DNA of 64,000 nt from Agromyces subbeticus DSM 16689 (lineage in GTDB: Bacteria > Actinomycetota > Actinomycetes > Actinomycetales > Microbacteriaceae), in contig NZ_ATXG01000003.1 of NCBI RefSeq assembly GCF_000421565.1, forward strand, positions 310,001 to 374,000, written 5' to 3'. Shown piece by piece: positions 1 to 64,000 of this stretch. A model generated the notes under the pieces. It was not told where the DNA came from, searched no databases, and saw only the letters and a list, made by a program, of their open reading frames with translations. The position numbers and the translations under genes were made by a program. Each line of letters opens with the position of its first letter. Position 1 is the stretch's first letter.

Positions 1-243
1 ATCGGCGTGGACCCAGTTGAAGCGCAGATCCGAGTCCGAGGGCATCTGAAACTTGCGCGGGTTCCCAGCGACGAGCGCCGCCCGCTCCTCCTTCGGGAAG
101 GCGAACCCCATCACGCTCTCGTCGAGGGAGAACGCGACGTAGACCATCCGACCGACGCGGAACTTCAATCGCCCGCGCACGGTGGCATGGTAGGAGCGCT
201 CCAAATCTGCGCCCAGCACTCGAACGTCGTCGATGACCGCCAT
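1..243 (-). CDS. MmcQ/YjbR-family protein (C-terminus cut by window edge)
   Basis: The first 81 residues of a small protein are visible; the rest lies beyond the left edge. The frame opens at an ATG (complement of 243..241) with MAVIDDVRVLG. It carries the stretch GFAFPKEERAALVAG followed by MPSDSDLRFNWV, which resembles MmcQ/YjbR (DUF419) proteins of actinobacteria, a small fold related to double-wing DNA-binding domains but of unproven biochemical role. It starts 23 bp after the stop of the reductase gene read in the same direction, so the two may be co-transcribed. A second member of this broad family lies at 31593..31985. The family call rests on motif recognition over a partial sequence. 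Confidence 0.6.
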   Translation of the reverse strand, partial: MAVIDDVRVLGADLERSYHATVRGRLKFRVGRMVYVAFSLDESVMGFAFPKEERAALVAGNPRKFQMPSDSDLRFNWVHAD

Positions 244-266
244 GTCTACAGCCTCGCAGCAATCGA

Positions 267-878
267 TCAGAAAGTTGCGTAGTCGGGGCGGCCAGCGGGC
301 CGATACGTCTGAATCATCACTCCCTTCGAATCGGAACGCGAGTCGACCAGGTTCATCGCGACATCCCGTCCGGAGTCAGCGAAGAGGCGTGCCCCCTGCC
401 CAAGTACCACGGGGACGATGATGAGTTCCATTTCATCGACGAGGTCCTTCTCGAGGAGCCACTGGATGAGACGACTGCTTCCGTGTACTTGGAGTTCGCC
501 GTCGCCACTCGCTTTCAGTTCCGTGACGGCGGCGAAGAGGTCCTCTCCGAGGACTGCAGTGTTCGCCCATTCCGGTTCCGTCAGCGTTCTGGACGCCACG
601 TACTTCGGCTTGGAATTCAGGGCCATCCCAATCGGGTGCCGTTTCAGATCCTCGATAGTGCCCCAAAAATCGAGGAGGATCTCGTACGTTCGGCGACCGA
701 AAAGGAATGCGTCGGCACGCTGGAACGTCGTGGCAATGTGGTCCCGGGTCGTGTCGTCACCCGCTCCCCTCGCCCATCCACCGCGTTCGAACCCGCGCTC
801 GCGGTCCTCGGAAGTTGGGCCGCCATTGCCCTGAGTCACTCCGTCCAGAGTGAGCTGCGTGATCGTCGTAAGTTTCAT
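267..878 (-). CDS. RibD C-terminal / dihydrofolate reductase-like family protein
   Basis: This 203-aa protein resembles the YyaP/YwjB branch of the RibD C-terminal/DHFR-like fold, presumed NAD(P)H-dependent reductases whose substrates are mostly unknown. The start MKLTTITQLTLDGV is typical of the family's first strand. FLFGRRTYEILLDFW (around residues 60-75) and the late block ELQVHGSSRLIQWLLEKDLVDEMEL followed by PVVLGQGARLF are family hallmarks. I chose the ATG at 878 because GGAGA lies about 9 nt upstream; an ATG at 893 is also in frame but would overlap that ribosome binding site. The MmcQ-like fragment follows 23 bp downstream. GC at third positions is lower here than in most of the window. 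Confidence 0.8.
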   Translation of the reverse strand: MKLTTITQLTLDGVTQGNGGPTSEDRERGFERGGWARGAGDDTTRDHIATTFQRADAFLFGRRTYEILLDFWGTIEDLKRHPIGMALNSKPKYVASRTLTEPEWANTAVLGEDLFAAVTELKASGDGELQVHGSSRLIQWLLEKDLVDEMELIIVPVVLGQGARLFADSGRDVAMNLVDSRSDSKGVMIQTYRPAGRPDYATF

Positions 879-941
879 TGCTTTGTTCTCCATGTCTCGG
901 CACCAGCCACTTCGGGCAGCACTCATCAACTCAACGAACGA

Positions 942-987
942 CACCGCCCAGATTCGACACCAGCCAGACGAATGCATTCGGGCGGTG
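942..987. other. Inverted repeat between the reductase gene and the LysE remnant
   Basis: CACCGCCC (942..949) is matched by GGGCGGTG (980..987), and a 12-bp perfect palindrome CGAATGCATTCG (969..980) abuts the right arm. It lies upstream of the minus-strand reductase gene and just past the stop of the exporter fragment. It could be an operator or a weak terminator; nothing in the sequence decides. Confidence 0.35.
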
Positions 988-995
988 ACCCCGCG

Positions 996-1289
996 CTACG
1001 CCAAGGCGTGTGCGATGATCGCCGCGCCGAGGACGGCGACGATGCCGTTGCCCACGACGGGTGTCCACCGCTTGAGCCCGGCTCCCGACTTCCGCCGCAT
1101 CCCTGCCCCGAGCACGACGAGGAGCACTTGCCAGCTCAGCGATGCGATGCCGACCGCGGCGACGAAGACTGCTGCGGCGACCGGTGATGCGATCGTGTCG
1201 CCGAGGCTCGTCACGAGCGCTGCGAAGTACAGCAGGGTGACGGGGTTAGACCCGGCTCGCGCTGCGCTGAGTGCCGATCGGCTTGTCAT
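996..1289 (-). pseudogene. Truncated LysE-type amino acid exporter (C-terminal part)
   Basis: About 98 codons correspond to the C-terminal third to half of a LysE/RhtB exporter: SNPVTLLYFAALVTSLGDT, a hydrophobic segment ending in WQVLLVVLGAGMRRK, and a final membrane span running to HALA and a TAG stop. Intact family members are about 200 aa and begin with a hydrophobic segment containing a PGPD-like motif; nothing like that is found upstream in any frame. Upstream DNA is instead the promoter of the divergent monooxygenase gene. I read this as the remnant of a gene that lost its 5' half when the neighbouring cassette was joined. The ATG at 1289 is only the first in-frame Met and should not be taken as a real start. 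Confidence 0.65.
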
Positions 1290-1336
1290 CGCTTGTGCGG
1301 GCGGCCTAAGCTGGTCGCGCGATATCAGAATACACC

Positions 1337-1351
1337 GTTCTATTATCGAAC
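1337..1351. promoter_or_regulatory. Candidate IclR-type operator upstream of the monooxygenase
   Basis: GTTCTATTATCGAAC is an imperfect palindrome about 57 bp before the monooxygenase start. It resembles the 15-bp boxes bound by IclR-family regulators of aromatic catabolism (PcaR/PobR type, GTTCGATAATCGCAC). A related sequence, GTTCGATACTAGGAC, lies at 4174..4188 in front of the iclR-type gene and matches it at 10 of 15 positions. The pairing with that regulator is inference. Confidence 0.5.
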
Positions 1352-1407
1352 ATCGACGAGCAGCCCACAGTGCAGTCGAGCAACCCACAGCGCAGTGAGG
1401 AGAAGCC

Positions 1408-3363
1408 GTGCAGTTCCACCACTACGGCTACGTGTCGGGCGACCCGCGGGTGCAGCCCGCCGCCGGTGTCGGCATCGACCGACCCGAAGAGCTGCCCGAT
1501 GAGGTCGACGTGCTCATCATCGGCTCCGGCCCGGCCGGCATGGTGGCCGCGGCACAGCTCGCGCAGTTTCCGGGTGTCGCGACCCGCATCGTCGAACGCC
1601 GCCCCGGTCGCCTCGCGATCGGTCAGGCCGACGGAATTCAGGCGCGCAGCGTCGAGACCTTCCAGGCATTCGGATTCGCCGAGCGCATCATCGCCGAGGC
1701 GTACCGCATCACCGAGATGGCGTTCTGGAAGCCCGACCCCGAGCTCCCCCGTAACATCCACCGCGCCGCTGTCACGCCCGACGACCCCACAGGCATCAGC
1801 GAGTTTCCGCACCTCATCGTGAACCAGGCGCGAGTGCTCGACTACTTCGCCGAGTTCGCGCGCAATTCCCCGGCGCGCATCACGCCGGACTACGGCTGGG
1901 ACTTCGTCGGGCTCGACATCGCGCAACCGGCCTCCGACGGTTCCCTTCCCGATCATCCGGTGACGGTCACCCTCGAGCGCGTCACGGGTGTCGGCATCGG
2001 CGCCGGCGATGCGTCGCACGCAGCACCGCTCGAGGGCACGCGCACGGGTGAGCGCCGCACCGTTCGCGCCAAGTACGTCGTCGGCGCCGATGGCGCTCGA
2101 AGCCAGGTACGCGAATCGATCGGCGCCAAGCACGTCGGCGTGCAGTCGTTCCACGCCTGGGGCGTGATGGACACGCTCGCCGTCACCGACTTCCCCGACA
2201 TCCGCACGAAGTGCTCGATCCAGTCCGAGGCGGGCAACATCCTGCTCATCCCGCGCGAGGGCGGGCAACTTTTCCGAATGTACGTCGATCTCGGCGAGGT
2301 CTCCGGCGACGACCACGGCGCCGTGCGCCAGACCACGCTCGACCAGATCATCGCGAAGGCGAACGACATCCTGCACCCCTACACGCTCGACGTGCGGAAC
2401 GTGCCGTGGCACTCGGTCTACGAAGTCGGCCACCGCGTGACCGACCGCTTCGACGACGTTCCGCTCGAGCTGCAGGGCACTCGCACGCCGCGCGTCTTCA
2501 TCACCGGCGACGCGTGCCATACGCACAGCGCCAAGGCCGGTCAGGGCATGAACGTCTCGATTCAAGACGGGTGGAACATCGGCTGGAAGCTCGGCCACGT
2601 GCTCGACGGCCGCGCCGACCCCGCGCTGCTCGAGACCTATCACGCTGAACGCCACGTCGTCGCGAAGGACCTGATCGAGTTCGATCGCGCGTGGTCGAAG
2701 CTGATGGCGACGAAGCCCGAGGACCTCGGAGACCCCGCCGAGCTCGAGGAGTTCTACGTGCGCACCTTCGAGTTCCCCGCGGGATTCATGACGCAGTACG
2801 AGACCTCGATGATCGTGGGCGAGGCCGGTCACCAGGGCCTCGCGGCCGGGTTCCCGATCGGCAAGCGCTTCAAGTCGGCGCCGGTCGCGCGCGTCTGCGA
2901 CGGCAACCCCGTGCAACTCGGGCATCATCACCGGGCAGACGGGCGCTGGCGCATCTATGCGTTCGCGGATGCCGCGGCGCCCGCTCTGCGCGGCGCGGCA
3001 CTCGCCGATTGGGCGAACTGGCTGGCCGAGGCATCCGACTCACCGCTTCGCGCCTTCACGCCCGACGGCGCCGACGTCGACAGCATCTTCGACGTGAAGG
3101 TCGTCTACCAGCAGCCGCACGGCGACGTCGACCTCGGCCGGGTTCCCCCCACGTTCCTGCCGAGGAATGGTCCGTTCCAGCTGACCGACTACGAGAAGGT
3201 CTACGCCGTCGAACCGCAGCACGACATCTTCGAGCTGCGCGGCATCGACCGCGGCGGTGCGGTCGTGGTGGTGCGGCCGGATCACTACGTGGCGAACGTG
3301 CTGCCGCTCGGCGCCGTCGACGAACTGGCGGAGTTCTTCAGGGGCGCGCTGCTCGCTCGCTGA
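1408..3363 (+). CDS. mobA: FAD-dependent aromatic monooxygenase, 3-hydroxybenzoate 4-monooxygenase-like
   Basis: This 651-aa single-component flavoprotein hydroxylase has the length and layout of MobA from Comamonas, which converts 3-hydroxybenzoate to protocatechuate with NADPH and oxygen. An N-terminal dinucleotide-binding GSGPAG (residues 39-44) is followed by the ERRPGRLAIGQADGIQARSVE block. The DG motif VVGADGARSQVR comes next. The GD motif GDACHTHSAKAGQGMN near residue 366 closes the FAD site. The C-terminal thioredoxin-like domain ends FELRGIDRGGAVVVVRPDHYVANVLPLG, as in phenol hydroxylases. The start is GTG with GAGGAG just upstream. No ring-cleavage gene is in the window, so the product's fate is not visible. 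Other phenol hydroxylase-family substrates are possible, but N- and C-terminal motifs fit MobA best. Confidence 0.85.
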   Translation: MQFHHYGYVSGDPRVQPAAGVGIDRPEELPDEVDVLIIGSGPAGMVAAAQLAQFPGVATRIVERRPGRLAIGQADGIQARSVETFQAFGFAERIIAEAYRITEMAFWKPDPELPRNIHRAAVTPDDPTGISEFPHLIVNQARVLDYFAEFARNSPARITPDYGWDFVGLDIAQPASDGSLPDHPVTVTLERVTGVGIGAGDASHAAPLEGTRTGERRTVRAKYVVGADGARSQVRESIGAKHVGVQSFHAWGVMDTLAVTDFPDIRTKCSIQSEAGNILLIPREGGQLFRMYVDLGEVSGDDHGAVRQTTLDQIIAKANDILHPYTLDVRNVPWHSVYEVGHRVTDRFDDVPLELQGTRTPRVFITGDACHTHSAKAGQGMNVSIQDGWNIGWKLGHVLDGRADPALLETYHAERHVVAKDLIEFDRAWSKLMATKPEDLGDPAELEEFYVRTFEFPAGFMTQYETSMIVGEAGHQGLAAGFPIGKRFKSAPVARVCDGNPVQLGHHHRADGRWRIYAFADAAAPALRGAALADWANWLAEASDSPLRAFTPDGADVDSIFDVKVVYQQPHGDVDLGRVPPTFLPRNGPFQLTDYEKVYAVEPQHDIFELRGIDRGGAVVVVRPDHYVANVLPLGAVDELAEFFRGALLAR

Positions 3364-3383
3364 CCGTCTGCGCGCCCGGCGCC

Positions 3384-4133
3384 TCAGCCGCCGTACGCGC
3401 GCGTGATCGCCTCGGCGGCGAGCCGCAGGCGCTCGGCGATCTCGGCCTCCGGCCGCGCGAACGCGACGTGGATCACGGCGATCGAGGCGGGCGGCTGTCC
3501 CGGCAACGTCAGCGGCACGGCCACCGAGCTGAGCGACGGCACGACCTCGTCGTGGCTGCGGGCGTAGCCGCGAGCCCGACTCTCGTCGATCTCGTTGCGG
3601 AGCTCGGCGGGCAGCTCCGCCGGCCAGGCGCTCTCGGGCAGGCTCAGCAGAATGGCCTTGCCGGGGCCGCCCCGCGTGATCGGATGCCGGTGGCCCGGCC
3701 GGTACGACACCACCGCGACCGACTGGCGGGGCGAGGCGCTCACGAGCGTGACCGCCTCGTCGTGATCGACGAGCACCGCGAGCAGGCAGGTCATGCCGAG
3801 CTCGTTCGCGACCTCATTGAGCTCGGGCAGGGCGAGGTGCTGCAGGTCTCGGGCGACGCCCGATGCCAGGGCCGCGAGCCCGGTGCCGAGGGCGAGGCGT
3901 CCGCCGGCGTCGCGCGTGACGAGCCCGTGGTCTTCGAGCGTGCGCAGCAGGCGGTAGGCCACGGATCGGTGCACGCCGAGTTCGCTCGCGAGCTCGTCGA
4001 TCGAGAGGTTGCGGTCGGCGGCGGCGAGGATCTCGAGCACGCGGATGCCGCGGCTCAACGTCTGCGAACCCGCTGGCGAACCCGCTTGCGAACCCGCTTG
4101 CGAACCCGTCTGCGTGCCGGCGTCGACTGCCAT
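3384..4133 (-). CDS. IclR-family transcriptional regulator
   Basis: This 249-aa regulator has an N-terminal winged helix (roughly residues 25-85, LSIDELASELGVHRSVAYRLL) and an IclR effector-binding domain (LPELNEVANELGMTCLLA to the C-terminus, including the GGPGKAILL segment). It is convergent with the monooxygenase gene, 20 bp stop to stop, and probably controls it through the box at 1337..1351. The ATG at 4133 is preceded by GGAGGG; an upstream in-frame ATG at 4169 lacks such a site. The N-terminus carries a low-complexity stretch GSQAGSQAGSPAGSQ encoded by imperfect 12-bp tandem repeats (about 4069..4115), so its length may vary between strains. Confidence 0.88.
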   Translation of the reverse strand: MAVDAGTQTGSQAGSQAGSPAGSQTLSRGIRVLEILAAADRNLSIDELASELGVHRSVAYRLLRTLEDHGLVTRDAGGRLALGTGLAALASGVARDLQHLALPELNEVANELGMTCLLAVLVDHDEAVTLVSASPRQSVAVVSYRPGHRHPITRGGPGKAILLSLPESAWPAELPAELRNEIDESRARGYARSHDEVVPSLSSVAVPLTLPGQPPASIAVIHVAFARPEAEIAERLRLAAEAITRAYGG

Positions 4134-4173
4134 GTCGGAATGCACCCTCCGTCGCGCATGCTGATGCACGCTC

Positions 4174-4188
4174 GTTCGATACTAGGAC
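4174..4188 (-). promoter_or_regulatory. Promoter and IclR-type box of the iclR-like gene
   Basis: Read on the minus strand, a -10 TAGTAT lies at 4185..4180, giving a leader of about 40 nt with GGAGGG ahead of the ATG at 4133. The -10 is embedded in GTTCGATACTAGGAC (plus strand 4174..4188), similar to the box before the monooxygenase, which suggests autorepression. Confidence 0.45.
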
Positions 4189-4239
4189 GGCACGACCGCT
4201 GAGAGAACGGACGACGCACTCGGGCGGCCCGGGCGGGGT

Positions 4240-4554
4240 TCAGCCGCGGCGTTCCGTGAGGTGCACCCGCACCGTCTCGCCCGCGTGCTTGCCGATGACG
4301 CTGCGCACCTCGGCGGTCATCGCGAGCTTGTGGCGCCCATCGCCGAGCGCCATGAACGATCCGCTGAACGGCACGTCGTCGACGGTGCCCGAAACCTTCA
4401 CGAGCCCGCGCGTGCCGAAGAACTCGGCCGCTTCGGGCCAGATCACGTAGGTCCAGCCGCCCTTGGCCGGGCTCTGCTCGAGCACCGCGTCGAACGTGAC
4501 GTCGAGTGGACCGACGGCCGCGGGGGTCGGCGCTGCACTGGTCATGGTGTTCAT
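4240..4554 (-). CDS. DUF1905 domain protein
   Basis: This protein of about 104 aa matches the DUF1905 beta-barrel family (PLDVTFDAVLEQSPAKGGWTYVIWPEAAEFFGTRGLVKVSGTVDDVPFSGSF, ending in a KHAGETVRVHL segment). The function is unknown; relatives are often found alone or fused to a YdeI/OmpD-associated domain. AAGGAGG lies immediately before three closely spaced ATGs (4557, 4554, 4545). The second has the most workable spacing, but the first is possible. It is monocistronic, divergent from the pnt operon and not obviously related to it. Confidence 0.8.
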   Translation of the reverse strand: MNTMTSAAPTPAAVGPLDVTFDAVLEQSPAKGGWTYVIWPEAAEFFGTRGLVKVSGTVDDVPFSGSFMALGDGRHKLAMTAEVRSVIGKHAGETVRVHLTERRG

Positions 4555-4557
4555 CAT

Positions 4558-4804
4558 TCCTCCTTGTTGCGATGGCTACCAGTGGGTCGAAGCCGGCGAC
4601 GCGATCTCGACACGATCCGGGCACGATTCCCCGATCGCTTTCGCGCCACGAAAGAACCGCCGAAGTTCGCGCGGGAATCGCGCGGAATCATGGAGCGGAT
4701 GCCGCCGTGCCACGTACGCTGAACGACACGTGCAGCAGCGCCGCGGCACCGGGATCACTCCTCGTCGCCGGCACCGCTGCACTCCCGTGTCAGAAGGAGG
4801 CTTC
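4558..4804 (+). promoter_or_regulatory. Intergenic region with pnt operon promoter
   Basis: About 250 bp without a gene. A -10-like TACGCT lies at 4715..4720, which would give a leader of roughly 75 nt before pntAA. GGAGG precedes the GTG start by 4 nt. A direct repeat of CGCGCGG(G)AATC is seen near 4667..4690. No clear -35 is visible. Confidence 0.4.
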
Positions 4805-5968
4805 GTGCAAGTCGGTATCCCGAAAGAGCGGCGCGACGGCGAGCGCAGAGTGGCGGCGACGCCCGAGACGGTGCGGCAGTTGTCGGCCCTCGGCCTGCAG
4901 CTCGCCATCGAGCGCGGTGCCGGCGAGGCATCCGGTCATGGCGACTCGCACTACGCCGAAGCCGGCGCCGAGCTCGTCGACGAGCTCGACCTCGGCGCGA
5001 TCGACGTGCTGCTGCACGTGCGGCCCCTCGCGGTCGAGACGGTCGCTGCGCTGCGCGGCGGCACGATCACCGTCGGGCTCGCGTCGCCCGCAAGCGAACT
5101 CGAGACGGTTCGCGCGCTGCGCGACGCACGCATCAAGTCGTTCGCCCTCGAGCTCGTGCCGCGCATCTCGCGGGCGCAGTCGATGGACGCTCTCACGAGC
5201 CAGGCGCTCGTGGCCGGCTACCGCTGCGTGCTCGAGGCGGCGATGCGGCTGCCGCGGTTCTTCCCGCTCTACATGACGGCGGCCGGCACGATTCCGCCGG
5301 CCAAGGTCGTGGTGCTCGGTGCCGGGGTCGCCGGCCTGCAGGCGATCGGCACGGCGAAACGGCTGGGTGCGCGGGTGTCGGCGAACGACGTGCGCGCCGC
5401 GTCGGCCGATGAGGTCGCCTCGATGGGCGGCACGTTCATCAACCTCGAGCTCGACACCGCCGCGGATGCCGCGGGGGGCTACGCCAAGGAGCTCGGCGAA
5501 GACCGCGCTGCCACCCAGCGTCGCCTGCTGGCGCCGTACATCGCCGACGCCGACGTGCTCATCACGACGGCGGCGATTCCGGGCCGGCCGGCGCCGCGGC
5601 TCGTCACGAACGAGATGGTCGCGGCGATGCGGCCGGGTTCGGTCGTCGTCGACCTCGCTGCCGAGTCGGGCGGCAACGTCGAGGGCTCGGTCGCGGGCAC
5701 GGATGTCGCCGTGCCGACTGCCGGCGGCGACGGCACGGTGACCATCGTCGGCATGAAGGATGCCGCGTCGACGATGCCGGCCGACGCGTCGCGGCTCTAC
5801 GCGAAGAACGTCGCGAACCTCGTCGAGCTCATGACGCACGACGGCCGCGTCGAGCCCGACTTCGACGACGAGGTCGTCGCGGGAGCGTGCCTGACCTTCG
5901 CGGGCGACGTGCGGCACGCGCCGACGGCGGAGCTGCTCGGTACCACCAATCAGGAAGGAGAGCGCTGA
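4805..5968 (+). CDS. pntAA: NAD(P) transhydrogenase subunit alpha part 1
   Basis: This 387-aa NAD(H)-binding domain I of proton-translocating transhydrogenase couples hydride transfer between NADH and NADP to proton flow across the membrane. It begins VGIPKERRDGERRVAATPETV, the conserved N-terminus shared with alanine dehydrogenase. The Rossmann motif VVVLGAGVAGLQAIGTAKRLGA follows in the second half. In this split form the membrane part is a separate gene, which follows with a 1-nt overlap (TGATG). The GTG at 4805 is chosen over longer in-frame extensions because GGAGG lies 4 nt upstream and homologues start here. Confidence 0.93.
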   Translation: MQVGIPKERRDGERRVAATPETVRQLSALGLQLAIERGAGEASGHGDSHYAEAGAELVDELDLGAIDVLLHVRPLAVETVAALRGGTITVGLASPASELETVRALRDARIKSFALELVPRISRAQSMDALTSQALVAGYRCVLEAAMRLPRFFPLYMTAAGTIPPAKVVVLGAGVAGLQAIGTAKRLGARVSANDVRAASADEVASMGGTFINLELDTAADAAGGYAKELGEDRAATQRRLLAPYIADADVLITTAAIPGRPAPRLVTNEMVAAMRPGSVVVDLAAESGGNVEGSVAGTDVAVPTAGGDGTVTIVGMKDAASTMPADASRLYAKNVANLVELMTHDGRVEPDFDDEVVAGACLTFAGDVRHAPTAELLGTTNQEGER

Positions 5969-6258
5969 TGGATGGCATGGCGCTGCTCACGATCACCGTA
6001 CTGTCGGTGTTCGTGGGGTTCGAGGTGGTCTCGAAGGTCTCGAGCACGCTGCACACCCCGCTGATGTCGGGCGCCAACGCGATCCACGGCATCATCCTGG
6101 TGGGCGCGATCATCGTCGCCGGCCAGGCCTCCGACGGCTGGACGCTCACGCTCGCACTGCTGGCCGTGCTGCTCGCGACGATGAATCTCGTCGGCGGCTT
6201 CGTCGTCACCGACCGCATGCTCGAGATGTTCCGTGGCCGTAAGGGGGCGGGTCGATGA
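5968..6258 (+). CDS. pntAB: NAD(P) transhydrogenase subunit alpha part 2
   Basis: This 96-aa membrane protein is the domain II half of the alpha subunit. It has three predicted hydrophobic segments (LLTITVLSVFVGFEVV; ANAIHGIILVGAIIVAG; LTLALLAVLLATMNLVGGFVVTDRML) and the conserved LHTPLMSGANAIHGI motif that lines the proton path. Its start overlaps the pntAA stop by one base and its stop overlaps the pntB start by four, so the three subunits are translationally coupled. Confidence 0.92.
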   Translation: MDGMALLTITVLSVFVGFEVVSKVSSTLHTPLMSGANAIHGIILVGAIIVAGQASDGWTLTLALLAVLLATMNLVGGFVVTDRMLEMFRGRKGAGR

Positions 6259-7628
6259 GCCTTCTCTCCCCCACCTGGACGGCGCTGCTGTACCTGATCG
6301 CCGCGATCTGCTTCGTGCTCGCCCTCAAGGGCCTCAGCTCGCCCAAGTCCGCTCGCCGCGGCAACCTCATCGGTGCGGCCGGCGCCCTCGTGGCGGTCGT
6401 GACCGTGTTCCTCTCGATGAAGCTCGACAACATCCCGTGGATCCTCGCGGCCATCGCGGTCGGCTCGGCCGTCGCGGCACCGATCGCGCGGCGGGTGCAG
6501 ATGACGCAGATGCCGCAGCTCGTCGCCCTCTTCAACGGCGTCGGCGGTGGCGCCGCGGCGCTCGTCGCGCTGCTCGAGCTGCCGCACACGGATGACCCGT
6601 GGGTGCGTCTCGCGATCGTCTTCACCCTGCTCGTGGGCGCTGTCTCGTTCGCGGGATCGCTCGTGACGTTCGCGAAGCTGCAGGAACTCATGACGACCAG
6701 GCCAGTGGTCTTCCCCGGTCTGCCGATCGTCATGAGCGCCTCAGTGCTGGTCGCCGTCGCGGCATCCGTCGCCATCATCTTCACCGGCGCCGGATGGCTC
6801 GCCGTCGTGCTGCTCGTATTCGGCCTGCTCACAGGTGTGCTGCTCGTGCTGCCGGTCGGCGGCGCCGACGTGCCGATCGTGATCTCGCTGCTCAACGCCT
6901 TCACGGGTCTCGCGGTCGCGGCGTCGGGCTTCGTGCTCGGCAACGTGCTGCTCATCATCGCCGGCACGCTCGTCGGCGCCTCGGGCACGATCCTCACCCG
7001 GGCGATGGCCTCGGCGATGGGTCGCAGTGTCACGGGCATCCTCTTCGGAGCGTTCAAGGGCGGCTCGACGGCGGGTTCCACCGTGGCATCCGACCGTCCG
7101 GTGCGTTCGTCGAGCGCCGAGGATGTCGCGGTGCTCCTCGGCTACGCGCAGAAGGTCGTCATCGTGCCGGGCTACGGGCTCGCCGTGGCGCAGGGCCAGC
7201 ACACGGTCGCCGAGTTGCAGGGCGAGCTCGAGTCGCGCGGCATCGAGGTCGTCTTCGGCATCCACCCGGTCGCCGGCCGCATGCCGGGGCACATGAACGT
7301 GCTGCTCGCCGAGGCGAACGTGCCCTACGAGTCGCTCAAGGAGATGGGCGAGGTGAACCCCGAGTTCAAGACGGCGGATGTCGTGCTCGTCGTCGGTGCG
7401 AACGACGTCGTGAACCCGGCTGCGAAGACGACGCCGGGCTCGCCGATCTACGGCATGCCGATTCTCGAGGTCGATTCCGCGCGCCAGGTCGTGTTCCTCA
7501 AGCGCTCCATGCGCCCGGGCTTCGCGGGCATCGAGAACGAGCTGCTGTTCGAGCCGCAGACCACGCTGCTCTTCGGCGACGCGAAGGAGTCGCTCGGCAA
7601 GGTGCTCGCGGCGGTGAAGGCGCTGTAG
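6255..7628 (+). CDS. pntB: NAD(P) transhydrogenase subunit beta
   Basis: This 457-aa subunit has about eight to nine membrane segments (residues 1-270) followed by the NADP(H)-binding domain III. That domain is recognised by VIVPGYGLAVAQGQHTVAEL, the conserved GIHPVAGRMPGHMNVLLAEANVPY and VLVVGANDVVNPAA. Length matches the family (about 460 aa). It ends the pnt operon. The enzyme is expected to supply NADPH or balance NAD(P)H pools; which direction dominates cannot be read from sequence. Confidence 0.94.
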   Translation: MSLLSPTWTALLYLIAAICFVLALKGLSSPKSARRGNLIGAAGALVAVVTVFLSMKLDNIPWILAAIAVGSAVAAPIARRVQMTQMPQLVALFNGVGGGAAALVALLELPHTDDPWVRLAIVFTLLVGAVSFAGSLVTFAKLQELMTTRPVVFPGLPIVMSASVLVAVAASVAIIFTGAGWLAVVLLVFGLLTGVLLVLPVGGADVPIVISLLNAFTGLAVAASGFVLGNVLLIIAGTLVGASGTILTRAMASAMGRSVTGILFGAFKGGSTAGSTVASDRPVRSSSAEDVAVLLGYAQKVVIVPGYGLAVAQGQHTVAELQGELESRGIEVVFGIHPVAGRMPGHMNVLLAEANVPYESLKEMGEVNPEFKTADVVLVVGANDVVNPAAKTTPGSPIYGMPILEVDSARQVVFLKRSMRPGFAGIENELLFEPQTTLLFGDAKESLGKVLAAVKAL

Positions 7629-7656
7629 CGCACGCTACTCGGCTGCCGTGGCGGGC

Positions 7657-7682
7657 GGCCCAGTGCTGGTTGAACATGACGC
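7657..7682 (-). pseudogene. Relic of a VOC-gene 3' end
   Basis: These 26 bases are identical to 10225..10250, which encode the C-terminal VMFNQHWA of the minus-strand VOC protein at 10180..10593. Read on the minus strand, the relic gives VMFNQHWAARHGSR with no usable gene around it. It lies in a 157-bp gap after pntB and is best explained, together with 8469..8585, as a worn duplicate of the VOC/WYL/DUF308 block to the right. Confidence 0.6.
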
Positions 7683-7773
7683 ACAGGGTGCGGGCCTTGT
7701 GACATGTTTCCCGACGGTCGAATGACGAAGCGCATCGTGATCATCCGGCGAGGGGTGGCATTCGACTGGGCTC

Positions 7774-7785
7774 TATGCTTCGCTC
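7774..7785 (+). promoter_or_regulatory. Leaderless promoter of the 7786 gene
   Basis: A TATGCT -10 box (7774..7779) is followed by 6 nt and then the ATG at 7786, with no Shine-Dalgarno sequence. This spacing puts the transcription start at the A of the ATG. No convincing -35 is visible. Confidence 0.5.
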
Positions 7786-8460
7786 ATGTCCGCTCGTCAC
7801 GCCCGAGATCTGGGCCTTCAGACCGCATTGCAGATGCGCCTCAGAGTGTTGCCGGCCGTGTTCGCGCTAGTCGTCGGTGGAGCGGCGTCGTGGCTTGTCG
7901 GGGGCGGTCTGTTCGGTTTGTTCCTGACGGTTCTCGGCACATTGCTCGTCCTTCGGTTCTCGCTCCTCGTTGCCGCCCGCCGTGGTGAGCGGGCGGTGAC
8001 GGATCGGACGCGGCGACTTATCGCGGGGCAGCCCGATCATGTGGTGTTCTCGGCTCGTGGAGACGTCACCGCCGTCGGAGAGATCCTGCGCTTCCGGTCG
8101 AGCGAGACCGTGTTGGAGTTGGATGGACGGTGGACGGTGGAGGCGACGCCATCGGTGCTCAGGATCTGGTGCGGAGTGCTCGAGGACGCCGTGGCCGTTG
8201 AATGGCCCTGGAATGCGATCCGCACCATCAACCTGGCACGTGACGGGAGACCGGCTTCGAAGGCTGGGCGACTTCAGCCCGTTCTATCGCTGGGCGTGAA
8301 GCAGGGTGAGCGAGCGGCGACTGTGGGCTTGACGGTCGTCCGAACCGGTTCCTGGCAGGGTGCGGCGGCACCGTTCGAGCGGTGGATTGAAGTACGCGAC
8401 GGACTTCGAGAGCTCCGGAACCGCGCTCGCGCTCGGGAGGATCAGAGCGCCAGCACCTGA
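7786..8460 (+). CDS. Hypothetical membrane protein with two N-terminal helices
   Basis: I do not recognise a family for this 224-aa protein. Residues about 18-35 and 37-60 form two adjacent hydrophobic helices (LPAVFALVVGGAASWLVGG; LFGLFLTVLGTLLVLRFSLLV), followed by a basic turn (AARRGERAVTDRTRR) and a soluble domain rich in beta strands. The layout is reminiscent of membrane-tethered PH-like domains, but no diagnostic motif is present. It sits between two relics of the duplicated VOC/WYL/DUF308 block, so it was either inserted into that duplicate or is what remains active in it. Start supported by the leaderless promoter at 7774..7779. Confidence 0.65.
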   Translation: MSARHARDLGLQTALQMRLRVLPAVFALVVGGAASWLVGGGLFGLFLTVLGTLLVLRFSLLVAARRGERAVTDRTRRLIAGQPDHVVFSARGDVTAVGEILRFRSSETVLELDGRWTVEATPSVLRIWCGVLEDAVAVEWPWNAIRTINLARDGRPASKAGRLQPVLSLGVKQGERAATVGLTVVRTGSWQGAAAPFERWIEVRDGLRELRNRARAREDQSAST

Positions 8461-8468
8461 ACGTCGGT

Positions 8469-8585
8469 TGGATCGGTACCCCAACCGATGTGAAAGAGGT
8501 CAAATGGCCATCGCAGCCGCTCCCGCTCGTGGGCTTCGGCATCTGGGCGATCGTGTCGGGCCTCATCAACGGGGCGCTGTCGCTG
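8469..8585 (+). pseudogene. Deleted copy of the DUF308 gene and its leader
   Basis: Positions 8469..8525 match 11704..11760 with a single difference (ATG here where the intact gene has its GTG start). Positions 8526..8585 match 11862..11921 with a few mismatches. The 101 bp between these blocks in the intact gene are missing, which shifts the frame, so no protein can be made. The copy includes the conserved leader with the inverted repeat ATCGGT-n6-ACCGAT and the ribosome binding site. Its right end supplies the last six codons and the stop of the converging WYL regulator. Confidence 0.85.
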
Positions 8586-9591
8586 GGCGACGCCGGTCAT
8601 GAGGCCGGGTGGGAAGTGCCGTCGAGGCAAAGCGGTCGGCGAGCCGCCCGAACGCCTGTTGCAGCTCGGACGGGCCAACGACCTCGATGTCGGTGTCGAA
8701 TCGGCCGAGCGAAGCAGCGAGCGACACCCACGACCATGAGCCGGACTCGAGACTGCATCGATCGGCGCCGAGGTCCAGCACCGTCCCGTCGCCGGCGAAG
8801 GGCAGCACGGCGCTCGCCGGCAGGTTCAGGACGACCGTGCCGACGCACGGCCACGCGTTGGTGTGTTCCGAACCCTTGAACCTCGCCGAGACGAAGTCGT
8901 GAACGCTGCCGCCCGGTACCTCGCGAGCAGTGAACCGGGGCCCGGTCGGCGTTCGCGGGGTGATGCGGTCGGCACGGAAAATTCGCCACGCGTGCTGTTC
9001 GAGCTCCCAGGCGACGAGGTACCACCGGCTCTCGAAGGTCACGATGTGGTGCGGTTCCACCCGGCGGGCCGGTCGTGGTGCGGAGCTCTCGGGCTGCGGG
9101 TGCCGACGCGCGTAGTCGAATCGCAGCACCTCGCGGGCGCGGATGGCGGTGGACAACGCGACGAGCACGTCGGGTGACGCCGATTCATCGCCGGATGCCG
9201 GCCGGTTGGGGATGGCCGTGAACTCGAGCGCGTCGAGGCGGTGACGCAGCCGAGACGGCATCACCTGACGCACCGTCGTCAGCGCGCGGACCGCAGCCTC
9301 CTCAATGCCGGCGCCGGCCGCGGTGGCGGCCTGGAGGGCGACCGCGAGTGCGATCGCCTGGTCGTCATCGAAGAGCAATGGGGGGAGTTCGGTGCCGGCA
9401 TCGAGGCGGTACCCGCCATCGGGCCCCTTCGTCGACTGGATGCGGTACCCCATCTCGCGGAGACGGTCGACATCGCGGCGCACGGTGCGGTGGCTGACCT
9501 CCAGACGACCGGCGAGGATCTGCCCGGGCCAATCCCGTCGGGTCTGCAGCAATGACAGCAACAACAGGAGTCGCGATGTCGTGCTGGTCAT
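8566..9591 (-). CDS. WYL-domain transcriptional regulator (YafY-like)
   Basis: This 341-aa regulator has an N-terminal HTH_11/DeoR-type winged helix (residues about 1-60, LAGRLEVSHRTVRRDVDRLREMGY). A WYL domain follows (about 150-225, VEPHHIVTFESRWYLVAWELEQHAWRIFRADRI), then a C-terminal WCX-type extension. WYL domains bind small ligands or nucleic acid. It is divergent from a VOC gene across 106 bp, with a 9-bp-arm palindrome between them, and so probably controls itself and that gene. TAGTCT lies 7 nt before the ATG, implying a leaderless transcript. The final residues PATAPR and the stop are encoded by the DUF308 relic, so the natural C-terminus appears to have been replaced. Confidence 0.85.
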   Translation of the reverse strand: MTSTTSRLLLLLSLLQTRRDWPGQILAGRLEVSHRTVRRDVDRLREMGYRIQSTKGPDGGYRLDAGTELPPLLFDDDQAIALAVALQAATAAGAGIEEAAVRALTTVRQVMPSRLRHRLDALEFTAIPNRPASGDESASPDVLVALSTAIRAREVLRFDYARRHPQPESSAPRPARRVEPHHIVTFESRWYLVAWELEQHAWRIFRADRITPRTPTGPRFTAREVPGGSVHDFVSARFKGSEHTNAWPCVGTVVLNLPASAVLPFAGDGTVLDLGADRCSLESGSWSWVSLAASLGRFDTDIEVVGPSELQQAFGRLADRFASTALPTRPHDRRRPATAPR

Positions 9592-9610
9592 GTCTTCGAG
9601 ACTAGTTCGA

Positions 9611-9635
9611 GTAGAGGACCGAAGCTGTCCTCTAC
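9611..9635. promoter_or_regulatory. Palindromic operator between WYL regulator and VOC gene
   Basis: GTAGAGGAC (9611..9619) is repeated perfectly inverted as GTCCTCTAC (9627..9635) around a 7-nt spacer. It lies just upstream of the WYL gene's -10 (9604..9599 on the minus strand) and would cover its -35 region. It also sits upstream of the VOC gene start at 9698. This is the placement expected of an autoregulatory site for the WYL protein. Confidence 0.6.
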
Positions 9636-9697
9636 CGCTGCGAGAGTCGTTGGTGGCCGGAGTTCCCGGCACTTCACCGATCAGAAGGAGCGGCCCC

Positions 9698-10123
9698 ATG
9701 ACCGTCACCACCACCCCTCACCTGAACTTCCGTGGCGACGCCCGAGCGGCGCTCGAGTTCTATCACTCGGTCTTCGGCGGCCGGCTCGTCGTCATCAGCA
9801 ACGAAGACGCCCACAGCGTCGAGACTCCCGAGGAGGCTCAGCAGGTCAAGTTCGGGCAGGTCGCCGGCGAGAACGGCTTCCAGATCATGGCGTACGACGT
9901 GCCGGCGAGCGGCTCCTACCACCAGGGCGACAACTCGTTCTTCGTCTCCGTGCGAGGCGACTCGACCGCGGAGATCACCGCGCTCTGGAGCAGGCTCGCC
10001 GAGGGATCCACGATCATCGCCGGCCTCGCGCCATCGGCCTTCTCGCCCGCCTACGGCATGCTGAAAGACGCTTTCGGAGTTGTCTGGGTGCTCGACGTCG
10101 CGGTTGCCTACGAACCCGCGTGA
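9698..10123 (+). CDS. VOC-family (PhnB-like) protein
   Basis: This 141-aa vicinal oxygen chelate protein of the PhnB/3-demethylubiquinone-methyltransferase-like group begins TPHLNFRGDARAALEFYHSVFGGRL, has the central FQIMAYDVP segment and ends YGMLKDAFGVVWVLDV. Such proteins are usually metal-dependent or ligand-sequestering; the substrate is unknown. AAGGAG lies 8 nt before the ATG. It is divergent from the WYL regulator and converges on a second VOC gene, from which it is separated by a strong hairpin terminator. Confidence 0.88.
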   Translation: MTVTTTPHLNFRGDARAALEFYHSVFGGRLVVISNEDAHSVETPEEAQQVKFGQVAGENGFQIMAYDVPASGSYHQGDNSFFVSVRGDSTAEITALWSRLAEGSTIIAGLAPSAFSPAYGMLKDAFGVVWVLDVAVAYEPA

Positions 10124-10130
10124 CAAGCCG

Positions 10131-10160
10131 GCTGCGGGCGCGCCGGTGCGCGCCCGCAGC
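10131..10160. terminator. Bidirectional terminator between convergent VOC genes
   Basis: GCTGCGGGCGCGC (10131..10143) pairs perfectly with GCGCGCCCGCAGC (10148..10160) around a 4-nt loop. It lies 8 bp after one stop and 20 bp before the other, so it can serve both genes. There is no long T run, which is usual in this GC range. Confidence 0.7.
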
Positions 10161-10179
10161 AGCAGGTCGGCGCGAGCGC

Positions 10180-10593
10180 CTATCCGTCAGTCGGAGTCGC
10201 GCCTGCCTCACGTGGGTGGGCATCGGCCCAGTGCTGGTTGAACATGACGCCGAGGATGTTGCCGAACGGGTCGACGACCGAGGCCGTGACGAAGCCGGGC
10301 CCGTGCTCGGTCGGCGGCTGGTACGACGTGCCGCCGAGGCCGAGCAGCCGTTCGTAGGCGGCCGGCAGGTCGTCGACGTGCCAGTGGATGACCTCGCCCG
10401 CGGGGCCCTCGGGCACCGGCGGGCGATAGCGCGCGTCGATGAGGCCGAGCTCGTCTTCGTCGTCGCCGACGCGGAACTCGATGTACCCGGGAACCCGGTA
10501 GTAGGGCTCGATGCCGAGCACTTCGGAGTACCAGGCGGCCGCCGCCTCGAGGTCGGCGGCGTAGTAGCTGACGGTGGCGAATCCCCTGAGCAT
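10180..10593 (-). CDS. VOC-family glyoxalase/bleomycin-resistance-like protein
   Basis: This 137-aa protein with two beta-alpha-beta-beta-beta units begins MLRGFATVSYYAADLEAAAAWYSEVLGIEPYY. It has IEFRVGDDEDELGLIDARY, a second unit EVIHWHVDDLPAAYERLLGLGG and the closing DPFGNILGVMFNQHW. The His in HWHVDD and Glu residues could ligate a metal; the substrate is unknown. The ATG at 10593 is preceded by GAAGGGA at 8 nt; an upstream in-frame ATG at 10617 lacks a site. It is divergent from a second WYL regulator. A 26-bp copy of its 3' end survives at 7657..7682. Confidence 0.88.
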   Translation of the reverse strand: MLRGFATVSYYAADLEAAAAWYSEVLGIEPYYRVPGYIEFRVGDDEDELGLIDARYRPPVPEGPAGEVIHWHVDDLPAAYERLLGLGGTSYQPPTEHGPGFVTASVVDPFGNILGVMFNQHWADAHPREAGATPTDG

Positions 10594-10612
10594 GAGTGGT
10601 TTCCCTTCGTTC

Positions 10613-10631
10613 TGCATCTGAGTGATGCATC
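10613..10631. promoter_or_regulatory. Candidate operator between VOC and second WYL gene
   Basis: TGCATC (10613..10618) and GATGCA (10624..10629) form an inverted repeat with a 5-nt spacer; the right arm is itself part of the palindrome GATGCATC (10624..10631). It sits 20 bp upstream of the VOC start at 10593. A GAGAAT -10-like box at 10697..10702, 6 nt before the WYL ATG, suggests that gene is leaderless. Assignment to the WYL protein is inference. Confidence 0.4.
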
Positions 10632-10708
10632 CGTGTTCGAGCTGATGAATACAGTCTGGAACGCAGAAGTGCTCACCTCTTGACTACTTTTCCGACGAGA
10701 ATGAGAAC

Positions 10709-11701
10709 ATGCGTGCAGATCGTCTCGTGGCCGTGCTGCTCACCCTGCAGGCGCGGGGCCGAGTGACCGCCGCGCAGCTCGCCGAAGAGCTCGAGGTCTC
10801 GGTCGCCACCGCTCGGCGCGATCTCGAGGCGCTCTCGACCGCCGGCATCCCCGTGTACCCGCAGGCGGGTCGCGGCGGCGGATGGCAATTGCTCGGCGGC
10901 GCCCGCACCGACCTCAGCGGCTTGTCGGCGGGCGAGGCGCGTGCCCTGTTCCTGCTGGTCGGGCCCGCGGCATCCGTCGACCCCGAAGCGAAGGCGGCGT
11001 TGCGCAAGCTCGTGCGCGCGCTGCCCGAGACGTTCCGCAGCAACGCCGAGGCCGCGGCCGAAGCGGTCGTCATCGACGCCGGCGAATGGGGTCGGCCGGC
11101 GGCCGCCCGGCCCGAACTCCTGCCCGTGCTCGAGTCGGCGATCGTCGATCGCGTGCGCCTGCGCATCGACTACGCCGCCTGGAACCGCGAGCCCGTCGAA
11201 CGCATCGTCGACTCCTGGGGGCTCGTGCAGAAGCAGGAGCACTGGTACCTGCTCGGCACCGTCGACGGAGCCGAGCGCACGTACCGCGTCGACCGCATGC
11301 GCAACGCCGTGCGCACCGGCGAGGCGGCCGACCGGCCCGTCGACCTCGACCTCGCCGAGGTGTGGGAGCGGGTGACCGCGGCGGTCGATCGACAACGGGC
11401 AAGTGCGAGCGCCACGATCTTCGTGGAATCCGGCATCGTGCCGCTGCTGCAGACGCAATTCGGGCAGCGTGCCGTCGAGCAGGTCCAGCTCGACCCCGGG
11501 CGGTCCCGCGTGCGGGTGACCGCGCCGACGGCGACGATGATCGCACGGGGCCTGGCCGGCTGGGCCGAGTACGTCGAAGTCGTCGAGCCCGAGTCGCTCC
11601 GGCACGAACTGCATCGCCTCGGTGAGGCGCTCGTCGCGCGCAATGTGCCGAGCGCTTCGGGGGATGCTCCCCCGGCCTCCGCACAGGTGCCGCCCGCGTA
11701 G
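10709..11701 (+). CDS. WYL-domain transcriptional regulator
   Basis: This 330-aa regulator has a DeoR-like winged helix (residues about 1-55, VTAAQLAEELEVSVATARRDLEAL). The linker contains GRGGGWQLLGG. The WYL domain spans about residues 140-205 (VRLRIDYAAWNREPVERIVDSWGLVQKQEHWYLLGTVDGAERTYRVDRM), followed by a WCX-type C-terminus (VRVTAPTATMIARGLAGWAEYVEVVEPESL). It is divergent from the VOC gene at 10180..10593, the mirror image of the WYL/VOC pair on its left. The DUF308 gene follows 37 bp downstream and could be in the same transcript. Confidence 0.88.
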   Translation: MRADRLVAVLLTLQARGRVTAAQLAEELEVSVATARRDLEALSTAGIPVYPQAGRGGGWQLLGGARTDLSGLSAGEARALFLLVGPAASVDPEAKAALRKLVRALPETFRSNAEAAAEAVVIDAGEWGRPAAARPELLPVLESAIVDRVRLRIDYAAWNREPVERIVDSWGLVQKQEHWYLLGTVDGAERTYRVDRMRNAVRTGEAADRPVDLDLAEVWERVTAAVDRQRASASATIFVESGIVPLLQTQFGQRAVEQVQLDPGRSRVRVTAPTATMIARGLAGWAEYVEVVEPESLRHELHRLGEALVARNVPSASGDAPPASAQVPPA

Positions 11702-11738
11702 AATGGATCGGTACCCCAACCGATGTGAAAGAGGTCAA

Positions 11739-12326
11739 GTGGCCATCGCAGCCGCTCCCGAGCGTGCCCGGTACTGGGTCGTCCCGGTCGTCCGAGGCAT
11801 CCTGGCCCTCGCACCGGCCGCCGTCATCACGTTCTCGCAGAACCACTCCCCCGAGTTCGGGCTCGTGGTCTTCGGCATCTGGGCGATCGTGTCGGGCCTC
11901 ATCACCGGAGCGCTGTCGCTGCGGCTGACGTCGGAGCGCGGCATCCGCTCGCTCTTCGTGATCGCCGCAGTGGTCTCCGTCGCCGCCGGTCTGCTCGCTG
12001 TGAGCGTGCCGGGTGGCCTGCCGTTCCTGCTCTACCTCGTGAGCGTGTGGGCGGCCATCACCGGCATCGTCGAGCTGTTCGCGGGCCTGCGCGCCCGAGG
12101 CCGCACCCCGGCCGCGCGCGACTGGATCGCCGCCGGCGCCTTCACCGCGATGCTCGCGCTCGTCTTCCTCGTGTTCCCGCTCGACGCCGTCACCGCGGTC
12201 GGCCTGCTCGGCGGCTACCTCGTCATCCTCGGCGTCTACCTCGTGATCGGCGGGTTCTCGCTGAAGTGGGCCACCAGCCCAGCGGATGCCGCGCCCGACG
12301 CATCCGGAACGGAGCAGACCTCGTGA
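11739..12326 (+). CDS. HdeD/DUF308-like membrane protein
   Basis: This 195-aa protein has about six hydrophobic segments, among them FGIWAIVSGLITGAL, SLFVIAAVVSVAAGLLAV, YLVSVWAAITGIVELFAGL and GLLGGYLVILGVYLVIGGF. The pattern and the repeated IxxG-type helix motifs match the DUF308/HdeD group, which in enterobacteria is linked to acid stress; the role here is unknown. The start is GTG with AAAGAGG 5 nt upstream. A deleted, frameshifted copy lies at 8469..8585. The next gene overlaps its stop (GTGA), so the two are translationally coupled. Confidence 0.75.
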   Translation: MAIAAAPERARYWVVPVVRGILALAPAAVITFSQNHSPEFGLVVFGIWAIVSGLITGALSLRLTSERGIRSLFVIAAVVSVAAGLLAVSVPGGLPFLLYLVSVWAAITGIVELFAGLRARGRTPAARDWIAAGAFTAMLALVFLVFPLDAVTAVGLLGGYLVILGVYLVIGGFSLKWATSPADAAPDASGTEQTS

Positions 12327-12604
12327 GCCAGAACCCCGACCCGTACAAACCGAGCCGGCGCGAGGTGCTGCGCCCCGCCGAGTACGTCGGCGGCGCCGCC
12401 ATCGCGGCGATCTTCACCGGCCTCGTCGTGCTCATCACGGCGCGCGAGCCGATGCTCGCCCTGATCGTGGCGGGCATCGCGTTCATCGTGGTGCTCGTGG
12501 TGCTCGCGCTGCTCTCGATGGCGGTCAAGCCGAACGCCGCAGAGACGGCCGAGATCGACGGCGACGAGCCGCCGCCGGCTCCGCCAGCTTCGCCCGGCCA
12601 CTGA
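12323..12604 (+). CDS. Small two-helix membrane protein
   Basis: This 93-aa protein starts at a GTG overlapping the stop of the DUF308 gene. After a polar N-terminus (SQNPDPYKPSRREVLRPAEY) there are two hydrophobic helices (GGAAIAAIFTGLVVLITA; LALIVAGIAFIVVLVVLALLSMAV) and an acidic, proline-rich tail. No family is recognised. Coupling to the DUF308 protein suggests that the two act together in the membrane. Confidence 0.75.
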   Translation: MSQNPDPYKPSRREVLRPAEYVGGAAIAAIFTGLVVLITAREPMLALIVAGIAFIVVLVVLALLSMAVKPNAAETAEIDGDEPPPAPPASPGH

Positions 12605-12638
12605 CCCGCAACGTCGGTCGGCGAGCAAGAGACCACAC

Positions 12639-12722
12639 GCCGGTCGAGTAGCGAGCGCCAGCGAGCGTATCGAGACCTCGCACGGGGTCTCGATACGGCC
12701 GCGGGTGGCCTACTCGACCGGC
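12639..12722. repeat. Long interrupted inverted repeat, REP/MITE-like, probable terminator
   Basis: GCCGGTCGAGTAG at the left end is matched by CTACTCGACCGGC at the right end. Inside, CGTATCGAGACC pairs with GGTCTCGATACG. The sequence GGTCGAGTAGCGAGC...GTATCGAGACC is, to my knowledge, a dispersed intergenic repeat in Microbacteriaceae. It separates the convergent small membrane protein gene and purB and can fold into a long cruciform that would stop transcription from both sides. Confidence 0.65.
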
Positions 12723-12729
12723 GGATGCC

Positions 12730-14112
12730 TCAGCCGAGGCGCTCGACGAGCTGTGACGCGATGCCCGTGTACGACTGCGGCGTGAGGGCGAGCAGGCGCT
12801 GCTTCGCGTCGTCGCCGATCTCGAGCGACTCGACGAACTCGGCGAGCTCTCTCGCGCCGACGCGCTTGCCGCGCGTGAGCTCCTTGAGCATGGCGTAGGG
12901 GTCGGCGATCGTCGAACGCCCGGCGACGACCTCGGCGCGGATCACCGTCTGGATCGCCTCGCCGAGCACCTCCCAGTTGCCGTCGAGGTCGGCCGCGAGC
13001 ACCACGAGGTCGAGGTCGATCTCGCCGAGGCCGCGCTGGATGTTGTCGAGGGCGAGCATCGAGTGCCCGAAGCCGACGCCGATGTTGCGCTGCGCGCTCG
13101 AGTCGGTGAGGTCGCGCTGCATGCGACTCGTCACGAGGGTCGCGGCGAGCGAGTCGAGCAGGGCCGAGGAGAGCTCGAGGTTCGCCTCGGCGTTCTCGAA
13201 GCGGATCGGGTTGACCTTGTGTGGCATCGTCGACGAGCCGGTGGCCCCCGGCGCGGGGATCTGGCGGAAGATGCCGAGCGAGATGTAGGTCCAGATGTCA
13301 GTCGCGAGGTTGTGCAGCACGCGGTTGGCGTGCGAGATCTTGCCGTAGAGCTCGGCCTGCCAGTCGTGCGACTCGATCTGCGTGGTGAGCGGGTTCCAGG
13401 TGAGGCCGAGCGACTCGACGAACTCCTGAGAGACCGAAGGCCACGCGACATCCGGAGCCGCGACGACGTGCGCCGAGAACGTGCCGGTCGCCCCAGAGAA
13501 CTTGCCGAGGTACTCGGTCGCCTCGATCTGCCGCTCGATGCGGCGGAGGCGGTAGGCGAAGACTGCAAGTTCCTTGCCCATGGTCGACGGGGTCGCGGGC
13601 TGGCCGTGCGTGCGCGAAAGCATCGAGGCGTCGCGGTGCTCGCGGGCGAGCGCCTCGATGGTCTCGATGACCGCCCGGTACTTCGGCAGCCACACGTCGC
13701 GCACGGCGTCGCGCACGGTGATGGCGTAGGAGAGGTTGTTGATGTCTTCGCTCGTGCACGCGAAGTGGGTGAGCTCAGAGATCGCGTCGAGCCCGAGGTC
13801 GGTGAGGCGGCGGCGCACGTAGTACTCCACGGCCTTGACGTCGTGACGCGTCGTGGCCTCGAGGCCGGCGAGCTCGTCGATGTCGGACTGCCCGAAGTCG
13901 GTCACGACCTGGCGGAGCGACGCCTGCTGGTGCTCGGAGAGCGCCGCGGTGCCGAAGAAGCCGCGGTCGGTCTGGGCGATCAGCCACTCGACCTCGACGT
14001 GCACGCGCGCCCGGTTGAGGCCTGCCTCTGAGAGGTGCTCGCCGAGCTCGCCGACCGCCGAGCGGTAGCGACCGTCGAGGGGGCTGAGCGGCTGGGGAGG
14101 CAGCGAAGTCAT
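12730..14112 (-). CDS. purB: Adenylosuccinate lyase
   Basis: This 460-aa enzyme acts twice in purine synthesis, cleaving SAICAR and adenylosuccinate with release of fumarate. The N-terminus PLSPLDGRYRSAV and length match the E. coli-type enzyme. The fumarase-superfamily signature GSSTMPHKVNPIRFENAE carries the flexible catalytic-loop serines. HFACTSEDINNLSYA and SRTHGQPATPSTMGKE are the other conserved active-site blocks, the latter with the catalytic His. Its ATG overlaps the stop of the phosphatase gene by four bases (ATGA), so translation is coupled to it. Confidence 0.96.
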   Translation of the reverse strand: MTSLPPQPLSPLDGRYRSAVGELGEHLSEAGLNRARVHVEVEWLIAQTDRGFFGTAALSEHQQASLRQVVTDFGQSDIDELAGLEATTRHDVKAVEYYVRRRLTDLGLDAISELTHFACTSEDINNLSYAITVRDAVRDVWLPKYRAVIETIEALAREHRDASMLSRTHGQPATPSTMGKELAVFAYRLRRIERQIEATEYLGKFSGATGTFSAHVVAAPDVAWPSVSQEFVESLGLTWNPLTTQIESHDWQAELYGKISHANRVLHNLATDIWTYISLGIFRQIPAPGATGSSTMPHKVNPIRFENAEANLELSSALLDSLAATLVTSRMQRDLTDSSAQRNIGVGFGHSMLALDNIQRGLGEIDLDLVVLAADLDGNWEVLGEAIQTVIRAEVVAGRSTIADPYAMLKELTRGKRVGARELAEFVESLEIGDDAKQRLLALTPQSYTGIASQLVERLG

Positions 14113-14636
14113 CGGATTCCTTGTCTGAGTGCTGGTGCGAGTTGCCGGAAGAGCGCCGACGTCGACCGTTCAATCATCTCAAGGACTCGATCGAACATCA
14201 CCGCGTCGGAGTAGTAGGGGTCGGGAACGTCGTGCAGCGCGGGAGTTTCGGGCTCGAACTCGAGCAGCAGGCGCACCTTCTGCTGCTCGGCCGGGTTCGG
14301 CGCCCAGTTGCGCAGGATGCGGGCCTGGCCGCGGTCGAAGGCCACCACGAGGTCGAGTCGCGGAAAGTCGGCGGCGTCGAACTGCCGGGCTCGGTGGTGG
14401 TGCCCGTCGTAGCCGGCGCGGGCGAGCGCGTCGATCGTGCGCGGGTCGGCGGGCTCGCCGACGTGCCAGTCGCCGGTCGCGGCCGATTCGATCGCCAGCT
14501 GCCCGGTGAGCCCGGCACGGTCGGCGTGCGCGCGCAGCACGACCTCGGCCATCGGTGAGCGGCAGATGTTGCCGGTGCACACGAAGGAAACTCGGAACGG
14601 TTGCGCGGCGTCCCCAGCGGAATCCGCTCGCGTCAT
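14109..14636 (-). CDS. Low-molecular-weight protein-tyrosine phosphatase
   Basis: This 175-aa enzyme has the CX5R phosphate-binding loop VCTGNICRSPMAE near residue 20 and the general-acid aspartate in DPYYSD near the C-terminus, so it should be active. Such phosphatases remove phosphate from protein tyrosine, often in polysaccharide or stress control. The ATG at 14636 has a CACAAT box 7 nt upstream and no clear Shine-Dalgarno sequence, suggesting a leaderless message; an in-frame ATG at 14645 is the alternative. Why it is coupled to purB is not evident. Confidence 0.88.
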   Translation of the reverse strand: MTRADSAGDAAQPFRVSFVCTGNICRSPMAEVVLRAHADRAGLTGQLAIESAATGDWHVGEPADPRTIDALARAGYDGHHHRARQFDAADFPRLDLVVAFDRGQARILRNWAPNPAEQQKVRLLLEFEPETPALHDVPDPYYSDAVMFDRVLEMIERSTSALFRQLAPALRQGIR

Positions 14637-14690
14637 GGGTTCCATTGTGGACGAGTTCGCCGCCACGCACAGCAGCCAGTTCGGGGGCGA

Positions 14691-14696
14691 TACGCT
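14691..14696 (+). promoter_or_regulatory. -10 box for the phosphotransferase gene
   Basis: TACGCT lies here and predicts transcription from about 14703. That leaves a leader of about 50 nt containing GGGAG 7 nt before a TTG codon at 14752. This supports TTG as the start, because upstream ATG and GTG codons would lie outside the message. Confidence 0.4.
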
Positions 14697-14751
14697 GGCG
14701 AACCGCCGTGCGATCGCGCGTGCCGGACCGGCGGCGAGAGGGAGTGACGAT

Positions 14752-15636
14752 TTGGATGCCCCTGAGCCCGACATTCGCGTCGACGAAGCGCTCGCCGCGG
14801 CGCTCGTGGCGGCGCAGCATCCCGATCTCACCGGCCCGATCTCTCGCCTCGCCAACGGCTGGGACAACGTGATGTTCCGCCTCGGCGACCGTCACGTGGT
14901 GCGGCTGCCCCGTCGTTCGATCGCGGCCGGCCTCGTGCTGCACGAGCAGCGGTGGCTGCCCGGCATCGCCGAGCGAGTGCACGCGCCGGTACCCGCTCCT
15001 GTGCGCATCGGCCGACCGGCGCCCGAGCTCGGCTTCGACTTCCCGTGGAGCATCCTGCCGTGGTTCGACGGCGACTCGGCCGCCGACTCGAGCCCGGCCG
15101 CGCGGGCTGCGGCGGCACCCGCGCTCGCCGCGTTCGTGACTGAGCTCGGCGTGCCGGCGCCGCTCGACGCCCCGGTCAACGAGTATCGCGGCGTGCCGCT
15201 CGCGACGCGAGACGCCGCCGTTCAGGCCAGGTTCGAGCGCGGGCTCCCGGGCGGCGAGGCCCTGCGCGCGGTGTGGCAGCGCGCACTCGCAGCGCCGGCC
15301 TGGTCGGGGCCACCGGTGTGGCTGCACGGCGACCTGCACCCGGCGAACCTCGTGCTCGACGCATCCGCTGGGCTCAGTGCCGTGATCGACTTCGGTGATG
15401 TCTGCGCGGGCGACCCCGCGTGCGACCTGGCGACGGCATGGGTCACCTTCGATGGCGCAGCACGCGCCGTCTTCAGGGCCGAGGTCGACGAACGACGGGC
15501 GACGGATGCCGCGATGTGGGACCGCGCCCGCGGCTGGGCGCTCGTGCTCGGCAGCGCGATCGTCGACACGATCGGCACCGAGGGGCGGCTGGGCGCGGTC
15601 GGCGTGCACGCGCTTCGCGAGGTGCTGGTCGACTGA
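14752..15636 (+). CDS. Aminoglycoside phosphotransferase-family kinase
   Basis: This protein of about 294 aa has the APH/choline-kinase fold. The N-lobe has LANGWDNVMFRLGDRHVVRLPRR. The catalytic loop is WLHGDLHPANLVLD, with Asp as base, and the metal-binding motif is VIDFGDVCAGDPACDLA. Family members phosphorylate aminoglycosides or, more often, unknown metabolites such as fructosamines or homoserine; no resistance role should be assumed. The start is uncertain: the TTG at 14752 has GGGAG and fits the -10 at 14691, while earlier ATG/GTG codons overlap the divergent phosphatase gene. Confidence 0.8.
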   Translation: MDAPEPDIRVDEALAAALVAAQHPDLTGPISRLANGWDNVMFRLGDRHVVRLPRRSIAAGLVLHEQRWLPGIAERVHAPVPAPVRIGRPAPELGFDFPWSILPWFDGDSAADSSPAARAAAAPALAAFVTELGVPAPLDAPVNEYRGVPLATRDAAVQARFERGLPGGEALRAVWQRALAAPAWSGPPVWLHGDLHPANLVLDASAGLSAVIDFGDVCAGDPACDLATAWVTFDGAARAVFRAEVDERRATDAAMWDRARGWALVLGSAIVDTIGTEGRLGAVGVHALREVLVD

Positions 15637-15760
15637 GGGCGCGGGTGACGCACGCGCTGCCATGCTCGCACTCCCCCTCAACAGGCGCTGCGTCGCCTCG
15701 ATGACCCCGTACGCGAGCCGCGATCGACGAGCGGATGCCGCGGCGCTTGAGACTCGGAGC

Positions 15761-16183
15761 ATGTCCGACTCCGACTACCTGATCTCGGCTCTCACCGGCA
15801 CCCCGGCCACCGCCGAGCGCGCCGATGCGGCCGAGCGTCATCTCGTGATGCTTCGGCCGCTGCTCGGCGAGGTGCGCGAGCGCTGGCCCGTGATCCTGCC
15901 GGCGGGCGCTGCCGGCTGGCGCTCGACGGCGGCCGAACGCTACCTCGAACGACTCGCCCAACTGCGCTCCGCGCTCGCCGCGGTCGAACTGGCGCTCGCC
16001 GCCGGCGAGACCGAGCTCGAGGCGTGCATCGCCGGCATCCGTGCCGAGCTTGCGGAGCATGAAGCAGCCGTTCGCGCCGAAGAGCAGCGCGCGCTCGACC
16101 TGCAGTCGAGCTCGGATCGCCACGACGCCTCACACGTGCAGCGGGCCGACCTCGACGGAGCCGCGGCGTGGGCGACGCGCTGA
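15761..16183 (+). CDS. Small helical protein, WXG-like partner of the downstream hydrolase
   Basis: This 140-aa protein is predicted to be almost entirely alpha-helical. The central segment GWRSTAAERYLERLAQLRSALAAVELALAAGETEL recalls the W-x-[SG]-x-A-A-x-x-[FY] helix-turn-helix pattern of actinobacterial WXG100-like and type VII substrate N-terminal domains. A charged coiled-coil stretch follows (IRAELAEHEAAVRAEEQRALDL). No signal peptide. The next gene starts inside this one (16-nt overlap), implying coupled translation and probably a complex. Resemblance to WXG100 proteins is motif-level only. Confidence 0.7.
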   Translation: MSDSDYLISALTGTPATAERADAAERHLVMLRPLLGEVRERWPVILPAGAAGWRSTAAERYLERLAQLRSALAAVELALAAGETELEACIAGIRAELAEHEAAVRAEEQRALDLQSSSDRHDASHVQRADLDGAAAWATR

Positions 16184-17679
16184 CCGTCTCGGGCGGAGGC
16201 TCCACCGCGGTCGCGGTCGATGAGCTGTTCGCCGAGGCGGTGCGACTGGCGACCGTCGAGCACGTGGTCGCCGACTTGTCGGCGCGGGCCGGCGTGATCA
16301 CGCGCGGGCTCGCCGAACTCGACCTCGCTCGAGGCTCGGCGTGGGGTGTGCAGCCCGACCCCTGCCGGCAACTCGACGAGGCGATCCGGCGACTCGCCGC
16401 CGCGCACGCCGAGGCAGGCCTGCTGCGGCAGTCGTTGCTCGAGAGCGCCGAACGCTACGGCTTCACCGAGCACATGGTGGGCGCGCTGTGGGGCATGGCC
16501 GGGCGGGTCGGGGCCTGGTTGCTGGGCTGGTCGGCACCGCTCATCGTCGGGGCGGCGCTGCCTGCGATCGGCATCTGGGCGGCCACCGGCTCGGGCGGCG
16601 CCCTCGAAGACTGGCTCGCAGAGCACCCCGAGCTGCTCTCCGACCCGGCGTTCGTGCGCCTCGTGCGCACCGCCGCCGACTCAGCCGACGAATTCGCCGC
16701 GGGCCTCCTCCACCTGCCGAGTTCACTCACCCAGGCCGGGGTCGGCATCGGAGCACCCGAGAACGCGTCGATGCTGCTGGCCGCGGCCGGCCTGGTCGGT
16801 GCGGTTGCGGGCAGCCGGGTGCTCGTCGACGCCCCCGTGCGCGTGACGAGGGCGCTACCCGACGGGCAGCGGGTCGCCCGCGGTGACCGGCCGACGGAGC
16901 TGCGGTCGGTCTCGGCTCCGGTCTCGGCTTCGGTCCCGGCCCCGACCGGCATCGCCGACCTGGTCGCGCGCATTCCGGCGACCGACGACGATGCGCAGAT
17001 CCGGGTCGAACGGTACGGCGGTGCCGACGACCCCCGTTGGGTCGTCTACATCGGCGGCACGGTCGATCTCGGTTTGACGGCCGGGGCCCAGCCGAACGAC
17101 ATGACGAACAACCTGCACGGCATCGCCGACGACTCGCCGCTCGACGCCCTGCGAGTCGTCGGTGAAGACTCCGGGGCCGGCGACCGCGCCGTGCGACTCG
17201 CGTTGGCCGAGGCCGGGGTGCAACCCGGAGACCCGATCTTCCCCATCGGCCACTCGGGTGGCGGCGTGAACGCCGCCGGGCTCGCCGGTGATCCCGAGTT
17301 GAACGTGGTCGGGGCGGTCAGCGTGGGCGGCCCGGTCGCGTCGGCGCCGCTTCGCGACGGAGTGCCGCTGCTGTCGCTCGAGCACGAGGAAGATCTCGTG
17401 CCCGCGACGGGCGGTGCGGGGCATCCTTCGCCCGACCGGCTGACGGTCTCACGCAGCGTGCTCGAGCCCGGCGTCGACTACGAGACGGCGCTGCCGGCGC
17501 ACGAACTCTCTCGCTACCGGCAGACCGGTGCGCTCATCGACGCGTCTGAGGAGCAACGCCTCGTCGAGTTCCGCGAGCAGCTCGCGACGTTCACCGGCTG
17601 CGGCACCGGCGAGATGAGCCGGTGGATCGGCACCCGCGACGTCAGCTCTTCGACGACGGACGAACCACGAGGCCGATGA
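16168..17679 (+). CDS. Large protein with C-terminal alpha/beta hydrolase domain
   Basis: This 503-aa protein starts at a GTG within the preceding gene. Residues about 15-100 are helical, and about 105-150 and 190-215 are hydrophobic (GAWLLGWSAPLIVGAALPAIGIWAA; ASMLLAAAGLVGAVAG). From about residue 280 there is an alpha/beta hydrolase domain: WVVYIGGTVD strand, nucleophile elbow IFPIGHSGGGVNAAGLA with the serine near residue 363, then LLSLEHEEDLVPA supplying a candidate acid. This order (helical N-terminus, hydrophobic middle, DUF1023-like hydrolase) is seen in actinobacterial proteins of unknown function. Its stop lies inside the convergent gene at 17642 (38-bp overlap). Confidence 0.7.
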   Translation: MGDALTVSGGGSTAVAVDELFAEAVRLATVEHVVADLSARAGVITRGLAELDLARGSAWGVQPDPCRQLDEAIRRLAAAHAEAGLLRQSLLESAERYGFTEHMVGALWGMAGRVGAWLLGWSAPLIVGAALPAIGIWAATGSGGALEDWLAEHPELLSDPAFVRLVRTAADSADEFAAGLLHLPSSLTQAGVGIGAPENASMLLAAAGLVGAVAGSRVLVDAPVRVTRALPDGQRVARGDRPTELRSVSAPVSASVPAPTGIADLVARIPATDDDAQIRVERYGGADDPRWVVYIGGTVDLGLTAGAQPNDMTNNLHGIADDSPLDALRVVGEDSGAGDRAVRLALAEAGVQPGDPIFPIGHSGGGVNAAGLAGDPELNVVGAVSVGGPVASAPLRDGVPLLSLEHEEDLVPATGGAGHPSPDRLTVSRSVLEPGVDYETALPAHELSRYRQTGALIDASEEQRLVEFREQLATFTGCGTGEMSRWIGTRDVSSSTTDEPRGR

Positions 17680-18028
17680 GCCAGCTGATGAGACCCAGCA
17701 CCAGCGCGCCGAGCACGCCCCACCAGAAGCTGTCGACCACGAGGCCGAAGCCCATGAGATCGCTGATCCAGTCGACGAGCAGCAGCAGCAGGCCATTGAC
17801 GATGAAGGAGATGAGGCCGAGCGTCAGCACGTAGAGCGGGAAGGCGACGATCCTGATGAGGTTGCCGATGATCGCGTTGACGAGTCCGAAGATGAGCGCG
17901 ACGAGCAGGTACGTCAGCACCGAGGCGATCGTGGTGTTCTCGTACGGCACCACGTTGACGCCGGCGACGATGAGGGTCGTGAGCCAGAGGGCGAACGCGA
18001 CGACGATGACCTTCACGATGAACCGCAT
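17642..18028 (-). CDS. Phage holin family (DUF) membrane protein
   Basis: This 128-aa protein consists of four hydrophobic helices with short loops ([92 protein letters not shown]). It matches the 'phage holin family, four-superfamily IV' group (PF04020), which despite the name is a common chromosomal membrane protein of unknown role. CAAGCT lies 6 nt before the ATG, a possible leaderless start. Its 3' end overlaps that of the convergent hydrolase gene. Confidence 0.82.
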
Positions 18029-18067
18029 GGCTCCAGCTTGGCAGAACGGGCGCGGCGGGCGAAGGGG

Positions 18068-18080
18068 TACGGTGGAATTC
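18068..18080 (+). promoter_or_regulatory. Leaderless promoter of the hisC-like gene
   Basis: A TACGGT -10 box (18068..18073) is followed by 7 nt and the GTG at 18081. This makes 18081 a better start than the in-frame GTG at 18072, which overlaps the -10 box. Confidence 0.5.
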
Positions 18081-19217
18081 GTGACCGCACAGGAGCCCAC
18101 GGGCGAGCGCGTACGCCTGCGCCCCGAGATCGCCGCCCTTCCGCCGTATCGTCAGGGGCGCCCGGCGCCGGCCGACGGCTTCAAGCTCTCGAGCAACGAG
18201 AACCCGTTCGATCCGCTGCCCTCGGTCGTCGAGGCGGTCTCCGCGTCGGCCGCGCACATCAACCGCTATCCCGACGCCACGGCGCTCGCGCTTCGCGAAC
18301 GGCTCGCCGAGCGATTCGGCGTCACCGCCGACGAGGTGCTCGTCGGCGCAGGTTCGGTCTCGCTCCTCGCCCAGTTCATCCTCGCGGCTGCGGCCCCCGG
18401 TGACGAGGTCGTCTACTCGTGGCGCTCGTTCGAGGCCTACCCCGGCCTCGTCACGGTCGCCGGGGCCACGAGCGTGCCGGTGCCGAACCGCGCCGATCAC
18501 GGCCACGACCTCGATGCGATGGCCGCAGCTGTCACCGAGCGCACGCGGGTCGTCATCGTGTGCTCGCCCAACAACCCCACGGGCGTCACCGTGACCGCCG
18601 CCGAGTTCGAGGCGTTCATGGCCGCGGTGCCGAGCGACCGGCTCGTGCTGCTCGACGAGGCGTACATCGAGTTCGCGAACGCTGCCGCGGCAGGCACCGC
18701 AGGCGACACCGCCGCCCCGGTCGACGGTCGCACGCTCATCGGCCGCTACCCGAACCTCGTGGTGCTGCGCACCTTCTCGAAGGCCTACGGCCTGGCCGGC
18801 CTCCGCGTGGGCTATGCCGTCGGGCCGATCGAACTGCTCGACGCGGCGCGCGCCACGGCCATTCCGCTCGGGGTCACGGCGGCCGCGGCATCCGCTGCCC
18901 TCGCCTCGCTCGAGCCGACCGCCGAGGCAGAGTTGCTCGAGCGGGTCGCGACCATCGCCGAGCGGCGCGACCGCGTGCGCGAGGCGCTGCTCGAGCAGGG
19001 CTGGCCGCTGCCCGAGGCACGCGGCAACTTCCTCTGGCTGCCGACGGGCGAGGCCACGACGGCCGTCGCCGACCGGCTCTTCGACGCTGGGCTCGTCACC
19101 CGAGGGTTCGCGCCCGAGGGCATCCGGGTCTCCATCGGCGAAGAGGAGTCTGTGGAGATCCTCCTCACGATTCTCAGTGAGCTTGTACCTGCGTCACAAG
19201 AAGGGCTCCCCGCCTAG
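18081..19217 (+). CDS. hisC: Histidinol-phosphate aminotransferase family PLP enzyme
   Basis: This 378-aa fold-type I aminotransferase begins with [17 protein letters not shown] and [16 protein letters not shown], typical of HisC. The PLP-contacting Asp and Tyr lie in [13 protein letters not shown], and the Schiff-base lysine in [21 protein letters not shown]. No other histidine genes are nearby. HisC-like proteins also act on aromatic amino acids, so substrate choice is open. The gene is followed after 16 bp by the 2-oxoacid dehydrogenase E1alpha gene, which has its own leaderless promoter in that gap. Confidence 0.85.
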
Positions 19218-19221
19218 CGGG

Positions 19222-19233
19222 TAGCGTGGAACG
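19222..19233 (+). promoter_or_regulatory. Leaderless promoter of the E1alpha gene
   Basis: TAGCGT (19222..19227) lies 6 nt before the GTG at 19234. There is no Shine-Dalgarno sequence, so transcription and translation should begin at the same base. Confidence 0.5.
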
Positions 19234-20379
19234 GTGGCAGCCCGCGAAAGAGAGTTCACCGCGCCGACGGTCCAGCTCCTGACCCCCGAGGGCGCACTCC
19301 GCCCCACCCCCGAAGCCGAGGCCTACCTCCCGCTCGTCGAAGCCCTCAGCGACGCCGAGCTCGAGCGCTTCTACCGCGACATGGCGGTCTCCCGCCGCAT
19401 CGACGTCGCCGGCGCCAACCTGCAGCGGCAGGGTCAGCTCGCGCTGTGGGTGCCGAGCCACGGGCAGGAGGCGGCGCAGGTCGGCTCCGCGCACGCAGCG
19501 CGCCCGCAAGACCACTTGTTCCCGTCGTACCGCGAGCACATCGTCGGCATCATCCGCGGCCTCGACCCCGTGCGCATCCTCGCGCTCCTGCGCGGCGCGA
19601 CGCTCGGCGGGTGGAATCCCGAGGAGAACGGCAACTTCCACCTCTACACGCTCGTGCTCGCCTCGCAGACGCTGCACGCCACGGGCTACGCCATGGGGCT
19701 GCAGTTCGACGGCGCCACCGCGACGGGCGACCCCGAGACGGATGCCGCGGTGCTCGTGTACTACGGCGACGGCGCCACCTCGCAGGGCGACGCGAGCGAG
19801 GCGCTCGTCTTCGCGTCGAGCTACCAGACCCCGCAGGTCTTCTTCATCCAGAACAACCAGTGGGCGATCTCGGTGCCGGTCTCACGGCAGTCCCGCAGCC
19901 CCCTGTCGCTGCGCGGCGGCGGATTCGGCATGCCGGGCATTCGCGTCGACGGCAACGACGTGCTCGCGAGCTACGCCGTGACCCGGCAGTCGCTCGAAGA
20001 GGCCCGCGCGGGCGAGGGCCCGAGCCTGATCGAGGCCCTGACCTACCGCATGGGCGCGCACACGACGGCCGATGACCCTACGAAGTACCGCACCGACGAC
20101 GAGGTCGCCTACTGGGAGGCGCGCGACCCGATCCCCCGGTATCGCACCTGGCTCGAGGGCCGCGGCGCGTCAGCCGAGTTCTTCGCCGACGTCGACACCG
20201 AGGCGGGCGACATCGCCGCCGACCTGCGTCGTCGTGCGCTCGAACTGCAGGCACCCACGCGCGAGGTGATCTTCGAGCACGTCTACAGCGAGCCGCACCC
20301 GCTCATGGCCGAGCAGGCCGAGTGGCTGCACCGCTTCGAGACCTCGTTCGACACCGCACCCGACGGGAGCGCGGCATGA
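19234..20379 (+). CDS. 2-oxoacid dehydrogenase E1 component, alpha subunit
   Basis: This 381-aa thiamine diphosphate enzyme subunit is the alpha half of a heterotetrameric E1. GQEAAQVGSAHA and DHLFPSYREH belong to the substrate channel. The ThDP motif runs from YYGDGATSQGD (about residue 177) to the NNQWAIS segment, and YRMGAHTTADDPTKYR is the regulated loop region. Actinobacterial pyruvate dehydrogenase is usually the single-chain AceE, so an alpha/beta E1 with its own E2 more likely handles branched-chain 2-oxoacids, although annotation pipelines often call it pyruvate dehydrogenase. The beta subunit gene overlaps it by four bases. Confidence 0.9.
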   Translation: MAAREREFTAPTVQLLTPEGALRPTPEAEAYLPLVEALSDAELERFYRDMAVSRRIDVAGANLQRQGQLALWVPSHGQEAAQVGSAHAARPQDHLFPSYREHIVGIIRGLDPVRILALLRGATLGGWNPEENGNFHLYTLVLASQTLHATGYAMGLQFDGATATGDPETDAAVLVYYGDGATSQGDASEALVFASSYQTPQVFFIQNNQWAISVPVSRQSRSPLSLRGGGFGMPGIRVDGNDVLASYAVTRQSLEEARAGEGPSLIEALTYRMGAHTTADDPTKYRTDDEVAYWEARDPIPRYRTWLEGRGASAEFFADVDTEAGDIAADLRRRALELQAPTREVIFEHVYSEPHPLMAEQAEWLHRFETSFDTAPDGSAA

Positions 20380-21467
20380 GCGCCCGCACCGAAGAGGAGA
20401 CCCACGTGACGGATGCCGCTACCGACGCCGCGCCGATCGGCACAGCCTCGGCCGACGCCGCCGTGACGACCGACGGCTCGGGGGTGCGCGGCGTGCAGAC
20501 GCTCTCGATGGCCAAGGCGATCACCGCCGGCCTTCGCGACGCGATGCGCGCCGACGACAAGGTGCTGCTCATGGGCGAAGACATCGGCCCGCTGGGCGGC
20601 GTCTTCCGCGTGACCGAGGGTCTCTCGGCCGAGTTCGGCGAGAAGCGCGTGCTCGACACGCCGCTCGCCGAGTCGGCGATCGTGGGCACCGCCATCGGGC
20701 TCGCGATGCGCGGCTACCGTCCGGTGATCGAGATCCAGTTCGACGGGTTCATCTTCCCGGCGTTCGACCAGATCACCACCCAGCTCTCCCGCCAGACCCT
20801 GCGTCACGACGGCAGCGTCTCGATGCCCGTCGTCATCCGCGTGCCCTACGGCGGGCACATCGGCTCGATCGAGCACCATCAAGAGAGCCCCGAGGCGTAC
20901 TTCGCGCACACGCCCGGCCTGCGCGTGGTGAGCCCGTCGAACCCGCACGACGCCTATTGGATGATTCAAGAGGCGATCCGCTCCGACGACCCCGTACTGT
21001 TCTTCGAGCCGAAGAGCCGCTACTGGCCGAAGGGGCCGGTCGACCTCGACCACACCGGGCTCCCGCTGCACGCGAGCCGCATCATGCGGCCAGGCACCGA
21101 CGTGACGGTCGTCGGCCACGGCGCGATGATCGCGACGTTGCTGCAGGCCGCCGACATCGCCGCCACCGAGGGCCGCAGCCTCGAGGTCGTCGACCTCCGC
21201 TCGCTCTCCCCCATCGACTACGGCCCCCTGCTCGACTCGGTGCACCGCACCGGCCGGCTCGTGGTCGCGCAAGAGGCGTACGGCAACGTGTCGATCGGGT
21301 CCGAGATCGCCGCGACGGTCGCCGAGCGTGCCTTCTACGCGCTCGAGGCGCCGGTGCTGCGAGTGTCGGGCTTCGACACGCCGTTCCCGCCGGCGGCGCT
21401 CGAAACCGAGTTCCTGCCGAGCCCCGACCGGGTGCTCGAGGCCGTCGATCGCGCCCTGGCCTACTGA
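20376..21467 (+). CDS. 2-oxoacid dehydrogenase E1 component, beta subunit
   Basis: This 363-aa E1 beta subunit has a transketolase-type pyrimidine-binding domain (LSMAKAITAGLRDAMRADDKVLLMGEDIGPLGGVFRVTEGL), the conserved DTPLAESAIVGTAIGLAMRGYRPVIEIQF segment and a C-terminal domain with VEVVDLRSLSPID-like sequence. The ATG at 20376 overlaps the E1alpha stop (ATGA) and has GGGAG before it. A GTG at 20406 preceded by GAGGAGA is a credible alternative that would remove ten residues. The E2 gene follows after 65 bp. Confidence 0.9.
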   Translation: MSARTEEETHVTDAATDAAPIGTASADAAVTTDGSGVRGVQTLSMAKAITAGLRDAMRADDKVLLMGEDIGPLGGVFRVTEGLSAEFGEKRVLDTPLAESAIVGTAIGLAMRGYRPVIEIQFDGFIFPAFDQITTQLSRQTLRHDGSVSMPVVIRVPYGGHIGSIEHHQESPEAYFAHTPGLRVVSPSNPHDAYWMIQEAIRSDDPVLFFEPKSRYWPKGPVDLDHTGLPLHASRIMRPGTDVTVVGHGAMIATLLQAADIAATEGRSLEVVDLRSLSPIDYGPLLDSVHRTGRLVVAQEAYGNVSIGSEIAATVAERAFYALEAPVLRVSGFDTPFPPAALETEFLPSPDRVLEAVDRALAY

Positions 21468-21532
21468 GGCGCCGCGCGGCGCGCGGCATGACATGACGAC
21501 GACGGCATAGACCGACTGCGAGGGTAAAGAAC

Positions 21533-23014
21533 ATGAGCGAGATCCGATTCCCCCTCCCCGACGTCGGCGAGGGTCTCACCGAGGCCGAGATCGTGCAGTG
21601 GCGCGTCGCGCCCGGCGACCGCATCAGCCTCGACCAGGTCTTCGTCGAGATCGAGACGGCGAAATCGCTCGTCGAGTTGCCGAGCGCGTTCGAGGGCGTC
21701 GTCTCCGAACTGCTCGTCGACGAGGGCAGCACGGTCGACGTCGGCACCCCCATCCTCGTGATCCAGACGGATGCCGCGGGGCTCGCGGCCGGCGAACCCG
21801 CGGGCGGTGCGCCCGCAGCCGGCTCGCTCGCGGGTGGCACGACGCCCGTGGCGACGCTCGACTCCGCCCCGTTGCCTCCCGCTCCCGCCACGGCGCCTGT
21901 CGCCGCAGCCGCCGCCGGGGCGCCCGCCGCCTCTGCTTCCGCCGAAGAGAGCGGAGCAGTGCTCGTCGGCCACGGCAGCTCGGGCCCGGCTGCGACGCGG
22001 CGTCGCCGCCACCATACGCCCGACGGCGCGCACGGCCACCTCGCTCCCCCGGCTCCCACGCCTCCGGCCCCGCCTGCAACGGCCGACACGGCCGGTGCCG
22101 CGGCGGCGGCAGCGACATCCGCTGCCGCGACGACCGCGCGCCAGGCCGCACGCGTGCCCGTGATCGCGAAGCCTCCGATCCGCAAGCTCGCGAAAGACCT
22201 CGGCGTCGACCTGTCGAGAGTCGCGCCCACGGGACCGATCGGTGACATCACCCGCGATGACGTGATTCGCGAGGCCAGCCAGGCCAGTGTGTTCCGCAAC
22301 ATCCAGACGCCCGAGTGGCCGTCGGGTCGCGAAGAGCGCGTTCCCGTGAAGGGCGTGCGCAAGGCGATCGCGAACGCCATGGTGCAGAGTGCGTTCCAAG
22401 CGCCGCACGTCAGCGTCTTCGTCGATGTCGATGCGTCGCGCACCATGGAGTACCTCAAGCGACTCAAGGCCTCCCCCGACTACGCGGGCGTGCGCATCTC
22501 GCCGCTGCTCATCATGGCAAAGGCGATGATCTGGGCGGTGCGTCGCAACCCCACCGTGAACGCGCAATGGACCGACTCCGAGATCGTGGTCAAGCACTAC
22601 GTCAATCTCGGCATCGCCGCGGCGACGCCGCGCGGCCTCATCGTGCCGAACGTCAAAGAGGCGCAGGCGATGACGATGGTCGAACTCGCGACCGCGCTCG
22701 AGCAGCTCACCCTGACCGCACGCGAGGGCAAGACGCAGCCTGCCGAGATGCAGAACGGCACGATCACGATCACGAACATCGGCGTGTTCGGCATGGATAC
22801 CGGAACGCCGATCCTGAACCCCGGCGAGGTCGCGATCGTCGCCCTCGGCACGATCAAGCAGAAGCCGTGGGTCGTCGACGGCGAAGTGCGTCCGCGCTTC
22901 GTCACGACGATCGGCGCCTCGTTCGATCACCGTGTGGTCGACGGCGATGTCGCGTCGCGGTTCCTCGCGGATGTCGCGTCGATCATCGAGGAGCCTGCCC
23001 TCCTGCTGGAGTAA
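21533..23014 (+). CDS. Dihydrolipoamide acyltransferase (E2)
   Basis: This 493-aa E2 core protein has one N-terminal lipoyl domain (residues 1-80) with the lipoylated lysine in [14 protein letters not shown] long Ala/Pro/Gly-rich linker follows (about 85-205). The peripheral subunit-binding domain (about 208-245, [29 protein letters not shown]) precedes the acyltransferase domain ending with the catalytic [20 protein letters not shown]. With the two E1 genes it forms an almost complete complex; E3 (lipoamide dehydrogenase) is not in the window. GAGGG lies upstream of the ATG. Confidence 0.93.
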
Positions 23015-23075
23015 CCGGCTTCAGGGGTTTCGACGCAGAGTTCGGCTCGGGCGGGTCGCAAACTCCCGTGACGGG

Positions 23076-23561
23076 TTACAGCTGCAGTTCGTACGTGATC
23101 GCCTCGGGCGTGCGCGAGGCCTGCGTGAAGCCGGCGCTCTGCAGTGTGTGCCGCGCGGGCAGGTTGCCGACCTCTGCCTCGGCGCGCAGGATCGCGACGC
23201 CGGCGGTGCGGCAGAGCTCGATCACCGCGGCGACCGCGTGCGGAGCGAGGCCCTGGCCGCGCACGGCCGGCACGAGGCCGAACGCGAACTCGACGGCTCC
23301 GTCGTCGCCGGGCGGACCGAACAGGTTCACTCCCCCGATGGCCGCGCCGTCTTCGCCGCGCCGCACCAGGTACGGGCCGAAGGGCATGGGGTCGCCGTTC
23401 TCCTGCACCGCACGAAGGTATTCGGCGAGCAGCTCGGGCTCGTCGGTGAAGGCGTAGGCGCCCTCCCACCCATCGTGCGGGTCAACCTCGCCGGCGAGCA
23501 CCCGCTCGGCGTCGGCGACGGTGAACGGATGCAACGTGAGCGGGGTCGTCGTCGTATCCAC
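23076..23561 (-). CDS. GNAT-family N-acetyltransferase
   Basis: This 161-aa acetyltransferase belongs to the RimJ/RimL-type subgroup: LTLHPFTVADAERVLAGEV at the N-terminus and GGVNLFGPPGDDGAVEFAFGLVPAVRGQGLAPHAVAAVIELC carrying the acetyl-CoA-binding RGQGLA pyrophosphate loop. Near the end is AEVGNLPARHTLQSAGF, with the usual Asn. The substrate is unknown. The GTG at 23561 is preceded by GGGAGA at 9 nt; longer in-frame starts at 23570 and 23591 are less well supported. It converges with the E2 gene. Confidence 0.85.
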   Translation of the reverse strand: MDTTTTPLTLHPFTVADAERVLAGEVDPHDGWEGAYAFTDEPELLAEYLRAVQENGDPMPFGPYLVRRGEDGAAIGGVNLFGPPGDDGAVEFAFGLVPAVRGQGLAPHAVAAVIELCRTAGVAILRAEAEVGNLPARHTLQSAGFTQASRTPEAITYELQL

Positions 23562-23681
23562 GTGCTTCACTCTCCCACGTCGATGCGACACTCGCCAGAT
23601 CTGTGCACAGGATGACGGTGGGAATGCGCGATACGCCCTCGAATGTTCACTTGGTGTGCGACCGACTGCATTCTCGTGGTT

Positions 23682-23716
23682 TTGACAATCATTATCAATA
23701 AGCCTACGGTGGAATC
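23682..23716 (+). promoter_or_regulatory. znu operon promoter with overlapping Zur-like box
   Basis: TTGACA (-35, 23682..23687) and TACGGT (-10, 23705..23710) are separated by exactly 17 bp, and the ATG of znuA follows 6 nt after the -10, so the message is leaderless. The imperfect palindrome TTGACAATCATTATCAA (23682..23698) covers the -35 and most of the spacer. It resembles Zur boxes (TGATAATNATTATCA type). Zinc-loaded Zur, encoded by the last gene of this operon, would block polymerase here. Confidence 0.75.
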
Positions 23717-24838
23717 ATGACCGCCCGATCCAGTGCCCGCCGCCGCCATCTGCTCACCCCGATCGCCGGCGGGGCGGCGCTCGTCGCGTCGACCATGGTG
23801 CTCGCCGGGTGCGCCGCGCCCGCGGCATCCGACGATGCAGACGGCCCGAAGATCGTGGCGACGACGACCCAGGTCGGCGACTTCACGCGCGAGCTCGTCG
23901 GCGACACGGCATCGGTGACCCAGCTGCTCTCCCCCGGCCAGAGCGCTCACAGCTTCGACCCCTCGGCGGCGCAACTGCTCGCGCTCACGAACGCCGATGC
24001 GCTCGTCGTCAACGGCGCGGGACTCGAGAGCTGGCTCGACGACGCCATGCAGGCCTCGGGTTTCGACGGCGAGCTGATCGACGCGAGCACGGGCATCGAG
24101 CTCTTCGGCACCGAAGACGAGCACGGCGATGAAGCCGCCGACGAGCATGCCGATGAGGCCGAAGCCGCCGAGACCGAAGCCGCCGATGAGCATGCCGATG
24201 AGCACGCCGACGAGACAGCAGACGAGCACGCCGAAGACTCGCACGACGACCACGGCCACGGCGAGGGCAACCCGCACATCTGGACCGACCCCGAGCTCGC
24301 CGAGCAGATGGTCGAGAACATCGCGCACGGCCTCGCCGAAGTGCCGGGCGTCGATGCGGCCACGATCGAGGCAAACGAGTCCGACTACCTCGCCGACCTC
24401 GACGCCCTCGACGGCTGGATCGACGAGAACGTCGCAGCCGTTCCCGCGGCCGACCGTCTGCTCGTGACCAACCACGACGCCTTCACCTACTTCGTCGATG
24501 CGTACGACATCACGTTCGTCGGCAGCGTCATCCCGAGCTTCGACGACAACGCGGAGCCGAGCGCCGCAGAGATCGACGACCTGGTCGCGAAGATCGCCGC
24601 CACCGGCGTGAAGGCTGTCTTCTCCGAGGCGTCCATCTCGCCGAAGGCGGCCGAGACGATCGCGAGCGAAGCAGGAGTGACCGTGTACTCAGGTCCCGAC
24701 GCGCTCTACGGCGACTCGCTCGGTGTCGCGGGCAGTGACGGGGAGACCTACCTCGGCAGCCAGCTGCACAACGGACGCCTGATCCTCGAGTCGTGGGGTG
24801 TGACGCCTACCGCAGTGCCCGAAGCACTGCAAGGATGA
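23717..24838 (+). CDS. znuA: Zinc ABC transporter substrate-binding lipoprotein
   Basis: This 373-aa cluster A-I binding protein has a lipoprotein signal ending VLAGC (Cys near residue 32). Family blocks are KIVATTTQVGDFTRELVG, HSFDPSAAQLLALTNADALVVNG with the first metal-ligand His, NPHIWTDPELAEQMVENIAHGL with the second, TNHDAFTYFVDAYDI with the third, and the C-terminal VYSGPDALYGDSL. Between the first two ligands is a 60-residue acidic, histidine-rich loop made of DEHADE-type repeats (about residues 135-180), as in ZnuA proteins, thought to collect zinc. Leaderless start. First gene of a five-gene zinc operon. Confidence 0.93.
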   Translation: MTARSSARRRHLLTPIAGGAALVASTMVLAGCAAPAASDDADGPKIVATTTQVGDFTRELVGDTASVTQLLSPGQSAHSFDPSAAQLLALTNADALVVNGAGLESWLDDAMQASGFDGELIDASTGIELFGTEDEHGDEAADEHADEAEAAETEAADEHADEHADETADEHAEDSHDDHGHGEGNPHIWTDPELAEQMVENIAHGLAEVPGVDAATIEANESDYLADLDALDGWIDENVAAVPAADRLLVTNHDAFTYFVDAYDITFVGSVIPSFDDNAEPSAAEIDDLVAKIAATGVKAVFSEASISPKAAETIASEAGVTVYSGPDALYGDSLGVAGSDGETYLGSQLHNGRLILESWGVTPTAVPEALQG

Positions 24839-24842
24839 CACC

Positions 24843-25646
24843 ATGACCGTTCCACCCGTGCTGCGTCTGCGCGGTGCCGCCTTCACCTATCCGGGCGGCG
24901 CCGGCGTCAGCGGGCTGCAGCTCGACATCTCGCCGGGCGAGGCGGTCGCGCTGATCGGGCCGAACGGCGCCGGCAAGTCGACGCTGCTGAAGGGCATTCT
25001 CGGCCTCGTGCCGAAGACGGCGGGAACGATCGAACTCGGCGGCGCGCGCGGCGCGGCGCCTGCGCCCATCGGCCGCATCGGCTCAGCACATGCCGCGAGT
25101 GGAATGATCGCCTTCCTCCCTCAGTCGGCCGAACTCGACCCCGACTTCCCGATCAGCCTCGAGCAGGTCGTCATGCAGGGGCGCTATCGAGGCCTCGGGC
25201 TGTTCCGCTGGCCAGGTCGCGCCGACGGCGCCGCCGTGCGTCATGCACTCGAGACCGTCGGCCTCGCCGAACTGGCCCGCCGTCCGTTCGGAGAGCTGTC
25301 GGGCGGGCAGCGCCAGCGCGGTCTGCTCGCACGCGCCCTCGCCTCCGAGCCGGCGCTGCTGCTGCTCGATGAGCCGTTCAACGGCCTCGACCAGGCCAAT
25401 CGCGACGCGCTCGTCGATACCATCCGCACCTTGAAGACCCGCGGCGTCGCGGTGCTCGTCTCCACTCACGACCTCGAACTCGCGCGACTCGTCTGCGACA
25501 CCGTGGTGCTCGTCAACGGCACCCAGCTCGCGAGCGGCCCCGTCGACGAGGTGCTCACGCTCGGCAATGTGCAGGAGTGCTTCGAGGGTCTCGAGGTCGA
25601 GCTCGATGAGCACACGCTCGTCGTGCCGGGCCACGAGGGCCACTGA
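24843..25646 (+). CDS. znuC: Zinc ABC transporter ATP-binding protein
   Basis: This 267-aa ABC ATPase has Walker A GPNGAGKST (about residue 38-46), Q-loop FLPQSAELDPDFP, signature LSGGQRQRGLLARALA, Walker B LLLLDEPFNGLD and switch His in VSTHDLELA. The sequence around the Q-loop and the short length fit metal-type importers. It is placed 4 bp after znuA and followed after 46 bp by the permease gene. Confidence 0.93.
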   Translation: MTVPPVLRLRGAAFTYPGGAGVSGLQLDISPGEAVALIGPNGAGKSTLLKGILGLVPKTAGTIELGGARGAAPAPIGRIGSAHAASGMIAFLPQSAELDPDFPISLEQVVMQGRYRGLGLFRWPGRADGAAVRHALETVGLAELARRPFGELSGGQRQRGLLARALASEPALLLLDEPFNGLDQANRDALVDTIRTLKTRGVAVLVSTHDLELARLVCDTVVLVNGTQLASGPVDEVLTLGNVQECFEGLEVELDEHTLVVPGHEGH

Positions 25647-25692
25647 ATGCCGCGAACGACATATACGCGGGCAGACCGTCGGGCGGTGACGG

Positions 25693-26613
25693 ATGTCGCT
25701 GACTGACGCCCTCTTCGGCGCCTTCGCGATTCCGTTCATGGGTCGTGCGCTGCTCGTCATGCTGGTGCTCGCCGTCGTGGCCGGAGTCGTCGGCGTGCTC
25801 GTGAACCTGCGCGGCCTCGAGTTCATCAGCGACGGGCTGACGCACGCGGTCTTCCCCGGCCTCGCGATCGGCCTCGCCGTCGGCGGCACTGCAGGGCTCT
25901 TGCCCGGTGCCGCCATCGCGGCCCTCGCCGGCGCCCTCGCGCTCACGTGGCTCGACCGAGCGGGCATCACCTCCGACGCCGCCATCGCGATCGTGCTCAC
26001 CGCGACGTTCAGCATCGGCGTGATCGTGGTCTCGCGCAGTGACGACTACGCCGGTGAGCTCGAGGCGCTGCTCTTCGGTCGCGTGCTGACGATTCCGCCG
26101 GCCGAGGTGGTGCCGCTCATCATCGTGAGCCTCGCGGCACTCGCCATGGTGCTGGTCACCCTCAAGCAGCAGCTCTACCGGGCCTTCGACGCCAAGGGCA
26201 GCCGCGCCGCGGGCGATTCGGCACTCGTGCTCGACCTCGTGCTGAACTCGGCGATCGCCCTCGTGGTGGTGGCCGCGGCCAGCACGATCGGCACGCTGCT
26301 CGTGCTCGCCCTCCTGATCGTTCCCGGTGCCGTCGCGCGCCTCGTGACGGCGCGGCTGTGGTGGCTGTTCCCGGTGGCCGCAGTCTTCGCCGCCGTCGCG
26401 GCCTGGCTCGGCCTGGCGCTGGGCTACGCCGTCTCGGTGGGTGCCGGCGTCGACCTGCCGGCCGGCAGCACGGTGGTCGCGGTCTTCGTCGTCGGCTACG
26501 GGCTGGTGCTGCTCGGCAGCAGTGTCTTCGGCCGGCGCCTGCGGGGGAGTGGTGGTCTCGAGCCGGATTCTTCATCATCGGGCGCTCCTCGACCAGCGGG
26601 GGTGGCGCGCTGA
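25693..26613 (+). CDS. znuB: Zinc ABC transporter permease 1
   Basis: This 306-aa ABC-3 family permease has about eight membrane segments. [22 protein letters not shown] is the conserved coupling segment, and [18 protein letters not shown] the family's late motif. The C-terminal 30 residues are polar and likely cytoplasmic. The stop overlaps the next permease start by one base (TGATG). Confidence 0.92.
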
Positions 26614-27455
26614 TGGGGTACTTCGAGCGCGCACTGCTCGCCGCCGTCGTCATCGGTGCCGGCGCCGGCTTCGTCGGGGCGCTCGTCGTCGTGCGTCGTC
26701 GCACCTTCTTTGCGCAAGCGCTCACACACGGCACCTACCCTGGGGCGGTCGCGGCGGCTGCCCTCGGGGTGAGCGTGCCGGCGGGCGCCGCCGTGGCATC
26801 CGTCGCCCTCGTCGCCGTGATGGCCGGCATCGCCCGCGTTCGCCGGCAGGGGGCGCAGGTCGCCGCCGGCATCGTACTCACCGGCGGGTTCGCGGCAGGT
26901 GCACTGCTGCAGGCGCTGATCCCGGGCTTGCCGGTGCGAGCGGAATCGCTGCTCGTGGGCTCCATCCTCACGGTCAGCGACGGAGATATTCTGCTTGCGG
27001 CATCCGTCGCGGTGGTCGCCGTCATCTGCGTCGCGCTGTTCGGCACCCGCATCGCCTTCTCGACCTTCGATCCGCACGGGTTCCGTGCCGCCGGGTTCCG
27101 CGAATGGCCCGTCGAGCTGCTCGTGCTCGGCCTCACCGCGGCATCCGTGGTGAGTTCACTACCGGCCGTCGGCGCGATCCTCGCCATCGCCCTGATCGCC
27201 GCTCCGGCTGCGGCCGCGCGGCTGGTCGTGACGTCGTTCCGCGGGCTGCTGTTCGCCGCTCCGGTCATCGGTGCAGCCGCAGGCGTGCTCGGTGTCCTCG
27301 CCTCGCGCGGCCTCGCGATCGCGGCAGGCCCCGCCATCGCTCTCGCGGCGACCGCCTTCTTCCTGCTGTCTCTGGGAATCTCCAAGCTGAGGGCGCTACC
27401 GTTGAAGCGAGTCGCCATACCGGTGGAGACCGCAGAGGACGCACGCATCACATGA
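26613..27455 (+). CDS. Zinc ABC transporter permease 2
   Basis: This 280-aa second ABC-3 permease has the corresponding motif FFAQALTHGTYPGAVAAAALG and the late ALIAAPAAAARLV segment. It is related to but clearly diverged from the preceding permease. With one ATPase and one binding protein, the pair probably forms a heterodimeric channel, an arrangement known for manganese/zinc importers. The stop overlaps the regulator gene by four bases, so regulator and transporter are made together. Confidence 0.88.
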   Translation: MGYFERALLAAVVIGAGAGFVGALVVVRRRTFFAQALTHGTYPGAVAAAALGVSVPAGAAVASVALVAVMAGIARVRRQGAQVAAGIVLTGGFAAGALLQALIPGLPVRAESLLVGSILTVSDGDILLAASVAVVAVICVALFGTRIAFSTFDPHGFRAAGFREWPVELLVLGLTAASVVSSLPAVGAILAIALIAAPAAAARLVVTSFRGLLFAAPVIGAAAGVLGVLASRGLAIAAGPAIALAATAFFLLSLGISKLRALPLKRVAIPVETAEDARIT

Positions 27456-27883
27456 AGCGAAACACCTGGCAGCGAGAAGCAGTTCGCGAAGCCCTCGATG
27501 ACACCGAGGGGTTCATCAGCGCGCAGGCGTTGCACTCGACGCTGCACGCGAGCGGCTCGCCGATCGGGCTCGCCACGGTCTATCGCGCCCTCGGCGACCT
27601 CGCCTCGAATGGCGAAGCGGATTCGCTGCAGTCGCCAGACGGTGAGGCGCTGTATCGTGCCTGCAGCACGACTGGCCACCATCACCACCTGATCTGCCGC
27701 AACTGCGGCTTGACCGTCGAGATCGCGGCCGATGAGGTCGAGGCGTGGGCGAAGGCGGTGGCCGCCGAGCACGGGTTCACCGGCGCGGCACACGTGGTCG
27801 ACGTCTTCGGGCTGTGCGCCAACTGCACCCTGCTGCAGGCCGCCGGTGATACGGCGAAGCTCGCAGCCGCACAAAAACCCTGA
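27452..27883 (+). CDS. zur: Zur-type Fur-family zinc uptake regulator
   Basis: This 143-aa Fur-family repressor has a winged helix with ISAQALHSTLHASGSPIGLATVYRALGDLASNGEAD at the N-terminus. The histidine cluster HHHHLICRNCG (about residues 73-85) follows, and a C-terminal CANC completes the structural Cys4 zinc site (CRNC plus CANC). Being last in the znu operon and having a Zur-like box at its promoter identifies it as Zur rather than Fur. This makes a negative feedback loop: zinc-loaded protein shuts off its own gene and the importer. Confidence 0.9.
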   Translation: MKRNTWQREAVREALDDTEGFISAQALHSTLHASGSPIGLATVYRALGDLASNGEADSLQSPDGEALYRACSTTGHHHHLICRNCGLTVEIAADEVEAWAKAVAAEHGFTGAAHVVDVFGLCANCTLLQAAGDTAKLAAAQKP

Positions 27884-28224
27884 TCAAGGCTTACTTCACT
27901 CGATTCGATTTGGGTTGTGCCAACGGCCTCGATACGGTGGACCGTGGTCCTGCAAGACCGCATCGCCCAGTCCGCGTTCCAACATTCCGAAATCGGCATG
28001 CTGGAACGTACGGTTCGGCGGCAGAGCGCCCGGCCCCGATGGCCGCGTGCGACGAAGACCTGATTCGCCCGGAGACGCAGCAACGTTCCGCGCTTGAGTT
28101 CGGCCTTCCGAATCGGCCGCCAACCCGGCCGTGACCCATGAGCTCGCCCTACCGAGCGATGCCGTGCACGTTCGTCGTGCACGTTCGTCGTGCACGGAAT
28201 CCGGCGAGCCGGGAGCACCCGTAT
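27884..28224. other. Intergenic region between zur and the betaine importer
   Basis: About 340 bp with no convincing gene. Two things stand out. GTTCCAnCAT...ATGnTGGAAC forms an inverted repeat near 27982..28015, and three CGTGCACG palindromes lie at 28163..28196 (listed separately). A TACGGT box at 27933..27938 followed after 5 nt by a GTG opens a 39-codon frame (27944..28063) that I could not relate to any family and do not annotate as a gene. Confidence 0.5.
28163..28196. repeat. Three CGTGCACG palindromes at 13-bp spacing
   Basis: CGTGCACG occurs at 28163..28170, 28176..28183 and 28189..28196, separated by identical TTCGT spacers, and the array is flanked symmetrically by C and G. It lies 28 bp before the start of the betaine importer operon. 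It could be a multi-site operator or, in RNA, alternative hairpins; it may have grown by slippage of the 13-bp unit. Confidence 0.6.
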
Positions 28225-29619
28225 ATGACCGAAACATCAGCCATCGAGGTTCGACGCCTCACCAAGTTCTTCGGCCGCAAGCCGCGTGAGGCCCTCGAAC
28301 GGCTGCGCGGCGGGGCCACCCGCTCCGAGCTCGCCCCGCTCGGCACCGCGGCAGTGATCGACGCCGACTTCGACGTGCAACGCGGCGAGATCTTCGTCGT
28401 GATGGGCCTCTCGGGCTCCGGCAAGTCGACGCTCATCCGCACCCTCAACGGCCTGCTCGAGCCGACGGGCGGCTCGGTGACGGTGATGGGGGAGACGATC
28501 ACCGGCATGAGCCCGAAGCGCCTGCGCGAGGTGCGCCGCAAGCACGTCTCGATGGTCTTCCAGCACTTCGCCCTGCTGCCGCACCGCACGGTGCGTGAGA
28601 ACGCGGCCTACGGCCTCGAGATCCAGGGCGTGCCCGCCGCCGAGCGTCGCGCGCGCGCCGAGCACATCCTCGAACGCGTCGGACTCGGGGGATGGGGCGA
28701 CAAGATGCCCGCAGAACTGTCGGGCGGCATGCAGCAGCGCGTCGGCCTGGCCCGCGCACTGGCCTCCGACACCGACATCCTGCTCATGGACGAGGCCTTC
28801 TCTGCCCTCGACCCGCTGATCCGCAAGGAGATGCAGGAGCAGCTCGTCGAGCTGCAGCAGGAGCTCGGCAAGACCATCGTCTTCATCACGCACGACCTCA
28901 ACGAGGCGATGTTCCTCGGCGATCGCATCGCGGTCATGCGCGACGGCCGCATCGTGCAGCTCGGCACGGCGGAGGAGATTCTCACCGATCCCGCCGACGA
29001 CTACGTCGCGCAGTTCGTGCAAGACGTCGACCGCTCGCGCGTGCTCACGGCAGGCAACGTGATGGAGGCGCCGCGCGCCGTCGTCACCGCTTCGGCGGGC
29101 CCGCGCGCCGCTCTGCGCTCGATGCGCGACCTGCAGACCTCGATGGTCTTCGTGGTCGGCAGCGGCCGGCGTCTGCTCGGCGTCGTGCACGACCGCGACG
29201 TGCTGCGGCTCGTGCAGCGCGGCGAGCGGTCGCTCGAATCGGTCATCAGTGACGACCACCCCGTGGTCGGGGCCGACGAGCACCTCTCCGAGCTCTTCGA
29301 GAGCGCGGTCGAGAGCCAGCTTCCGCTCGCCGTGGTCGACGAACAGGGCCGCCTGCTCGGCGCCGTGCCGCGCGTCACGCTGCTCGCCGCCCTCGGCAAC
29401 GTCTCGTCGAACACCGCAGAGCACACCGTCATCGAGATGCCCGCCACGATTCCCGTCGACGTCATCACGGCGACCCTGCACCGCACGGCACGCCCGGAGA
29501 CGGCGGTGGCCGACGCCGCCGATGCGACAGCCGTAGCCGTCGCTGCCGCCGAGGCGGCCGACATCCGTGCCGAGGTGCTGATGCGAGCGGATGCCGCGGG
29601 GGAGAGGAGCCCGGCATGA
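28225..29619 (+). CDS. proV: Glycine betaine/proline ABC transporter ATP-binding protein
   Basis: This 464-aa QAT-type ATPase has Walker A GLSGSGKST near residue 62. The conserved SPKRLREVRRKHVSMVFQHFALLPHRTV region includes the Q-loop. The signature ELSGGMQQRVGLARAL, Walker B ILLMDEAFSALDP and switch HDLNEAM complete the core. From about residue 275 two CBS domains (VVTASAGPRAALRSMRDLQTSMVFVV; VVGADEHLSELFESAVESQLPLAVVDEQGRLLG) act as ionic-strength or nucleotide sensors in osmotically controlled homologues. The C-terminal 60 residues are alanine-rich. The ATG at 28225 has GGGAG about 10 nt upstream. The permease gene overlaps its stop by four bases. Confidence 0.93.
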   Translation: MTETSAIEVRRLTKFFGRKPREALERLRGGATRSELAPLGTAAVIDADFDVQRGEIFVVMGLSGSGKSTLIRTLNGLLEPTGGSVTVMGETITGMSPKRLREVRRKHVSMVFQHFALLPHRTVRENAAYGLEIQGVPAAERRARAEHILERVGLGGWGDKMPAELSGGMQQRVGLARALASDTDILLMDEAFSALDPLIRKEMQEQLVELQQELGKTIVFITHDLNEAMFLGDRIAVMRDGRIVQLGTAEEILTDPADDYVAQFVQDVDRSRVLTAGNVMEAPRAVVTASAGPRAALRSMRDLQTSMVFVVGSGRRLLGVVHDRDVLRLVQRGERSLESVISDDHPVVGADEHLSELFESAVESQLPLAVVDEQGRLLGAVPRVTLLAALGNVSSNTAEHTVIEMPATIPVDVITATLHRTARPETAVADAADATAVAVAAAEAADIRAEVLMRADAAGERSPA

Positions 29620-30539
29620 GCGACTTCCGACTTCCTCTCGGCGACTGGGCCGACGCGTTCATCCAGTTCGTCACCGACGTCTTCGGCGGGTTCTTCTCCG
29701 TCGTGCGCGCCATCTTCGCCGGGTTCTACGAACTCGTCGACCTCCTGTTGCAGACCCCGCCGTTCTGGGCCGTCATCATCGTGCTCGCCGCGATCGCCTG
29801 GCTCGCGAAGGGCTGGAAGCTCGCCGTCGGCACGACCGTCGGCCTGCTCGTGATCGTCGGTGTCGACCAGTGGCAGAACGCGATGTCGACGCTCGCCCTC
29901 GTGCTCGTGGCCTCGCTCATCGCGGTCGTCATCTCGGTGCCGCTCGGTGTGCTCGCCGCCCGCTCCGACGTCGCGTCCAAGGTGATCCGTCCGGTGCTCG
30001 ACTTCATGCAGACGATGCCCGCGATGGTCTACTTGATCCCCGCACTCATCCTGTTCCGGGTCGGCGTGGTGCCGGGCATCGTCGCGACGATCATCTTCGC
30101 GATGGCGCCCGGGGTGCGGCTCACCGAGCTCGGCATCCGCGGCGTCGACAAAGAGGTGGTCGAGGCCGGTCAGGCGTTCGGCTCCTCGCCGTGGCGCATC
30201 CTGCGGCAGATCCAGCTGCCCCTCGCGATGCCGAGCATCATGGCCGGCGTCAACCAGGTCATCATGCTCTCGCTCTCGATGGTCGTCATCGCCGGCATGG
30301 TCGGCGCGGGCGGTCTCGGCGGGCAGGTCGTGCAGTCGCTCACGCGCATCGACGTCGGGCTCGGCTTCGAGGCGGGCCTGTCGGTCGTGATCCTCGCCAT
30401 CATCCTCGACCGCGTCACCGGCGCGCTCGGCACCAAGCGGGCGCCGCGCCGTCGAGGCGTGCAGTCGCCGACGACGGATGCCGCGGAGCCGCTCGGCCCC
30501 GAGGCTGAGCGTCTGCCCGCGGCATCCGCCAACGCCTGA
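29616..30539 (+). CDS. proW: Glycine betaine/proline ABC transporter permease
   Basis: This 307-aa BPD-type permease has a hydrophilic N-terminus, about seven membrane helices and the EAA-like coupling motif GVDKEVVEAGQAFGSSPWRILRQIQLPLAMPSIMAGVNQVIMLSLSMVVIAGMVGAGGLG. DFMQTMPAMVYLIPALILFRVG is typical of ProW/OpuAB. Start ATGA overlap with proV ensures coupling. A short perfect hairpin (30558..30577) lies between it and the binding-protein gene. Confidence 0.93.
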   Translation: MSDFRLPLGDWADAFIQFVTDVFGGFFSVVRAIFAGFYELVDLLLQTPPFWAVIIVLAAIAWLAKGWKLAVGTTVGLLVIVGVDQWQNAMSTLALVLVASLIAVVISVPLGVLAARSDVASKVIRPVLDFMQTMPAMVYLIPALILFRVGVVPGIVATIIFAMAPGVRLTELGIRGVDKEVVEAGQAFGSSPWRILRQIQLPLAMPSIMAGVNQVIMLSLSMVVIAGMVGAGGLGGQVVQSLTRIDVGLGFEAGLSVVILAIILDRVTGALGTKRAPRRRGVQSPTTDAAEPLGPEAERLPAASANA

Positions 30540-30557
30540 ACCGGCAGCGGAACCCTC

Positions 30558-30577
30558 GTCGCGCGGAATCGCGCGAC
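30558..30577 (+). other. Hairpin between permease and binding-protein genes
   Basis: GTCGCGCG and CGCGCGAC form a perfect 8-bp stem with a GAAT tetraloop, extendable by one pair. In ABC operons such hairpins often stabilise one segment of the message and allow different amounts of binding protein; that role here is inference. Confidence 0.45.
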
Positions 30578-30622
30578 GCTCCCCAACACCCGTGACCACA
30601 GCACACGGGAGGAAAGGAACAT

Positions 30623-31519
30623 ATGAAGAAGCGCACCCTCACCGGAGCACTTGCACTCGGAGCCGTCTCGGCTCTGGCACTCAGCGGCTGCGCCGGCGGC
30701 GCAGCGGCGGAGACCCTCGAGAACGGCGACCAGAAGGACCTCACGATCGCCGTGTTCAACGGCTGGGATGAAGGAGTCGCCGCGAGCGAGCTCTGGAAGG
30801 CCGTGCTCACCGAGCAGGGGTACGACGTCACCCTCGAGTACGCCGACCCGGCTCCCGTCTACACGGGGCTCACGACCGACGACTACGACGTGACCCTCGA
30901 CACCTGGCTGCCGATCACGCACGCCGACTACATCGAGCAGTACGGCGATGACCTCGTCGACCTCGGCGCCTGGAACGAGGACGCGAAGCTCACCATCGCG
31001 GTGAACGAGGATGCTCCGATCGATTCGCTCGACGAGCTCGCCGCGAACGCAGACCTCTTCGGCAACCAGCTCGTCGGCATCGAGCCGGGCTCTGGCCTGA
31101 ACCGGGTCACGACCGACGAGGTCATCCCGACGTACGGGCTCGACAAGATGGAGTACCTCACGAGCTCGACGCCCGCGATGCTCGCCGAACTGACCGCGGC
31201 CACTGAGAACGGCGAGAACATCGCCGTCACGCTGTGGCGCCCGCACTGGGCGTACGACGCATTCCCGCTGAAGGACCTCGAAGACCCCGAGGGCTCGCTC
31301 GGCGACGCCGAGGGCATCCACTCGTTCGGCGGCAAGAGCTTCGAGCAGGACTACCCGACGGTGGCCGGCTGGCTGAAGAACTTCACGATGGATTCCGAGC
31401 TGCTCTTCTCGCTCGAGAACGCCATGTTCAACAGTGACGCTGATTCCGACGACTACGCACCGGTCGTCGAGCAGTGGATCGCCGAGAACCAGGAGTACGT
31501 CGACACGCTCACGAAGTAG
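30623..31519 (+). CDS. proX: Glycine betaine-binding lipoprotein
   Basis: This 298-aa substrate-binding protein of the OpuAC family has a lipoprotein signal MKKRTLTGALALGAVSALALSGC with Cys near residue 23. The mature part begins KDLTIAVFNGWDEGVAASELWKAVLTEQGYDVTLEY and includes DVTLDTWLPITHADYIEQYGDDLVDLG, followed by VTLWRPHWAYDAFPLKDLEDPEGSLG. Trp residues in these segments are those that form the aromatic cage around betaine in homologues. GGAGGAAAGGA precedes the ATG. Last gene of the operon, ending at a strong terminator. Confidence 0.93.
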   Translation: MKKRTLTGALALGAVSALALSGCAGGAAAETLENGDQKDLTIAVFNGWDEGVAASELWKAVLTEQGYDVTLEYADPAPVYTGLTTDDYDVTLDTWLPITHADYIEQYGDDLVDLGAWNEDAKLTIAVNEDAPIDSLDELAANADLFGNQLVGIEPGSGLNRVTTDEVIPTYGLDKMEYLTSSTPAMLAELTAATENGENIAVTLWRPHWAYDAFPLKDLEDPEGSLGDAEGIHSFGGKSFEQDYPTVAGWLKNFTMDSELLFSLENAMFNSDADSDDYAPVVEQWIAENQEYVDTLTK

Positions 31520-31552
31520 CGCGAGACGACCAGAAGTAGCGCGAGTCGAACA

Positions 31553-31588
31553 GGCGGGTGACGGATGCCGCGGCATCCGTCACCCGCC
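31553..31588. terminator. Near-continuous palindrome, bidirectional terminator
   Basis: GGCGGGTGACGGATGCC and its exact complement GGCATCCGTCACCCGCC are separated only by GC, a 36-nt perfect palindrome. It lies between the convergent proX and MmcQ/YjbR-type genes. Just upstream, AAGTAGCGCGAG, which contains the proX stop, is repeated 21 bp further on (31514..31525 and 31535..31546), a small duplication. Confidence 0.7.
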
Positions 31589-31592
31589 TCGC

Positions 31593-31985
31593 TCAGTCGG
31601 GATACGTGCGGAAGTACTCCCGCAAGAGCTTCGCCGGCGCCTTGACGGCCCACGCCTCCGCCATGACCTCTTCGAGCCGGCGTCTGGAGATGCGGTCGAG
31701 CCGCACGAGCACCGCGGAATAGCCGTCGAAATGCCGCGTCGTGAAGAACGTCGACCGGTCGTCGGCGATGAGTGCGTGCTTGACCGCTTCGTCTTCGGTC
31801 GCGGCGCTCAGCACCGGTCCCGTCTGCGCGGTGATGCCGAGCGAGTCGAGGTCGGCGCGTCGCAGGGGCCGCTCCCAGACGAAGGTCTTGGCGCGCACCT
31901 TCCACTGCAGCGTGCCCCGCGGCACGTGCTCGCTCGTCTCCGGCAGCGCGAGCGCGATCTCCCGCACGTCGTCCCACGTGGCCAT
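31593..31985 (-). CDS. MmcQ/YjbR-family protein
   Basis: This 130-aa protein begins [19 protein letters not shown], the standard MmcQ/YjbR opening, with [41 protein letters not shown] and the C-terminal [19 protein letters not shown]. The family has a double-wing fold resembling DNA-binding domains, but function is unproven. TAGCCT lies 6 nt before the ATG, indicating a leaderless transcript. Only distantly similar to the fragment at 1..243. Confidence 0.88.
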
Positions 31986-32096
31986 GGGCGAAGGCTACGC
32001 CGTCGGATGTCGCACCGCATCGATCCCGGGACGGCTGGGACATCCGCTCGAGCGCGGGGTCAACCCGCTCGGTTCGGCCGCCCCAGCCGCGTCTGG

Positions 32097-32247
32097 TAAG
32101 CTGGCTCGTTGGCTGGGCACTTCCACTGCCCATGCCGCGACACTCCCCATCGAAACCGTGCGAGAAATCGCCGGCTTCAGCGTGGGGAAGGTCAGCAGAC
32201 AAGAGACCTTGGGAGGGGCATCCGCCCCTCGGTATTGGAGGAAACCA
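32097..32247 (+). promoter_or_regulatory. Promoter and structured leader of the rpmB operon
   Basis: A -10-like TAAGCT lies at 32097..32102, which predicts a leader of about 140 nt, long for this genome. It contains a stable hairpin GAGGGGC-ATCC-GCCCCTC (32213..32230) just before the TTGGAGG ribosome binding site. A structured leader in front of ribosomal genes may mediate feedback by one of the proteins. No Zur-like box is visible despite the zinc-free character of the encoded proteins. Confidence 0.4.
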
Positions 32248-32484
32248 ATGGCAGCAGTGTGCCAGGTGACTGGAGCCGTTCCCGGCTTCGGGCACAACAT
32301 CTCGCACTCGCACCGCCGGACGAAGCGCCGCTTCGACCCGAACGTGCAGAAGAAGACCTATTTCGTGCCGTCGCTTCGTCGGAACATCACCATCAACGTG
32401 TCCGCCAAGGGCATCAAGGTGATCGACGCTCGTGGCATTGAGGCAGTGGTCAAGGACATGAAGGCACGTGGGGTGAAGATCTAA
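32248..32484 (+). CDS. rpmB: 50S ribosomal protein L28
   Basis: This 78-aa L28 begins [31 protein letters not shown], followed by [17 protein letters not shown]. It has one cysteine and no CxxC pairs, so it is the zinc-independent (C-) type, as in E. coli. The stop overlaps the L33 start by one base. Strong TTGGAGG upstream. Confidence 0.95.
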
Positions 32485-32651
32485 TGGCGAAAGCACAAGA
32501 CATCCGCCCGATCATCAAGCTTCGGTCGACCGCCGGCACCGGGTACACCTACGTGACCCGCAAGAACCGCCGCAACAACCCCGACCGTCTCGTGCTCAAG
32601 AAGTACGACCCCGTAGTGCGCAAGCACGTCGACTTCCGAGAGGAGCGCTAA
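32484..32651 (+). CDS. rpmG: 50S ribosomal protein L33
   Basis: This 55-aa L33 begins [31 protein letters not shown] and ends [13 protein letters not shown]. It lacks all four zinc-binding cysteines, so it is the C- paralogue. It sits between rpmB and rpsN with a 1-nt overlap upstream and 3 bp downstream. Confidence 0.95.
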
Positions 32652-32654
32652 GAC

Positions 32655-32960
32655 ATGGCGAAGAAGAGCAAGATCGCGCGCAACGAACAGCGCAAGGTGA
32701 TCGTCGAGCGGTACGCCGCGAAGCGCCTCGAGCTGAAGAAGGCGCTCGTCGACCCGAACGGCACCGACGAGTCCCGTGAAGAGGCTCGCAAGGGCCTGCA
32801 GAAGCTGCCTCGCAACGCTTCGCCGATCCGCGTGCGTTCGCGCGATGCGATCGACGGCCGCCCCCGTGGCGTGCTCACGAAGTTCGGTGTCTCGCGTGTT
32901 CGTTTCCGCGACATGGCGCACCGTGGCGAGCTGCCCGGCATCACCAAGTCGAGCTGGTAA
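32655..32960 (+). CDS. rpsN: 30S ribosomal protein S14 (long, zinc-free form)
   Basis: This 101-aa S14 is the long form without CxxC motifs ([27 protein letters not shown] to [24 protein letters not shown]). Actinobacteria often carry a short zinc-binding S14 in the spc operon as well. A zinc-free L28-L33-S14 trio is the set that Zur derepresses in some relatives when zinc is scarce. A perfect 10-bp stem terminator follows. Confidence 0.95.
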
Positions 32961-32980
32961 GCAGCACCGCAGTTCTGAGC

Positions 32981-33010
32981 GAACGGGACGTCCTTCGGGG
33001 CGTCCCGTTC
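32981..33010 (+). terminator. Terminator of the rpmB-rpmG-rpsN operon
   Basis: GAACGGGACG (32981..32990) and CGTCCCGTTC (33001..33010) form a perfect 10-bp stem with a 10-nt loop, followed by a weakly T-rich GTCGTTT. Confidence 0.75.
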
Positions 33011-33106
33011 GTCGTTTCCGCACGCCGAGAGCGAACTTGAGGGCGACACGCCGAGGCGAAGCTGCCCGAAACGGCCGGAAATCCGCGGGATTCCGGGGAA
33101 CTCTGT

Positions 33107-33155
33107 TACATTCGAGGCGGCCTGAAGGGCCACGGGGGCGGTTGAACGATCGTTC
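33107..33155 (+). promoter_or_regulatory. HU gene promoter with LexA-like palindrome in the leader
   Basis: TACATT (33107..33112) is a good -10, giving a leader of about 90 nt. At 33144..33155 the leader region contains the perfect palindrome GAACGATCGTTC, which fits the GAAC-N4-GTTC core of Gram-positive LexA (DinR) boxes. GAGGAGGA precedes the ATG of the HU gene. LexA control of HU is only a possibility. Confidence 0.4.
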
Positions 33156-33208
33156 CTGAGAACTCACAACTGCTGTACCGAACAGCGAACGTCCGAGGAG
33201 GACATTCA

Positions 33209-33496
33209 ATGGCTGACAAGTCGCTCAACAAGACCGAGCTCGTCGCGAAGGTCGCAGCGTCGACCGGACAGAGCCAGGCAACCGTCGACGCCGTTCTCGG
33301 CGGCCTCTTCGAGGCGCTCGCCGAGTCCGTGTCCTCGGACACCAAGGTCTCCATCCCGGGCTGGCTCGCCGTCGAGCGTACGTCGCGTGCCGCGCGCACC
33401 GGCCGCAACCCGCAGACCGGCGCCGAGATCCAGATCCCGGCCGGTCACTCGGTCAAGATCTCGGCCGGCTCGAAGCTCAAGGCTGCTGCGAAGTAA
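33209..33496 (+). CDS. hup: HU-family nucleoid DNA-binding protein
   Basis: This 95-aa HU/IHF protein begins LNKTELVAKVAASTGQSQATVDAVLGGLFEALAESV. The beta-arm region is GWLAVERTSRAARTGRNPQTGAEIQIPAGHSVKISAGSKLKAA, including the RNPQTG tip with the intercalating proline. It lacks the long lysine/alanine-rich tail of mycobacterial HupB. Monocistronic with its own promoter and terminator. Confidence 0.95.
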   Translation: MADKSLNKTELVAKVAASTGQSQATVDAVLGGLFEALAESVSSDTKVSIPGWLAVERTSRAARTGRNPQTGAEIQIPAGHSVKISAGSKLKAAAK

Positions 33497-33512
33497 CTGC
33501 GACTTCATCGAT

Positions 33513-33540
33513 GGGGCGTGCGGCGTGAGCCGTGCGCCCC
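33513..33540 (+). terminator. HU gene terminator
   Basis: GGGGCG (33513..33518) pairs with CGCCCC (33535..33540), with an inner GGC/GCC pair, and is followed by TTCGTCTT. The right arm runs into a 13-bp tandem repeat. Confidence 0.55.
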
Positions 33541-33575
33541 TTCGTCTTGCCCCTTCGTCTTGCCCCTTCGTCTTG
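33537..33575. repeat. Three exact 13-bp tandem repeats
   Basis: CCCCTTCGTCTTG is repeated exactly three times (33537, 33550, 33563) directly after the HU terminator stem, each copy repeating the pyrimidine-rich tail. It probably arose by slippage; copy number may vary between strains. Confidence 0.8.
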
Positions 33576-33616
33576 CCCGGCCGCTCGCTCTGGGCTGGCG
33601 CTCGGGTGGCGGCGTC

Positions 33617-33628
33617 TAGGCTGGTGCG
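33617..33628 (+). promoter_or_regulatory. Leaderless promoter of the CopD-CtaG gene
   Basis: TAGGCT (33617..33622) lies 6 nt before the GTG at 33629 with no ribosome binding site. Confidence 0.5.
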
Positions 33629-35608
33629 GTGCCTCGCTCTGTCCGAGTGCTCGGCCCTGCCGCGCTCATCGCCGTCGCCCTCGCCGCGACGTTCGCCGGC
33701 CTCGCGTTCGGCGGGGGAGCGGCTGAACAGCTGATCCAAGACCCCGGTCCGATCGCCCGCTACGGCGTGCCGGTTGCGAAGCTCTTCGTCAACCTGGGCG
33801 CGGCCGGCATGATCGGTGCGCTCGTGCTCGCGGTCTGGGCGCTCAGCCCGAAGCGACGCGAGTTCGACGTGGCGCTCGATGTCGCCGCGGCATCCGCTGC
33901 CGTGCTGACGGTCGCGAGTGCCGCGAGCGGGCTCTTCACGTTCCTGCTCGTCACGAGCGTGCCCTTCGAGCTGAGCGACGCCTTCGGCCAGAAGCTCGGC
34001 CAGTTCGTCACGACGATCGAGCTCGGGCAGGCCTGGCTCACGACGACGCTCGTGGCGGCCGCCGTCGCGGTGCTCTGCTTCGCCGTGCGCAATCACACGG
34101 CGCTCGTCTTCGTGACGGTGCTCGCCGTGGCCTCGCTCGTGCCGCTCGCGCAGCAGGGGCACGCGGCCGGTGCGGCGGGCCACTCGGCGGCCATCACGGC
34201 GCTCGGTCTGCACCTCGTGTTCGCGGCCGTGTGGCTCGGCGGGCTGCTGACGATGGTGCTGCTGAAGCGCGAGCTCGGGCCGAAGCGCCTGGTCGTGGTG
34301 CTTGCGCGGTACTCGACCGTGGCGCTCATCTGCTTTCTGGTCGTCGCGCTGTCGGGGTACGCGAGCGCCGAGCTGCGCATCGGATCGTGGGAGCAGCTCG
34401 CCACGCCCTATGGCGGGCTCGTCGTCGCGAAGGTCGCGGCCCTCATCGCGCTCGGCGCGTTCGGTGCGGCGCAGCGGCGGTTCCTGATCGGGCGGATGTC
34501 GCGGGGTGCGGGTGGCGGCTCGGGCCGGGGCGGCGCGTTCTGGTGGCTCGTCGTCGCCGAGCTCGCCTTCATGGGCTTGGCCTCGGGCGTGGCGGCGGCG
34601 CTCGCCCGCACGGCGACGCCGGTGTCTGAAGAGACCGGCACGCTCGCGCGCACGCCCGCCGAGATCCTCACGGGCGAGCCGCTGCCGCCGTGGCCCGAGT
34701 GGACGCGGTACTTCACCGAGTGGAATCCCGACCTGATCTGGCTGCTCGCCTGCGGGTTCGGCATCTTCTTCTACCTCGCAGGGGTGCGGCGCCTGCGCAA
34801 GCGCGGCGACCACTGGCCCGTCTACCGCTCGGTGCTGTGGGTCGCCGGCCTCCTGCTGCTCGCCTACGTGACCAACGGCGGCGTGAACGTCTACGAGCAG
34901 TACCTCTTCTCGGCGCACATGCTCGCGCACATGGTGCTGACCATGGCCGTGCCCGTGCTGCTCGTGCCCGGCGCGCCGGTCACGCTCGCCGCCCGCGCCA
35001 TCCGTGCCCGCAAAGACGGAAGCCGCGGTGGTCGCGAGTGGATCCTGCTCGCCGTGCACTCCAAGTTCGCGGGCATCATCGCGAACCCGATCGTGGCGGC
35101 GGTGCTGTTCGCCGGCTCGCTCTGGGTGTTCTACTACTCGCCGCTGTTCCGCTGGACCATGCTCGACCACATCGGCCACGAGTGGATGATCGTGCACTTC
35201 CTCATCACGGGGTACCTCTTCGTGCAGTCGCTCATCGGCATCGACCCGGTGCCCTACCGGCTGCCGTACGCGTTCCGGCTGGTGCTGCTGCTCGGCACGA
35301 TGGCGTTCCACGCGTTCTTCGGCCTCACCATCATGTCGAGCACCGGGCTGCTGCTCGCCGATTGGTACGGCGCGATGGGCTGGGGCACCGACGCGCTCGT
35401 CGACCAGCAGCTCGGCGGCGGCATCGCCTGGTCGATCGGCGAGATCCCGACGGTGGCGCTCGCGATCACCGTGGCCGTGCAATGGGCGCGCAGTGACGAG
35501 AAGGAGTCGAAGCGACGCGACCGGCACGCCGACCGCACGGGCGACGCCGAGCTCGAGGCGTACAACGCGCAGCTCGCGGCGATCGCCGAGCGCGACGGGC
35601 GGGGGTAG
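33629..35608 (+). CDS. CopD-CtaG membrane protein, cytochrome c oxidase assembly
   Basis: This 659-aa protein has about 14-16 membrane segments in two units. The N-terminal half (to about residue 330) resembles CopD copper-resistance membrane domains (GHAAGAAGHSAAITALGLHLVFAAVWLGGLLTM, with histidines in the helices). The C-terminal half resembles CtaG/caa3 assembly factor (YLFSAHMLAHMVLTMAVPVLLVPGAPVTLA, then DHIGHEWMIVHFLITGYLFV and FHAFFGLTIMSS). The two are thought to deliver copper to the oxidase CuB centre. This fusion is common in actinobacteria. The cytoplasmic tail is charged. It converges with the next gene, 17 bp between stops. Confidence 0.88.
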   Translation: MPRSVRVLGPAALIAVALAATFAGLAFGGGAAEQLIQDPGPIARYGVPVAKLFVNLGAAGMIGALVLAVWALSPKRREFDVALDVAAASAAVLTVASAASGLFTFLLVTSVPFELSDAFGQKLGQFVTTIELGQAWLTTTLVAAAVAVLCFAVRNHTALVFVTVLAVASLVPLAQQGHAAGAAGHSAAITALGLHLVFAAVWLGGLLTMVLLKRELGPKRLVVVLARYSTVALICFLVVALSGYASAELRIGSWEQLATPYGGLVVAKVAALIALGAFGAAQRRFLIGRMSRGAGGGSGRGGAFWWLVVAELAFMGLASGVAAALARTATPVSEETGTLARTPAEILTGEPLPPWPEWTRYFTEWNPDLIWLLACGFGIFFYLAGVRRLRKRGDHWPVYRSVLWVAGLLLLAYVTNGGVNVYEQYLFSAHMLAHMVLTMAVPVLLVPGAPVTLAARAIRARKDGSRGGREWILLAVHSKFAGIIANPIVAAVLFAGSLWVFYYSPLFRWTMLDHIGHEWMIVHFLITGYLFVQSLIGIDPVPYRLPYAFRLVLLLGTMAFHAFFGLTIMSSTGLLLADWYGAMGWGTDALVDQQLGGGIAWSIGEIPTVALAITVAVQWARSDEKESKRRDRHADRTGDAELEAYNAQLAAIAERDGRG

Positions 35609-35625
35609 CGGGGCTCGACCGGCAG

Positions 35626-36672
35626 CTACCTGAGCTGGATCGCGATGTCTTCGTCAGGCTGAATCGTCGCCGAGAGGGCGAGCGTGAACGGCCGGTCTTC
35701 TTCGAGGGTGAACCGGTGCCCGTCGAAGAGCGACTGCACCTCGACCGAGATGTGGGCGACGCCCTCGGTCGGCGGCATGTCGAACGACGTCTCGCCGGGC
35801 GTGAGCGTCACCTGCGGCAGGCTCACGATGCTCCAGACCGGGTCGCCGACCACGCGGTCGTCGATCTCGATGCCGAAGGGGCACTTCGCCGGTTGCAGCA
35901 CGGTCTGCGTCGCGCACGCGGCGAGGAAGCCGTCGACCTTGAACTGCACGCGCTCGACGAAGGCGGCCGTCGGCTGCGCGTCGACCGTGACGGGAACGCG
36001 AGCCGCGGCATCGGCCTGCAGCTTCGCCGGCACCGCCTCGAGCAGCACCGAGTTGTACGAGAACTCGTAGACCGCCGGGGCGATCGCGAGGTACGGCGTG
36101 ACCTGGGTGAAGGCGGCGAGTTCGTCGCCGGTCTTGGTCGCGCGAGCGTCGAGCGTGAGGGTGCCGACGGTGAAGAAGGGGTTGTGCGCAGCGGTCACGT
36201 CGACGATCGCAAGCGGGCTGACCGCGAACTCCCACCGGTTGAGCACGCCGTAGAGCGGGGTGATCGGCCGCACGTCGAACGAGGACTCGATGATCGCGTC
36301 TTCGAGCCGGTAGCTGGCGGTGACGGTGTGCGTGCCGTCTTCGTGGGCGACATCGCTCATGATGCGCACGTCTTCGGGCCCCGACTCGACGACACCGGTG
36401 CGCAGCATCGCGGTCGAGACGTCGGCCGGCAGGCCGAGCGCCTCGAGCTCTGCGGCATCGAGCGCGACGCCCGGCGTCGTCGACGCGGTGGCGATGTCGT
36501 CGTTCGCGATGGCCGAGAGGTAGCGCTCGATGAAGCTCGACGCCCCGTAGACGGTCTGGTTCAGCGAGCCGAGCGCGGCGAGGAAGGCGCCGACGACGAG
36601 CACCGCGAGACCGGCCCAACCGGCGACGGCCAGCGGTGAGACTCGACTGGCACGTACCCCGGAGCTCCCCAC
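35626..36672 (-). CDS. Membrane-anchored extracytoplasmic protein of unknown function
   Basis: This 348-aa protein has a single N-terminal membrane helix (VAGWAGLAVLVVGAFLAALGSL) followed by an extracytoplasmic region that looks like two to three domains. The first is small and helical (FIERYLSAIANDDIATASTTPG, reminiscent of a DUF4878/NTF2-like opening). The rest is beta-rich, with two cysteines in AACATQTVLQPAKCPFG that could form a disulfide. No catalytic motif. Leaderless: TAGACT (minus strand 36685..36680) lies 7 nt before the GTG at 36672, which argues against the much longer in-frame extension that would run through the helicase gene. Confidence 0.75.
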   Translation of the reverse strand: MGSSGVRASRVSPLAVAGWAGLAVLVVGAFLAALGSLNQTVYGASSFIERYLSAIANDDIATASTTPGVALDAAELEALGLPADVSTAMLRTGVVESGPEDVRIMSDVAHEDGTHTVTASYRLEDAIIESSFDVRPITPLYGVLNRWEFAVSPLAIVDVTAAHNPFFTVGTLTLDARATKTGDELAAFTQVTPYLAIAPAVYEFSYNSVLLEAVPAKLQADAAARVPVTVDAQPTAAFVERVQFKVDGFLAACATQTVLQPAKCPFGIEIDDRVVGDPVWSIVSLPQVTLTPGETSFDMPPTEGVAHISVEVQSLFDGHRFTLEEDRPFTLALSATIQPDEDIAIQLR

Positions 36673-36814
36673 CCGGCCAAGTCTAGATGGGCGGCAGTGG
36701 GCGGGACTGAGGATATCCCCAGCCCGCGCATGCCCGCCCGGCACGAGGCGATTACAGTGGGAGCGCCAGCGGTGAACCGGCCGTGGCATCCGCTCGCCGA
36801 ACCGAAAGCTCCCA

Positions 36815-38122
36815 GTGCAGAACGTGACCCTCAGCCGTGAACAGGCCGCGGTGTTCCAGGCTATCGAGGGCACCCGTGAGCACGTGTTCGTGACCGGGCG
36901 AGCCGGCACCGGCAAGTCGACGCTGCTGAACCACCTGAACTGGAACACGCAGAAGCAGATCGTGATCTGCGCGCCCACGGGCGTGGCTGCGCTGAACGTC
37001 GGCGGCCAGACGATCCACTCGCTGTTCCGGCTGCCGATCGGGGTCATCGCCGACCACGTCATCGACCAGAACGACACGGTCCGCAAGATCCTGAACGCCA
37101 TGGACACCCTCGTGCTCGACGAGGTCTCGATGGTCAACGCCGACCTCATGGACGCCATGGACCGCTCGCTGCGGCAGGCGCGGCAGCGCCCGCTCGAGCC
37201 GTTCGGCGGCGCGCAGGTTGTGCTCTTCGGCGACCCGTACCAACTCGCGCCGGTGCCGGGCGATGCCGACGAGCGGGCGTACTTCGCCGACACCTACGAC
37301 TCGATGTGGTTCTTCGACGCCAAGGTGTGGCGCGAGACCGACCTGCGCATCTTCGAGCTCGGCGAGATCCACCGCCAGCACGACGACGACTTCAAGCAGA
37401 TGCTGAACGCCGTGCGTCACGGCCGGGTCACCGCCGAGATCGCCGGCGTGCTCAACAGCGTCGGCGCACGGCGCCCGTTGCCCGAGCAGGGTGCGATCAC
37501 CCTCGCGACGCGCAACGACACGGTCAACCGCATCAACCGCACGCAGCTGCACCGCCTGGCGGGGCAGTCGCAGGGCAACGAGGCCGAGGTCACCGGCGAT
37601 TTCGGTGGCAGGGCCTTTCCAGCCGACGAGAACCTCGAGCTGAAGGTCGGCGCGCAGGTGATGTTCCTGCGCAACGACACGGCGATCGGGCCAGAGGGTC
37701 AGCGCTGGGTGAACGGCACGATCGGCACCGTCACATCACTCGACCGCGCCGTGCGCGTCGACATCGATGGCGAAGAGCACGAGGTCGAGCAGGTCACGTG
37801 GGAGAAGTACAAGTACACCTGGGACCCGGTGCGCAAGAAGCTCGAGAAGCAGATCGTGGCCGAGTTCACGCAGTTCCCGCTGAAACTGGCTTGGGCGGTT
37901 ACCATCCACAAATCGCAGGGCGCGAGCTACGACAGTGCCATCGTCGACCTCGGCCAGCGGGTCTTCAGCCCCGGCCAGACGTACGTGGCCCTCAGCCGGC
38001 TCACCTCGCTCGAGGGGCTCTACCTCGCCCGGCCGTTGCGGCCCAGCGACATCATCGTCGATCGCAACGTCGAGCGCTTCATGATGGGCGCGAATCGGGA
38101 GATCGCCTCGCCCGAGCGCTGA
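36815..38122 (+). CDS. PIF1/RecD-like helicase
   Basis: This 435-aa SF1B-type ATPase has Walker A VTGRAGTGKSTLL near residue 30, motif Ia APTGVAALNVGGQTIHSLFRLP (a PIF1 hallmark), Walker B LVLDEVSMVNADL, motif III VVLFGDPYQLAPV, motif V AWAVTIHKSQGASYD and motif VI YVALSRLTSLEGLYL. PIF1 helicases unwind forked DNA and G-quadruplexes 5' to 3', which suits a GC-rich genome. GTG start; a second GTG nine bases on is possible. A TACAGT box about 60 bp upstream could be its -10. It is divergent from the membrane-anchored protein gene. Confidence 0.9.
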   Translation: MQNVTLSREQAAVFQAIEGTREHVFVTGRAGTGKSTLLNHLNWNTQKQIVICAPTGVAALNVGGQTIHSLFRLPIGVIADHVIDQNDTVRKILNAMDTLVLDEVSMVNADLMDAMDRSLRQARQRPLEPFGGAQVVLFGDPYQLAPVPGDADERAYFADTYDSMWFFDAKVWRETDLRIFELGEIHRQHDDDFKQMLNAVRHGRVTAEIAGVLNSVGARRPLPEQGAITLATRNDTVNRINRTQLHRLAGQSQGNEAEVTGDFGGRAFPADENLELKVGAQVMFLRNDTAIGPEGQRWVNGTIGTVTSLDRAVRVDIDGEEHEVEQVTWEKYKYTWDPVRKKLEKQIVAEFTQFPLKLAWAVTIHKSQGASYDSAIVDLGQRVFSPGQTYVALSRLTSLEGLYLARPLRPSDIIVDRNVERFMMGANREIASPER

Positions 38123-38200
38123 GGCGCGCGGCCCGTCCGCTCGGGCTTCTCGGCGAGGGCCGATAGACTTCCTCTCGGACACACGGCTGAGGGGAGCTTG

Positions 38201-39505
38201 GTGGCTGGCCAGCAACGGGTCAATCGGCGGCGGGGCGTTCTCGCCGTCGTGATCGTCGGCGCGCTCGCACTCGCGGGGTGCACCGGCGGTGCCGTCGACC
38301 CGCTGGCCGATCTCGACCCCGTCAGTACCGTGCTCGACGAACAGCTCGCCGGCGAACTGCAGGCGGTGCTCGACGAAGCCGTCGCCCTCAGCGGCTCGAG
38401 CGGCGGGGTCGCCGGGGCGTGGTCACCGTGGTCGGGGGAGTGGACCGGCGCGACGGGCAGCGTCGATTTCGGCGAGAAGCCGGCACCGGTCGCGGTCGAC
38501 ACGCAGTTCCACCTGAGCACCCTCACCACCGAGATCACGTGCACCGTGCTGCTGCGCCTCGTGGACGAGGGCCAGGTCTGGCTCGACGACGAGGTCGCCG
38601 AGATCGTCGACTGGGTACCCGGCCTCGACGGCATCACGCTCGGCCAGCTCTGCCAGCACACCTCGGGCATCGCCGACTACTTCCCCGGGCTGCGCAGCCA
38701 CTTCGTCGCGAACCCCGAGCGCATCTGGCCGCCGAACGAGCTGCTGTCGAGCGGGCTCGCCCTGCCGCGCACCGGCCCTCCGGGGGAGCAGTGGGCGCAC
38801 TCGCGCACCGGGGTGCTGCTGCTCGCGATGGCGCTCGAGCGTCGCACCGGCCGGTCGTGGAGCCAGCTCGCCGACCAGTACGTCTTCGCCCCGCTCGGCC
38901 TCGACCACACCTCGCTTCCCTCGCCGACCGACACCGAGCTCGAATCGGGCCTCGGCGCCTACTCGGCCGCCATCGCTCCCGACGGCGCAGTCGACTGCGC
39001 CGTGCTGCGCGACGACAGCTCGCAGTCGAGTTCGATGGGCGGGGCGGCGGCGGGCGCCGTCTCGGATCTCGACGACGCGCGACGCCTCAGTGCAGCGTTC
39101 GCGACCGGCGCCCTGCTCGACGAGAGCACGGCGCGCAAGCAGTGGAACGCGATTCCGCTGGGCGGCGATGCACCCGCTTGGCAGGGTTGGGGGCTCGGCG
39201 GCGCCCAGTACGGCCCGATGCGGGGGCTGGCAGGAGAGTCCGCCGGCGCGCTCACCGCCGCCTTCACGGACCCGAAGAGCGGTCTCACGGTCGTCGTCGC
39301 CCTGAACAACTCGACCTCGGGCGCCGACTTCGCTCGCGAGGCGGCCTTCGCGCTCGCATCGATCGCCTCGAAGGCGCCGGCGGTGGCGGGGCATGAGCAG
39401 CCGCTGGTCGAGCTGCCGTGGTCGATCGAGCAGGCGACCACGAAGATGCGCGAGCTGGCGAAATGCCCGAAGGCCGAACCGGCCGCGGAGCCGGCGGCAG
39501 GCTGA
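38201..39505 (+). CDS. Beta-lactamase-fold lipoprotein lacking catalytic residues
   Basis: This 434-aa lipoprotein (LALAGC lipobox, Cys near residue 26) has the overall pattern of class C beta-lactamase/serine hydrolases (QLCQHTSGIADYFPG; AMALERRTGRSWSQLADQYVFAPLGLDHTSLPS). The nucleophile motif SxxK reads STLT in QFHLSTLTTEITCTVLLRL, so the general-base lysine is missing. The YxN motif reads HSR in EQWAHSRTGVLLLA. The third motif region GLAGESAGALTAAF lacks the usual H/KxG. It is therefore probably catalytically dead and may bind cell-wall peptides. GAGGGGAG supports the GTG at 38201; TAGACT at about 38165 may be its -10. Confidence 0.82.
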   Translation: MAGQQRVNRRRGVLAVVIVGALALAGCTGGAVDPLADLDPVSTVLDEQLAGELQAVLDEAVALSGSSGGVAGAWSPWSGEWTGATGSVDFGEKPAPVAVDTQFHLSTLTTEITCTVLLRLVDEGQVWLDDEVAEIVDWVPGLDGITLGQLCQHTSGIADYFPGLRSHFVANPERIWPPNELLSSGLALPRTGPPGEQWAHSRTGVLLLAMALERRTGRSWSQLADQYVFAPLGLDHTSLPSPTDTELESGLGAYSAAIAPDGAVDCAVLRDDSSQSSSMGGAAAGAVSDLDDARRLSAAFATGALLDESTARKQWNAIPLGGDAPAWQGWGLGGAQYGPMRGLAGESAGALTAAFTDPKSGLTVVVALNNSTSGADFAREAAFALASIASKAPAVAGHEQPLVELPWSIEQATTKMRELAKCPKAEPAAEPAAG

Positions 39506-39594
39506 CGCAACAGCCCGCGTGAAGGTGAGGAATCGTCGAACAGCGGTAGCATGGCTGCATTCTCACATCGACGTGCAGCAAGGAGTTGAGGCGA

Positions 39595-40440
39595 ATGTGC
39601 CGCTGGCTCGCTTACTCTGGAGAACCACTCCAGCCCTCACTCGTGATCCTCGACGCGCAGCACTCGCTGGTCGCCCAGTCGCTCGACTCGCCGCTCGGCG
39701 CTGAAACCGTCAACGGCGACGGGTTCGGCGTCGGCTGGTATCCCGCCGACTCGACGGCCGGGAGCCACCCATCGCTGTTCCACAGCGTCGAACCGGCGTG
39801 GAACGATGAGAACCTGCGTGAGCTCACGGACGCTATCGAGAGTCCGCTCTTCTTCAGCCACGTGCGCGCGGCCGCGGGGCCGCCGATTCAGCGCACGAAC
39901 TGCCACCCGTTCCGCCATCACAACTGGCTCTTCATGCACAACGGCGTGATCCATGGCTTCCGCACGATCAAACGCGAACTGACCTTCGCGATCGACCCGT
40001 CGCTCTACCCTGACGTTCAGGGAACGACCGACTCCGAGGTCCTCTTCCACCTCGCCCTGACGTTCGGTCTGCGAGACGATCCCATCGCGGGCATGACCGC
40101 GGCCGTTCGCTTCGTCGAGCAGACCGGTCGGGAGCACGGCATCGAGTACCCGATGCAGGGCACGGTCGCCATCGCCGACGGCGCGACGATCTGGGCGTTC
40201 CGGTACTCGTCGAGGGGCGAGTCGCGCTCGCTGTTCCACTCCATCGACATCCCGACACTGCAGGAGATGTATCCCGACCTGCCACGCTTGCGCCTGTTCG
40301 GGCAGAAGGCACGTGTCGTCGTCTCCGAGCCCCTCAACGACCTGCCGGGTGCGTTCGTCGAAGTGCCGGAGTCCACCGTCGCGACCCTCGATGCCGACGG
40401 CTACCGGTATGAGCCGTTCATGGAAGGCGTGCACGCCTGA
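39595..40440 (+). CDS. Class II glutamine amidotransferase (YafJ/EgtC-like)
   Basis: This 281-aa Ntn-type amidotransferase has the nucleophile as Cys2, exposed after Met removal (MCRWLAYSGEPLQPS). Other family blocks are GDGFGVGWY, FFSHVRAAAGPPIQRTNCHPF and NWLFMHNGVIHGF with the oxyanion-hole residues, followed by GTTDSEVLFHLAL. No acceptor domain is fused, so the partner that uses the ammonia is unknown. AAGGAG lies 9 nt before the ATG; a TAGCAT box near 39547 could be the -10. Homologues occur in ergothioneine synthesis, but no egt genes are nearby. Confidence 0.9.
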   Translation: MCRWLAYSGEPLQPSLVILDAQHSLVAQSLDSPLGAETVNGDGFGVGWYPADSTAGSHPSLFHSVEPAWNDENLRELTDAIESPLFFSHVRAAAGPPIQRTNCHPFRHHNWLFMHNGVIHGFRTIKRELTFAIDPSLYPDVQGTTDSEVLFHLALTFGLRDDPIAGMTAAVRFVEQTGREHGIEYPMQGTVAIADGATIWAFRYSSRGESRSLFHSIDIPTLQEMYPDLPRLRLFGQKARVVVSEPLNDLPGAFVEVPESTVATLDADGYRYEPFMEGVHA

Positions 40441-40489
40441 GGGGCCCGGCCAGCGGGCTCGATGCGGTCGCCGGCCGGGTCGCTGGCTC

Positions 40490-40774
40490 TCAGCCCTGCG
40501 GCGCGATGGCGAAGCGGGCGGTGCCGTCGTCGCCGATCTCGGCGTCGAGCACCTTGTCGTCGAGCGCGAGCACCGCGTTCGTGCCCAGGTAGACCCGTGC
40601 ACCGTCGTTCTCGACGATCGCATCGAGCTCTTCGGGCGCCTGCACGACACGCACGGCGAACTCGGTCGACGCCGGATCCTCGCTGTTGATGCGCAGGCCG
40701 CCATCGGTCGTGCCGATGCTCTGCTCGACGATGGCCTTGACGACCGTGGTCGCCGATTCGGTGAGTGTGAGCAT
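40490..40774 (-). CDS. HesB/IscA-like protein without cysteines
   Basis: This 94-aa protein has the HesB/A-type carrier fold pattern: LTLTESATTVVKAIVEQSIGTTDGGLRINSED, ALDDKVLDAEIGDDGTARFAIAPQ. True iron-sulfur carriers keep three cysteines; this protein has none, so it cannot bind a cluster in the known way. Such cysteine-free homologues are frequent in Actinobacteria and of unknown role. GGGGAG precedes the ATG at 40774. It converges with the amidotransferase gene across 49 bp containing a possible GCCAGCG/CGCTGGC hairpin. Confidence 0.82.
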   Translation of the reverse strand: MLTLTESATTVVKAIVEQSIGTTDGGLRINSEDPASTEFAVRVVQAPEELDAIVENDGARVYLGTNAVLALDDKVLDAEIGDDGTARFAIAPQG

Positions 40775-41012
40775 GCTGCTCCCCTTCCTGTCGGTCGGTG
40801 AGTCAGCCACGATTCCGAGAGCGAGCGGATGCCGCAAGGGATGCGTGCCGACTCTGCGGAGACTCCCAAGAACGGGGTTCCGAACGGCTCTCAGCCGATC
40901 AGCGCGTCCAGGTACCGAGGCCGGAGGTGCTGGCGCTGTGGGGGTGCGCCCCCACCCGGGTCAGGGGGAGTGCCGGATGTCGGCCGGTCGGCGGCCTCGC
41001 CAAGCTGGGCGC
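40775..41012. other. Intergenic region upstream of the DUF2306 gene
   Basis: About 240 bp without a gene. It contains a GGGGG-TGCG-CCCCC hairpin near 40939..40953 and a CAAGCT box (41001..41006) 6 nt before the ATG at 41013, consistent with a leaderless start. Nothing else is recognised. Confidence 0.4.
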
Positions 41013-41828
41013 ATGACCACTGAGCGCACCACCACCGAGCGCACCACCACCGAACGCGCCACCCGCACGACCGCCGCACGCGCGCCCGGCTCGCGTCGCC
41101 GCACCCTCGTCACCCGGGTCGGCTGGACCTGGGTGCTGCTCTCGTCGCTCGCGATCACCGTCTACGCCGTCGTGCCGTATCTCACCGCCTCGCTCGCCGA
41201 GCTCTCCGACGCGGGCGTCGGGCTCTCATCGAACTACGATGGCCGCCCGGCGTTCGTGCAGTGGGCCTTCTACGTGCACATCGTCGCCGGCGGCCTCGCC
41301 CTCGTCGCGGGGCCGCTGCAGTTCTGGCGCGGCCTTCGCACGCGTCATCCGCGGGTGCATCGCTGGATCGGCCGCAGCTCGCTGCTCGCTATCGCGGTCG
41401 CCGGCACGGCCGGCCTCGTCATGGCGCCGTTCAACAGCGCCGGGCTCGCCGGCTTCTTCGGGTTCGGTGCGCTCGCCGTGCTCTGGCTCGTCACCGGCTG
41501 GCGCGGGTACCGCGCGATCAGGGCGGGGGATGTCGCGAGCCACCGCGCCTGGATGATGCGCAGCTTCGCGCTGACCTACGCGGCGGTCACCCTCAGGCTG
41601 TGGGTGGGCGTGCTGCTCGGCGTGCAGGCGCTGCCCGGCGGCGAGTTCGACTTCGGTGCGGCATTCGACAATGCCTACCTCGCGGTGCCGTTCCTCTGCT
41701 GGGTGCCGAACCTCGTCGTCGCCGAGTGGCTGATCCGCCGTCGCGGCCTGCCGTCGTATGCCCTGCCGTCGTCTGCGCTGCCGACGGTCGAATCAGCCGA
41801 CCCGGCCCTCACTCCAGCGGTTCGATGA
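41013..41828 (+). CDS. DUF2306 membrane protein
   Basis: This 271-aa protein matches DUF2306: about seven membrane helices with the conserved FYVHIVAGGLALVAGPLQFW, HRWIGRSSLLAIAVAG and SHRAWMMRSFALTYAAVTLRLW segments. The histidines in these helices suggest haem or metal binding, which is unproven. The cytoplasmic N-terminus carries three near-identical TTTER repeats from 15-18-bp DNA repeats, and the C-terminus has a PSYALPSSALP duplication. Its last 20 bp overlap the convergent SRAP gene. Confidence 0.85.
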   Translation: MTTERTTTERTTTERATRTTAARAPGSRRRTLVTRVGWTWVLLSSLAITVYAVVPYLTASLAELSDAGVGLSSNYDGRPAFVQWAFYVHIVAGGLALVAGPLQFWRGLRTRHPRVHRWIGRSSLLAIAVAGTAGLVMAPFNSAGLAGFFGFGALAVLWLVTGWRGYRAIRAGDVASHRAWMMRSFALTYAAVTLRLWVGVLLGVQALPGGEFDFGAAFDNAYLAVPFLCWVPNLVVAEWLIRRRGLPSYALPSSALPTVESADPALTPAVR

Positions 41829-42513
41829 GCGTCGGGTCGCCGGGGTCGACGGCTCGTGAGTTGTTGACCCTGCGGTCGACCTCGTAGTTCGAGATGGTCG
41901 CGGCGACCCGTTCGGACTCGGCGGTGAGCAGCGCCACCATCTCGCCCTTGCCGTCGTCATCGAGCTTGACCGGAGCGAGGTACTCCTGCCAGGCGTCGCG
42001 CCCGAGGAAGACGGGCATGCGGTCGTGCACCTCGCCCGAGGCATCCCTCGCCTCCCGCGTGATGATGGAGGTCGAGACCTCCCACTCGTCGCCGACCTTG
42101 CGCGCGGTGTAGATGCCGGCGGCGGCGAGCAGCGGTGCATCGCCGTGCAGGAAGAAGGCCTGCTTGCTGCCGGGCTCACCCGTCCACTCGTAGTACCCGC
42201 GCATCGGCACGAGGCACCGCGACGACGCGAACGCGCCCTTCCACAGTCCGTTGGTGGCGACCGTCTCGATGCGGGTGTTGAACTGCGGGCGCTTGGCCTC
42301 TTTCATGAACGAGGGGTGGAAGTTCCACACCGCGGGATCGATCGAGCGAACGACCTCGCCGGTCTGGCTGTTGCGCCGCTCGCGCACGATCGGCACGACC
42401 TCGGTCGGGGCGATCGAGTACTGCGGGCTCCAGTCACGGTAGTCGTTTCCCTGCGCAACGAACTCCTGGATCAGTTCGTCGATCTTGGCGTCGTTCGCGA
42501 ATCGTCCGCACAT
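41809..42513 (-). CDS. SOS response-associated peptidase (SRAP, YedK/HMCES-like)
   Basis: This 234-aa SRAP protein crosslinks through Cys2 (MCGRFANDAK) to abasic sites in single-stranded DNA and so shields them from strand breakage. Conserved family residues are visible in WSPQYSIAPTEVVPIV, the asparagine in FNTRIETVATNGLWKGAF, RCLVPMRGYYEWTG with the active-site Glu, and EVHDRMPVFL with the catalytic His. CAGACT 6 nt before the ATG suggests a leaderless message. No LexA-like box is seen upstream. Confidence 0.93.
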   Translation of the reverse strand: MCGRFANDAKIDELIQEFVAQGNDYRDWSPQYSIAPTEVVPIVRERRNSQTGEVVRSIDPAVWNFHPSFMKEAKRPQFNTRIETVATNGLWKGAFASSRCLVPMRGYYEWTGEPGSKQAFFLHGDAPLLAAAGIYTARKVGDEWEVSTSIITREARDASGEVHDRMPVFLGRDAWQEYLAPVKLDDDGKGEMVALLTAESERVAATISNYEVDRRVNNSRAVDPGDPTLIEPLE

Positions 42514-42663
42514 GCTGCCAGTCTGCACCCGACCACCGGCATTCCGGCAGGGCGAGGGCGAGCACGCGCTGCGCGGGAGCACGCCGAACGCTGGTTAGGC
42601 TTGGGGGAACAGCGTTGATCCGGCGGGGTGGCCGGCGATGACTGCGTGCGGTCGGGGAGGGCC

Positions 42664-44256
42664 ATGAGTTCGAGTGCTGGCGGTTCGGCACCGCAACTGA
42701 CGAGCGCCGTCGACACGCTCACCCGCGCCATCGATGAGCTCGACTTCGACGCAGCGAACGAGGCGGTTCGCGGCGCGTGGTTCGAGTTGCTCCACGTGCA
42801 CGGTGCCGCGTCGCGCGCAGCACTCGAGCGTGTTCCGCTGCGACAGCTCGCCGCCCATCCGTTGCTCGCGATGCTGCTCGGCATCTGTTACAACGGCGTG
42901 GACCATCGGCGCGCGAAGGCGGTGCAGTACTTCACCCTCGCCTCGGCGGCCATGCGCACCCGCGGCGACCGAACGAGCTCGGCCGACCGCGTGCTGATTC
43001 TCGCGAGCGAGAGTGCCGCGCTCCGGCTCATCGGGCGAACCGCAGCCGCCGCCGGGCCGGCCAGAGCGGCACTGCGTGAGCTGGAGGCGATGCCGGCCGC
43101 CGACCGCGCCGAGACGTTCAGCTACCTTCCGCGGCTGTACGGCCAGCTCGGCACCAGCCTCTACTCCTCGGGCGACGTCGAGGAGGCCATGGACGCCTTC
43201 GTGATCGGCCTCGCCGAGACCTCCGATGCCGGCGACGGGGCGGGCTTCACGAACGTCTCGATGCTCGCCGGCATCCATGCCTTCGATGGCGACCTGCCCG
43301 AGGCCGACCGCGATCTCGTGATCGCGCGCTCGGCCCCGTGGACCGACCTGCAGCGTTCCATGTACCCCGGAACGTTCTATCGCCTCGCCGAGGCCGTGCT
43401 CGCGCTCGAACGGTTCGACGTCGCCGTTGCCGAAACCCATCTGGCTGCGATGATGCACGATCGGCGAACGATCGAGCATTGGACGGCGATCGCACGAGTC
43501 GAAGCCCTGACGACGCTCGCCGCGGGTCACCCGGCCGAGGCGCTCGCCCGGCTCGAGGCGTTCGCGAACTCGCGCGGCGGCGAAGGGCGCTCGGGTGCAG
43601 CACGGAGCGCGCTCGCGTCGGTGCGATCACTGCTGCACCTCGCCTCGGGCAAGCCGGATGCCGCGCAGAACGTCGTGCACCGCGATGCGCCTTCGACTCC
43701 GCAGACGAACGTCGACCGGGCGCGAATCGAGCTGGCGCTCGCCCGACCCGGAGCTGCGCTGCGCGAGCTTCGCGCCGTCGCCGGCGTGCCGCAGTCGACA
43801 CGCACGGCCGCCGAGGCCGCGGCGCTCGAGGCGGCGGTCTTCCTTCGCCTGGCCGACCCGCAGCGTGCCCGGTCGGCGATCGAGCACGTGTGCGCCGCAC
43901 TCGACGTCAGTGCGCTGAGGATGCCGCTGGGGTTGCTCCAGCCTCGAGATCTCGAGCGCGTTCGCGAAGTCGCGGCAGGTCTCGGCCGAGACGACATCTT
44001 CACGGATGTCCCGGTGCGCTCGCTCCTCGTCGACATCTCGACCGGTTCGGTGCTGACCCCGCGCGAGCTCGCGGTGCTCCGGGCCCTCATGAACACCGCT
44101 TCCGTCGCGGAGATCGCGGCGGAGGCGGTCGTCTCGGTCAACACCGTCAAGTCGCAACTGCAGAGCATCTACCGCAAGCTCGGCGCTCGCAATCGCGAAG
44201 AGGCGATCGCGATCGCCCTCGACCGACACCTGCTCGCGGCCGAGGAACGAACGTGA
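42664..44256 (+). CDS. LuxR-family regulator with helical-repeat N-terminus
   Basis: This 530-aa protein has a C-terminal LuxR/GerE helix-turn-helix (residues about 464-526, LTPRELAVLRALMNTASVAEIAAEAVVSVNTVKSQLQSIYRKLGARNREEAI). The remaining 460 residues are alanine-rich alpha-helices resembling the TPR-like region of MalT/LAL regulators (YFTLASAAMRTRGD; LYGQLGTSLYSSGDVEEAMDAF). It lacks an N-terminal NTPase, so it looks like a MalT protein without its ATPase. TAGGCT near 42597 may be the -10. GGGGAGG precedes the ATG at 42664. The membrane protein gene overlaps its stop. Confidence 0.85.
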   Translation: MSSSAGGSAPQLTSAVDTLTRAIDELDFDAANEAVRGAWFELLHVHGAASRAALERVPLRQLAAHPLLAMLLGICYNGVDHRRAKAVQYFTLASAAMRTRGDRTSSADRVLILASESAALRLIGRTAAAAGPARAALRELEAMPAADRAETFSYLPRLYGQLGTSLYSSGDVEEAMDAFVIGLAETSDAGDGAGFTNVSMLAGIHAFDGDLPEADRDLVIARSAPWTDLQRSMYPGTFYRLAEAVLALERFDVAVAETHLAAMMHDRRTIEHWTAIARVEALTTLAAGHPAEALARLEAFANSRGGEGRSGAARSALASVRSLLHLASGKPDAAQNVVHRDAPSTPQTNVDRARIELALARPGAALRELRAVAGVPQSTRTAAEAAALEAAVFLRLADPQRARSAIEHVCAALDVSALRMPLGLLQPRDLERVREVAAGLGRDDIFTDVPVRSLLVDISTGSVLTPRELAVLRALMNTASVAEIAAEAVVSVNTVKSQLQSIYRKLGARNREEAIAIALDRHLLAAEERT

Positions 44257-44855
44257 CGCCGACGACCCCTGCGACGGCGCCCGCGCCGCCTCGACGCCGG
44301 TCGGCCGGGTCGTTCACGACCCGGGTGCTGCTCACCTGCGCCGCATTCGCGGCCGTGCAGGTGCTCGTGCTGATCGGCATCGCCCCGTTCACCGCGACGC
44401 TCGCCGCCGCACTACCGCCCGGCTATGCGCTCGTCGCAGGACTGCACAGCCTGCTGCCCTTCGCCGCTCGTCACTACCTCGGGGTCACCGGCACCGCGAC
44501 GCTCACCGCGACGATCGCCGGCTTCCTCGCGAGTCCGTTCTCGCCGATCGGCCTGCTGCTGATGGTGCCGCTCGCCGTCGGCGGCGCGGCGTACGATCTC
44601 GCGCTCGCCCTCCTTGCGCGGAGGGACGGCTCGGCCGTGCGCCCGCTCGCGCGCAACGTCGTAGCCGGGGCGGTGGCGGGCGTCGCCCTGTTCGCCGTCT
44701 CGCTGCCGGTGTTCTCGGCCGAGCACCTGATCTGGCCGATGCTCGCCGCGACGCTCGCCGCACGGATGGCGGGCGAGATCGGGGCATCCGTGCTCGCCGC
44801 TCGCATGGTCGGGCGGCTCAGGCGCGCCGGAGTGCGATCGTCGCCCTCGCGGTGA
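44253..44855 (+). CDS. ECF transporter S-component-like membrane protein
   Basis: This 200-aa protein has five to six hydrophobic helices after a proline-rich N-terminus (VLLTCAAFAAVQVLVLIGIAPFTA; YALVAGLHSLLPFAARHYLG; ATLTATIAGFLASPFSPIGLLLMVPLAVGGAAYDLALALL; NVVAGAVAGVALFAVSLPVF). The layout and GAAYDLALALL-type segment recall vitamin-specific S components such as YkoE/ThiW types. No ECF ATPase or T component is nearby, so it may share a common module. The GTG start overlaps the LuxR stop, a coupling that hints at a sensor-regulator or regulator-target relation. Confidence 0.6.
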   Translation: MTPTTPATAPAPPRRRSAGSFTTRVLLTCAAFAAVQVLVLIGIAPFTATLAAALPPGYALVAGLHSLLPFAARHYLGVTGTATLTATIAGFLASPFSPIGLLLMVPLAVGGAAYDLALALLARRDGSAVRPLARNVVAGAVAGVALFAVSLPVFSAEHLIWPMLAATLAARMAGEIGASVLAARMVGRLRRAGVRSSPSR

Positions 44856-44860
44856 TCGTC

Positions 44861-44884
44861 GAGGGTGAAACCGAGGGTGAAACC
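44861..44884. repeat. 12-bp tandem duplication
   Basis: GAGGGTGAAACC occurs twice in direct succession right after the membrane protein gene. It lies 32 bp before the GGACCA array and may be unrelated to it. Confidence 0.6.
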
Positions 44885-44915
44885 CGCGGACGGTGCCGGG
44901 TCGCGCCGACAGGAT

Positions 44916-44990
44916 GGACCAGCGATGGACCACCAGCGGACCATCTTCGCGCGGCGCTCAGGAGAGCCGCCCGCGCGATGCGTACATGAT
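44916..44990 (+). promoter_or_regulatory. GGACCA x3 activator array and promoter of the MalT-like gene
   Basis: GGACCA starts at 44916, 44927 and 44938, exactly 11 bp apart, so the three sites face the same side of the helix. A -10-like TACATGAT begins at 44983, 45 bp after the start of the third repeat. No -35 consensus is present, as expected for an activator-dependent promoter. The same array with the same spacing precedes the giant surface-protein gene (47972..48045). Confidence 0.75.
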
Positions 44991-45074
44991 GGGGAAACAC
45001 ACGACTCCGGCGGGGATGCAGATGCGCGGGACAGGCACGAGTGGGGGACCACGAGCGTCGAAGAGCAACGCACG

Positions 45075-47873
45075 ATGAACGAGAATTCAGTGTGGGCCGA
45101 TGCCCATCTTCCTCCCCTTTCGAGAAAGACGAGCGACGTGTCGTTGGATGCGACTGCTGACGCCGACGGCCGGCGACTCCCGCACAATGCGGGCCTGCCT
45201 CGTGGCTCCAACCGCTCGGTGATTCGCGGGCCGTTGATGGAACGACTCGATCATCTCGCTGCCATCTCGGTCATCCAGGCACCCCCCGGCTACGGGAAGA
45301 GCACTCTCGCGTCGATGTGGGCGCGCCACCGTGCAGCGGCGGGCGATGCCGTTGCGTGGATCGTCGCGACCCCGGAGCTGAACATCCCCGGCGCCTTCGC
45401 CCAGGCGGTGCTCGATCGACTCGCGCCGACCGAGCACCTGCCGTCGCCTTCGGCGAGCTTTCGCGCCATCGATGCGCTGATCGAGGCGAACGCCATCGAA
45501 CGCCTCGTCATCGTCGTCGACAACGCCGGGCAGGTAACCGACGACGCACTCGTGGCGGAGCTCGTCGACCTCGTCGACCGCTCGCCCGTCGTGCACCTGG
45601 CGCTCGCGTCTCGAGTGAAGCATCCGCTCGCGGCGGTCGCCGCCCGCCGGCATCTCGACCTCACTTCGGTGACCGCCGACGACCTCGCGCTGAGCGGTGC
45701 AGAACTCGGGTTCCTCGCCGATGCCTGGCACAGCTCGCTCGGAGCATCCGACCTGCAGCAGATCCTGACGCTGTGCGGGGGCTGGCCCGAGCTCTGCGTT
45801 CGCATCCTGGCGGAATCCGCGGCCGGTGCACTTCGCACCACGAGCGCGGAATCGTACTTGCGCGAGGTGGTGCTGCCGAACCTCGCAGCCGGTGGCCTGC
45901 TCGAGGTGTCGCTGTCGCTGTCGCTGGCGGCGGTCGTCGAGCCGTGGCACTTCACCGCCCTGCATCGCCGGCCGACGCTCCATCCGCGCGACCTCCGGTC
46001 GACCATGACGCCCCCCGCGGCCCGATCGAGCGACCGGCTGCGGCTCGAGGGGTACCTGACGGTGCTGCCGGGCTCGAACGCGAGCTGGGCGTTCGCCATG
46101 CTGCTTCGTCACGTGCTCTTCGACGTCATGACCCACCATCGCCGCGACGACGCAGCCGCGGTGCAACGAATCTTCGCCGAGACGGGCTACGAACAGGGCG
46201 GCAACCTCTCGCGCGTGCTCGAGCACGCTCGCGCCGGCAAGCACTGGGGCCTGCTCTCACTGCTCTGGTCGAAGCACGCGATGACGATCGTCGCCCGGCA
46301 CCTGCGGGCCGCGCGGTTCGCGTACTCCGACCCGCCCAGAACGTCGACCGGGACCGAACCAGTGCTCGCGCTCGCGGCTGCCGTGGTGCGGATTGCGAGC
46401 AGCGGGCGTGAACGCGCAAGCCAGGTCGAGCGGGTGTACACCGAGGTCGGTCCGGCGCTGCAGGCGCGCGACCACCGCAACGCCGGGGTCGACACGTACC
46501 TCACCGCGAGAACCGCGGTGATGGCCGACCAGCGGCTGCGCGGGCAGCTCACTCAGGCCGCGCGCACCGGCGAGGAGATCGCCGCGGAACTGGAACGTCG
46601 CGGCCGGGCCGGTGAACGAGCCGATCCTTCGCGCATCGCCGCCTTCTACCACCACTGGGCCGTCACCTCGATTCTCGGATCCGGCCTCGCCGAGGGCATC
46701 GCCCACAGCATTCGAGCGTACGAAACCGCCGACGTGCCCGACGGCGAACTCATCGCCGCGCTCGCCGCCGGTCACCTGGCCGTGCTGCACACGTTCGTCG
46801 GGAGTCCGGCGGAGGCCGAGCGCTGGCTCGAGCTGTCGCGTGCCACCCGGGTGGCGGGGCATCCGTTCGAGCGCCTCGCAAGCTACCCCGTCGCCATCGT
46901 GGACGCCTACCTCGCAACCATGCGGCTCGAGCCCGAGCCGGCCCGCCGGCTGCTCGATGACCCGAACGCCCTGTCGATCGAGATGTGGCCGTTCGCCGCG
47001 CTCGCGATCACGGCGTACTCGCAGCTCTTCGAGGAGCCGCAGGTGTCGCTCGCGCGACTCGAGCACCTTCGCTTCGTGCGACAACGCGACCTCGTCGACG
47101 ATCACACGGCCACCCGCGTGCTCGACCGCTGCACTGTCGACACGCTCATGGCGATGGGCGAGGTCAATCGCGCCGAGCGCATGATGCTCGACATCGCGGC
47201 GCAGTACTCCGTCGACCGGCCAGGAGCCGCTGCGCACCAGACCAGCCCGGCCGACCTCGCCTGGCTGCGCGTGTCGTATGCGCAGCTGTTCCTCATCACC
47301 GGCGACCACGCCAGAGCGCAACGGCTCGCGACGGCGGCGCTGTGGGCCCCCGATGTCGTGGTGCGCGACCGTACCGACGTCTTGATGATCAAGGCGGCGG
47401 CCTCGTGGCGGCTGGGGGAGCGCGAGAAGGCGATCGATGCGTTCCGGCAGTCGGTCGTGCTCTCCGAGCAGATCGGCTCGGTGCATGCGTTCCTCATCGT
47501 CGCCGAGGGCGATCTTCGCGCGCTCGCCGCGGACATCGAGTTCTCTCTGCCCCGAGCGGTCGAAGAGCACCTCGCCGCTCGCGGCGGGATCTTCCCCCTC
47601 GAGGCATCCTTCATCGCGCTCTCGCCGCGCGAGCTCGACGTGCTGCAGCGAATGCAGGATCACCGCACGGTCGCCGAGATCGGGCGCTCGCTGCACCTCT
47701 CGGTGAACACCGTCAAGAAGCACCTCGCCGCGATCAACGCCAAGCTCGGCGTGCACGATCGGCGCGCGGCGCTCGCCCAGGCGAAGCGGCTCGGGCTGCT
47801 CGATTCGGTCGACGACGATGCCGCCGGTGCCGCCACGCGGCGAGCGGATGCATCGGGGGCCGCGAGCCGCTGA
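45075..47873 (+). CDS. MalT-like (LAL/STAND) LuxR-family regulator
   Basis: This 932-aa regulator has an N-terminal STAND NTPase with Walker A IQAPPGYGKSTLASMWA (about residues 69-83), Walker B-like ERLVIVVDNAGQ and SRVKHPLA as sensor region. A long helical-repeat (TPR-like) middle follows (about 420-840). The C-terminal LuxR HTH is at about residues 855-920 (LSPRELDVLQRMQDHRTVAEIGRSLHLSVNTVKKHLAAINAKLG). MalT-type proteins bind direct repeats cooperatively when NTP and inducer are present. The matching arrays before its own gene and before the giant protein gene suggest it activates both. ATG at 45075 chosen; the region upstream holds the promoter, so longer frames are excluded. Confidence 0.88.
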   Translation: MNENSVWADAHLPPLSRKTSDVSLDATADADGRRLPHNAGLPRGSNRSVIRGPLMERLDHLAAISVIQAPPGYGKSTLASMWARHRAAAGDAVAWIVATPELNIPGAFAQAVLDRLAPTEHLPSPSASFRAIDALIEANAIERLVIVVDNAGQVTDDALVAELVDLVDRSPVVHLALASRVKHPLAAVAARRHLDLTSVTADDLALSGAELGFLADAWHSSLGASDLQQILTLCGGWPELCVRILAESAAGALRTTSAESYLREVVLPNLAAGGLLEVSLSLSLAAVVEPWHFTALHRRPTLHPRDLRSTMTPPAARSSDRLRLEGYLTVLPGSNASWAFAMLLRHVLFDVMTHHRRDDAAAVQRIFAETGYEQGGNLSRVLEHARAGKHWGLLSLLWSKHAMTIVARHLRAARFAYSDPPRTSTGTEPVLALAAAVVRIASSGRERASQVERVYTEVGPALQARDHRNAGVDTYLTARTAVMADQRLRGQLTQAARTGEEIAAELERRGRAGERADPSRIAAFYHHWAVTSILGSGLAEGIAHSIRAYETADVPDGELIAALAAGHLAVLHTFVGSPAEAERWLELSRATRVAGHPFERLASYPVAIVDAYLATMRLEPEPARRLLDDPNALSIEMWPFAALAITAYSQLFEEPQVSLARLEHLRFVRQRDLVDDHTATRVLDRCTVDTLMAMGEVNRAERMMLDIAAQYSVDRPGAAAHQTSPADLAWLRVSYAQLFLITGDHARAQRLATAALWAPDVVVRDRTDVLMIKAAASWRLGEREKAIDAFRQSVVLSEQIGSVHAFLIVAEGDLRALAADIEFSLPRAVEEHLAARGGIFPLEASFIALSPRELDVLQRMQDHRTVAEIGRSLHLSVNTVKKHLAAINAKLGVHDRRAALAQAKRLGLLDSVDDDAAGAATRRADASGAASR

Positions 47874-48116
47874 TGGTGCCGCCTCCATCGGGAGGCGACG
47901 CCCGGCCTTGGCATCGGTTGCCGGGCGCTTCGTCGCGCCCAGACGCGCCGACTCCCGAGCCGGGTCAGGCCGGACCAGGCGCGGACCATTCGTGGACCAT
48001 TCCTCACGGCCGGCCGTGGTCGCTTCGATTCGTTCCAATACAAATAGAGCAGTGTCGCTGCGCAGGCGTCCGGTGGGGGCTGCCTGCGTTCAGCGAGTAA
48101 CAAGGGGGATGTTCAG
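47874..48116 (+). promoter_or_regulatory. Promoter region of the giant surface protein gene
   Basis: Three GGACCA sites start at 47972, 47983 and 47994 (11-bp spacing), and a TACAAATA -10-like box starts at 48039, again 45 bp after the third site and without a -35 consensus. The leader runs about 70 nt to AAGGGGG, which lies about 8 nt before the GTG at 48117. Bases 47874..47971 show nothing recognisable. Confidence 0.75.
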
Positions 48117-51100
48117 GTGAACCGGCTCAATGGAACGGTATCGGGCGAGCGCGTCAGCGCGAATCGTCGGCGTGTGCACGATCGTCGAGCGGCACGAGTA
48201 GGGATGCATCGAGCACTCTCTGCGATCGTCGCCGTAGCGACGATCGCGGCTGGCGTCTTCATCAGCGCTCCGGCTGCGACCGCCGCCCCCGCATCGGTGC
48301 ACGAGATCACCGCCAACTGGGCCGGCGACCCGGCGCCCACCGAGGCGCCGTTCGGCCAGCCCGTGACCGCGGAGTGGCACGTCAACACCAACGACGTCGA
48401 CGACCCGTACTCCAACGAGCTGGTCGACAACGTGCGGGCCACCCTGACCGTTGGCGACGGCGCTTTCACCAGCATCCCTGCAGTCTGCAAGACCACGGAT
48501 GTGACCCCCATCTCCGAGATCTCGGCCGACGGCACGAGTCTGCTGTGCAACCTCGGCACCGTGAAGGAGGGCACCGCCACCGTCATCCAGACGCCGGTGC
48601 GCGCGACCTCGACCGAGGGCGGCGATCTGACGGCGGTCGGCACCGCCACCTCGGACTCGGCGATCGCCGAGGCCGGCCCCGCCGACCCCGGGCCCCTTCC
48701 GATCACCTATGCACACGGCATGGACCTCTCACTCGCCCAAGCTCCCGGAAACACCTCGCAGGGCGCTGTGAAGGCCAGCCGTCTCGGCGGCAACCGCCCG
48801 ACGCTCCAGATGAACTACTCGCTCATCCTGGAAGCAGGCAGCCGCCCAGGGCCCGCGACGTACTCGTTCCCCGTCAGCATCAGCGCCAACATCGCCGGGG
48901 CGACCAACGGGCTCGCCTGGGAGCGTTGTCTGCCGATCAGCGACAAGTCGATGTCGACAGGCCAGCCGTTCTCCGACCCCGCGCAGGAAGACCGCACCAA
49001 CTTCCCCACATGCGGCGTGAGCGGGACCGGCACGAACTACACCGTTTCGCTCTCGAACCTCGACTACACGCTTGTCAACGCTCCGGTCAATGACAGCTTC
49101 GGACAGCCGCTCCCCGGGAACGGGGTCTATATCGCTTCGGGAACCGTGGAATTCAGCATCCCGGCCGCCGTCACCGCGATCACCACATACACGTTCAGCG
49201 CCGCGCCTGGCGCCTTCGTGTTCGACGATGGCGTCTCGGAGGCCGACGGAAACGCGGCCAACAACGTCTCGAGCGGAACGCTCACCCCGCCCGGGAGTTT
49301 CAGCAACCACTGGATCGGCACACCGGCAGCGTCGCGGAGCGCCTGGGACGCGAACCTCTGGGTCAGCCCCGGCACCAGTCAGAACGTCCCGCTGCCGCAA
49401 CCCGGCATTGAAACCGAGGACGACTGGGTCGACGCAGTCGCTGACGGCACCGCACAGGCCCAGACTCCGCTCTACCACCAGGCCAACATCCTGACCTGGA
49501 ACGGGTACCAGGGTCCCGGCGGTGCGCAAATGGCGGGCGTCTGCACCCTGAACCAGAATCCGGCGTTCGTTCCGACGTCATTCGACGGTGGCGGCTGGAA
49601 TGGCGGCGGCCTCGAGGGGTATGAGAACTACGAGACGGCGCGGTTCTTCTACACGACGCAGGCGATCGACACGAAGACGGAGACCTGCGGACAGCCGGCA
49701 CCGAGCGCGAAGTGGGTCGAGATCGTCCCGACGGCCGGTGAGTCACTCACGGATCCCCGTATCGCCAGTTCCATCCTGATGAACCTGCCTGCCGGAGTGA
49801 CCGGGGTGAAGATGACCTGGAATCCCGCAGTCGACCGGTCCGCCCACACCTTCATCCGCGCGTTCGGCCACATCGACCCGGCAGCGCCGACCTCCGGTGA
49901 AGGCTGGACCACCGGTGCGTTCAACGCTCCGTACAACGTCGCAACGACGTTCCCGGGCTACCCGACACTGAACAACTGGGTCAACATCAGCACCGGTCCC
50001 GGCGGCACGATCATTCCCGGCAGCACGTACGGCCCGAACACGAACGGCGCGCGAGACGCCTACCGCCTCCAAGGTGCTCAGGGGCTCATCGAGAAGGTGG
50101 TGTCCGACACCACCGCTCAACCGGGAGTGCCGGTCACCTACACGCTCCGCGCACAGGCGCAGAATCTCGTGACGAGCCCGCCGCCGGCGAACTTCACCGT
50201 CGTCGACACCCTTCCGGTCGGCATGGTCTTCGTGCCCGGTTCGGCCGACCCCGCTCCCACGAGCGTCAGCCCCGATGGCCGCACCCTCACGTGGAACTAT
50301 CCGAGCGTCACGCCGAACGTGTTCCAGACGATCCGCTACCAGGGGCAACGACCGGCCGACAGTGTCATCGCTCCGGGCACCCGCCTGACCAACACCGCGG
50401 TGATCAACGTGGTCGGCGACAACCGTCCGGCGAACACGCCCGGCCGCACTGCGAACGCGACGGTCGTCGTGCCGAGCGCCTCCGCCACGATCTTCGGCAA
50501 GTCCGCTGAGGCGAACGTGCTCTCGTTCGAGGGCGACAACTCCGCCTGGGTGCTGACGCTCAACTCGCAGGACCCGGTCGTGAACGAGTTCACCGACACG
50601 ATCGACATCCTTCCGGCCGTCGGCGATGGCCGCGGCACCGACATCGACGGCAGCTACACGGTCACCGGCGTCGACGCACCGGCCGGCTCGACGGTGTACT
50701 ACACCTCCGCGCCGCTGGCCTCGTTGAGCAGCGACCCGCGTGAGGCGTCGAACGGCGGCACCCCGGGGTCGGTCTCCGGCAACACCGTCGGCTGGTCCAC
50801 GACGGCCATCCCGAACCCGACCGCCATCCGTGTGATCGCGGGCGAGCTCGCTCCGGGCGCGACCCAGACGATCCGCATCGAGTTCTCGACGCCCGCCGGC
50901 AGCAGCTGCGAGGCCCCGGCCGACGGCGACAACAAGCCCGGTCAGATCCTGGTCAACTCCGCCGGCTCCTACGCGGGTCACACGGCGCTGCCCATGCTCT
51001 CGTCGGCAGTCACCGAGATCGGCAGCTGCTACGCCGCAAACCTGAAGAAGTACGTGCAGGACGCCGACGGCAACTGGCTCGACGCGAACACGATCGCGGA

Positions 51101-54100
51101 GTACCCGACGTTCAAGGTCGGCGACACGATCAAGTACCGCATCATGGTCGAGAACGTCGGCCAGGGCACCCTGACGAACCTCACGGTCTCCGATGACCTG
51201 CAGCCCGAGCTGGGCTCGTTCGTGGTCGAGTCCCTCGCCCGCGGCGAGAGCGAGACGCATGAGTTCGAGATCGTCGCGGATGCGGCGATGGGCGACACGG
51301 TCGTGAACACGGCGTGCGGCACGGCGGATCTGCCGCCGAGTCCTGAGCTGCCGGCAACGATCAACTGCGACCCCGCCGGCTTCGTCATCGACGGCGAGCC
51401 GACGCACGTGAAGTCGCTGCTCTCGGCGACGCCGATCGGCGGCGGCCAGTGGCAGCTCGTCTACGGCATCGACGTGTCGAACACCTCTGGTGCGTCGACC
51501 TCCTATTCGCTCGATGACACGCTGCACTTCACCGACCAGGCCGCGATCACCTCGGCGACGGTCACGGCGACTCCCGCCGATGTGACGCTCGCCGACCCGG
51601 CGTGGAACGGCCAGGGCGAGACGCGCATCGCGACCGACGTGCCGCTGCTCGGCAACGACGACGCCGGCTACGCCGTGCACCACTACGAGGTGACCGTGGT
51701 CGCGAACGTGCCACTGCAGCTCGACGGCGCCGGTTCCGGAGCGGATGACCCGACCCAGTGCGGCCCCGACGGTGACGACGCAGATCGCGCGTTCAACAAC
51801 ACGTCGACCCTGACCGACTCGGCGGGTGACACCGAAGACGATCAGGCGTGCGCGCCGATCCCCTCGATCGACATCACCAAGGGCGTCTCGTCTGGCCCGA
51901 CACCGAACGGCGACGGCACCTGGACGGTGACCTATGACATCGTCGCGACCAACACCGGTTCGTTCGAGGGCGTCTACGAGGTCACCGACCGCATGACGGC
52001 CGACGGCGACCTGACCGTGGTCTCGGGTGCGGTGACCAGCGCCCCGGGCGGCGTGACCGCGTCGCCGACCTGGACCGGCCTCGGCGTCGACGGCGCTCCC
52101 GAGAACGTCATCGCCACGGGAATCACCTTGCCCGCCGGCGGCACGCACACCTACCAGGTGGAAGTGGTCATCGGCATCGACCCCGCCGCCGGTGGTGCCC
52201 CGGTCATCACCGATTGCTCGGCCGAGCCCGGCGAGAACGGCGGCCTGTCGAACTCCGCCGGTGTCGAGCACAACGACCTGAACGACTCCGCCGAGGCGTG
52301 CATCACGATCGCGTTCATCACGATCGACAAGACGATCAGTGAAGGCCCGACGCCGAACGGCGACGGCACGTACACGATCACGTACGACCTCGTCGCCGAG
52401 AACATCGGCGCCGCGGCGGGCGACTACGACCTGGCCGATCAGCTGCGCTACGGCGATGGCATCGACATCGTCTCGGCCGACGTCGTCACCACGCCCGACG
52501 GCGTGACCGCCGAAGCGGGCTGGACGGGTGAGGGCGCCGCCCTCGATGCGCCCGAGAACCTGATCGCCGATGGCATCACCCTCGATGTGGCCGGCGTGCA
52601 CACCTACCAGGTGCAGGTCGTGGTCGAACTCGACGAGGCCACGGTCGACCCGAGCGACCTGGCCTGCCCGGCTCCCGGTTCGGGTGCCGACGGGGGCCTC
52701 GCGAACTCGACGTCGCTGACGCACAACGGCATCGAGGCGCTCGACGAGGTCTGCGCGTCGCTGCCGCTCATCGAGATCGACAAGTCGATCTCGGCCGGCC
52801 CCACCGGCAACGGTGACGGCACGTGGACCGTCACGTACGACCTCGTCGCCACCAACACCGGCGCTGCGGAGGGCGACTACGACCTGGCCGACCAGCTGCA
52901 GTACGGCACCGGCATCCTGATCCAGTCCGCCGCCGTGACCAGCGCACCGGCCGAGGTCACCCCGAACGCGGGGTGGACCGGTCAGGGCGCCACGCTCGAG
53001 GCGGCCGAGAACGAGATCGCCGCCGATGTCACCCTGCCGGCGGGCACGACGCACACGTATCGGGTGCAGGTCGTCGTCGCTCTCGACGCCGCGACCGTGA
53101 CCCCCGGCTCCCTCGAGTGCCCGGCTCCGGGTTCGGGCGAGAACGGCGGCCTGGCGAACACGACCGAACTCAGCCACAACGGTGAGAGCCAGGCCGACGA
53201 CGTGTGCGCCTCGCTGCCGCTCATCGAGATCACGAAGTCCATCTCGGGCGCGGTGACTCCGGTCGACGGCCAGCCCGGCCAGTACGACGTGGCCTACGAG
53301 CTGACCGTCACCAACAGTGGCCCGGGCGCCGGATCGTACGACCTGGATGATGAGCTGCAGCCGGGCGCGGGCATCGAGGTCGTCGGTATCCAGTCGGCGA
53401 CGACGGATGCCGCGGACCCGGTCGGTCTCAACGCGGGCTACGACGGCCTCGGCGACATCCGTCTCGTGACCGGGCAGCCGATCGCCGGTGCCGATGGCGC
53501 CCCCGTGGTGCACACCTACACCGTGACCGTTCGCTACTCGGCGGACTTCGCCGACATCGAGATCCCCGCCGGTGACCAGTGCACCGACGAGTCCGGCCCG
53601 GTGAACGGCGCGCTCAACAACGTCGCGACGGTCGGTTGGAACGGCATCGACGACGCCGATGACGAGTGCATCCGCCCCGGCAAGCCGACGCTCGACAAGG
53701 CGCTCGTCTCGGCGACGCCGATCGGTGGCGGCCAGTGGACGGTCGTGTACGACCTGACGGTGGGCAACGTCGGGGACGAGTCGACGACGTACGACCTCGA
53801 TGACGAGTTCCTCTTCGCCCCGGTCGTGACCGTCGACACGGTCGAAGTGACCGGTCCCGACGGGGTCGATCTCGAGGCCGACTTCGACGGCGACGCGAAC
53901 CAGCGCATCGCGACCGGCGTCGCCATCGCCGGGCTCGACGACGAAGGATACGCGGCGCACGTCTACCGCGTCACCGTCACCGTCGACGTGCCGTTGACCT
54001 TCGACGAGCCGGCTGAAGACGGCACCGGCGCGCCCGGCTGCACGGTTCCCTCGGGTGAGAACACGCTCGAGCAGGGGCTGAACAACGCCGCCACGCTGAC

Positions 54101-54725
54101 CGACGAAGTGGGCAACGAGCAGACCGATACCGACTGCGCTGCGCTGCCCTCGTTCGACATCGCCAAGCAGGTGATCGGCACGCCGACTGTCAGTGGCGAC
54201 CGGGTCACGACCAGCTACGAGATCGTGGTCACCAACACGGGCGCCGCCTCGGGTGCGTACGTGCTGCGCGACCAGCTGCGGTACGGCTCGGGCCTCACGG
54301 TGCAGTCGGTCTCGGCGACGAACACCGCCCCCGGCGGGGTTCCCGTGCTGGCCGGCTACACGGGCCAGGGCGCCGAGCTGACGGATGCCGCCAACCAGGT
54401 GACCGACGCGACCGAGCTGGCCGCGGGTGGTTCGCACACCTTCCAGGTCGTCGTCACCGCGACGATCACGGACGCGGCAACGCCCGCGAGTGCGACCTGT
54501 GCCGAGGGCTCGGATGCCGGTGGCGTACGCAACGTCGCGGCGGTCGACCACAACGGGCTGAGCGGCGATGCCACGGCATGCGCGCCGTTCGACATCCCGC
54601 TGAAGCCGGTTGACCTCGCCAGCACGGGTGTGACGGTCATGGCCTCGGTTGCTGGCGGCGTGCTGCTGCTGCTCTTCGGCGGAGTGCTCCTGCTCTCGCG
54701 GCGCCGCCGCATGATCGCCGAGTAG
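48117..54725 (+). CDS. Giant secreted repeat protein, LAxTG-type cell-wall anchored (DUF11-like)
   Basis: This 2202-aa protein has a long basic N-region, a hydrophobic core (ALSAIVAVATIAAGVFISAPA) and a likely cleavage after ATAAPA. Residues about 50-650 form a head region with several Cys and beta-rich domains. About 655-1090 contain DUF11-like domains (VVDTLPVGMVFVPGSADPAP; GDTIKYRIMVENVGQGTLTNLTVSDDL). From about 1093 to 2160 seven modules of about 150 aa follow, starting near residues 1093, 1250, 1400, 1551, 1702, 1856 and 2012. Each has a lysine near its start, YDLxDxL and a closing N-x-HNG-type strand. That pattern suggests Lys-Asn isopeptide crosslinks. The end is LASTG, a membrane helix and RRRR, fitting class E sortase. 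No sortase gene is in the window. Confidence 0.9.
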   Translation: MNRLNGTVSGERVSANRRRVHDRRAARVGMHRALSAIVAVATIAAGVFISAPAATAAPASVHEITANWAGDPAPTEAPFGQPVTAEWHVNTNDVDDPYSNELVDNVRATLTVGDGAFTSIPAVCKTTDVTPISEISADGTSLLCNLGTVKEGTATVIQTPVRATSTEGGDLTAVGTATSDSAIAEAGPADPGPLPITYAHGMDLSLAQAPGNTSQGAVKASRLGGNRPTLQMNYSLILEAGSRPGPATYSFPVSISANIAGATNGLAWERCLPISDKSMSTGQPFSDPAQEDRTNFPTCGVSGTGTNYTVSLSNLDYTLVNAPVNDSFGQPLPGNGVYIASGTVEFSIPAAVTAITTYTFSAAPGAFVFDDGVSEADGNAANNVSSGTLTPPGSFSNHWIGTPAASRSAWDANLWVSPGTSQNVPLPQPGIETEDDWVDAVADGTAQAQTPLYHQANILTWNGYQGPGGAQMAGVCTLNQNPAFVPTSFDGGGWNGGGLEGYENYETARFFYTTQAIDTKTETCGQPAPSAKWVEIVPTAGESLTDPRIASSILMNLPAGVTGVKMTWNPAVDRSAHTFIRAFGHIDPAAPTSGEGWTTGAFNAPYNVATTFPGYPTLNNWVNISTGPGGTIIPGSTYGPNTNGARDAYRLQGAQGLIEKVVSDTTAQPGVPVTYTLRAQAQNLVTSPPPANFTVVDTLPVGMVFVPGSADPAPTSVSPDGRTLTWNYPSVTPNVFQTIRYQGQRPADSVIAPGTRLTNTAVINVVGDNRPANTPGRTANATVVVPSASATIFGKSAEANVLSFEGDNSAWVLTLNSQDPVVNEFTDTIDILPAVGDGRGTDIDGSYTVTGVDAPAGSTVYYTSAPLASLSSDPREASNGGTPGSVSGNTVGWSTTAIPNPTAIRVIAGELAPGATQTIRIEFSTPAGSSCEAPADGDNKPGQILVNSAGSYAGHTALPMLSSAVTEIGSCYAANLKKYVQDADGNWLDANTIAEYPTFKVGDTIKYRIMVENVGQGTLTNLTVSDDLQPELGSFVVESLARGESETHEFEIVADAAMGDTVVNTACGTADLPPSPELPATINCDPAGFVIDGEPTHVKSLLSATPIGGGQWQLVYGIDVSNTSGASTSYSLDDTLHFTDQAAITSATVTATPADVTLADPAWNGQGETRIATDVPLLGNDDAGYAVHHYEVTVVANVPLQLDGAGSGADDPTQCGPDGDDADRAFNNTSTLTDSAGDTEDDQACAPIPSIDITKGVSSGPTPNGDGTWTVTYDIVATNTGSFEGVYEVTDRMTADGDLTVVSGAVTSAPGGVTASPTWTGLGVDGAPENVIATGITLPAGGTHTYQVEVVIGIDPAAGGAPVITDCSAEPGENGGLSNSAGVEHNDLNDSAEACITIAFITIDKTISEGPTPNGDGTYTITYDLVAENIGAAAGDYDLADQLRYGDGIDIVSADVVTTPDGVTAEAGWTGEGAALDAPENLIADGITLDVAGVHTYQVQVVVELDEATVDPSDLACPAPGSGADGGLANSTSLTHNGIEALDEVCASLPLIEIDKSISAGPTGNGDGTWTVTYDLVATNTGAAEGDYDLADQLQYGTGILIQSAAVTSAPAEVTPNAGWTGQGATLEAAENEIAADVTLPAGTTHTYRVQVVVALDAATVTPGSLECPAPGSGENGGLANTTELSHNGESQADDVCASLPLIEITKSISGAVTPVDGQPGQYDVAYELTVTNSGPGAGSYDLDDELQPGAGIEVVGIQSATTDAADPVGLNAGYDGLGDIRLVTGQPIAGADGAPVVHTYTVTVRYSADFADIEIPAGDQCTDESGPVNGALNNVATVGWNGIDDADDECIRPGKPTLDKALVSATPIGGGQWTVVYDLTVGNVGDESTTYDLDDEFLFAPVVTVDTVEVTGPDGVDLEADFDGDANQRIATGVAIAGLDDEGYAAHVYRVTVTVDVPLTFDEPAEDGTGAPGCTVPSGENTLEQGLNNAATLTDEVGNEQTDTDCAALPSFDIAKQVIGTPTVSGDRVTTSYEIVVTNTGAASGAYVLRDQLRYGSGLTVQSVSATNTAPGGVPVLAGYTGQGAELTDAANQVTDATELAAGGSHTFQVVVTATITDAATPASATCAEGSDAGGVRNVAAVDHNGLSGDATACAPFDIPLKPVDLASTGVTVMASVAGGVLLLLFGGVLLLSRRRRMIAE

Positions 54726-54741
54726 TTCTGCTCCAAAGACC

Positions 54742-54776
54742 GAACGGCCCGCCGGCCCCCAGCCGGCGGGCCGTTC
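54742..54776. terminator. Strong terminator after the giant surface protein gene
   Basis: GAACGGCCCGCCGGC (54742..54756) and GCCGGCGGGCCGTTC (54762..54776) form a perfect 15-bp stem with a 5-nt loop. It lies 16 bp after the stop and also serves the convergent S4-domain gene. Confidence 0.85.
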
Positions 54777-54813
54777 TGCGTTGGCTCTCGAGACGATCAG
54801 ACGCGGAGTCGCC

Positions 54814-55059
54814 CTACGGTGCGGCCGGCTCCTCGCGCCGCACGCGCACCGTGCGCCCCTGGCAGGTGACGAGGTCGCCCTCGTGCAGCTGGCGCCCCCG
54901 CCGGCGCTCCACCTCGCCGTTGACGCTGACGAATCCATCGACGATCAGCTCTTTTGCGTCGCCGCCCGAGTCGAGGAGGCCGGCGAACTTGAGGAACTGG
55001 CCGAGGCGGATGCCGTCGCCGCCGATCGGAACGTCATCGATCGGATGGGTGCTCGCCAT
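54814..55059 (-). CDS. S4-domain RNA-binding protein (YbcJ-like)
   Basis: This 81-aa protein is a single S4 domain: IRLGQFLKFAGLLDSGGDAKELIVDGFVSVNGEVERRRGRQLHEGDLV. The GGxAKxxI...G.V.VNGE pattern is that of YbcJ/YaaA-type small S4 proteins that bind structured RNA. TAGCAT lies 6 nt before the ATG at 55059, indicating a leaderless message. Confidence 0.92.
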   Translation of the reverse strand: MASTHPIDDVPIGGDGIRLGQFLKFAGLLDSGGDAKELIVDGFVSVNGEVERRRGRQLHEGDLVTCQGRTVRVRREEPAAP

Positions 55060-55304
55060 GGCTGAATGCTAGCGCCCTCGTCGAGGGCGAAGGTGCGGTG
55101 AGGCTCTTTGGGCCCATCGAGGTAGGGATGGAACTCCGTGAGTTTGGACCTCGAACACCGCGAGGCTCGCATGGTGCGGCCCGAGTCTCGTTCGAGGCGA
55201 ACCGGCTGAGCCTCGAACTGGGAGTGGTCATCCCCGTCCCGTGGCTCCTACGCTTGGCGGCAGGAACGAGCCCACGGTGAAGTCGGCTCGTGGGTGGGAG
55301 TTCC
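55060..55304. other. Intergenic region upstream of the membrane hydrolase
   Basis: 245 bp without a gene; it holds the S4 gene's leaderless promoter at its left end (TAGCAT, minus strand 55071..55066). Base composition drops towards the right, where the atypical hydrolase gene begins. No promoter for that gene stands out. Confidence 0.4.
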
Positions 55305-57557
55305 ATGCCGCAGCCACGCACCGCTGTCGTCATTGTCCATGGGATCGGTGAGCAACGACCGCTAGAGACGCTTCGTGGGTTCGTGGGTGGTGGGCCGAAA
55401 GATGGCGAACCGCAGAACGGTCTCTTGATCTCCGACGAGGGAGAACGCCCGTTCATCAACGCCGACGTCCTGACCGGGCTGACGTACTCCCGTCGCATCT
55501 CGTACGACGGCGCGCACAAGCTCAACCCGTTGCTCAACGTCGATGACGTCGAGCGCAGATCGTACTCACGAATCACCCATTTCTATGAGTACTACTGGGC
55601 GTACCGCTTCAGGTCGACCGTGTGGCGGCATCTGTTGCCGGTCGTTTTCCGGCTTCTTCGGTCGGACCGCGCCGGGCTCGCCGATGGTGCGGTCAAAGGC
55701 GGAATCAGGCCGGTCGAGAACATCTGGCGAGCGGCCGCATTGCTGTGCTGCGTGGCCGTGTCTGCCCTTGTTGTCTTCACCGTGACGGCGACACTTCAAC
55801 GACCTCAAGTGCCCTGGCCATGGCTTCTCCTCACCTTTCTTGCAGCTTCCGCGGCAATTCTCTTCGCCGAACGAGCCGGGGTGCTCAGCACCGCAAGAGT
55901 GGCAATCGCGATCCCTCTCGTCAGCATCGCCGGCGCATTCTGCGGGTACCTCATAGACGGGCTCAACACGTCTGATCTCTGGCAGCCCGTCTCCGGGCAA
56001 TTCGGATGGATCAGCCTGTTCGCATTGGTCTGGCTCATTCTCAGCGGCGCCGCCCTTTGGGTGTATGCGCGCCGTCGGAACTGGGGGATCGTGCTCATCG
56101 GAATCGGAGTGGTCGGCTTGGCTGTCGTCGTCTACAAATTGCCGGCGCCGGCCGTCGACTTCCTCCAAAGCGCGCAGGCGGTCCTTGCGGTCATCGTCGC
56201 GTTGTTGCCCGCTCTCGCCGGCGGCTTCGCTTTGCGTTCGTTCGGTGACGCCGCGCGCTACCTCTCAAACTCTCCTGACGACCTGAACGAGCGCGAAGAG
56301 ATCCGTGCGGGCCTGGTGGACATGATCCACCGCCTGCACATCGAACGCGACCCCGTGACAGGGCGCTTCCTCTACGACCGCATCGTCATCGTCGGCCACA
56401 GTCTTGGCGGGGTCATCGCCTACGACGCTATAGGCGCCGCATGGGCTCGGGCCAACAGCACGATCTACCTTCCCGACCGGGATGCGACTGAAGAGATCTA
56501 CCCGATAGAGGGCATCTTGAAGGCCCTCGAGCAGGCGAACCTGCCGGTAGCGCCACATACGCGACGGCCGACGACAGCCGAAACCCGCGACGACGCGCGG
56601 GCCACCCTTACGAGCCCGGAGAGTTGGCGGAGATCCCAGCGTCGACTGCAAGCAGCCCTTCGAACGGAAGTGCGATGGGCCGCTGACCGCCTCTGGAGGC
56701 CGCCGAGCCGCTGGATCGTCTCCGATTTCATCAGTCTGGGCTCACCCCTCGCGCACGCGGACATCCTCTTCGCCGACGGCGCGGACGACCTTAAACAGCT
56801 CTGCAAAGACCGGCTTCTCGCGACATGCCCGCCGGCACCGCAGCAGACGAGTCCCGCGCGCGAGGAGCATCCGTTCAGGTTTCGGTCCTGGCGGGGCCAG
56901 CATTACTGCACCAAGCTGCATCACGCCGCAGTGTTCGCGGCGACGACGTGGACGAACATTTACTTCACACACGACCTGGTCGGCGGGCCGTTGCGTGACC
57001 GACTCGGCCAAGGTATTGACGACTGGCCGTTGAGTGGGCGCAGCCCTGGCCTCGGGTCATTCCTGTTCTCGTTCCCGCATACCAGCTACTGGAAAGCCGG
57101 CAAACGACGCAGAAACCGGAGCGGCACCAAAACCTCCGTCGCGAAGTTGCGCGACATCATCCTCCGCGAATACCCGACGATCATCGCTTCTGGCTCTATC
57201 AGCTCGGTGAAGAGCTTCCGCAAAGCGTTGATGAAGTACGACTTGGTCGGAGAGGCGCCGCAACCGATGCACCCCCAAGTCGAATTGCGGGTACTGCGAA
57301 TCTCCACGAAAGAACCTGTCCGCGCCTGGACGTGGATCGGAACCGACCCCTGGTATCCAGCCGCGACTGCGGCCCGGCTCGTCCGGCTGGCTCACGAATG
57401 CGGGCTCGAGGTCGTGATCTCAGACGGCTCACCGCCAACGCCTCTCCAGCCCGAGACGGCGGAAAGTGCCGCTGAGCCCTCTGACGAGGCTGGCGAGCTC
57501 CGCGAGCGAACCCGCGAAAGGCCCACGCCGGACATGGCTGAACCTGACGAGGAGTGA
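55305..57557 (+). CDS. Six-helix membrane protein with alpha/beta hydrolase domain
   Basis: This 750-aa protein begins with the hydrolase strand TAVVIVHGIGEQRPLETLRGFV. Six membrane helices follow between about residues 140 and 330 (for example ALLCCVAVSALVVFTVTATL, WISLFALVWLILSGAALWVYA). The nucleophile elbow is VIVGHSLGGVIAYDAIGAAW with the serine near residue 366, and the rest is a large cytoplasmic part. The sequence DFISLGSPLAHADILF is lipase-like. The hydrolase fold is thus split by the membrane block. GC and codon choice are visibly different from neighbours (more A/T third positions), and a tRNA gene is 86 bp downstream, so it may have been acquired. Substrate unknown. GGGAG supports the ATG. 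Confidence 0.8.
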   Translation: MPQPRTAVVIVHGIGEQRPLETLRGFVGGGPKDGEPQNGLLISDEGERPFINADVLTGLTYSRRISYDGAHKLNPLLNVDDVERRSYSRITHFYEYYWAYRFRSTVWRHLLPVVFRLLRSDRAGLADGAVKGGIRPVENIWRAAALLCCVAVSALVVFTVTATLQRPQVPWPWLLLTFLAASAAILFAERAGVLSTARVAIAIPLVSIAGAFCGYLIDGLNTSDLWQPVSGQFGWISLFALVWLILSGAALWVYARRRNWGIVLIGIGVVGLAVVVYKLPAPAVDFLQSAQAVLAVIVALLPALAGGFALRSFGDAARYLSNSPDDLNEREEIRAGLVDMIHRLHIERDPVTGRFLYDRIVIVGHSLGGVIAYDAIGAAWARANSTIYLPDRDATEEIYPIEGILKALEQANLPVAPHTRRPTTAETRDDARATLTSPESWRRSQRRLQAALRTEVRWAADRLWRPPSRWIVSDFISLGSPLAHADILFADGADDLKQLCKDRLLATCPPAPQQTSPAREEHPFRFRSWRGQHYCTKLHHAAVFAATTWTNIYFTHDLVGGPLRDRLGQGIDDWPLSGRSPGLGSFLFSFPHTSYWKAGKRRRNRSGTKTSVAKLRDIILREYPTIIASGSISSVKSFRKALMKYDLVGEAPQPMHPQVELRVLRISTKEPVRAWTWIGTDPWYPAATAARLVRLAHECGLEVVISDGSPPTPLQPETAESAAEPSDEAGELRERTRERPTPDMAEPDEE

Positions 57558-57642
57558 TATATCGAACACCCGGTGTCGGGTCAGTTCCTCGAGTACTCGC
57601 CGAGGGCCGCGAAGAGTCGCAGGTCGAGTGGGAAATGACAAG

Positions 57643-57716
57643 TGGAGCGGATGACGGGAATCGAACCCGCGCTATCAGCTTGGGAAGCTGAAGTTCTACC
57701 ATTGAACTACATCCGC
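57643..57716 (-). tRNA. tRNA-Gly (CCC anticodon)
   Basis: Read on the minus strand, all arms fold: acceptor GCGGATG/CATCCGC, D stem GTTC/GAAC, anticodon stem TCAGC/GCTGA with loop TTCCCAA (anticodon CCC), and T arm GCGGG-TTCGATT-CCCGT. A discriminator T and an encoded CCA end the gene. It reads the GGG codon. Confidence 0.95.
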
Positions 57717-58051
57717 GCGCGGCATCCGTCTCGCAGATGCACGTCACCATGCTAGCAAGACGTGCCGTGCTGTTGCCGCCCACGTCGTGAGCGCGAGTCG
57801 GGCACTCTTCCACCAGCCTCTTCAGGCGCATGACCGTCGAGTCGAGCGCCATCGCGAGCTTCTCGATGTCGGCGAGCCGCTCGCCGCGATCGCGTGGCGG
57901 TCTCCGGGATCAAATGCCGCTGCGACCCTTTGACGAGGAACAAGCAAAACTTGTAGACGGCGCGGTAAAAGCTGTCTAGACTCTGGACGTTTGTTGTTGG
58001 CGCAGCGAATTAACGCTTCGTTGACGTGAGACGACGACCGAAGGAGCAACG
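57717..58051. other. Intergenic region between tRNA-Gly and the PA14 protein gene
   Basis: About 335 bp without a supported gene. The right part is relatively A/T rich. It contains a TAGACT box near 57977 and an imperfect palindrome TTAACG-CTT-CGTTGA near 58009..58023, which may belong to the promoter of the secreted protein at 58052. A minus-strand frame over 57740..57900 gives a helical stretch that I could not assign with confidence. Confidence 0.4.
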
Positions 58052-61000
58052 ATGCCCATCACCGCAAGTCCGCCGCCGACGCAGCCACTGCCCGTTCTTC
58101 GCCATGGCATGAGGGCCTTGGCTCTCGGCGCCTTCATCGGTGCGCTCACCTTCGCCGGCACCGGCGCGCAGGCGTTCGCCGACCTGCCCGAGCAGGAAGC
58201 CGGGGTAACGCTCCGCACCTTCAACGTGCCGCCCGGGCTGACCAACGTCTGCACGCTGAAGTCCGGCACGACCCCTAACGTCGACAAGCTGATGTCGACC
58301 ATCCAGTACACGACCGACGCCGACTTCGGTGCGAGCGACAACTTCATCTCGCACGTCATCGCGAACCTGAAGGCTCCGAGTGACGGAACCTACACTCTGC
58401 GACTCACGAGCGATGACGGGTCGAAGCTGCATCTCGACGAACAGCTCCTGATCGACCACGACGGACTCCACGGCTCGACCGCCAAGGAGAGCGCCGTGAC
58501 GCTGACAGCGGGCGACCACCCGCTGTTCATCGAGTTCTTCGAAGCCGGCTACGGCCAGGAGCTCAAGCTCGAATGGAAGACCCCCGGCTCCACGAGCTTC
58601 GAGGTGGTGCCGAACAGCGCCCTGAGCACCGACGCGAACGTCGTGCGAGTGACCGCACCCGGCACGAAGTACTGCGAGGGTGCCGAGGACACCGCGGGCG
58701 ACGGCCTCCGGCTCGACGCGGTGAACCCGAACTACGAGCTCACCGACCTGCGCCCCGATGGGTTCCAGCCCAAGGTCACCGGGCTCGACTTCATCGACGA
58801 CCGCTTGGTCGTGATCACCGCGGGATCCGTCAGCTCCGGCGGCTGGGTGCCGAACCCGACACCGGGCGAGGTCTTCCTGCTCGACAACGTGACCGGTGAC
58901 ACGACCCGCGAGGCCGTCGAAGCCGAGAAGGTCGCGACCGGCCTCAAGAACCCGATGGGCGTCGACGTCATCGACGACAAGATCTACGTGTCGGAACGGC
59001 ACCAGCTGACCGAGCTGAGTGATCCTGACGGCGACGGGTTCTACGACGTGCACACGAAGGTTGCCGCGTGGCCCGATGGCGGGAACTTCCACGAGTTCGC
59101 ATTCGGCCTCGTTCACGATGAAGAGAACTTCTACGTGAACCTGTCGGTCGCGATCGACAACGGTGGCGCCACCACGAACCCGCAGCCCGCGGCCAACCGT
59201 GGCACGTCCATCAAGATCAACCGCGCGACCGGCGAGGTCGGCTACGTCGCGGGCGGCCTTCGCACCCCGAACGGCGTCGCCTTCGGACCCGACGGCGAGC
59301 TGTTCGCGATGGACAACCAGGGTGGTTGGCTGCCGAGTTCGAAGCTCGTCCACATCGAGCAGGATCGCTTCTTCAACCACTTCACGAACCCGGCTGGGCC
59401 GTTCGACGCCAAGCCGGTCACGCAGCCGGTGCTGTGGATTCCGCAGAACGAGATCGGGAACTCCCCGAGCACACCCACGCTGCTCGAGCAGGGTCCCTTC
59501 GCAGGTCAGATGCTGTTCGGCGACGTGACCTACGGCGGCCTGCAGCGGGCGTTCATCGAGAACGTCGACGGTGAGTACCAGGGTGCCGTGTTCCGGCACA
59601 CCGCTGGACTCGAAGCGGGCGTCAACCGGGTGATCGTCGGGCCCGACGGCGCACTCTACGTCGGCGGCATCGGCGAGGGTGGCAACTGGGGCGAGAGCGG
59701 CAAGCTCGGGTACGGCCTGCAGAAGCTGGCACCCGTCAGCGATGCCACCTTCGACATGAAGTCGGTGAGCGTCGTCGAGGGCGGGTTCACGATCGAGTAC
59801 ACCGCTCCGATCTCCGAGGCCACCGCGGCCGCGATCACCGAGGCGTACCGCGTCGAGCAGTGGCGATACCTGCCGACCTCCACATACGGCGGTCCGAAGA
59901 TCGACGAGGAATCACTCGTCGTCACGGGCGCCGAGGTCTCGGCGGATCGAACGAGCGTCACGCTCGCGATCGAGGGCCTCAAGCCCGGACGCGTCGTGCA
60001 CCTGCGCTCACCTCGGCCGTTCGCGTCCGAGGCCGGCCAGGAACTGTGGAACACCGAGGCCTGGTACACGCTCAACTCCCTCCCGGGGTACGTGGCCCCG
60101 GCCGACCGCGGCTGGTACGAGACGGAAGAGGCCTCGCTCCTCGGCGGAGCCAACCCGTCGACCGAGCACAGCGGCTACTCGGGTGCCGGATACGCGCAGG
60201 GCTTCCAGAACGTCGGTGCTGCGGTCACGTTCACCGCGACGGTCGGAGCCGACGGCACCTACCCGGTCAACCTGCGCTACGCGAACGGCATCCACCCGTA
60301 CCCCGAGCTGAGGTCGAAGAACATCTCGGTCTACGTCAACGGGGCGAAGGTCGACCAATGGCTGCTCCCGACGACTGGAGATTGGAAGACGTGGAAGACC
60401 GCGACGCGTGACCTCGGCCTCGTCGCGGGTGCCAACACGATCACCCTCAAGTACGACCAGGGCGACGACGGGAACATGAACTTCGATGTCCTGTCGGTCG
60501 GCGAGTCCGCCGACATCTGCGCCCCGGCCGACATCGAAGCGGGCTACACGGGCCTCTTCGACGGCACCCTCGCGAGCTTCGACAACTGGCGCATGGCGGG
60601 ACCCGGGTCGTTCGGTCGACTCGACGACTGCAGTGTGCGCTCCAGTGGGGGCCTCGGCCTGCTCTGGTACCAGCAGCAGGAGTTCGGGGCATACAGCCTC
60701 AAGCTCGACTGGAAGCTCGTCGAAGACCACAACGGTGGCGTGTTCGTCGGGTTCCCGAATCCCGGCAACGACCCGTGGGTCGCGGTCAACCAGGGGTACG
60801 AGATCCAGATCGATGCGAGTGATGCGGCCGACCGCACGACCGGGGCGATCTACACCTTCAAGGGTGCGGACCCCGCGGCAGTGGCCGAGGCGCTCAACCC
60901 CGTCGGAGAGTGGAACGGGTACGAGATCGTCGTCGAGGGTCAGTCCATCAAGGTCTTCCTCAACGGCACTCTCGTGAACGACTTCACGAGCACCGAACCG

Positions 61001-61381
61001 GCTCGAGACCTCGCACAGGGCTTCATCGGCGTGCAGAACCACGGCGCCGGCGAATCGGTCTACTACCGCAACATCCGCCTGAAGGACCTCTCTGCCCCAG
61101 CGGAGCTTGCGGTCAGCGCGACCACCGAGGTGCGCTGCGCAGCCGGCAAGGCGTACCTCGCGGTGCGGGCGACGAATGACGACACCGTGCCGATGGACAT
61201 CACGCTGTCGACGGCCTTCGGCCAGAAGACGGTGACGGCGGTGAAGCCCGGCGCATCGGCGTTCCACGCCTTCACCACGCGGAAGACCTCGGTCGATGCG
61301 GGCGAATCGACGGTCGCGGCGAGCGGCGACGGCAGAAGCGGGGAGGCGAGTTCGGCCTACGCGGCCAAGAGCTGCGGCTGA
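58052..61381 (+). CDS. Secreted PA14 / beta-propeller / CBM / DUF1080 carbohydrate-active protein
   Basis: This 1109-aa exported protein has a signal peptide ending near AQAFA (residue 43). A PA14-type domain spans about 50-195 (GTYTLRLTSDDGSKLHLDEQLLIDHDG). A PQQ-dependent sugar dehydrogenase-like beta-propeller follows at about 225-575 (GLKNPMGVDVIDDKIYVSER; LRTPNGVAFGPDGELFAMDNQGGW; VIVGPDGALYVGGIGEGGNWG). About 590-680 is an Ig-like segment. About 687-815 is a CBM6/35-type module (YETEEASLLGGA; VNLRYANGIHPYPELRSKNISVYVNG). About 830-1013 is a 3-keto-disaccharide hydrolase (DUF1080) domain, ending in a short beta domain. No wall-sorting motif, so it is probably released. AAGGAG precedes the ATG. 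The combination suggests oxidation or cleavage of an extracellular glycoside; substrate unknown. Confidence 0.85.
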   Translation: MPITASPPPTQPLPVLRHGMRALALGAFIGALTFAGTGAQAFADLPEQEAGVTLRTFNVPPGLTNVCTLKSGTTPNVDKLMSTIQYTTDADFGASDNFISHVIANLKAPSDGTYTLRLTSDDGSKLHLDEQLLIDHDGLHGSTAKESAVTLTAGDHPLFIEFFEAGYGQELKLEWKTPGSTSFEVVPNSALSTDANVVRVTAPGTKYCEGAEDTAGDGLRLDAVNPNYELTDLRPDGFQPKVTGLDFIDDRLVVITAGSVSSGGWVPNPTPGEVFLLDNVTGDTTREAVEAEKVATGLKNPMGVDVIDDKIYVSERHQLTELSDPDGDGFYDVHTKVAAWPDGGNFHEFAFGLVHDEENFYVNLSVAIDNGGATTNPQPAANRGTSIKINRATGEVGYVAGGLRTPNGVAFGPDGELFAMDNQGGWLPSSKLVHIEQDRFFNHFTNPAGPFDAKPVTQPVLWIPQNEIGNSPSTPTLLEQGPFAGQMLFGDVTYGGLQRAFIENVDGEYQGAVFRHTAGLEAGVNRVIVGPDGALYVGGIGEGGNWGESGKLGYGLQKLAPVSDATFDMKSVSVVEGGFTIEYTAPISEATAAAITEAYRVEQWRYLPTSTYGGPKIDEESLVVTGAEVSADRTSVTLAIEGLKPGRVVHLRSPRPFASEAGQELWNTEAWYTLNSLPGYVAPADRGWYETEEASLLGGANPSTEHSGYSGAGYAQGFQNVGAAVTFTATVGADGTYPVNLRYANGIHPYPELRSKNISVYVNGAKVDQWLLPTTGDWKTWKTATRDLGLVAGANTITLKYDQGDDGNMNFDVLSVGESADICAPADIEAGYTGLFDGTLASFDNWRMAGPGSFGRLDDCSVRSSGGLGLLWYQQQEFGAYSLKLDWKLVEDHNGGVFVGFPNPGNDPWVAVNQGYEIQIDASDAADRTTGAIYTFKGADPAAVAEALNPVGEWNGYEIVVEGQSIKVFLNGTLVNDFTSTEPARDLAQGFIGVQNHGAGESVYYRNIRLKDLSAPAELAVSATTEVRCAAGKAYLAVRATNDDTVPMDITLSTAFGQKTVTAVKPGASAFHAFTTRKTSVDAGESTVAASGDGRSGEASSAYAAKSCG

Positions 61382-61389
61382 TCCCTCGA

Positions 61390-61426
61390 CTTCCGGGGTG
61401 GGTGGCGAGCACGCCCACCCCGGAAG
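61390..61426 (+). terminator. Terminator after the secreted PA14 protein gene
   Basis: CTTCCGGGGTGGG (61390..61402) pairs perfectly with CCCACCCCGGAAG (61414..61426) around an 11-nt loop. It separates the secreted protein gene from the MMPL gene. Confidence 0.75.
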
Positions 61427-61468
61427 CGCGCCACCCGCAACACACACGCAAAGAGGCAGGACACCGAC

Positions 61469-63676
61469 ATGCTCGCTGAGATCGGCCGAATGACGGCCCG
61501 GCGACCCAAGCTCGTGCTCATCGCATGGGCGGTGCTCGCGGTACTCGGCGGTGTGTTCGGCGGCGCGATCTTCGACGCTGCCACCGACGTCGAAGACGCC
61601 CCGCCGGGCACGGAGTCCATGGTCGCGGGGGCACGGCTCGATCAGCTCCTGCCCGAGGGCGAGGTGATCACCGCGGTGATCGCGGATGAGGACTTCTTCT
61701 CGCCGGCCCTCGCCGACAGTGCGGGCTCGGTGATCGCCGAGGTTCGGAACATCTCCGGCGTCACGGAGGTCACCGATGCCTACACCTCGGGAGGCCTGAT
61801 CGGCGACGACGGGCGGAGTTCGCTCGTCACCGTGGAGCTGGCCCGGGAACTGAGCCAGGATGACGCGCTCGCCGTCGCCGACGAGGTCACCCGCCTCCTG
61901 CACACCATCGACGCTCCCGAAGTCGTCGTCGGCGGCGAACTGCTCGCCGAGCGCGCATTCGTCGATCGCGCCGTCGAGGATGCCGCAGTCGGCGAGGGCA
62001 TCGCATTGCTCATCGTGCTCGTGCTGCTCACCGTGGTGCTCGGCGGATTCCGCGTCGGCGCGCTTCCCGTGCTGGTCGCAGTGGCCAGCATCGCTGCAGC
62101 GCTGTTGGCCCTCGCCGGCATCGCGGAGGTCATGCCGATCAACGAGTTCGCAGTGAACGTCGTGACGCTGCTCGGCCTCGGGCTCTCGATCGACTACAGC
62201 CTGCTCGTCATCACCCGGTTCCGTGACGAGCGCGCGTTGGACCCGAGCGCCTCGGTCGAGGAGCTCATGTCACGCACCACCGCGACGGCGGGTCGCGCGG
62301 TGCTCGTCTCAGGGCTCGCCGTGTGCATCGCCCTCGTCGGCATGCTGGCGCTCGGAGACCCGCTGCTCTCGGGAATGGCGGTGGGCGGATCAGCCGTCGT
62401 GCTGTTCGCCACGATCGCCGGGCTCACGCTCGTGCCGGCATCCGTCGCCCTCATCCATCGACACATTCCGGCTGACGGCGAGCGCACCTGGGCGCGACCG
62501 TGGACTCGCCGCAGCGGTGGTGACAGCAGAGGGCTGCTCGCCCGCTTCGCCGAGTTCGCGCAGCGTCGTGCCGCCGTCGTGACGATCGGAGCGACGGCGG
62601 TGCTCCTCCTGCTCGCCGCTCCACTCGGTTCGCTCACGCTCGGCAGCTCGGACATCCACTCGCTTCCCGCCACGGTCGAAGAGCGACGCGCCTATGAGGC
62701 AGTGACGACCGGGTTCGCCGACCTCGGGGTGGAGCCCGTGACGGTGCTGATCGACGCCCCCGTCGAGGACTCGGCCGTCGGCCGCCTCCTCGACCGCATC
62801 GCGGACCTACCCACGGTGCACGACGCGATCGTCGTTCCCGACCTTCCGGCCGAGATCACCGCGGTGGAGTTCACCCCGATCGGTGACGCATCGGGCGCCG
62901 ACGCGCAACAGCTCGTCCGCGACATCCGTCAATTGGATGCCGAGTTCACCGTGCAGGTCACGGGGCCCGCGGCGGGAGTCGTCGACACGCAGGCGCACCT
63001 GCTGGATCGACTGCCGTTCGCGCTCGGCATCGTGCTGATCGCGACGTTCGGCCTGCTCTTCGCGCTGACTCGTTCGGTGGTCATCCCGCTCAAGGCGCTC
63101 GTCATGAACTGCCTGACGATCGCGGCGACGCTGGGCATCCTCGTCGCCGTGTTCCAGTGGGGCTGGGGTCAGGCGGTGCTCGGGTTCGAACCGTGGGGGG
63201 CGCTCGACGTCACGACGCCCTTGCTGATCTGCCTCCTCGCATTCGGTCTCGCGATGGACTACCAGGTCTTCCTCCTCGCCCGGATCCACGAGCGTTGGCG
63301 GCTTCGCGACCGGGCGATCGATCTCAGAACGGCGAACAACCGCGCCGTGCTCGAGGGCATCACCGCGACGGGGCCGGTCGTCACGACCGCGGCACTCGCC
63401 ATCGGAATCGTCTTCCTCGGGTTCGTCGTCGGCGACCTGCTCGCGATGAAGGAGGTCGGCTTCGGCATGGCGATCGCCCTGCTGATCGACGTCACGATCG
63501 TGCGGGGTCTGCTGCTTCCGGCGACGATGACACTGCTCGGGCGCTGGAACTGGTGGAGCCCGGCGACGCTCCTCCGCTCGCGCATAGCGGGCCCCGCGCC
63601 GACGGAAGGTGCGGGCGAAGAGTCGACCGATGAGAGCCGGGTCGAGCGATCGGATGCCTCACTGCAGCGGCAGTAG
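61469..63676 (+). CDS. MMPL-family RND transporter
   Basis: This 735-aa protein has the RND layout of two repeats, each one helix, a large extracytoplasmic domain and five helices. The proton-relay motifs are GLGLSIDYSLLVITRFRDE in the first half and AFGLAMDYQVFLLARIHERW in the second. MMPL proteins export lipids or hydrophobic compounds using the proton gradient. The C-terminal 45 residues are polar. AGAGG lies about 13 nt before the ATG, a weak site. Monocistronic; no regulator or lipid-synthesis gene adjoins it. Confidence 0.92.
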   Translation: MLAEIGRMTARRPKLVLIAWAVLAVLGGVFGGAIFDAATDVEDAPPGTESMVAGARLDQLLPEGEVITAVIADEDFFSPALADSAGSVIAEVRNISGVTEVTDAYTSGGLIGDDGRSSLVTVELARELSQDDALAVADEVTRLLHTIDAPEVVVGGELLAERAFVDRAVEDAAVGEGIALLIVLVLLTVVLGGFRVGALPVLVAVASIAAALLALAGIAEVMPINEFAVNVVTLLGLGLSIDYSLLVITRFRDERALDPSASVEELMSRTTATAGRAVLVSGLAVCIALVGMLALGDPLLSGMAVGGSAVVLFATIAGLTLVPASVALIHRHIPADGERTWARPWTRRSGGDSRGLLARFAEFAQRRAAVVTIGATAVLLLLAAPLGSLTLGSSDIHSLPATVEERRAYEAVTTGFADLGVEPVTVLIDAPVEDSAVGRLLDRIADLPTVHDAIVVPDLPAEITAVEFTPIGDASGADAQQLVRDIRQLDAEFTVQVTGPAAGVVDTQAHLLDRLPFALGIVLIATFGLLFALTRSVVIPLKALVMNCLTIAATLGILVAVFQWGWGQAVLGFEPWGALDVTTPLLICLLAFGLAMDYQVFLLARIHERWRLRDRAIDLRTANNRAVLEGITATGPVVTTAALAIGIVFLGFVVGDLLAMKEVGFGMAIALLIDVTIVRGLLLPATMTLLGRWNWWSPATLLRSRIAGPAPTEGAGEESTDESRVERSDASLQRQ

Positions 63677-63685
63677 GCTGTCACC
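63674..63685 (+). promoter_or_regulatory. Leaderless dcd promoter overlapping the MMPL stop codon
   Basis: The -10 TAGGCT (63674..63679) uses the TAG stop of the MMPL gene as its first three bases and lies 6 nt before the GTG of dcd. Confidence 0.5.
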
Positions 63686-64000
63686 GTGCTTCTCTCGGAT
63701 CGTGACATCAGGGCCGAACTCGACCGGCAGCGCATCGGCTTGGATCCCTACGAACCGGGCATGATCCAGCCTTCGTCGATCGACGTGCGCCTCGACCGGT
63801 ACTTCCGGCTCTTCGACAACCACAAGTACCCCTTCATCGACCCGGCAGAAGACCAGCCCGAGCTGACCCACCTCATCGAGGTGCGGCCCGACGAGGCGTT
63901 CATCCTGCACCCGGGCGAGTTCGTGCTCGCCTCGACGTACGAGGCCGTCACCCTGCCCGACGATGTCGCCGCGCGGCTCGAGGGCAAGAGTTCGCTCGGA
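63686..64000 (+). CDS. dcd: dCTP deaminase (3' end beyond the window)
   Basis: The first 105 residues are present. [42 protein letters not shown] and [31 protein letters not shown] are diagnostic; the last includes the EGKSSLGR active-site region, cut at the window end. The enzyme makes dUTP (or, in the bifunctional actinobacterial form, dUMP) from dCTP for thymidylate synthesis. GTG start, leaderless. Confidence 0.95.

Follow-up and report, generated by a model that had tools for sequence, protein, structure and literature searches.

In the window (the whole 64-kb stretch of DNA analysed), the promoters of regulator B, a MalT-like STAND/LuxR protein, and of the giant surface protein S each carry three copies of the hexamer GGACCA at an 11-bp period (Table 1). 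Judging from sequence, both arrays are predicted operators of regulator B, and most likely B activates S and, in this genome, also itself (probability about 0.7). All six copies are exact and lie on the forward strand, at the positions and in the phase given by the original prediction. The predicted distance of 45 bp from the start of the third copy to a TACA hexamer also holds at both arrays, with a gap of 39 bp between array end and hexamer, and neither promoter has an evident -35 box. The proposed identity of the hexamers as -10 boxes stands less firmly; TACATG and TACAAA are called only -10-like here because neither fully fits TAnnnT.

Table 1. Features around the two GGACCA arrays, in window coordinates.
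Feature	Position	Strand	Remarks
Gene A, TPR + LuxR/GerE regulator	42628..44256	+	542 codons, without the NTPase half; Pfam GerE
Small membrane protein gene between A and B	44253..44855	+	from translation
GGGTGAA pair upstream of regulator B	44863..44881	+	copies at 44863/44875; 12-bp period
GGACCA array 1, promoter of regulator B	44916..44943	+	three copies, 44916/44927/44938; 11-bp period
-10-like TACATG, regulator B promoter	44983..44988	+	45 bp from start of third copy of array 1
Single extra GGACCA in presumed leader of regulator B	45046..45051	+	
Regulator B, MalT-like STAND/LuxR protein	45075..47873	+	932 aa; ATG start at 45075
GGACCA array 2, promoter of surface protein S	47972..47999	+	three copies, 47972/47983/47994; 11-bp period
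-10-like TACAAA, surface protein S promoter	48039..48044	+	45 bp from start of third copy of array 2
Surface protein S	48117..54725	+	2202 aa; DUF11-type repeats; C-terminal LASTG, transmembrane helix and RRRR tail

The claim that such a coincidence would be very unlikely by chance was borne out: with up to 3 mismatches allowed, the triple pattern matches these two sites and nothing else in the window (0.04 expected), and none of 100 shuffles of the 64 kb reached two sites. In 150 first-order Markov simulations, any hexamer formed a triple at 11 bp at a mean of 0.053 per 64 kb, and the same word never did so twice. Across the whole genome, two exact phased GGACCA copies occur at these two places only (4 forward and 0 reverse pairs; 0 and 1 in the reversed-letter control), and no further triple with up to 2 mismatches was found, so that the many unrelated arrays that would have spoken against the original prediction do not exist there. 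The hexamer is invariant across the 10 copies compared (six in the window and four in the related genome G429) while the 5-bp spacers differ, which argues against recent tandem duplication. It is conceivable that the arrays are a chance or unrelated repeat element, since GGACCA-n5-GGACCA is present in 77 of 398 family genomes, but triples whose spacers vary freely, at two adjacent promoters, greatly exceed chance expectation, and the pattern is found again before the S orthologue of G429, making this explanation barely credible. One recurrent form of the pair, GGACCAAAAGGGGACCA, frequent in the family-wide search, is found near a tRNA-Pro gene at each of the four loci that were read; it looks like an integration site, unrelated to the arrays, and was set aside after these four loci.

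The gene between the arrays had been described as encoding a MalT-like STAND/LuxR protein, and domain, profile and fold comparisons agree. Regulator B contains an NTPase NOD, a TPR-like sensor and a C-terminal GerE HTH, as is characteristic of STAND/LAL proteins. Pfam identified the LuxR/GerE HTH (PF00196, 44.1 bits against a cut-off of 23.5) and AAA_22 (27.5 bits against 27), with TPR matches below cut-off. In the predicted structure (pLDDT 84.8), residues of about 390-800 match TPR structures (Rap, NprR; Z about 17.6-20.4), the NOD fold matches CED-4 (Z 22.8) as well as NLRs and MalT, and MalT 8bob is the first Foldseek match. The Walker A residues G72, G74 and K75, plus D149, are invariant in 17 aligned proteins including regulator B, and the profile of these proteins reached MalT 8bob with an E value of 1.7e-44; as a lone phmmer query against the PDB, regulator B retrieved HTH structures only and did not reach MalT. 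The score against the NCBIfam MalT equivalog (55.8 bits) is below the curated cut-off of 537, so regulator B is not MalT itself. An alternative, longer GTG frame from 44865 would begin upstream of array 1. Surface protein S matches the DUF11 models PF01345 (30.9 bits, cut-off 24.6) and TIGR01451 (55 bits, cut-off 24); against the LAxTG anchor model NF058582 it scores 25.8 bits (cut-off 27), with LASTG, transmembrane helix and RRRR visible.

The proposed search of related genomes showed that exact arrays co-occur with close orthologues of regulator B: both are present in the same two of 60 genomes of the genus, the genome of the window and G429, and a third genome with a 30% partial match to B has no array. 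G429, in which the B orthologue is 55% identical, is the sole relative found with both B and S, and it encodes A too. Its S orthologue is preceded by three exact GGACCA copies plus a fourth copy, and TAGAAA follows the third at 44 bp. No -10 of a GGACCA promoter conforms to TAnnnT. At the B promoter of G429 the array is absent, and a phased GGGTGAA pair is followed by TAGAAA 35 bp further. This weakens the predicted autoregulation, which is not conserved in the only available relative. The absence of arrays in relatives keeping both genes, which had been named as evidence against the idea, is seen in G429 at the regulator gene and not at the surface gene.

At one further pair of B-type and surface genes (G164), the sole exact triple in 19 kb precedes the surface gene (GCGTAC, 12 bp), and at another, where a B-type regulator lies beside a 2311-aa surface gene (G182), no exact phased triple was present; these two, a match and a miss, are the only new tests, as the windows for S and for its G429 orthologue were set with the arrays known. 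A degenerate GGTGCCA/GGTACCA/GAAACCA run in G182 was not counted. By eye, an 11-letter identity (CATTCTGGACG) precedes the -10 in both G429 and G164, possibly by chance. S orthologues carry GGGTGA arrays in two other genera, two orthologues of a third genus have none, and a phased GGACCA or GGGTGA array is missing at 6 of 13 S-family loci. A hand-picked sample of 79 genomes was used (35 with R2, described below, 9 of special interest and 35 others). Genome contigs searched with regulator B alone gave no related loci; a two-sequence B alignment gave four proteobacterial matches, read briefly or not at all, and was uninformative. An exact-triple scan at B-like loci of the g64 genomes returned GC-rich or coding repeats, none usable near regulator starts.

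A parallel system with a different hexamer exists beside related regulators. R2 is a full-length STAND-LuxR regulator elsewhere in the same genome (L081:5934-8549), and among the 30 STAND-LuxR regulator loci given for 39 R2-query matches, GGGTGA pairs at 11-12 bp were the top phased hexamer (12 loci; runner-up 6), compared to 0 of 29 control loci. One of the 30 had first drawn attention to GGGTGA (leaving it out gives 11 of 29), and three came from genomes already known for a GGGTGA pair elsewhere; at the other 18 loci, many with the same helix type, no pair lies within 1.5 kb. Thirty distinct GGGTGA pairs, pooled from all loci at hand with chance sites in coding DNA included, were followed within 90 nt by TAnnnT in 14 cases and not in 16; 12 of the 14 distances were 34-35 or 44-46 bp (at most 5 in any of 5000 shuffles), and every one of the three sites at 35 is from a single genus. 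The GGACCA distances (45 and 45 in the window, 44 before S in G429) fall in the 44-46 class.

This geometry bears on the possibility that the triples are a SARP-type operator for an OmpR-like SARP whose gene lies elsewhere in the genome. SARP operators share with the arrays their direct repeats in 11-bp units, and the SARP-LAL protein PimR binds three heptamers with 4-bp spacers cooperatively (PMC5930380, available portion). However, Pfam found no SARP domain in regulator B, the one protein examined for it; apart from that of PimR, SARP operators are described as overlapping the -35 box (same portion of PMC5930380), but 39 bp separate the end of each array from its -10-like hexamer; and the arrays agree in phase and in distance with the GGGTGA sites seen at STAND-LuxR loci, so that a SARP operator is very unlikely.

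The whole of gene A is homologous to the C-terminal portion of R2 (43% identity with R2 as query). A GGGTGA pair beside R2 points away from the surface gene. It could be argued that the arrays are read by A or R2 and that B is merely a target, given that both carry GerE HTHs, that A lies upstream in the same cluster and that an A-type gene directly precedes the S orthologue of G360. Against this, A groups with the A-type regulators of four g56 genomes, shares their type of recognition helix and not that of B, and the phased sites at those loci are GGGTGA pairs or a triple; A is therefore likely the reader of GGGTGA sites. Furthermore, two readers are the simplest account of G429, because it has A and B, with GGGTGAA before B and GGACCA before S. 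Reading of the arrays by A or R2 is accordingly considered unlikely. The recognition letters differ, as would be expected, between GGGTGA-type regulators (NT[VI]K[ST]Q[LV]xSxYRKLG in all 9 of the 12 pair loci from which the helix was extracted) and regulator B (NTVKKHLAAIN[AS]KLG); in NarL the base-contact residues are K188, V189 and K192.

The B promoter of the window holds both kinds of site. The GGGTGAA pair is followed after 35 bp from its second copy by CAGGAT (44910-44915), and together these are probably an older operator and promoter of regulator B. Neither this pair nor the GGACCA at 45046 had figured in the original prediction.

If B is the reader of the arrays, triggering of its TPR sensor would be expected to cause multimerisation through the NTPase domain, after which several protomers may line up on the phased GGACCA copies along a single face of the helix. 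Taking the TACA hexamers as -10s, bound B would lie at about -79 to -52 and could recruit RNA polymerase to promoters without a -35 box; its targets here would be B itself and the giant surface protein S, which is probably anchored in the cell wall. Neighbouring A (or R2) probably switches on B through the upstream GGGTGAA site; A, B and S would then form a cascade in that order, to which this species adds a positive loop on B. Alternatively, B could use the arrays to repress its own gene and S, since paired sites before a regulator and a neighbouring gene are typical of autorepressors too and an extra GGACCA lies in the B leader. However, a clear distance separates the arrays from the -10-like hexamers downstream of them, with no overlap, there is no evident -35 box, and MalT, Actinoplanes MalT and TpdR are activators in the available parts of the reports cited below, so repression appears quite unlikely.

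STAND transcription activators are common in actinobacteria, and to our knowledge few of them have known operators. The closest known systems are compared here as described in the available portions of the cited reports. E. coli MalT shares with regulator B a STAND NOD, a helical-repeat sensor and a C-terminal GerE HTH, and has direct-repeat hexamers upstream of its promoters; it shows inducer-driven multimerisation and cooperative binding (PMC4381067). Compared to the MalT box core GGA(T/G)GA (PMC7567727), GGACCA differs at two of six letters and GGGTGA at one. At malP (MG1655), GGATGA starts 33 bp before TAGCGA, our choice of -10 (TAACGT is at 39), close to the 34-35 class of GGGTGA sites, and the proximal box stands at a similar helical phase from the -10 in all three systems. 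Unlike MalT boxes, the window arrays have three copies at 11-bp phase, with the proximal copy about one helical turn further upstream than at malP, and the target is a giant surface protein rather than maltodextrin genes. Actinoplanes MalT, an actinobacterial MalT-like LuxR activator, uses GGATGA half-sites in an inverted repeat (TCATCC-5nt-GGATGA) over the -35 (PMC7567727), whereas the repeats of the window are direct and stop about 40 bp short of the -10-like hexamer. TpdR of Rhodococcus jostii, a LAL/MalT-like regulator, also has direct repeats at its target promoter, but these are two 15-nt repeats 13 nt apart, one over the -35, at a catabolic operon (PMC6099782). The LuxR-family activator MilO has three footprinted direct repeats, each imperfect and 11 bp long, which are separated by 2 nt and lie 142 bp ahead of the start site in an antibiotic cluster (PMC11784345). 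PimR likewise has three direct repeats phased at 11 bp, to which monomers bind cooperatively, and controls another regulator gene; it differs in binding CGGCAAG heptamers through an N-terminal SARP domain absent from B (PMC5930380).

A MalT-type operator of fixed geometry thus seems to have acquired a new code word as its regulator changed, because S orthologues in two other genera carry GGGTGA arrays and the geometry is shared. More tentatively, and at slightly less than even odds, the MalT-like activators of this actinobacterial family and the phased operator arrays of its giant surface proteins may form a lock-and-key series in which geometry (copies 11-12 bp apart, the last 34-35 or 44-46 bp before the -10) is fixed while hexamer and recognition helix change together. 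The pairings would be GGGTGA with NT[VI]K[ST]QL..YRKLG, GGACCA with NTVKKHLAAIN.KLG and, perhaps, GCGTAC/GTACC with NTVKKQAA. The S promoter would have passed from a regulator that reads GGGTGA to one that reads GGACCA, and the B promoter of the window, with an intact new array beside the older GGGTGAA site and CAGGAT in the -10 position, would be a snapshot of this rewiring with an added positive loop. Operator word, phase and -10 distance can be deduced here from genomes alone, predicting giant surface protein targets and a helix specificity code. The S promoter would also be a clean natural case of a switch between activators with geometry kept, in which two proteins and a handful of short DNAs would suffice for direct tests of rewiring and of the recognition code.

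The small membrane protein encoded between A and B presumably resembles an ECF-transporter S component, by the look of its translation, and matched no Pfam family. A similar-looking protein, judged by eye, lies beside A in G360 (L157 frame 3169-4203).

Both GGACCA arrays of the window were found where originally noted, as exact forward-strand copies followed by a TACA hexamer 45 bp past the start of the third copy (see the table below). No further GGACCA triple was found in the window at up to three mismatches (0.04 expected). The originally proposed whole-genome search, run on the window's own genome at up to two mismatches, returned no unrelated GGACCA triple outside the two arrays, and even two exact phased copies were confined to these two places. 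Markov simulation of the window, repeated 150 times, never produced the same hexamer twice as an 11-bp triple. All 10 copies compared share the same six letters, whereas their spacers vary; this favours selection for hexamer and phase over a recent duplication. A lone GGACCA (45046-45051) lies outside the arrays, in the presumed leader of B.

Arrays, promoter elements and genes discussed in the text (positions without a prefix are window coordinates; L081 and L066 are loci of the window's own genome and of genome G164, respectively)
Feature	Position	Strand	Remarks
GGACCA array 1	44916, 44927, 44938	+	exact copies
TACATG, -10-like hexamer of B promoter	44983	+	45 bp past start of third GGACCA
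GGACCA array 2	47972, 47983, 47994	+	exact copies
TACAAA, -10-like hexamer of S promoter	48039	+	45 bp past start of third GGACCA
Small membrane protein gene	upstream of B		no Pfam match
Gene A	upstream of B		TPR-LuxR protein lacking the NTPase half
Regulator B	ATG at 45075	+	932 aa; AAA_22-type NTPase and GerE HTH
Surface protein S	downstream of B		2202 aa; DUF11-type repeats; C-terminal LASTG, membrane helix, RRRR
R2 locus	L081:5934-12012 (contig C3, ~127.9-134 kb)		R2 (5934-8549), then DUF11-like surface protein with LGATG anchor
GCGTAC x3, 12-bp period	L066:16244-16274	+ strand numbering	upstream of G164 surface gene

The predicted MalT-like STAND/LuxR class of B was borne out by its NTPase and GerE domains, a profile match to MalT, and a structural model combining a NOD with TPRs. 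The best NCBIfam model for B was MalT, although its 55.8 bits fell far under the cut-off of 537, and B alone matched solved structures only through its HTH. Pooling B with 16 relatives gave a profile that matched MalT (8bob) at E 1.7e-44, and R2, a full-length STAND-LuxR regulator homologous to A and encoded elsewhere in the same genome, matched this structure at E 1e-8 when searched by itself. The predicted structure of B (pLDDT 84.8) contains a STAND NOD (CED-4, Z 22.8) and, by structure comparison, a TPR superhelix, with MalT 8bob as the first Foldseek match. The window also encodes a secreted protein of 1109 aa that combines PA14, CBM35 and 3-keto-disaccharide hydrolase domains (58052-61381), followed by an MMPL transporter (61469-63676).

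Among 60 genus genomes, a close orthologue of B was found, own genome aside, only in G429 (55% over 898 residues); G402 contained a partial match at 30% identity. GGACCA triples at up to two mismatches occurred in 4 of the 60, with exact triples only in the window's own genome (two) and G429 (one) and two mismatches apiece in the remaining two. The G429 array lies upstream of its S orthologue (39-45% identity in two matched pieces), with a fourth copy 23 bp farther upstream and TAGAAA 44 bp past the third copy. In G429, B and S share a strand and A, located between the two, is on the opposite one; the B promoter has no GGACCA array, carrying instead GGGTGAAACGA-GGGTGAA with TAGAAA 35 bp past the second copy. 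In this relative with both genes, the predicted array was thus kept at the S promoter and absent from the B promoter. The window's B promoter also contains a GGGTGAA pair (44863, 44875), with CAGGAT at 35 bp and the GGACCA array immediately after.

Across 398 family genomes, GAGGGTGAA-n2-5-AGGGTGAA was found in eight, with a 12-bp period every time; its reversed control gave one match, in a different genome. Six of the eight sites were intergenic and upstream of genes for secreted or surface proteins or STAND-LuxR regulators (frames by our own reading), and two lay within coding DNA, in genomes where no R2 relative was found at E <=1e-8. Relatives of R2 were present in 35 of the 398 genomes (E <=1e-60), and at the R2 locus itself a GGGTGAA pair lies between R2 and the surface gene, in reverse orientation to the latter. 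At 30 regulator loci, picked by protein alone out of 39 R2 matches, the top hexamer phased at 11 or 12 bp was GGGTGA (12/30), followed by CCGCCG (6); phased GGGTGA occurred at none of 29 control loci. Three g56 genomes (L143:3101, L144:3088, L148 ~3080 reverse strand) carry a GGGTGA pair behind an A-type regulator; TAGCGT follows at 35 bp, and the pair precedes a small protein (~130-165 codons, similar N-terminus MT[IL]DES) and not a surface protein. In G060 (L123:1-9060), a 2056-codon frame with an LAVTG anchor at its C-terminal end lies immediately before a STAND-LuxR regulator, downstream of which lies a GGGTGA pair with TAnnnT at 45 bp.

The N-terminal part of S identified 13 loci in 11 of 79 hand-picked genomes. 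GGACCA triples preceded two of these loci (own genome and G429), and GGGTGA pairs or a triple preceded five (G125, G262 and G360 at 50-53% identity; G267 and G164 at 33-36%). The remaining six, including the nearest relative (G021, 59%), had no phased array of either word upstream, some having single copies. The gene order in G360 is small membrane protein, A orthologue (50%), GGGTGA x3 and S (51%), and no B relative was found in G360 or G125 at E <=1e-40. Surface genes preceded by GGACCA arrays come from a single genus, whereas GGGTGA is found in several, so of the two words GGGTGA is more likely to be the older.

In the 90 nt following 30 distinct GGGTGA pairs, 14 TAnnnT hexamers were found (16 pairs had none), 12 of them at 34-35 or 44-46 bp; the best of 5000 dinucleotide shuffles placed five in a double window of this kind at any position, and TAnnnT was alone among the 64 XYnnnZ patterns in behaving this way. 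Because the GGACCA promoters, at 45, 45 and 44 bp, fall within the second class, and GGATGA at E. coli malP lies 33 bp before TAGCGA (the -10 being our own choice), helical phase seems similar across all three kinds of site.

The recognition helix, extractable at 9 of 12 GGGTGA pair loci, reads NT[VI]K[ST]QLxSxYRKLG. It is NTVKSQVKSIYRKLG in A of G429, NTVKTQLARLYSKLG in the G262 regulator adjoining S, TTIKTHIRNLYQKLG in MalT and NTVKKHLAAIN[AS]KLG in B and its G429 orthologue. By the contacts of NarL, two of three base-contacting positions differ. Both B proteins group together in the tree (100/100) and the A proteins form a separate group (80/99). The G262 regulator falls on B's branch yet has a GGGTGA-type helix, which is what a later change of the helix, en route to B, would predict. 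In G182 and G164, two more B-type proteins (NTVKKQAA...) adjoin giant surface genes, that of G164 encoding a 1889-aa CshA-like protein with a CshA-type adhesin domain and LPSTG anchor. A blind scan identified the GCGTAC triple as the sole exact triple in G164's 19 kb, and no exact phased triple was found at the G182 gene (1/2 new cases, compared to 12/609 background windows of 400 bp, which include the known arrays). In L066, TAAGAA starts 55 bp past the last GTACC start, about one helical turn past the 45 class.

By analogy with MalT, which PMC4381067 describes as recruiting polymerase at a promoter without a -35, it is most likely that B, once triggered, would multimerise, bind three phased half-sites along one DNA face and draw RNA polymerase to a promoter of this type. 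B should then activate S and, in the window species, its own gene, while the GGGTGAA site before B suggests A or R2 as a candidate for switching on B. In the two genomes compared, the B promoter of G429 points to the cascade as the commoner layout and to the positive loop on B as an addition at species level. We infer binding by B, the activating sign, the cascade, the loop and bistability, the last having been suggested originally as a possibility.

The systems compared were MalT (PMC4381067, PMC10427625), the Actinoplanes MalT regulon, TpdR, MilO and PimR. In the titles and abstract starts of the open-access matches listed, neither such arrays in the family nor GGACCA with LuxR proteins was described, nor were such arrays for LuxR/MalT regulators with sortase or DUF11 proteins; one listed paper, PMC7480387 on Streptomyces, contains GGACCA, LuxR and direct repeats together. 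Finally, GGACCAAAAGGGGACCA-type repeats occur near a tRNA-Pro(GGG) gene at four loci (L030, L031, L026 and L032, ~1360-1750), where the adjoining frame resembles, by eye, the end of a tyrosine recombinase; these repeats are probably the attachment site of integrative elements.
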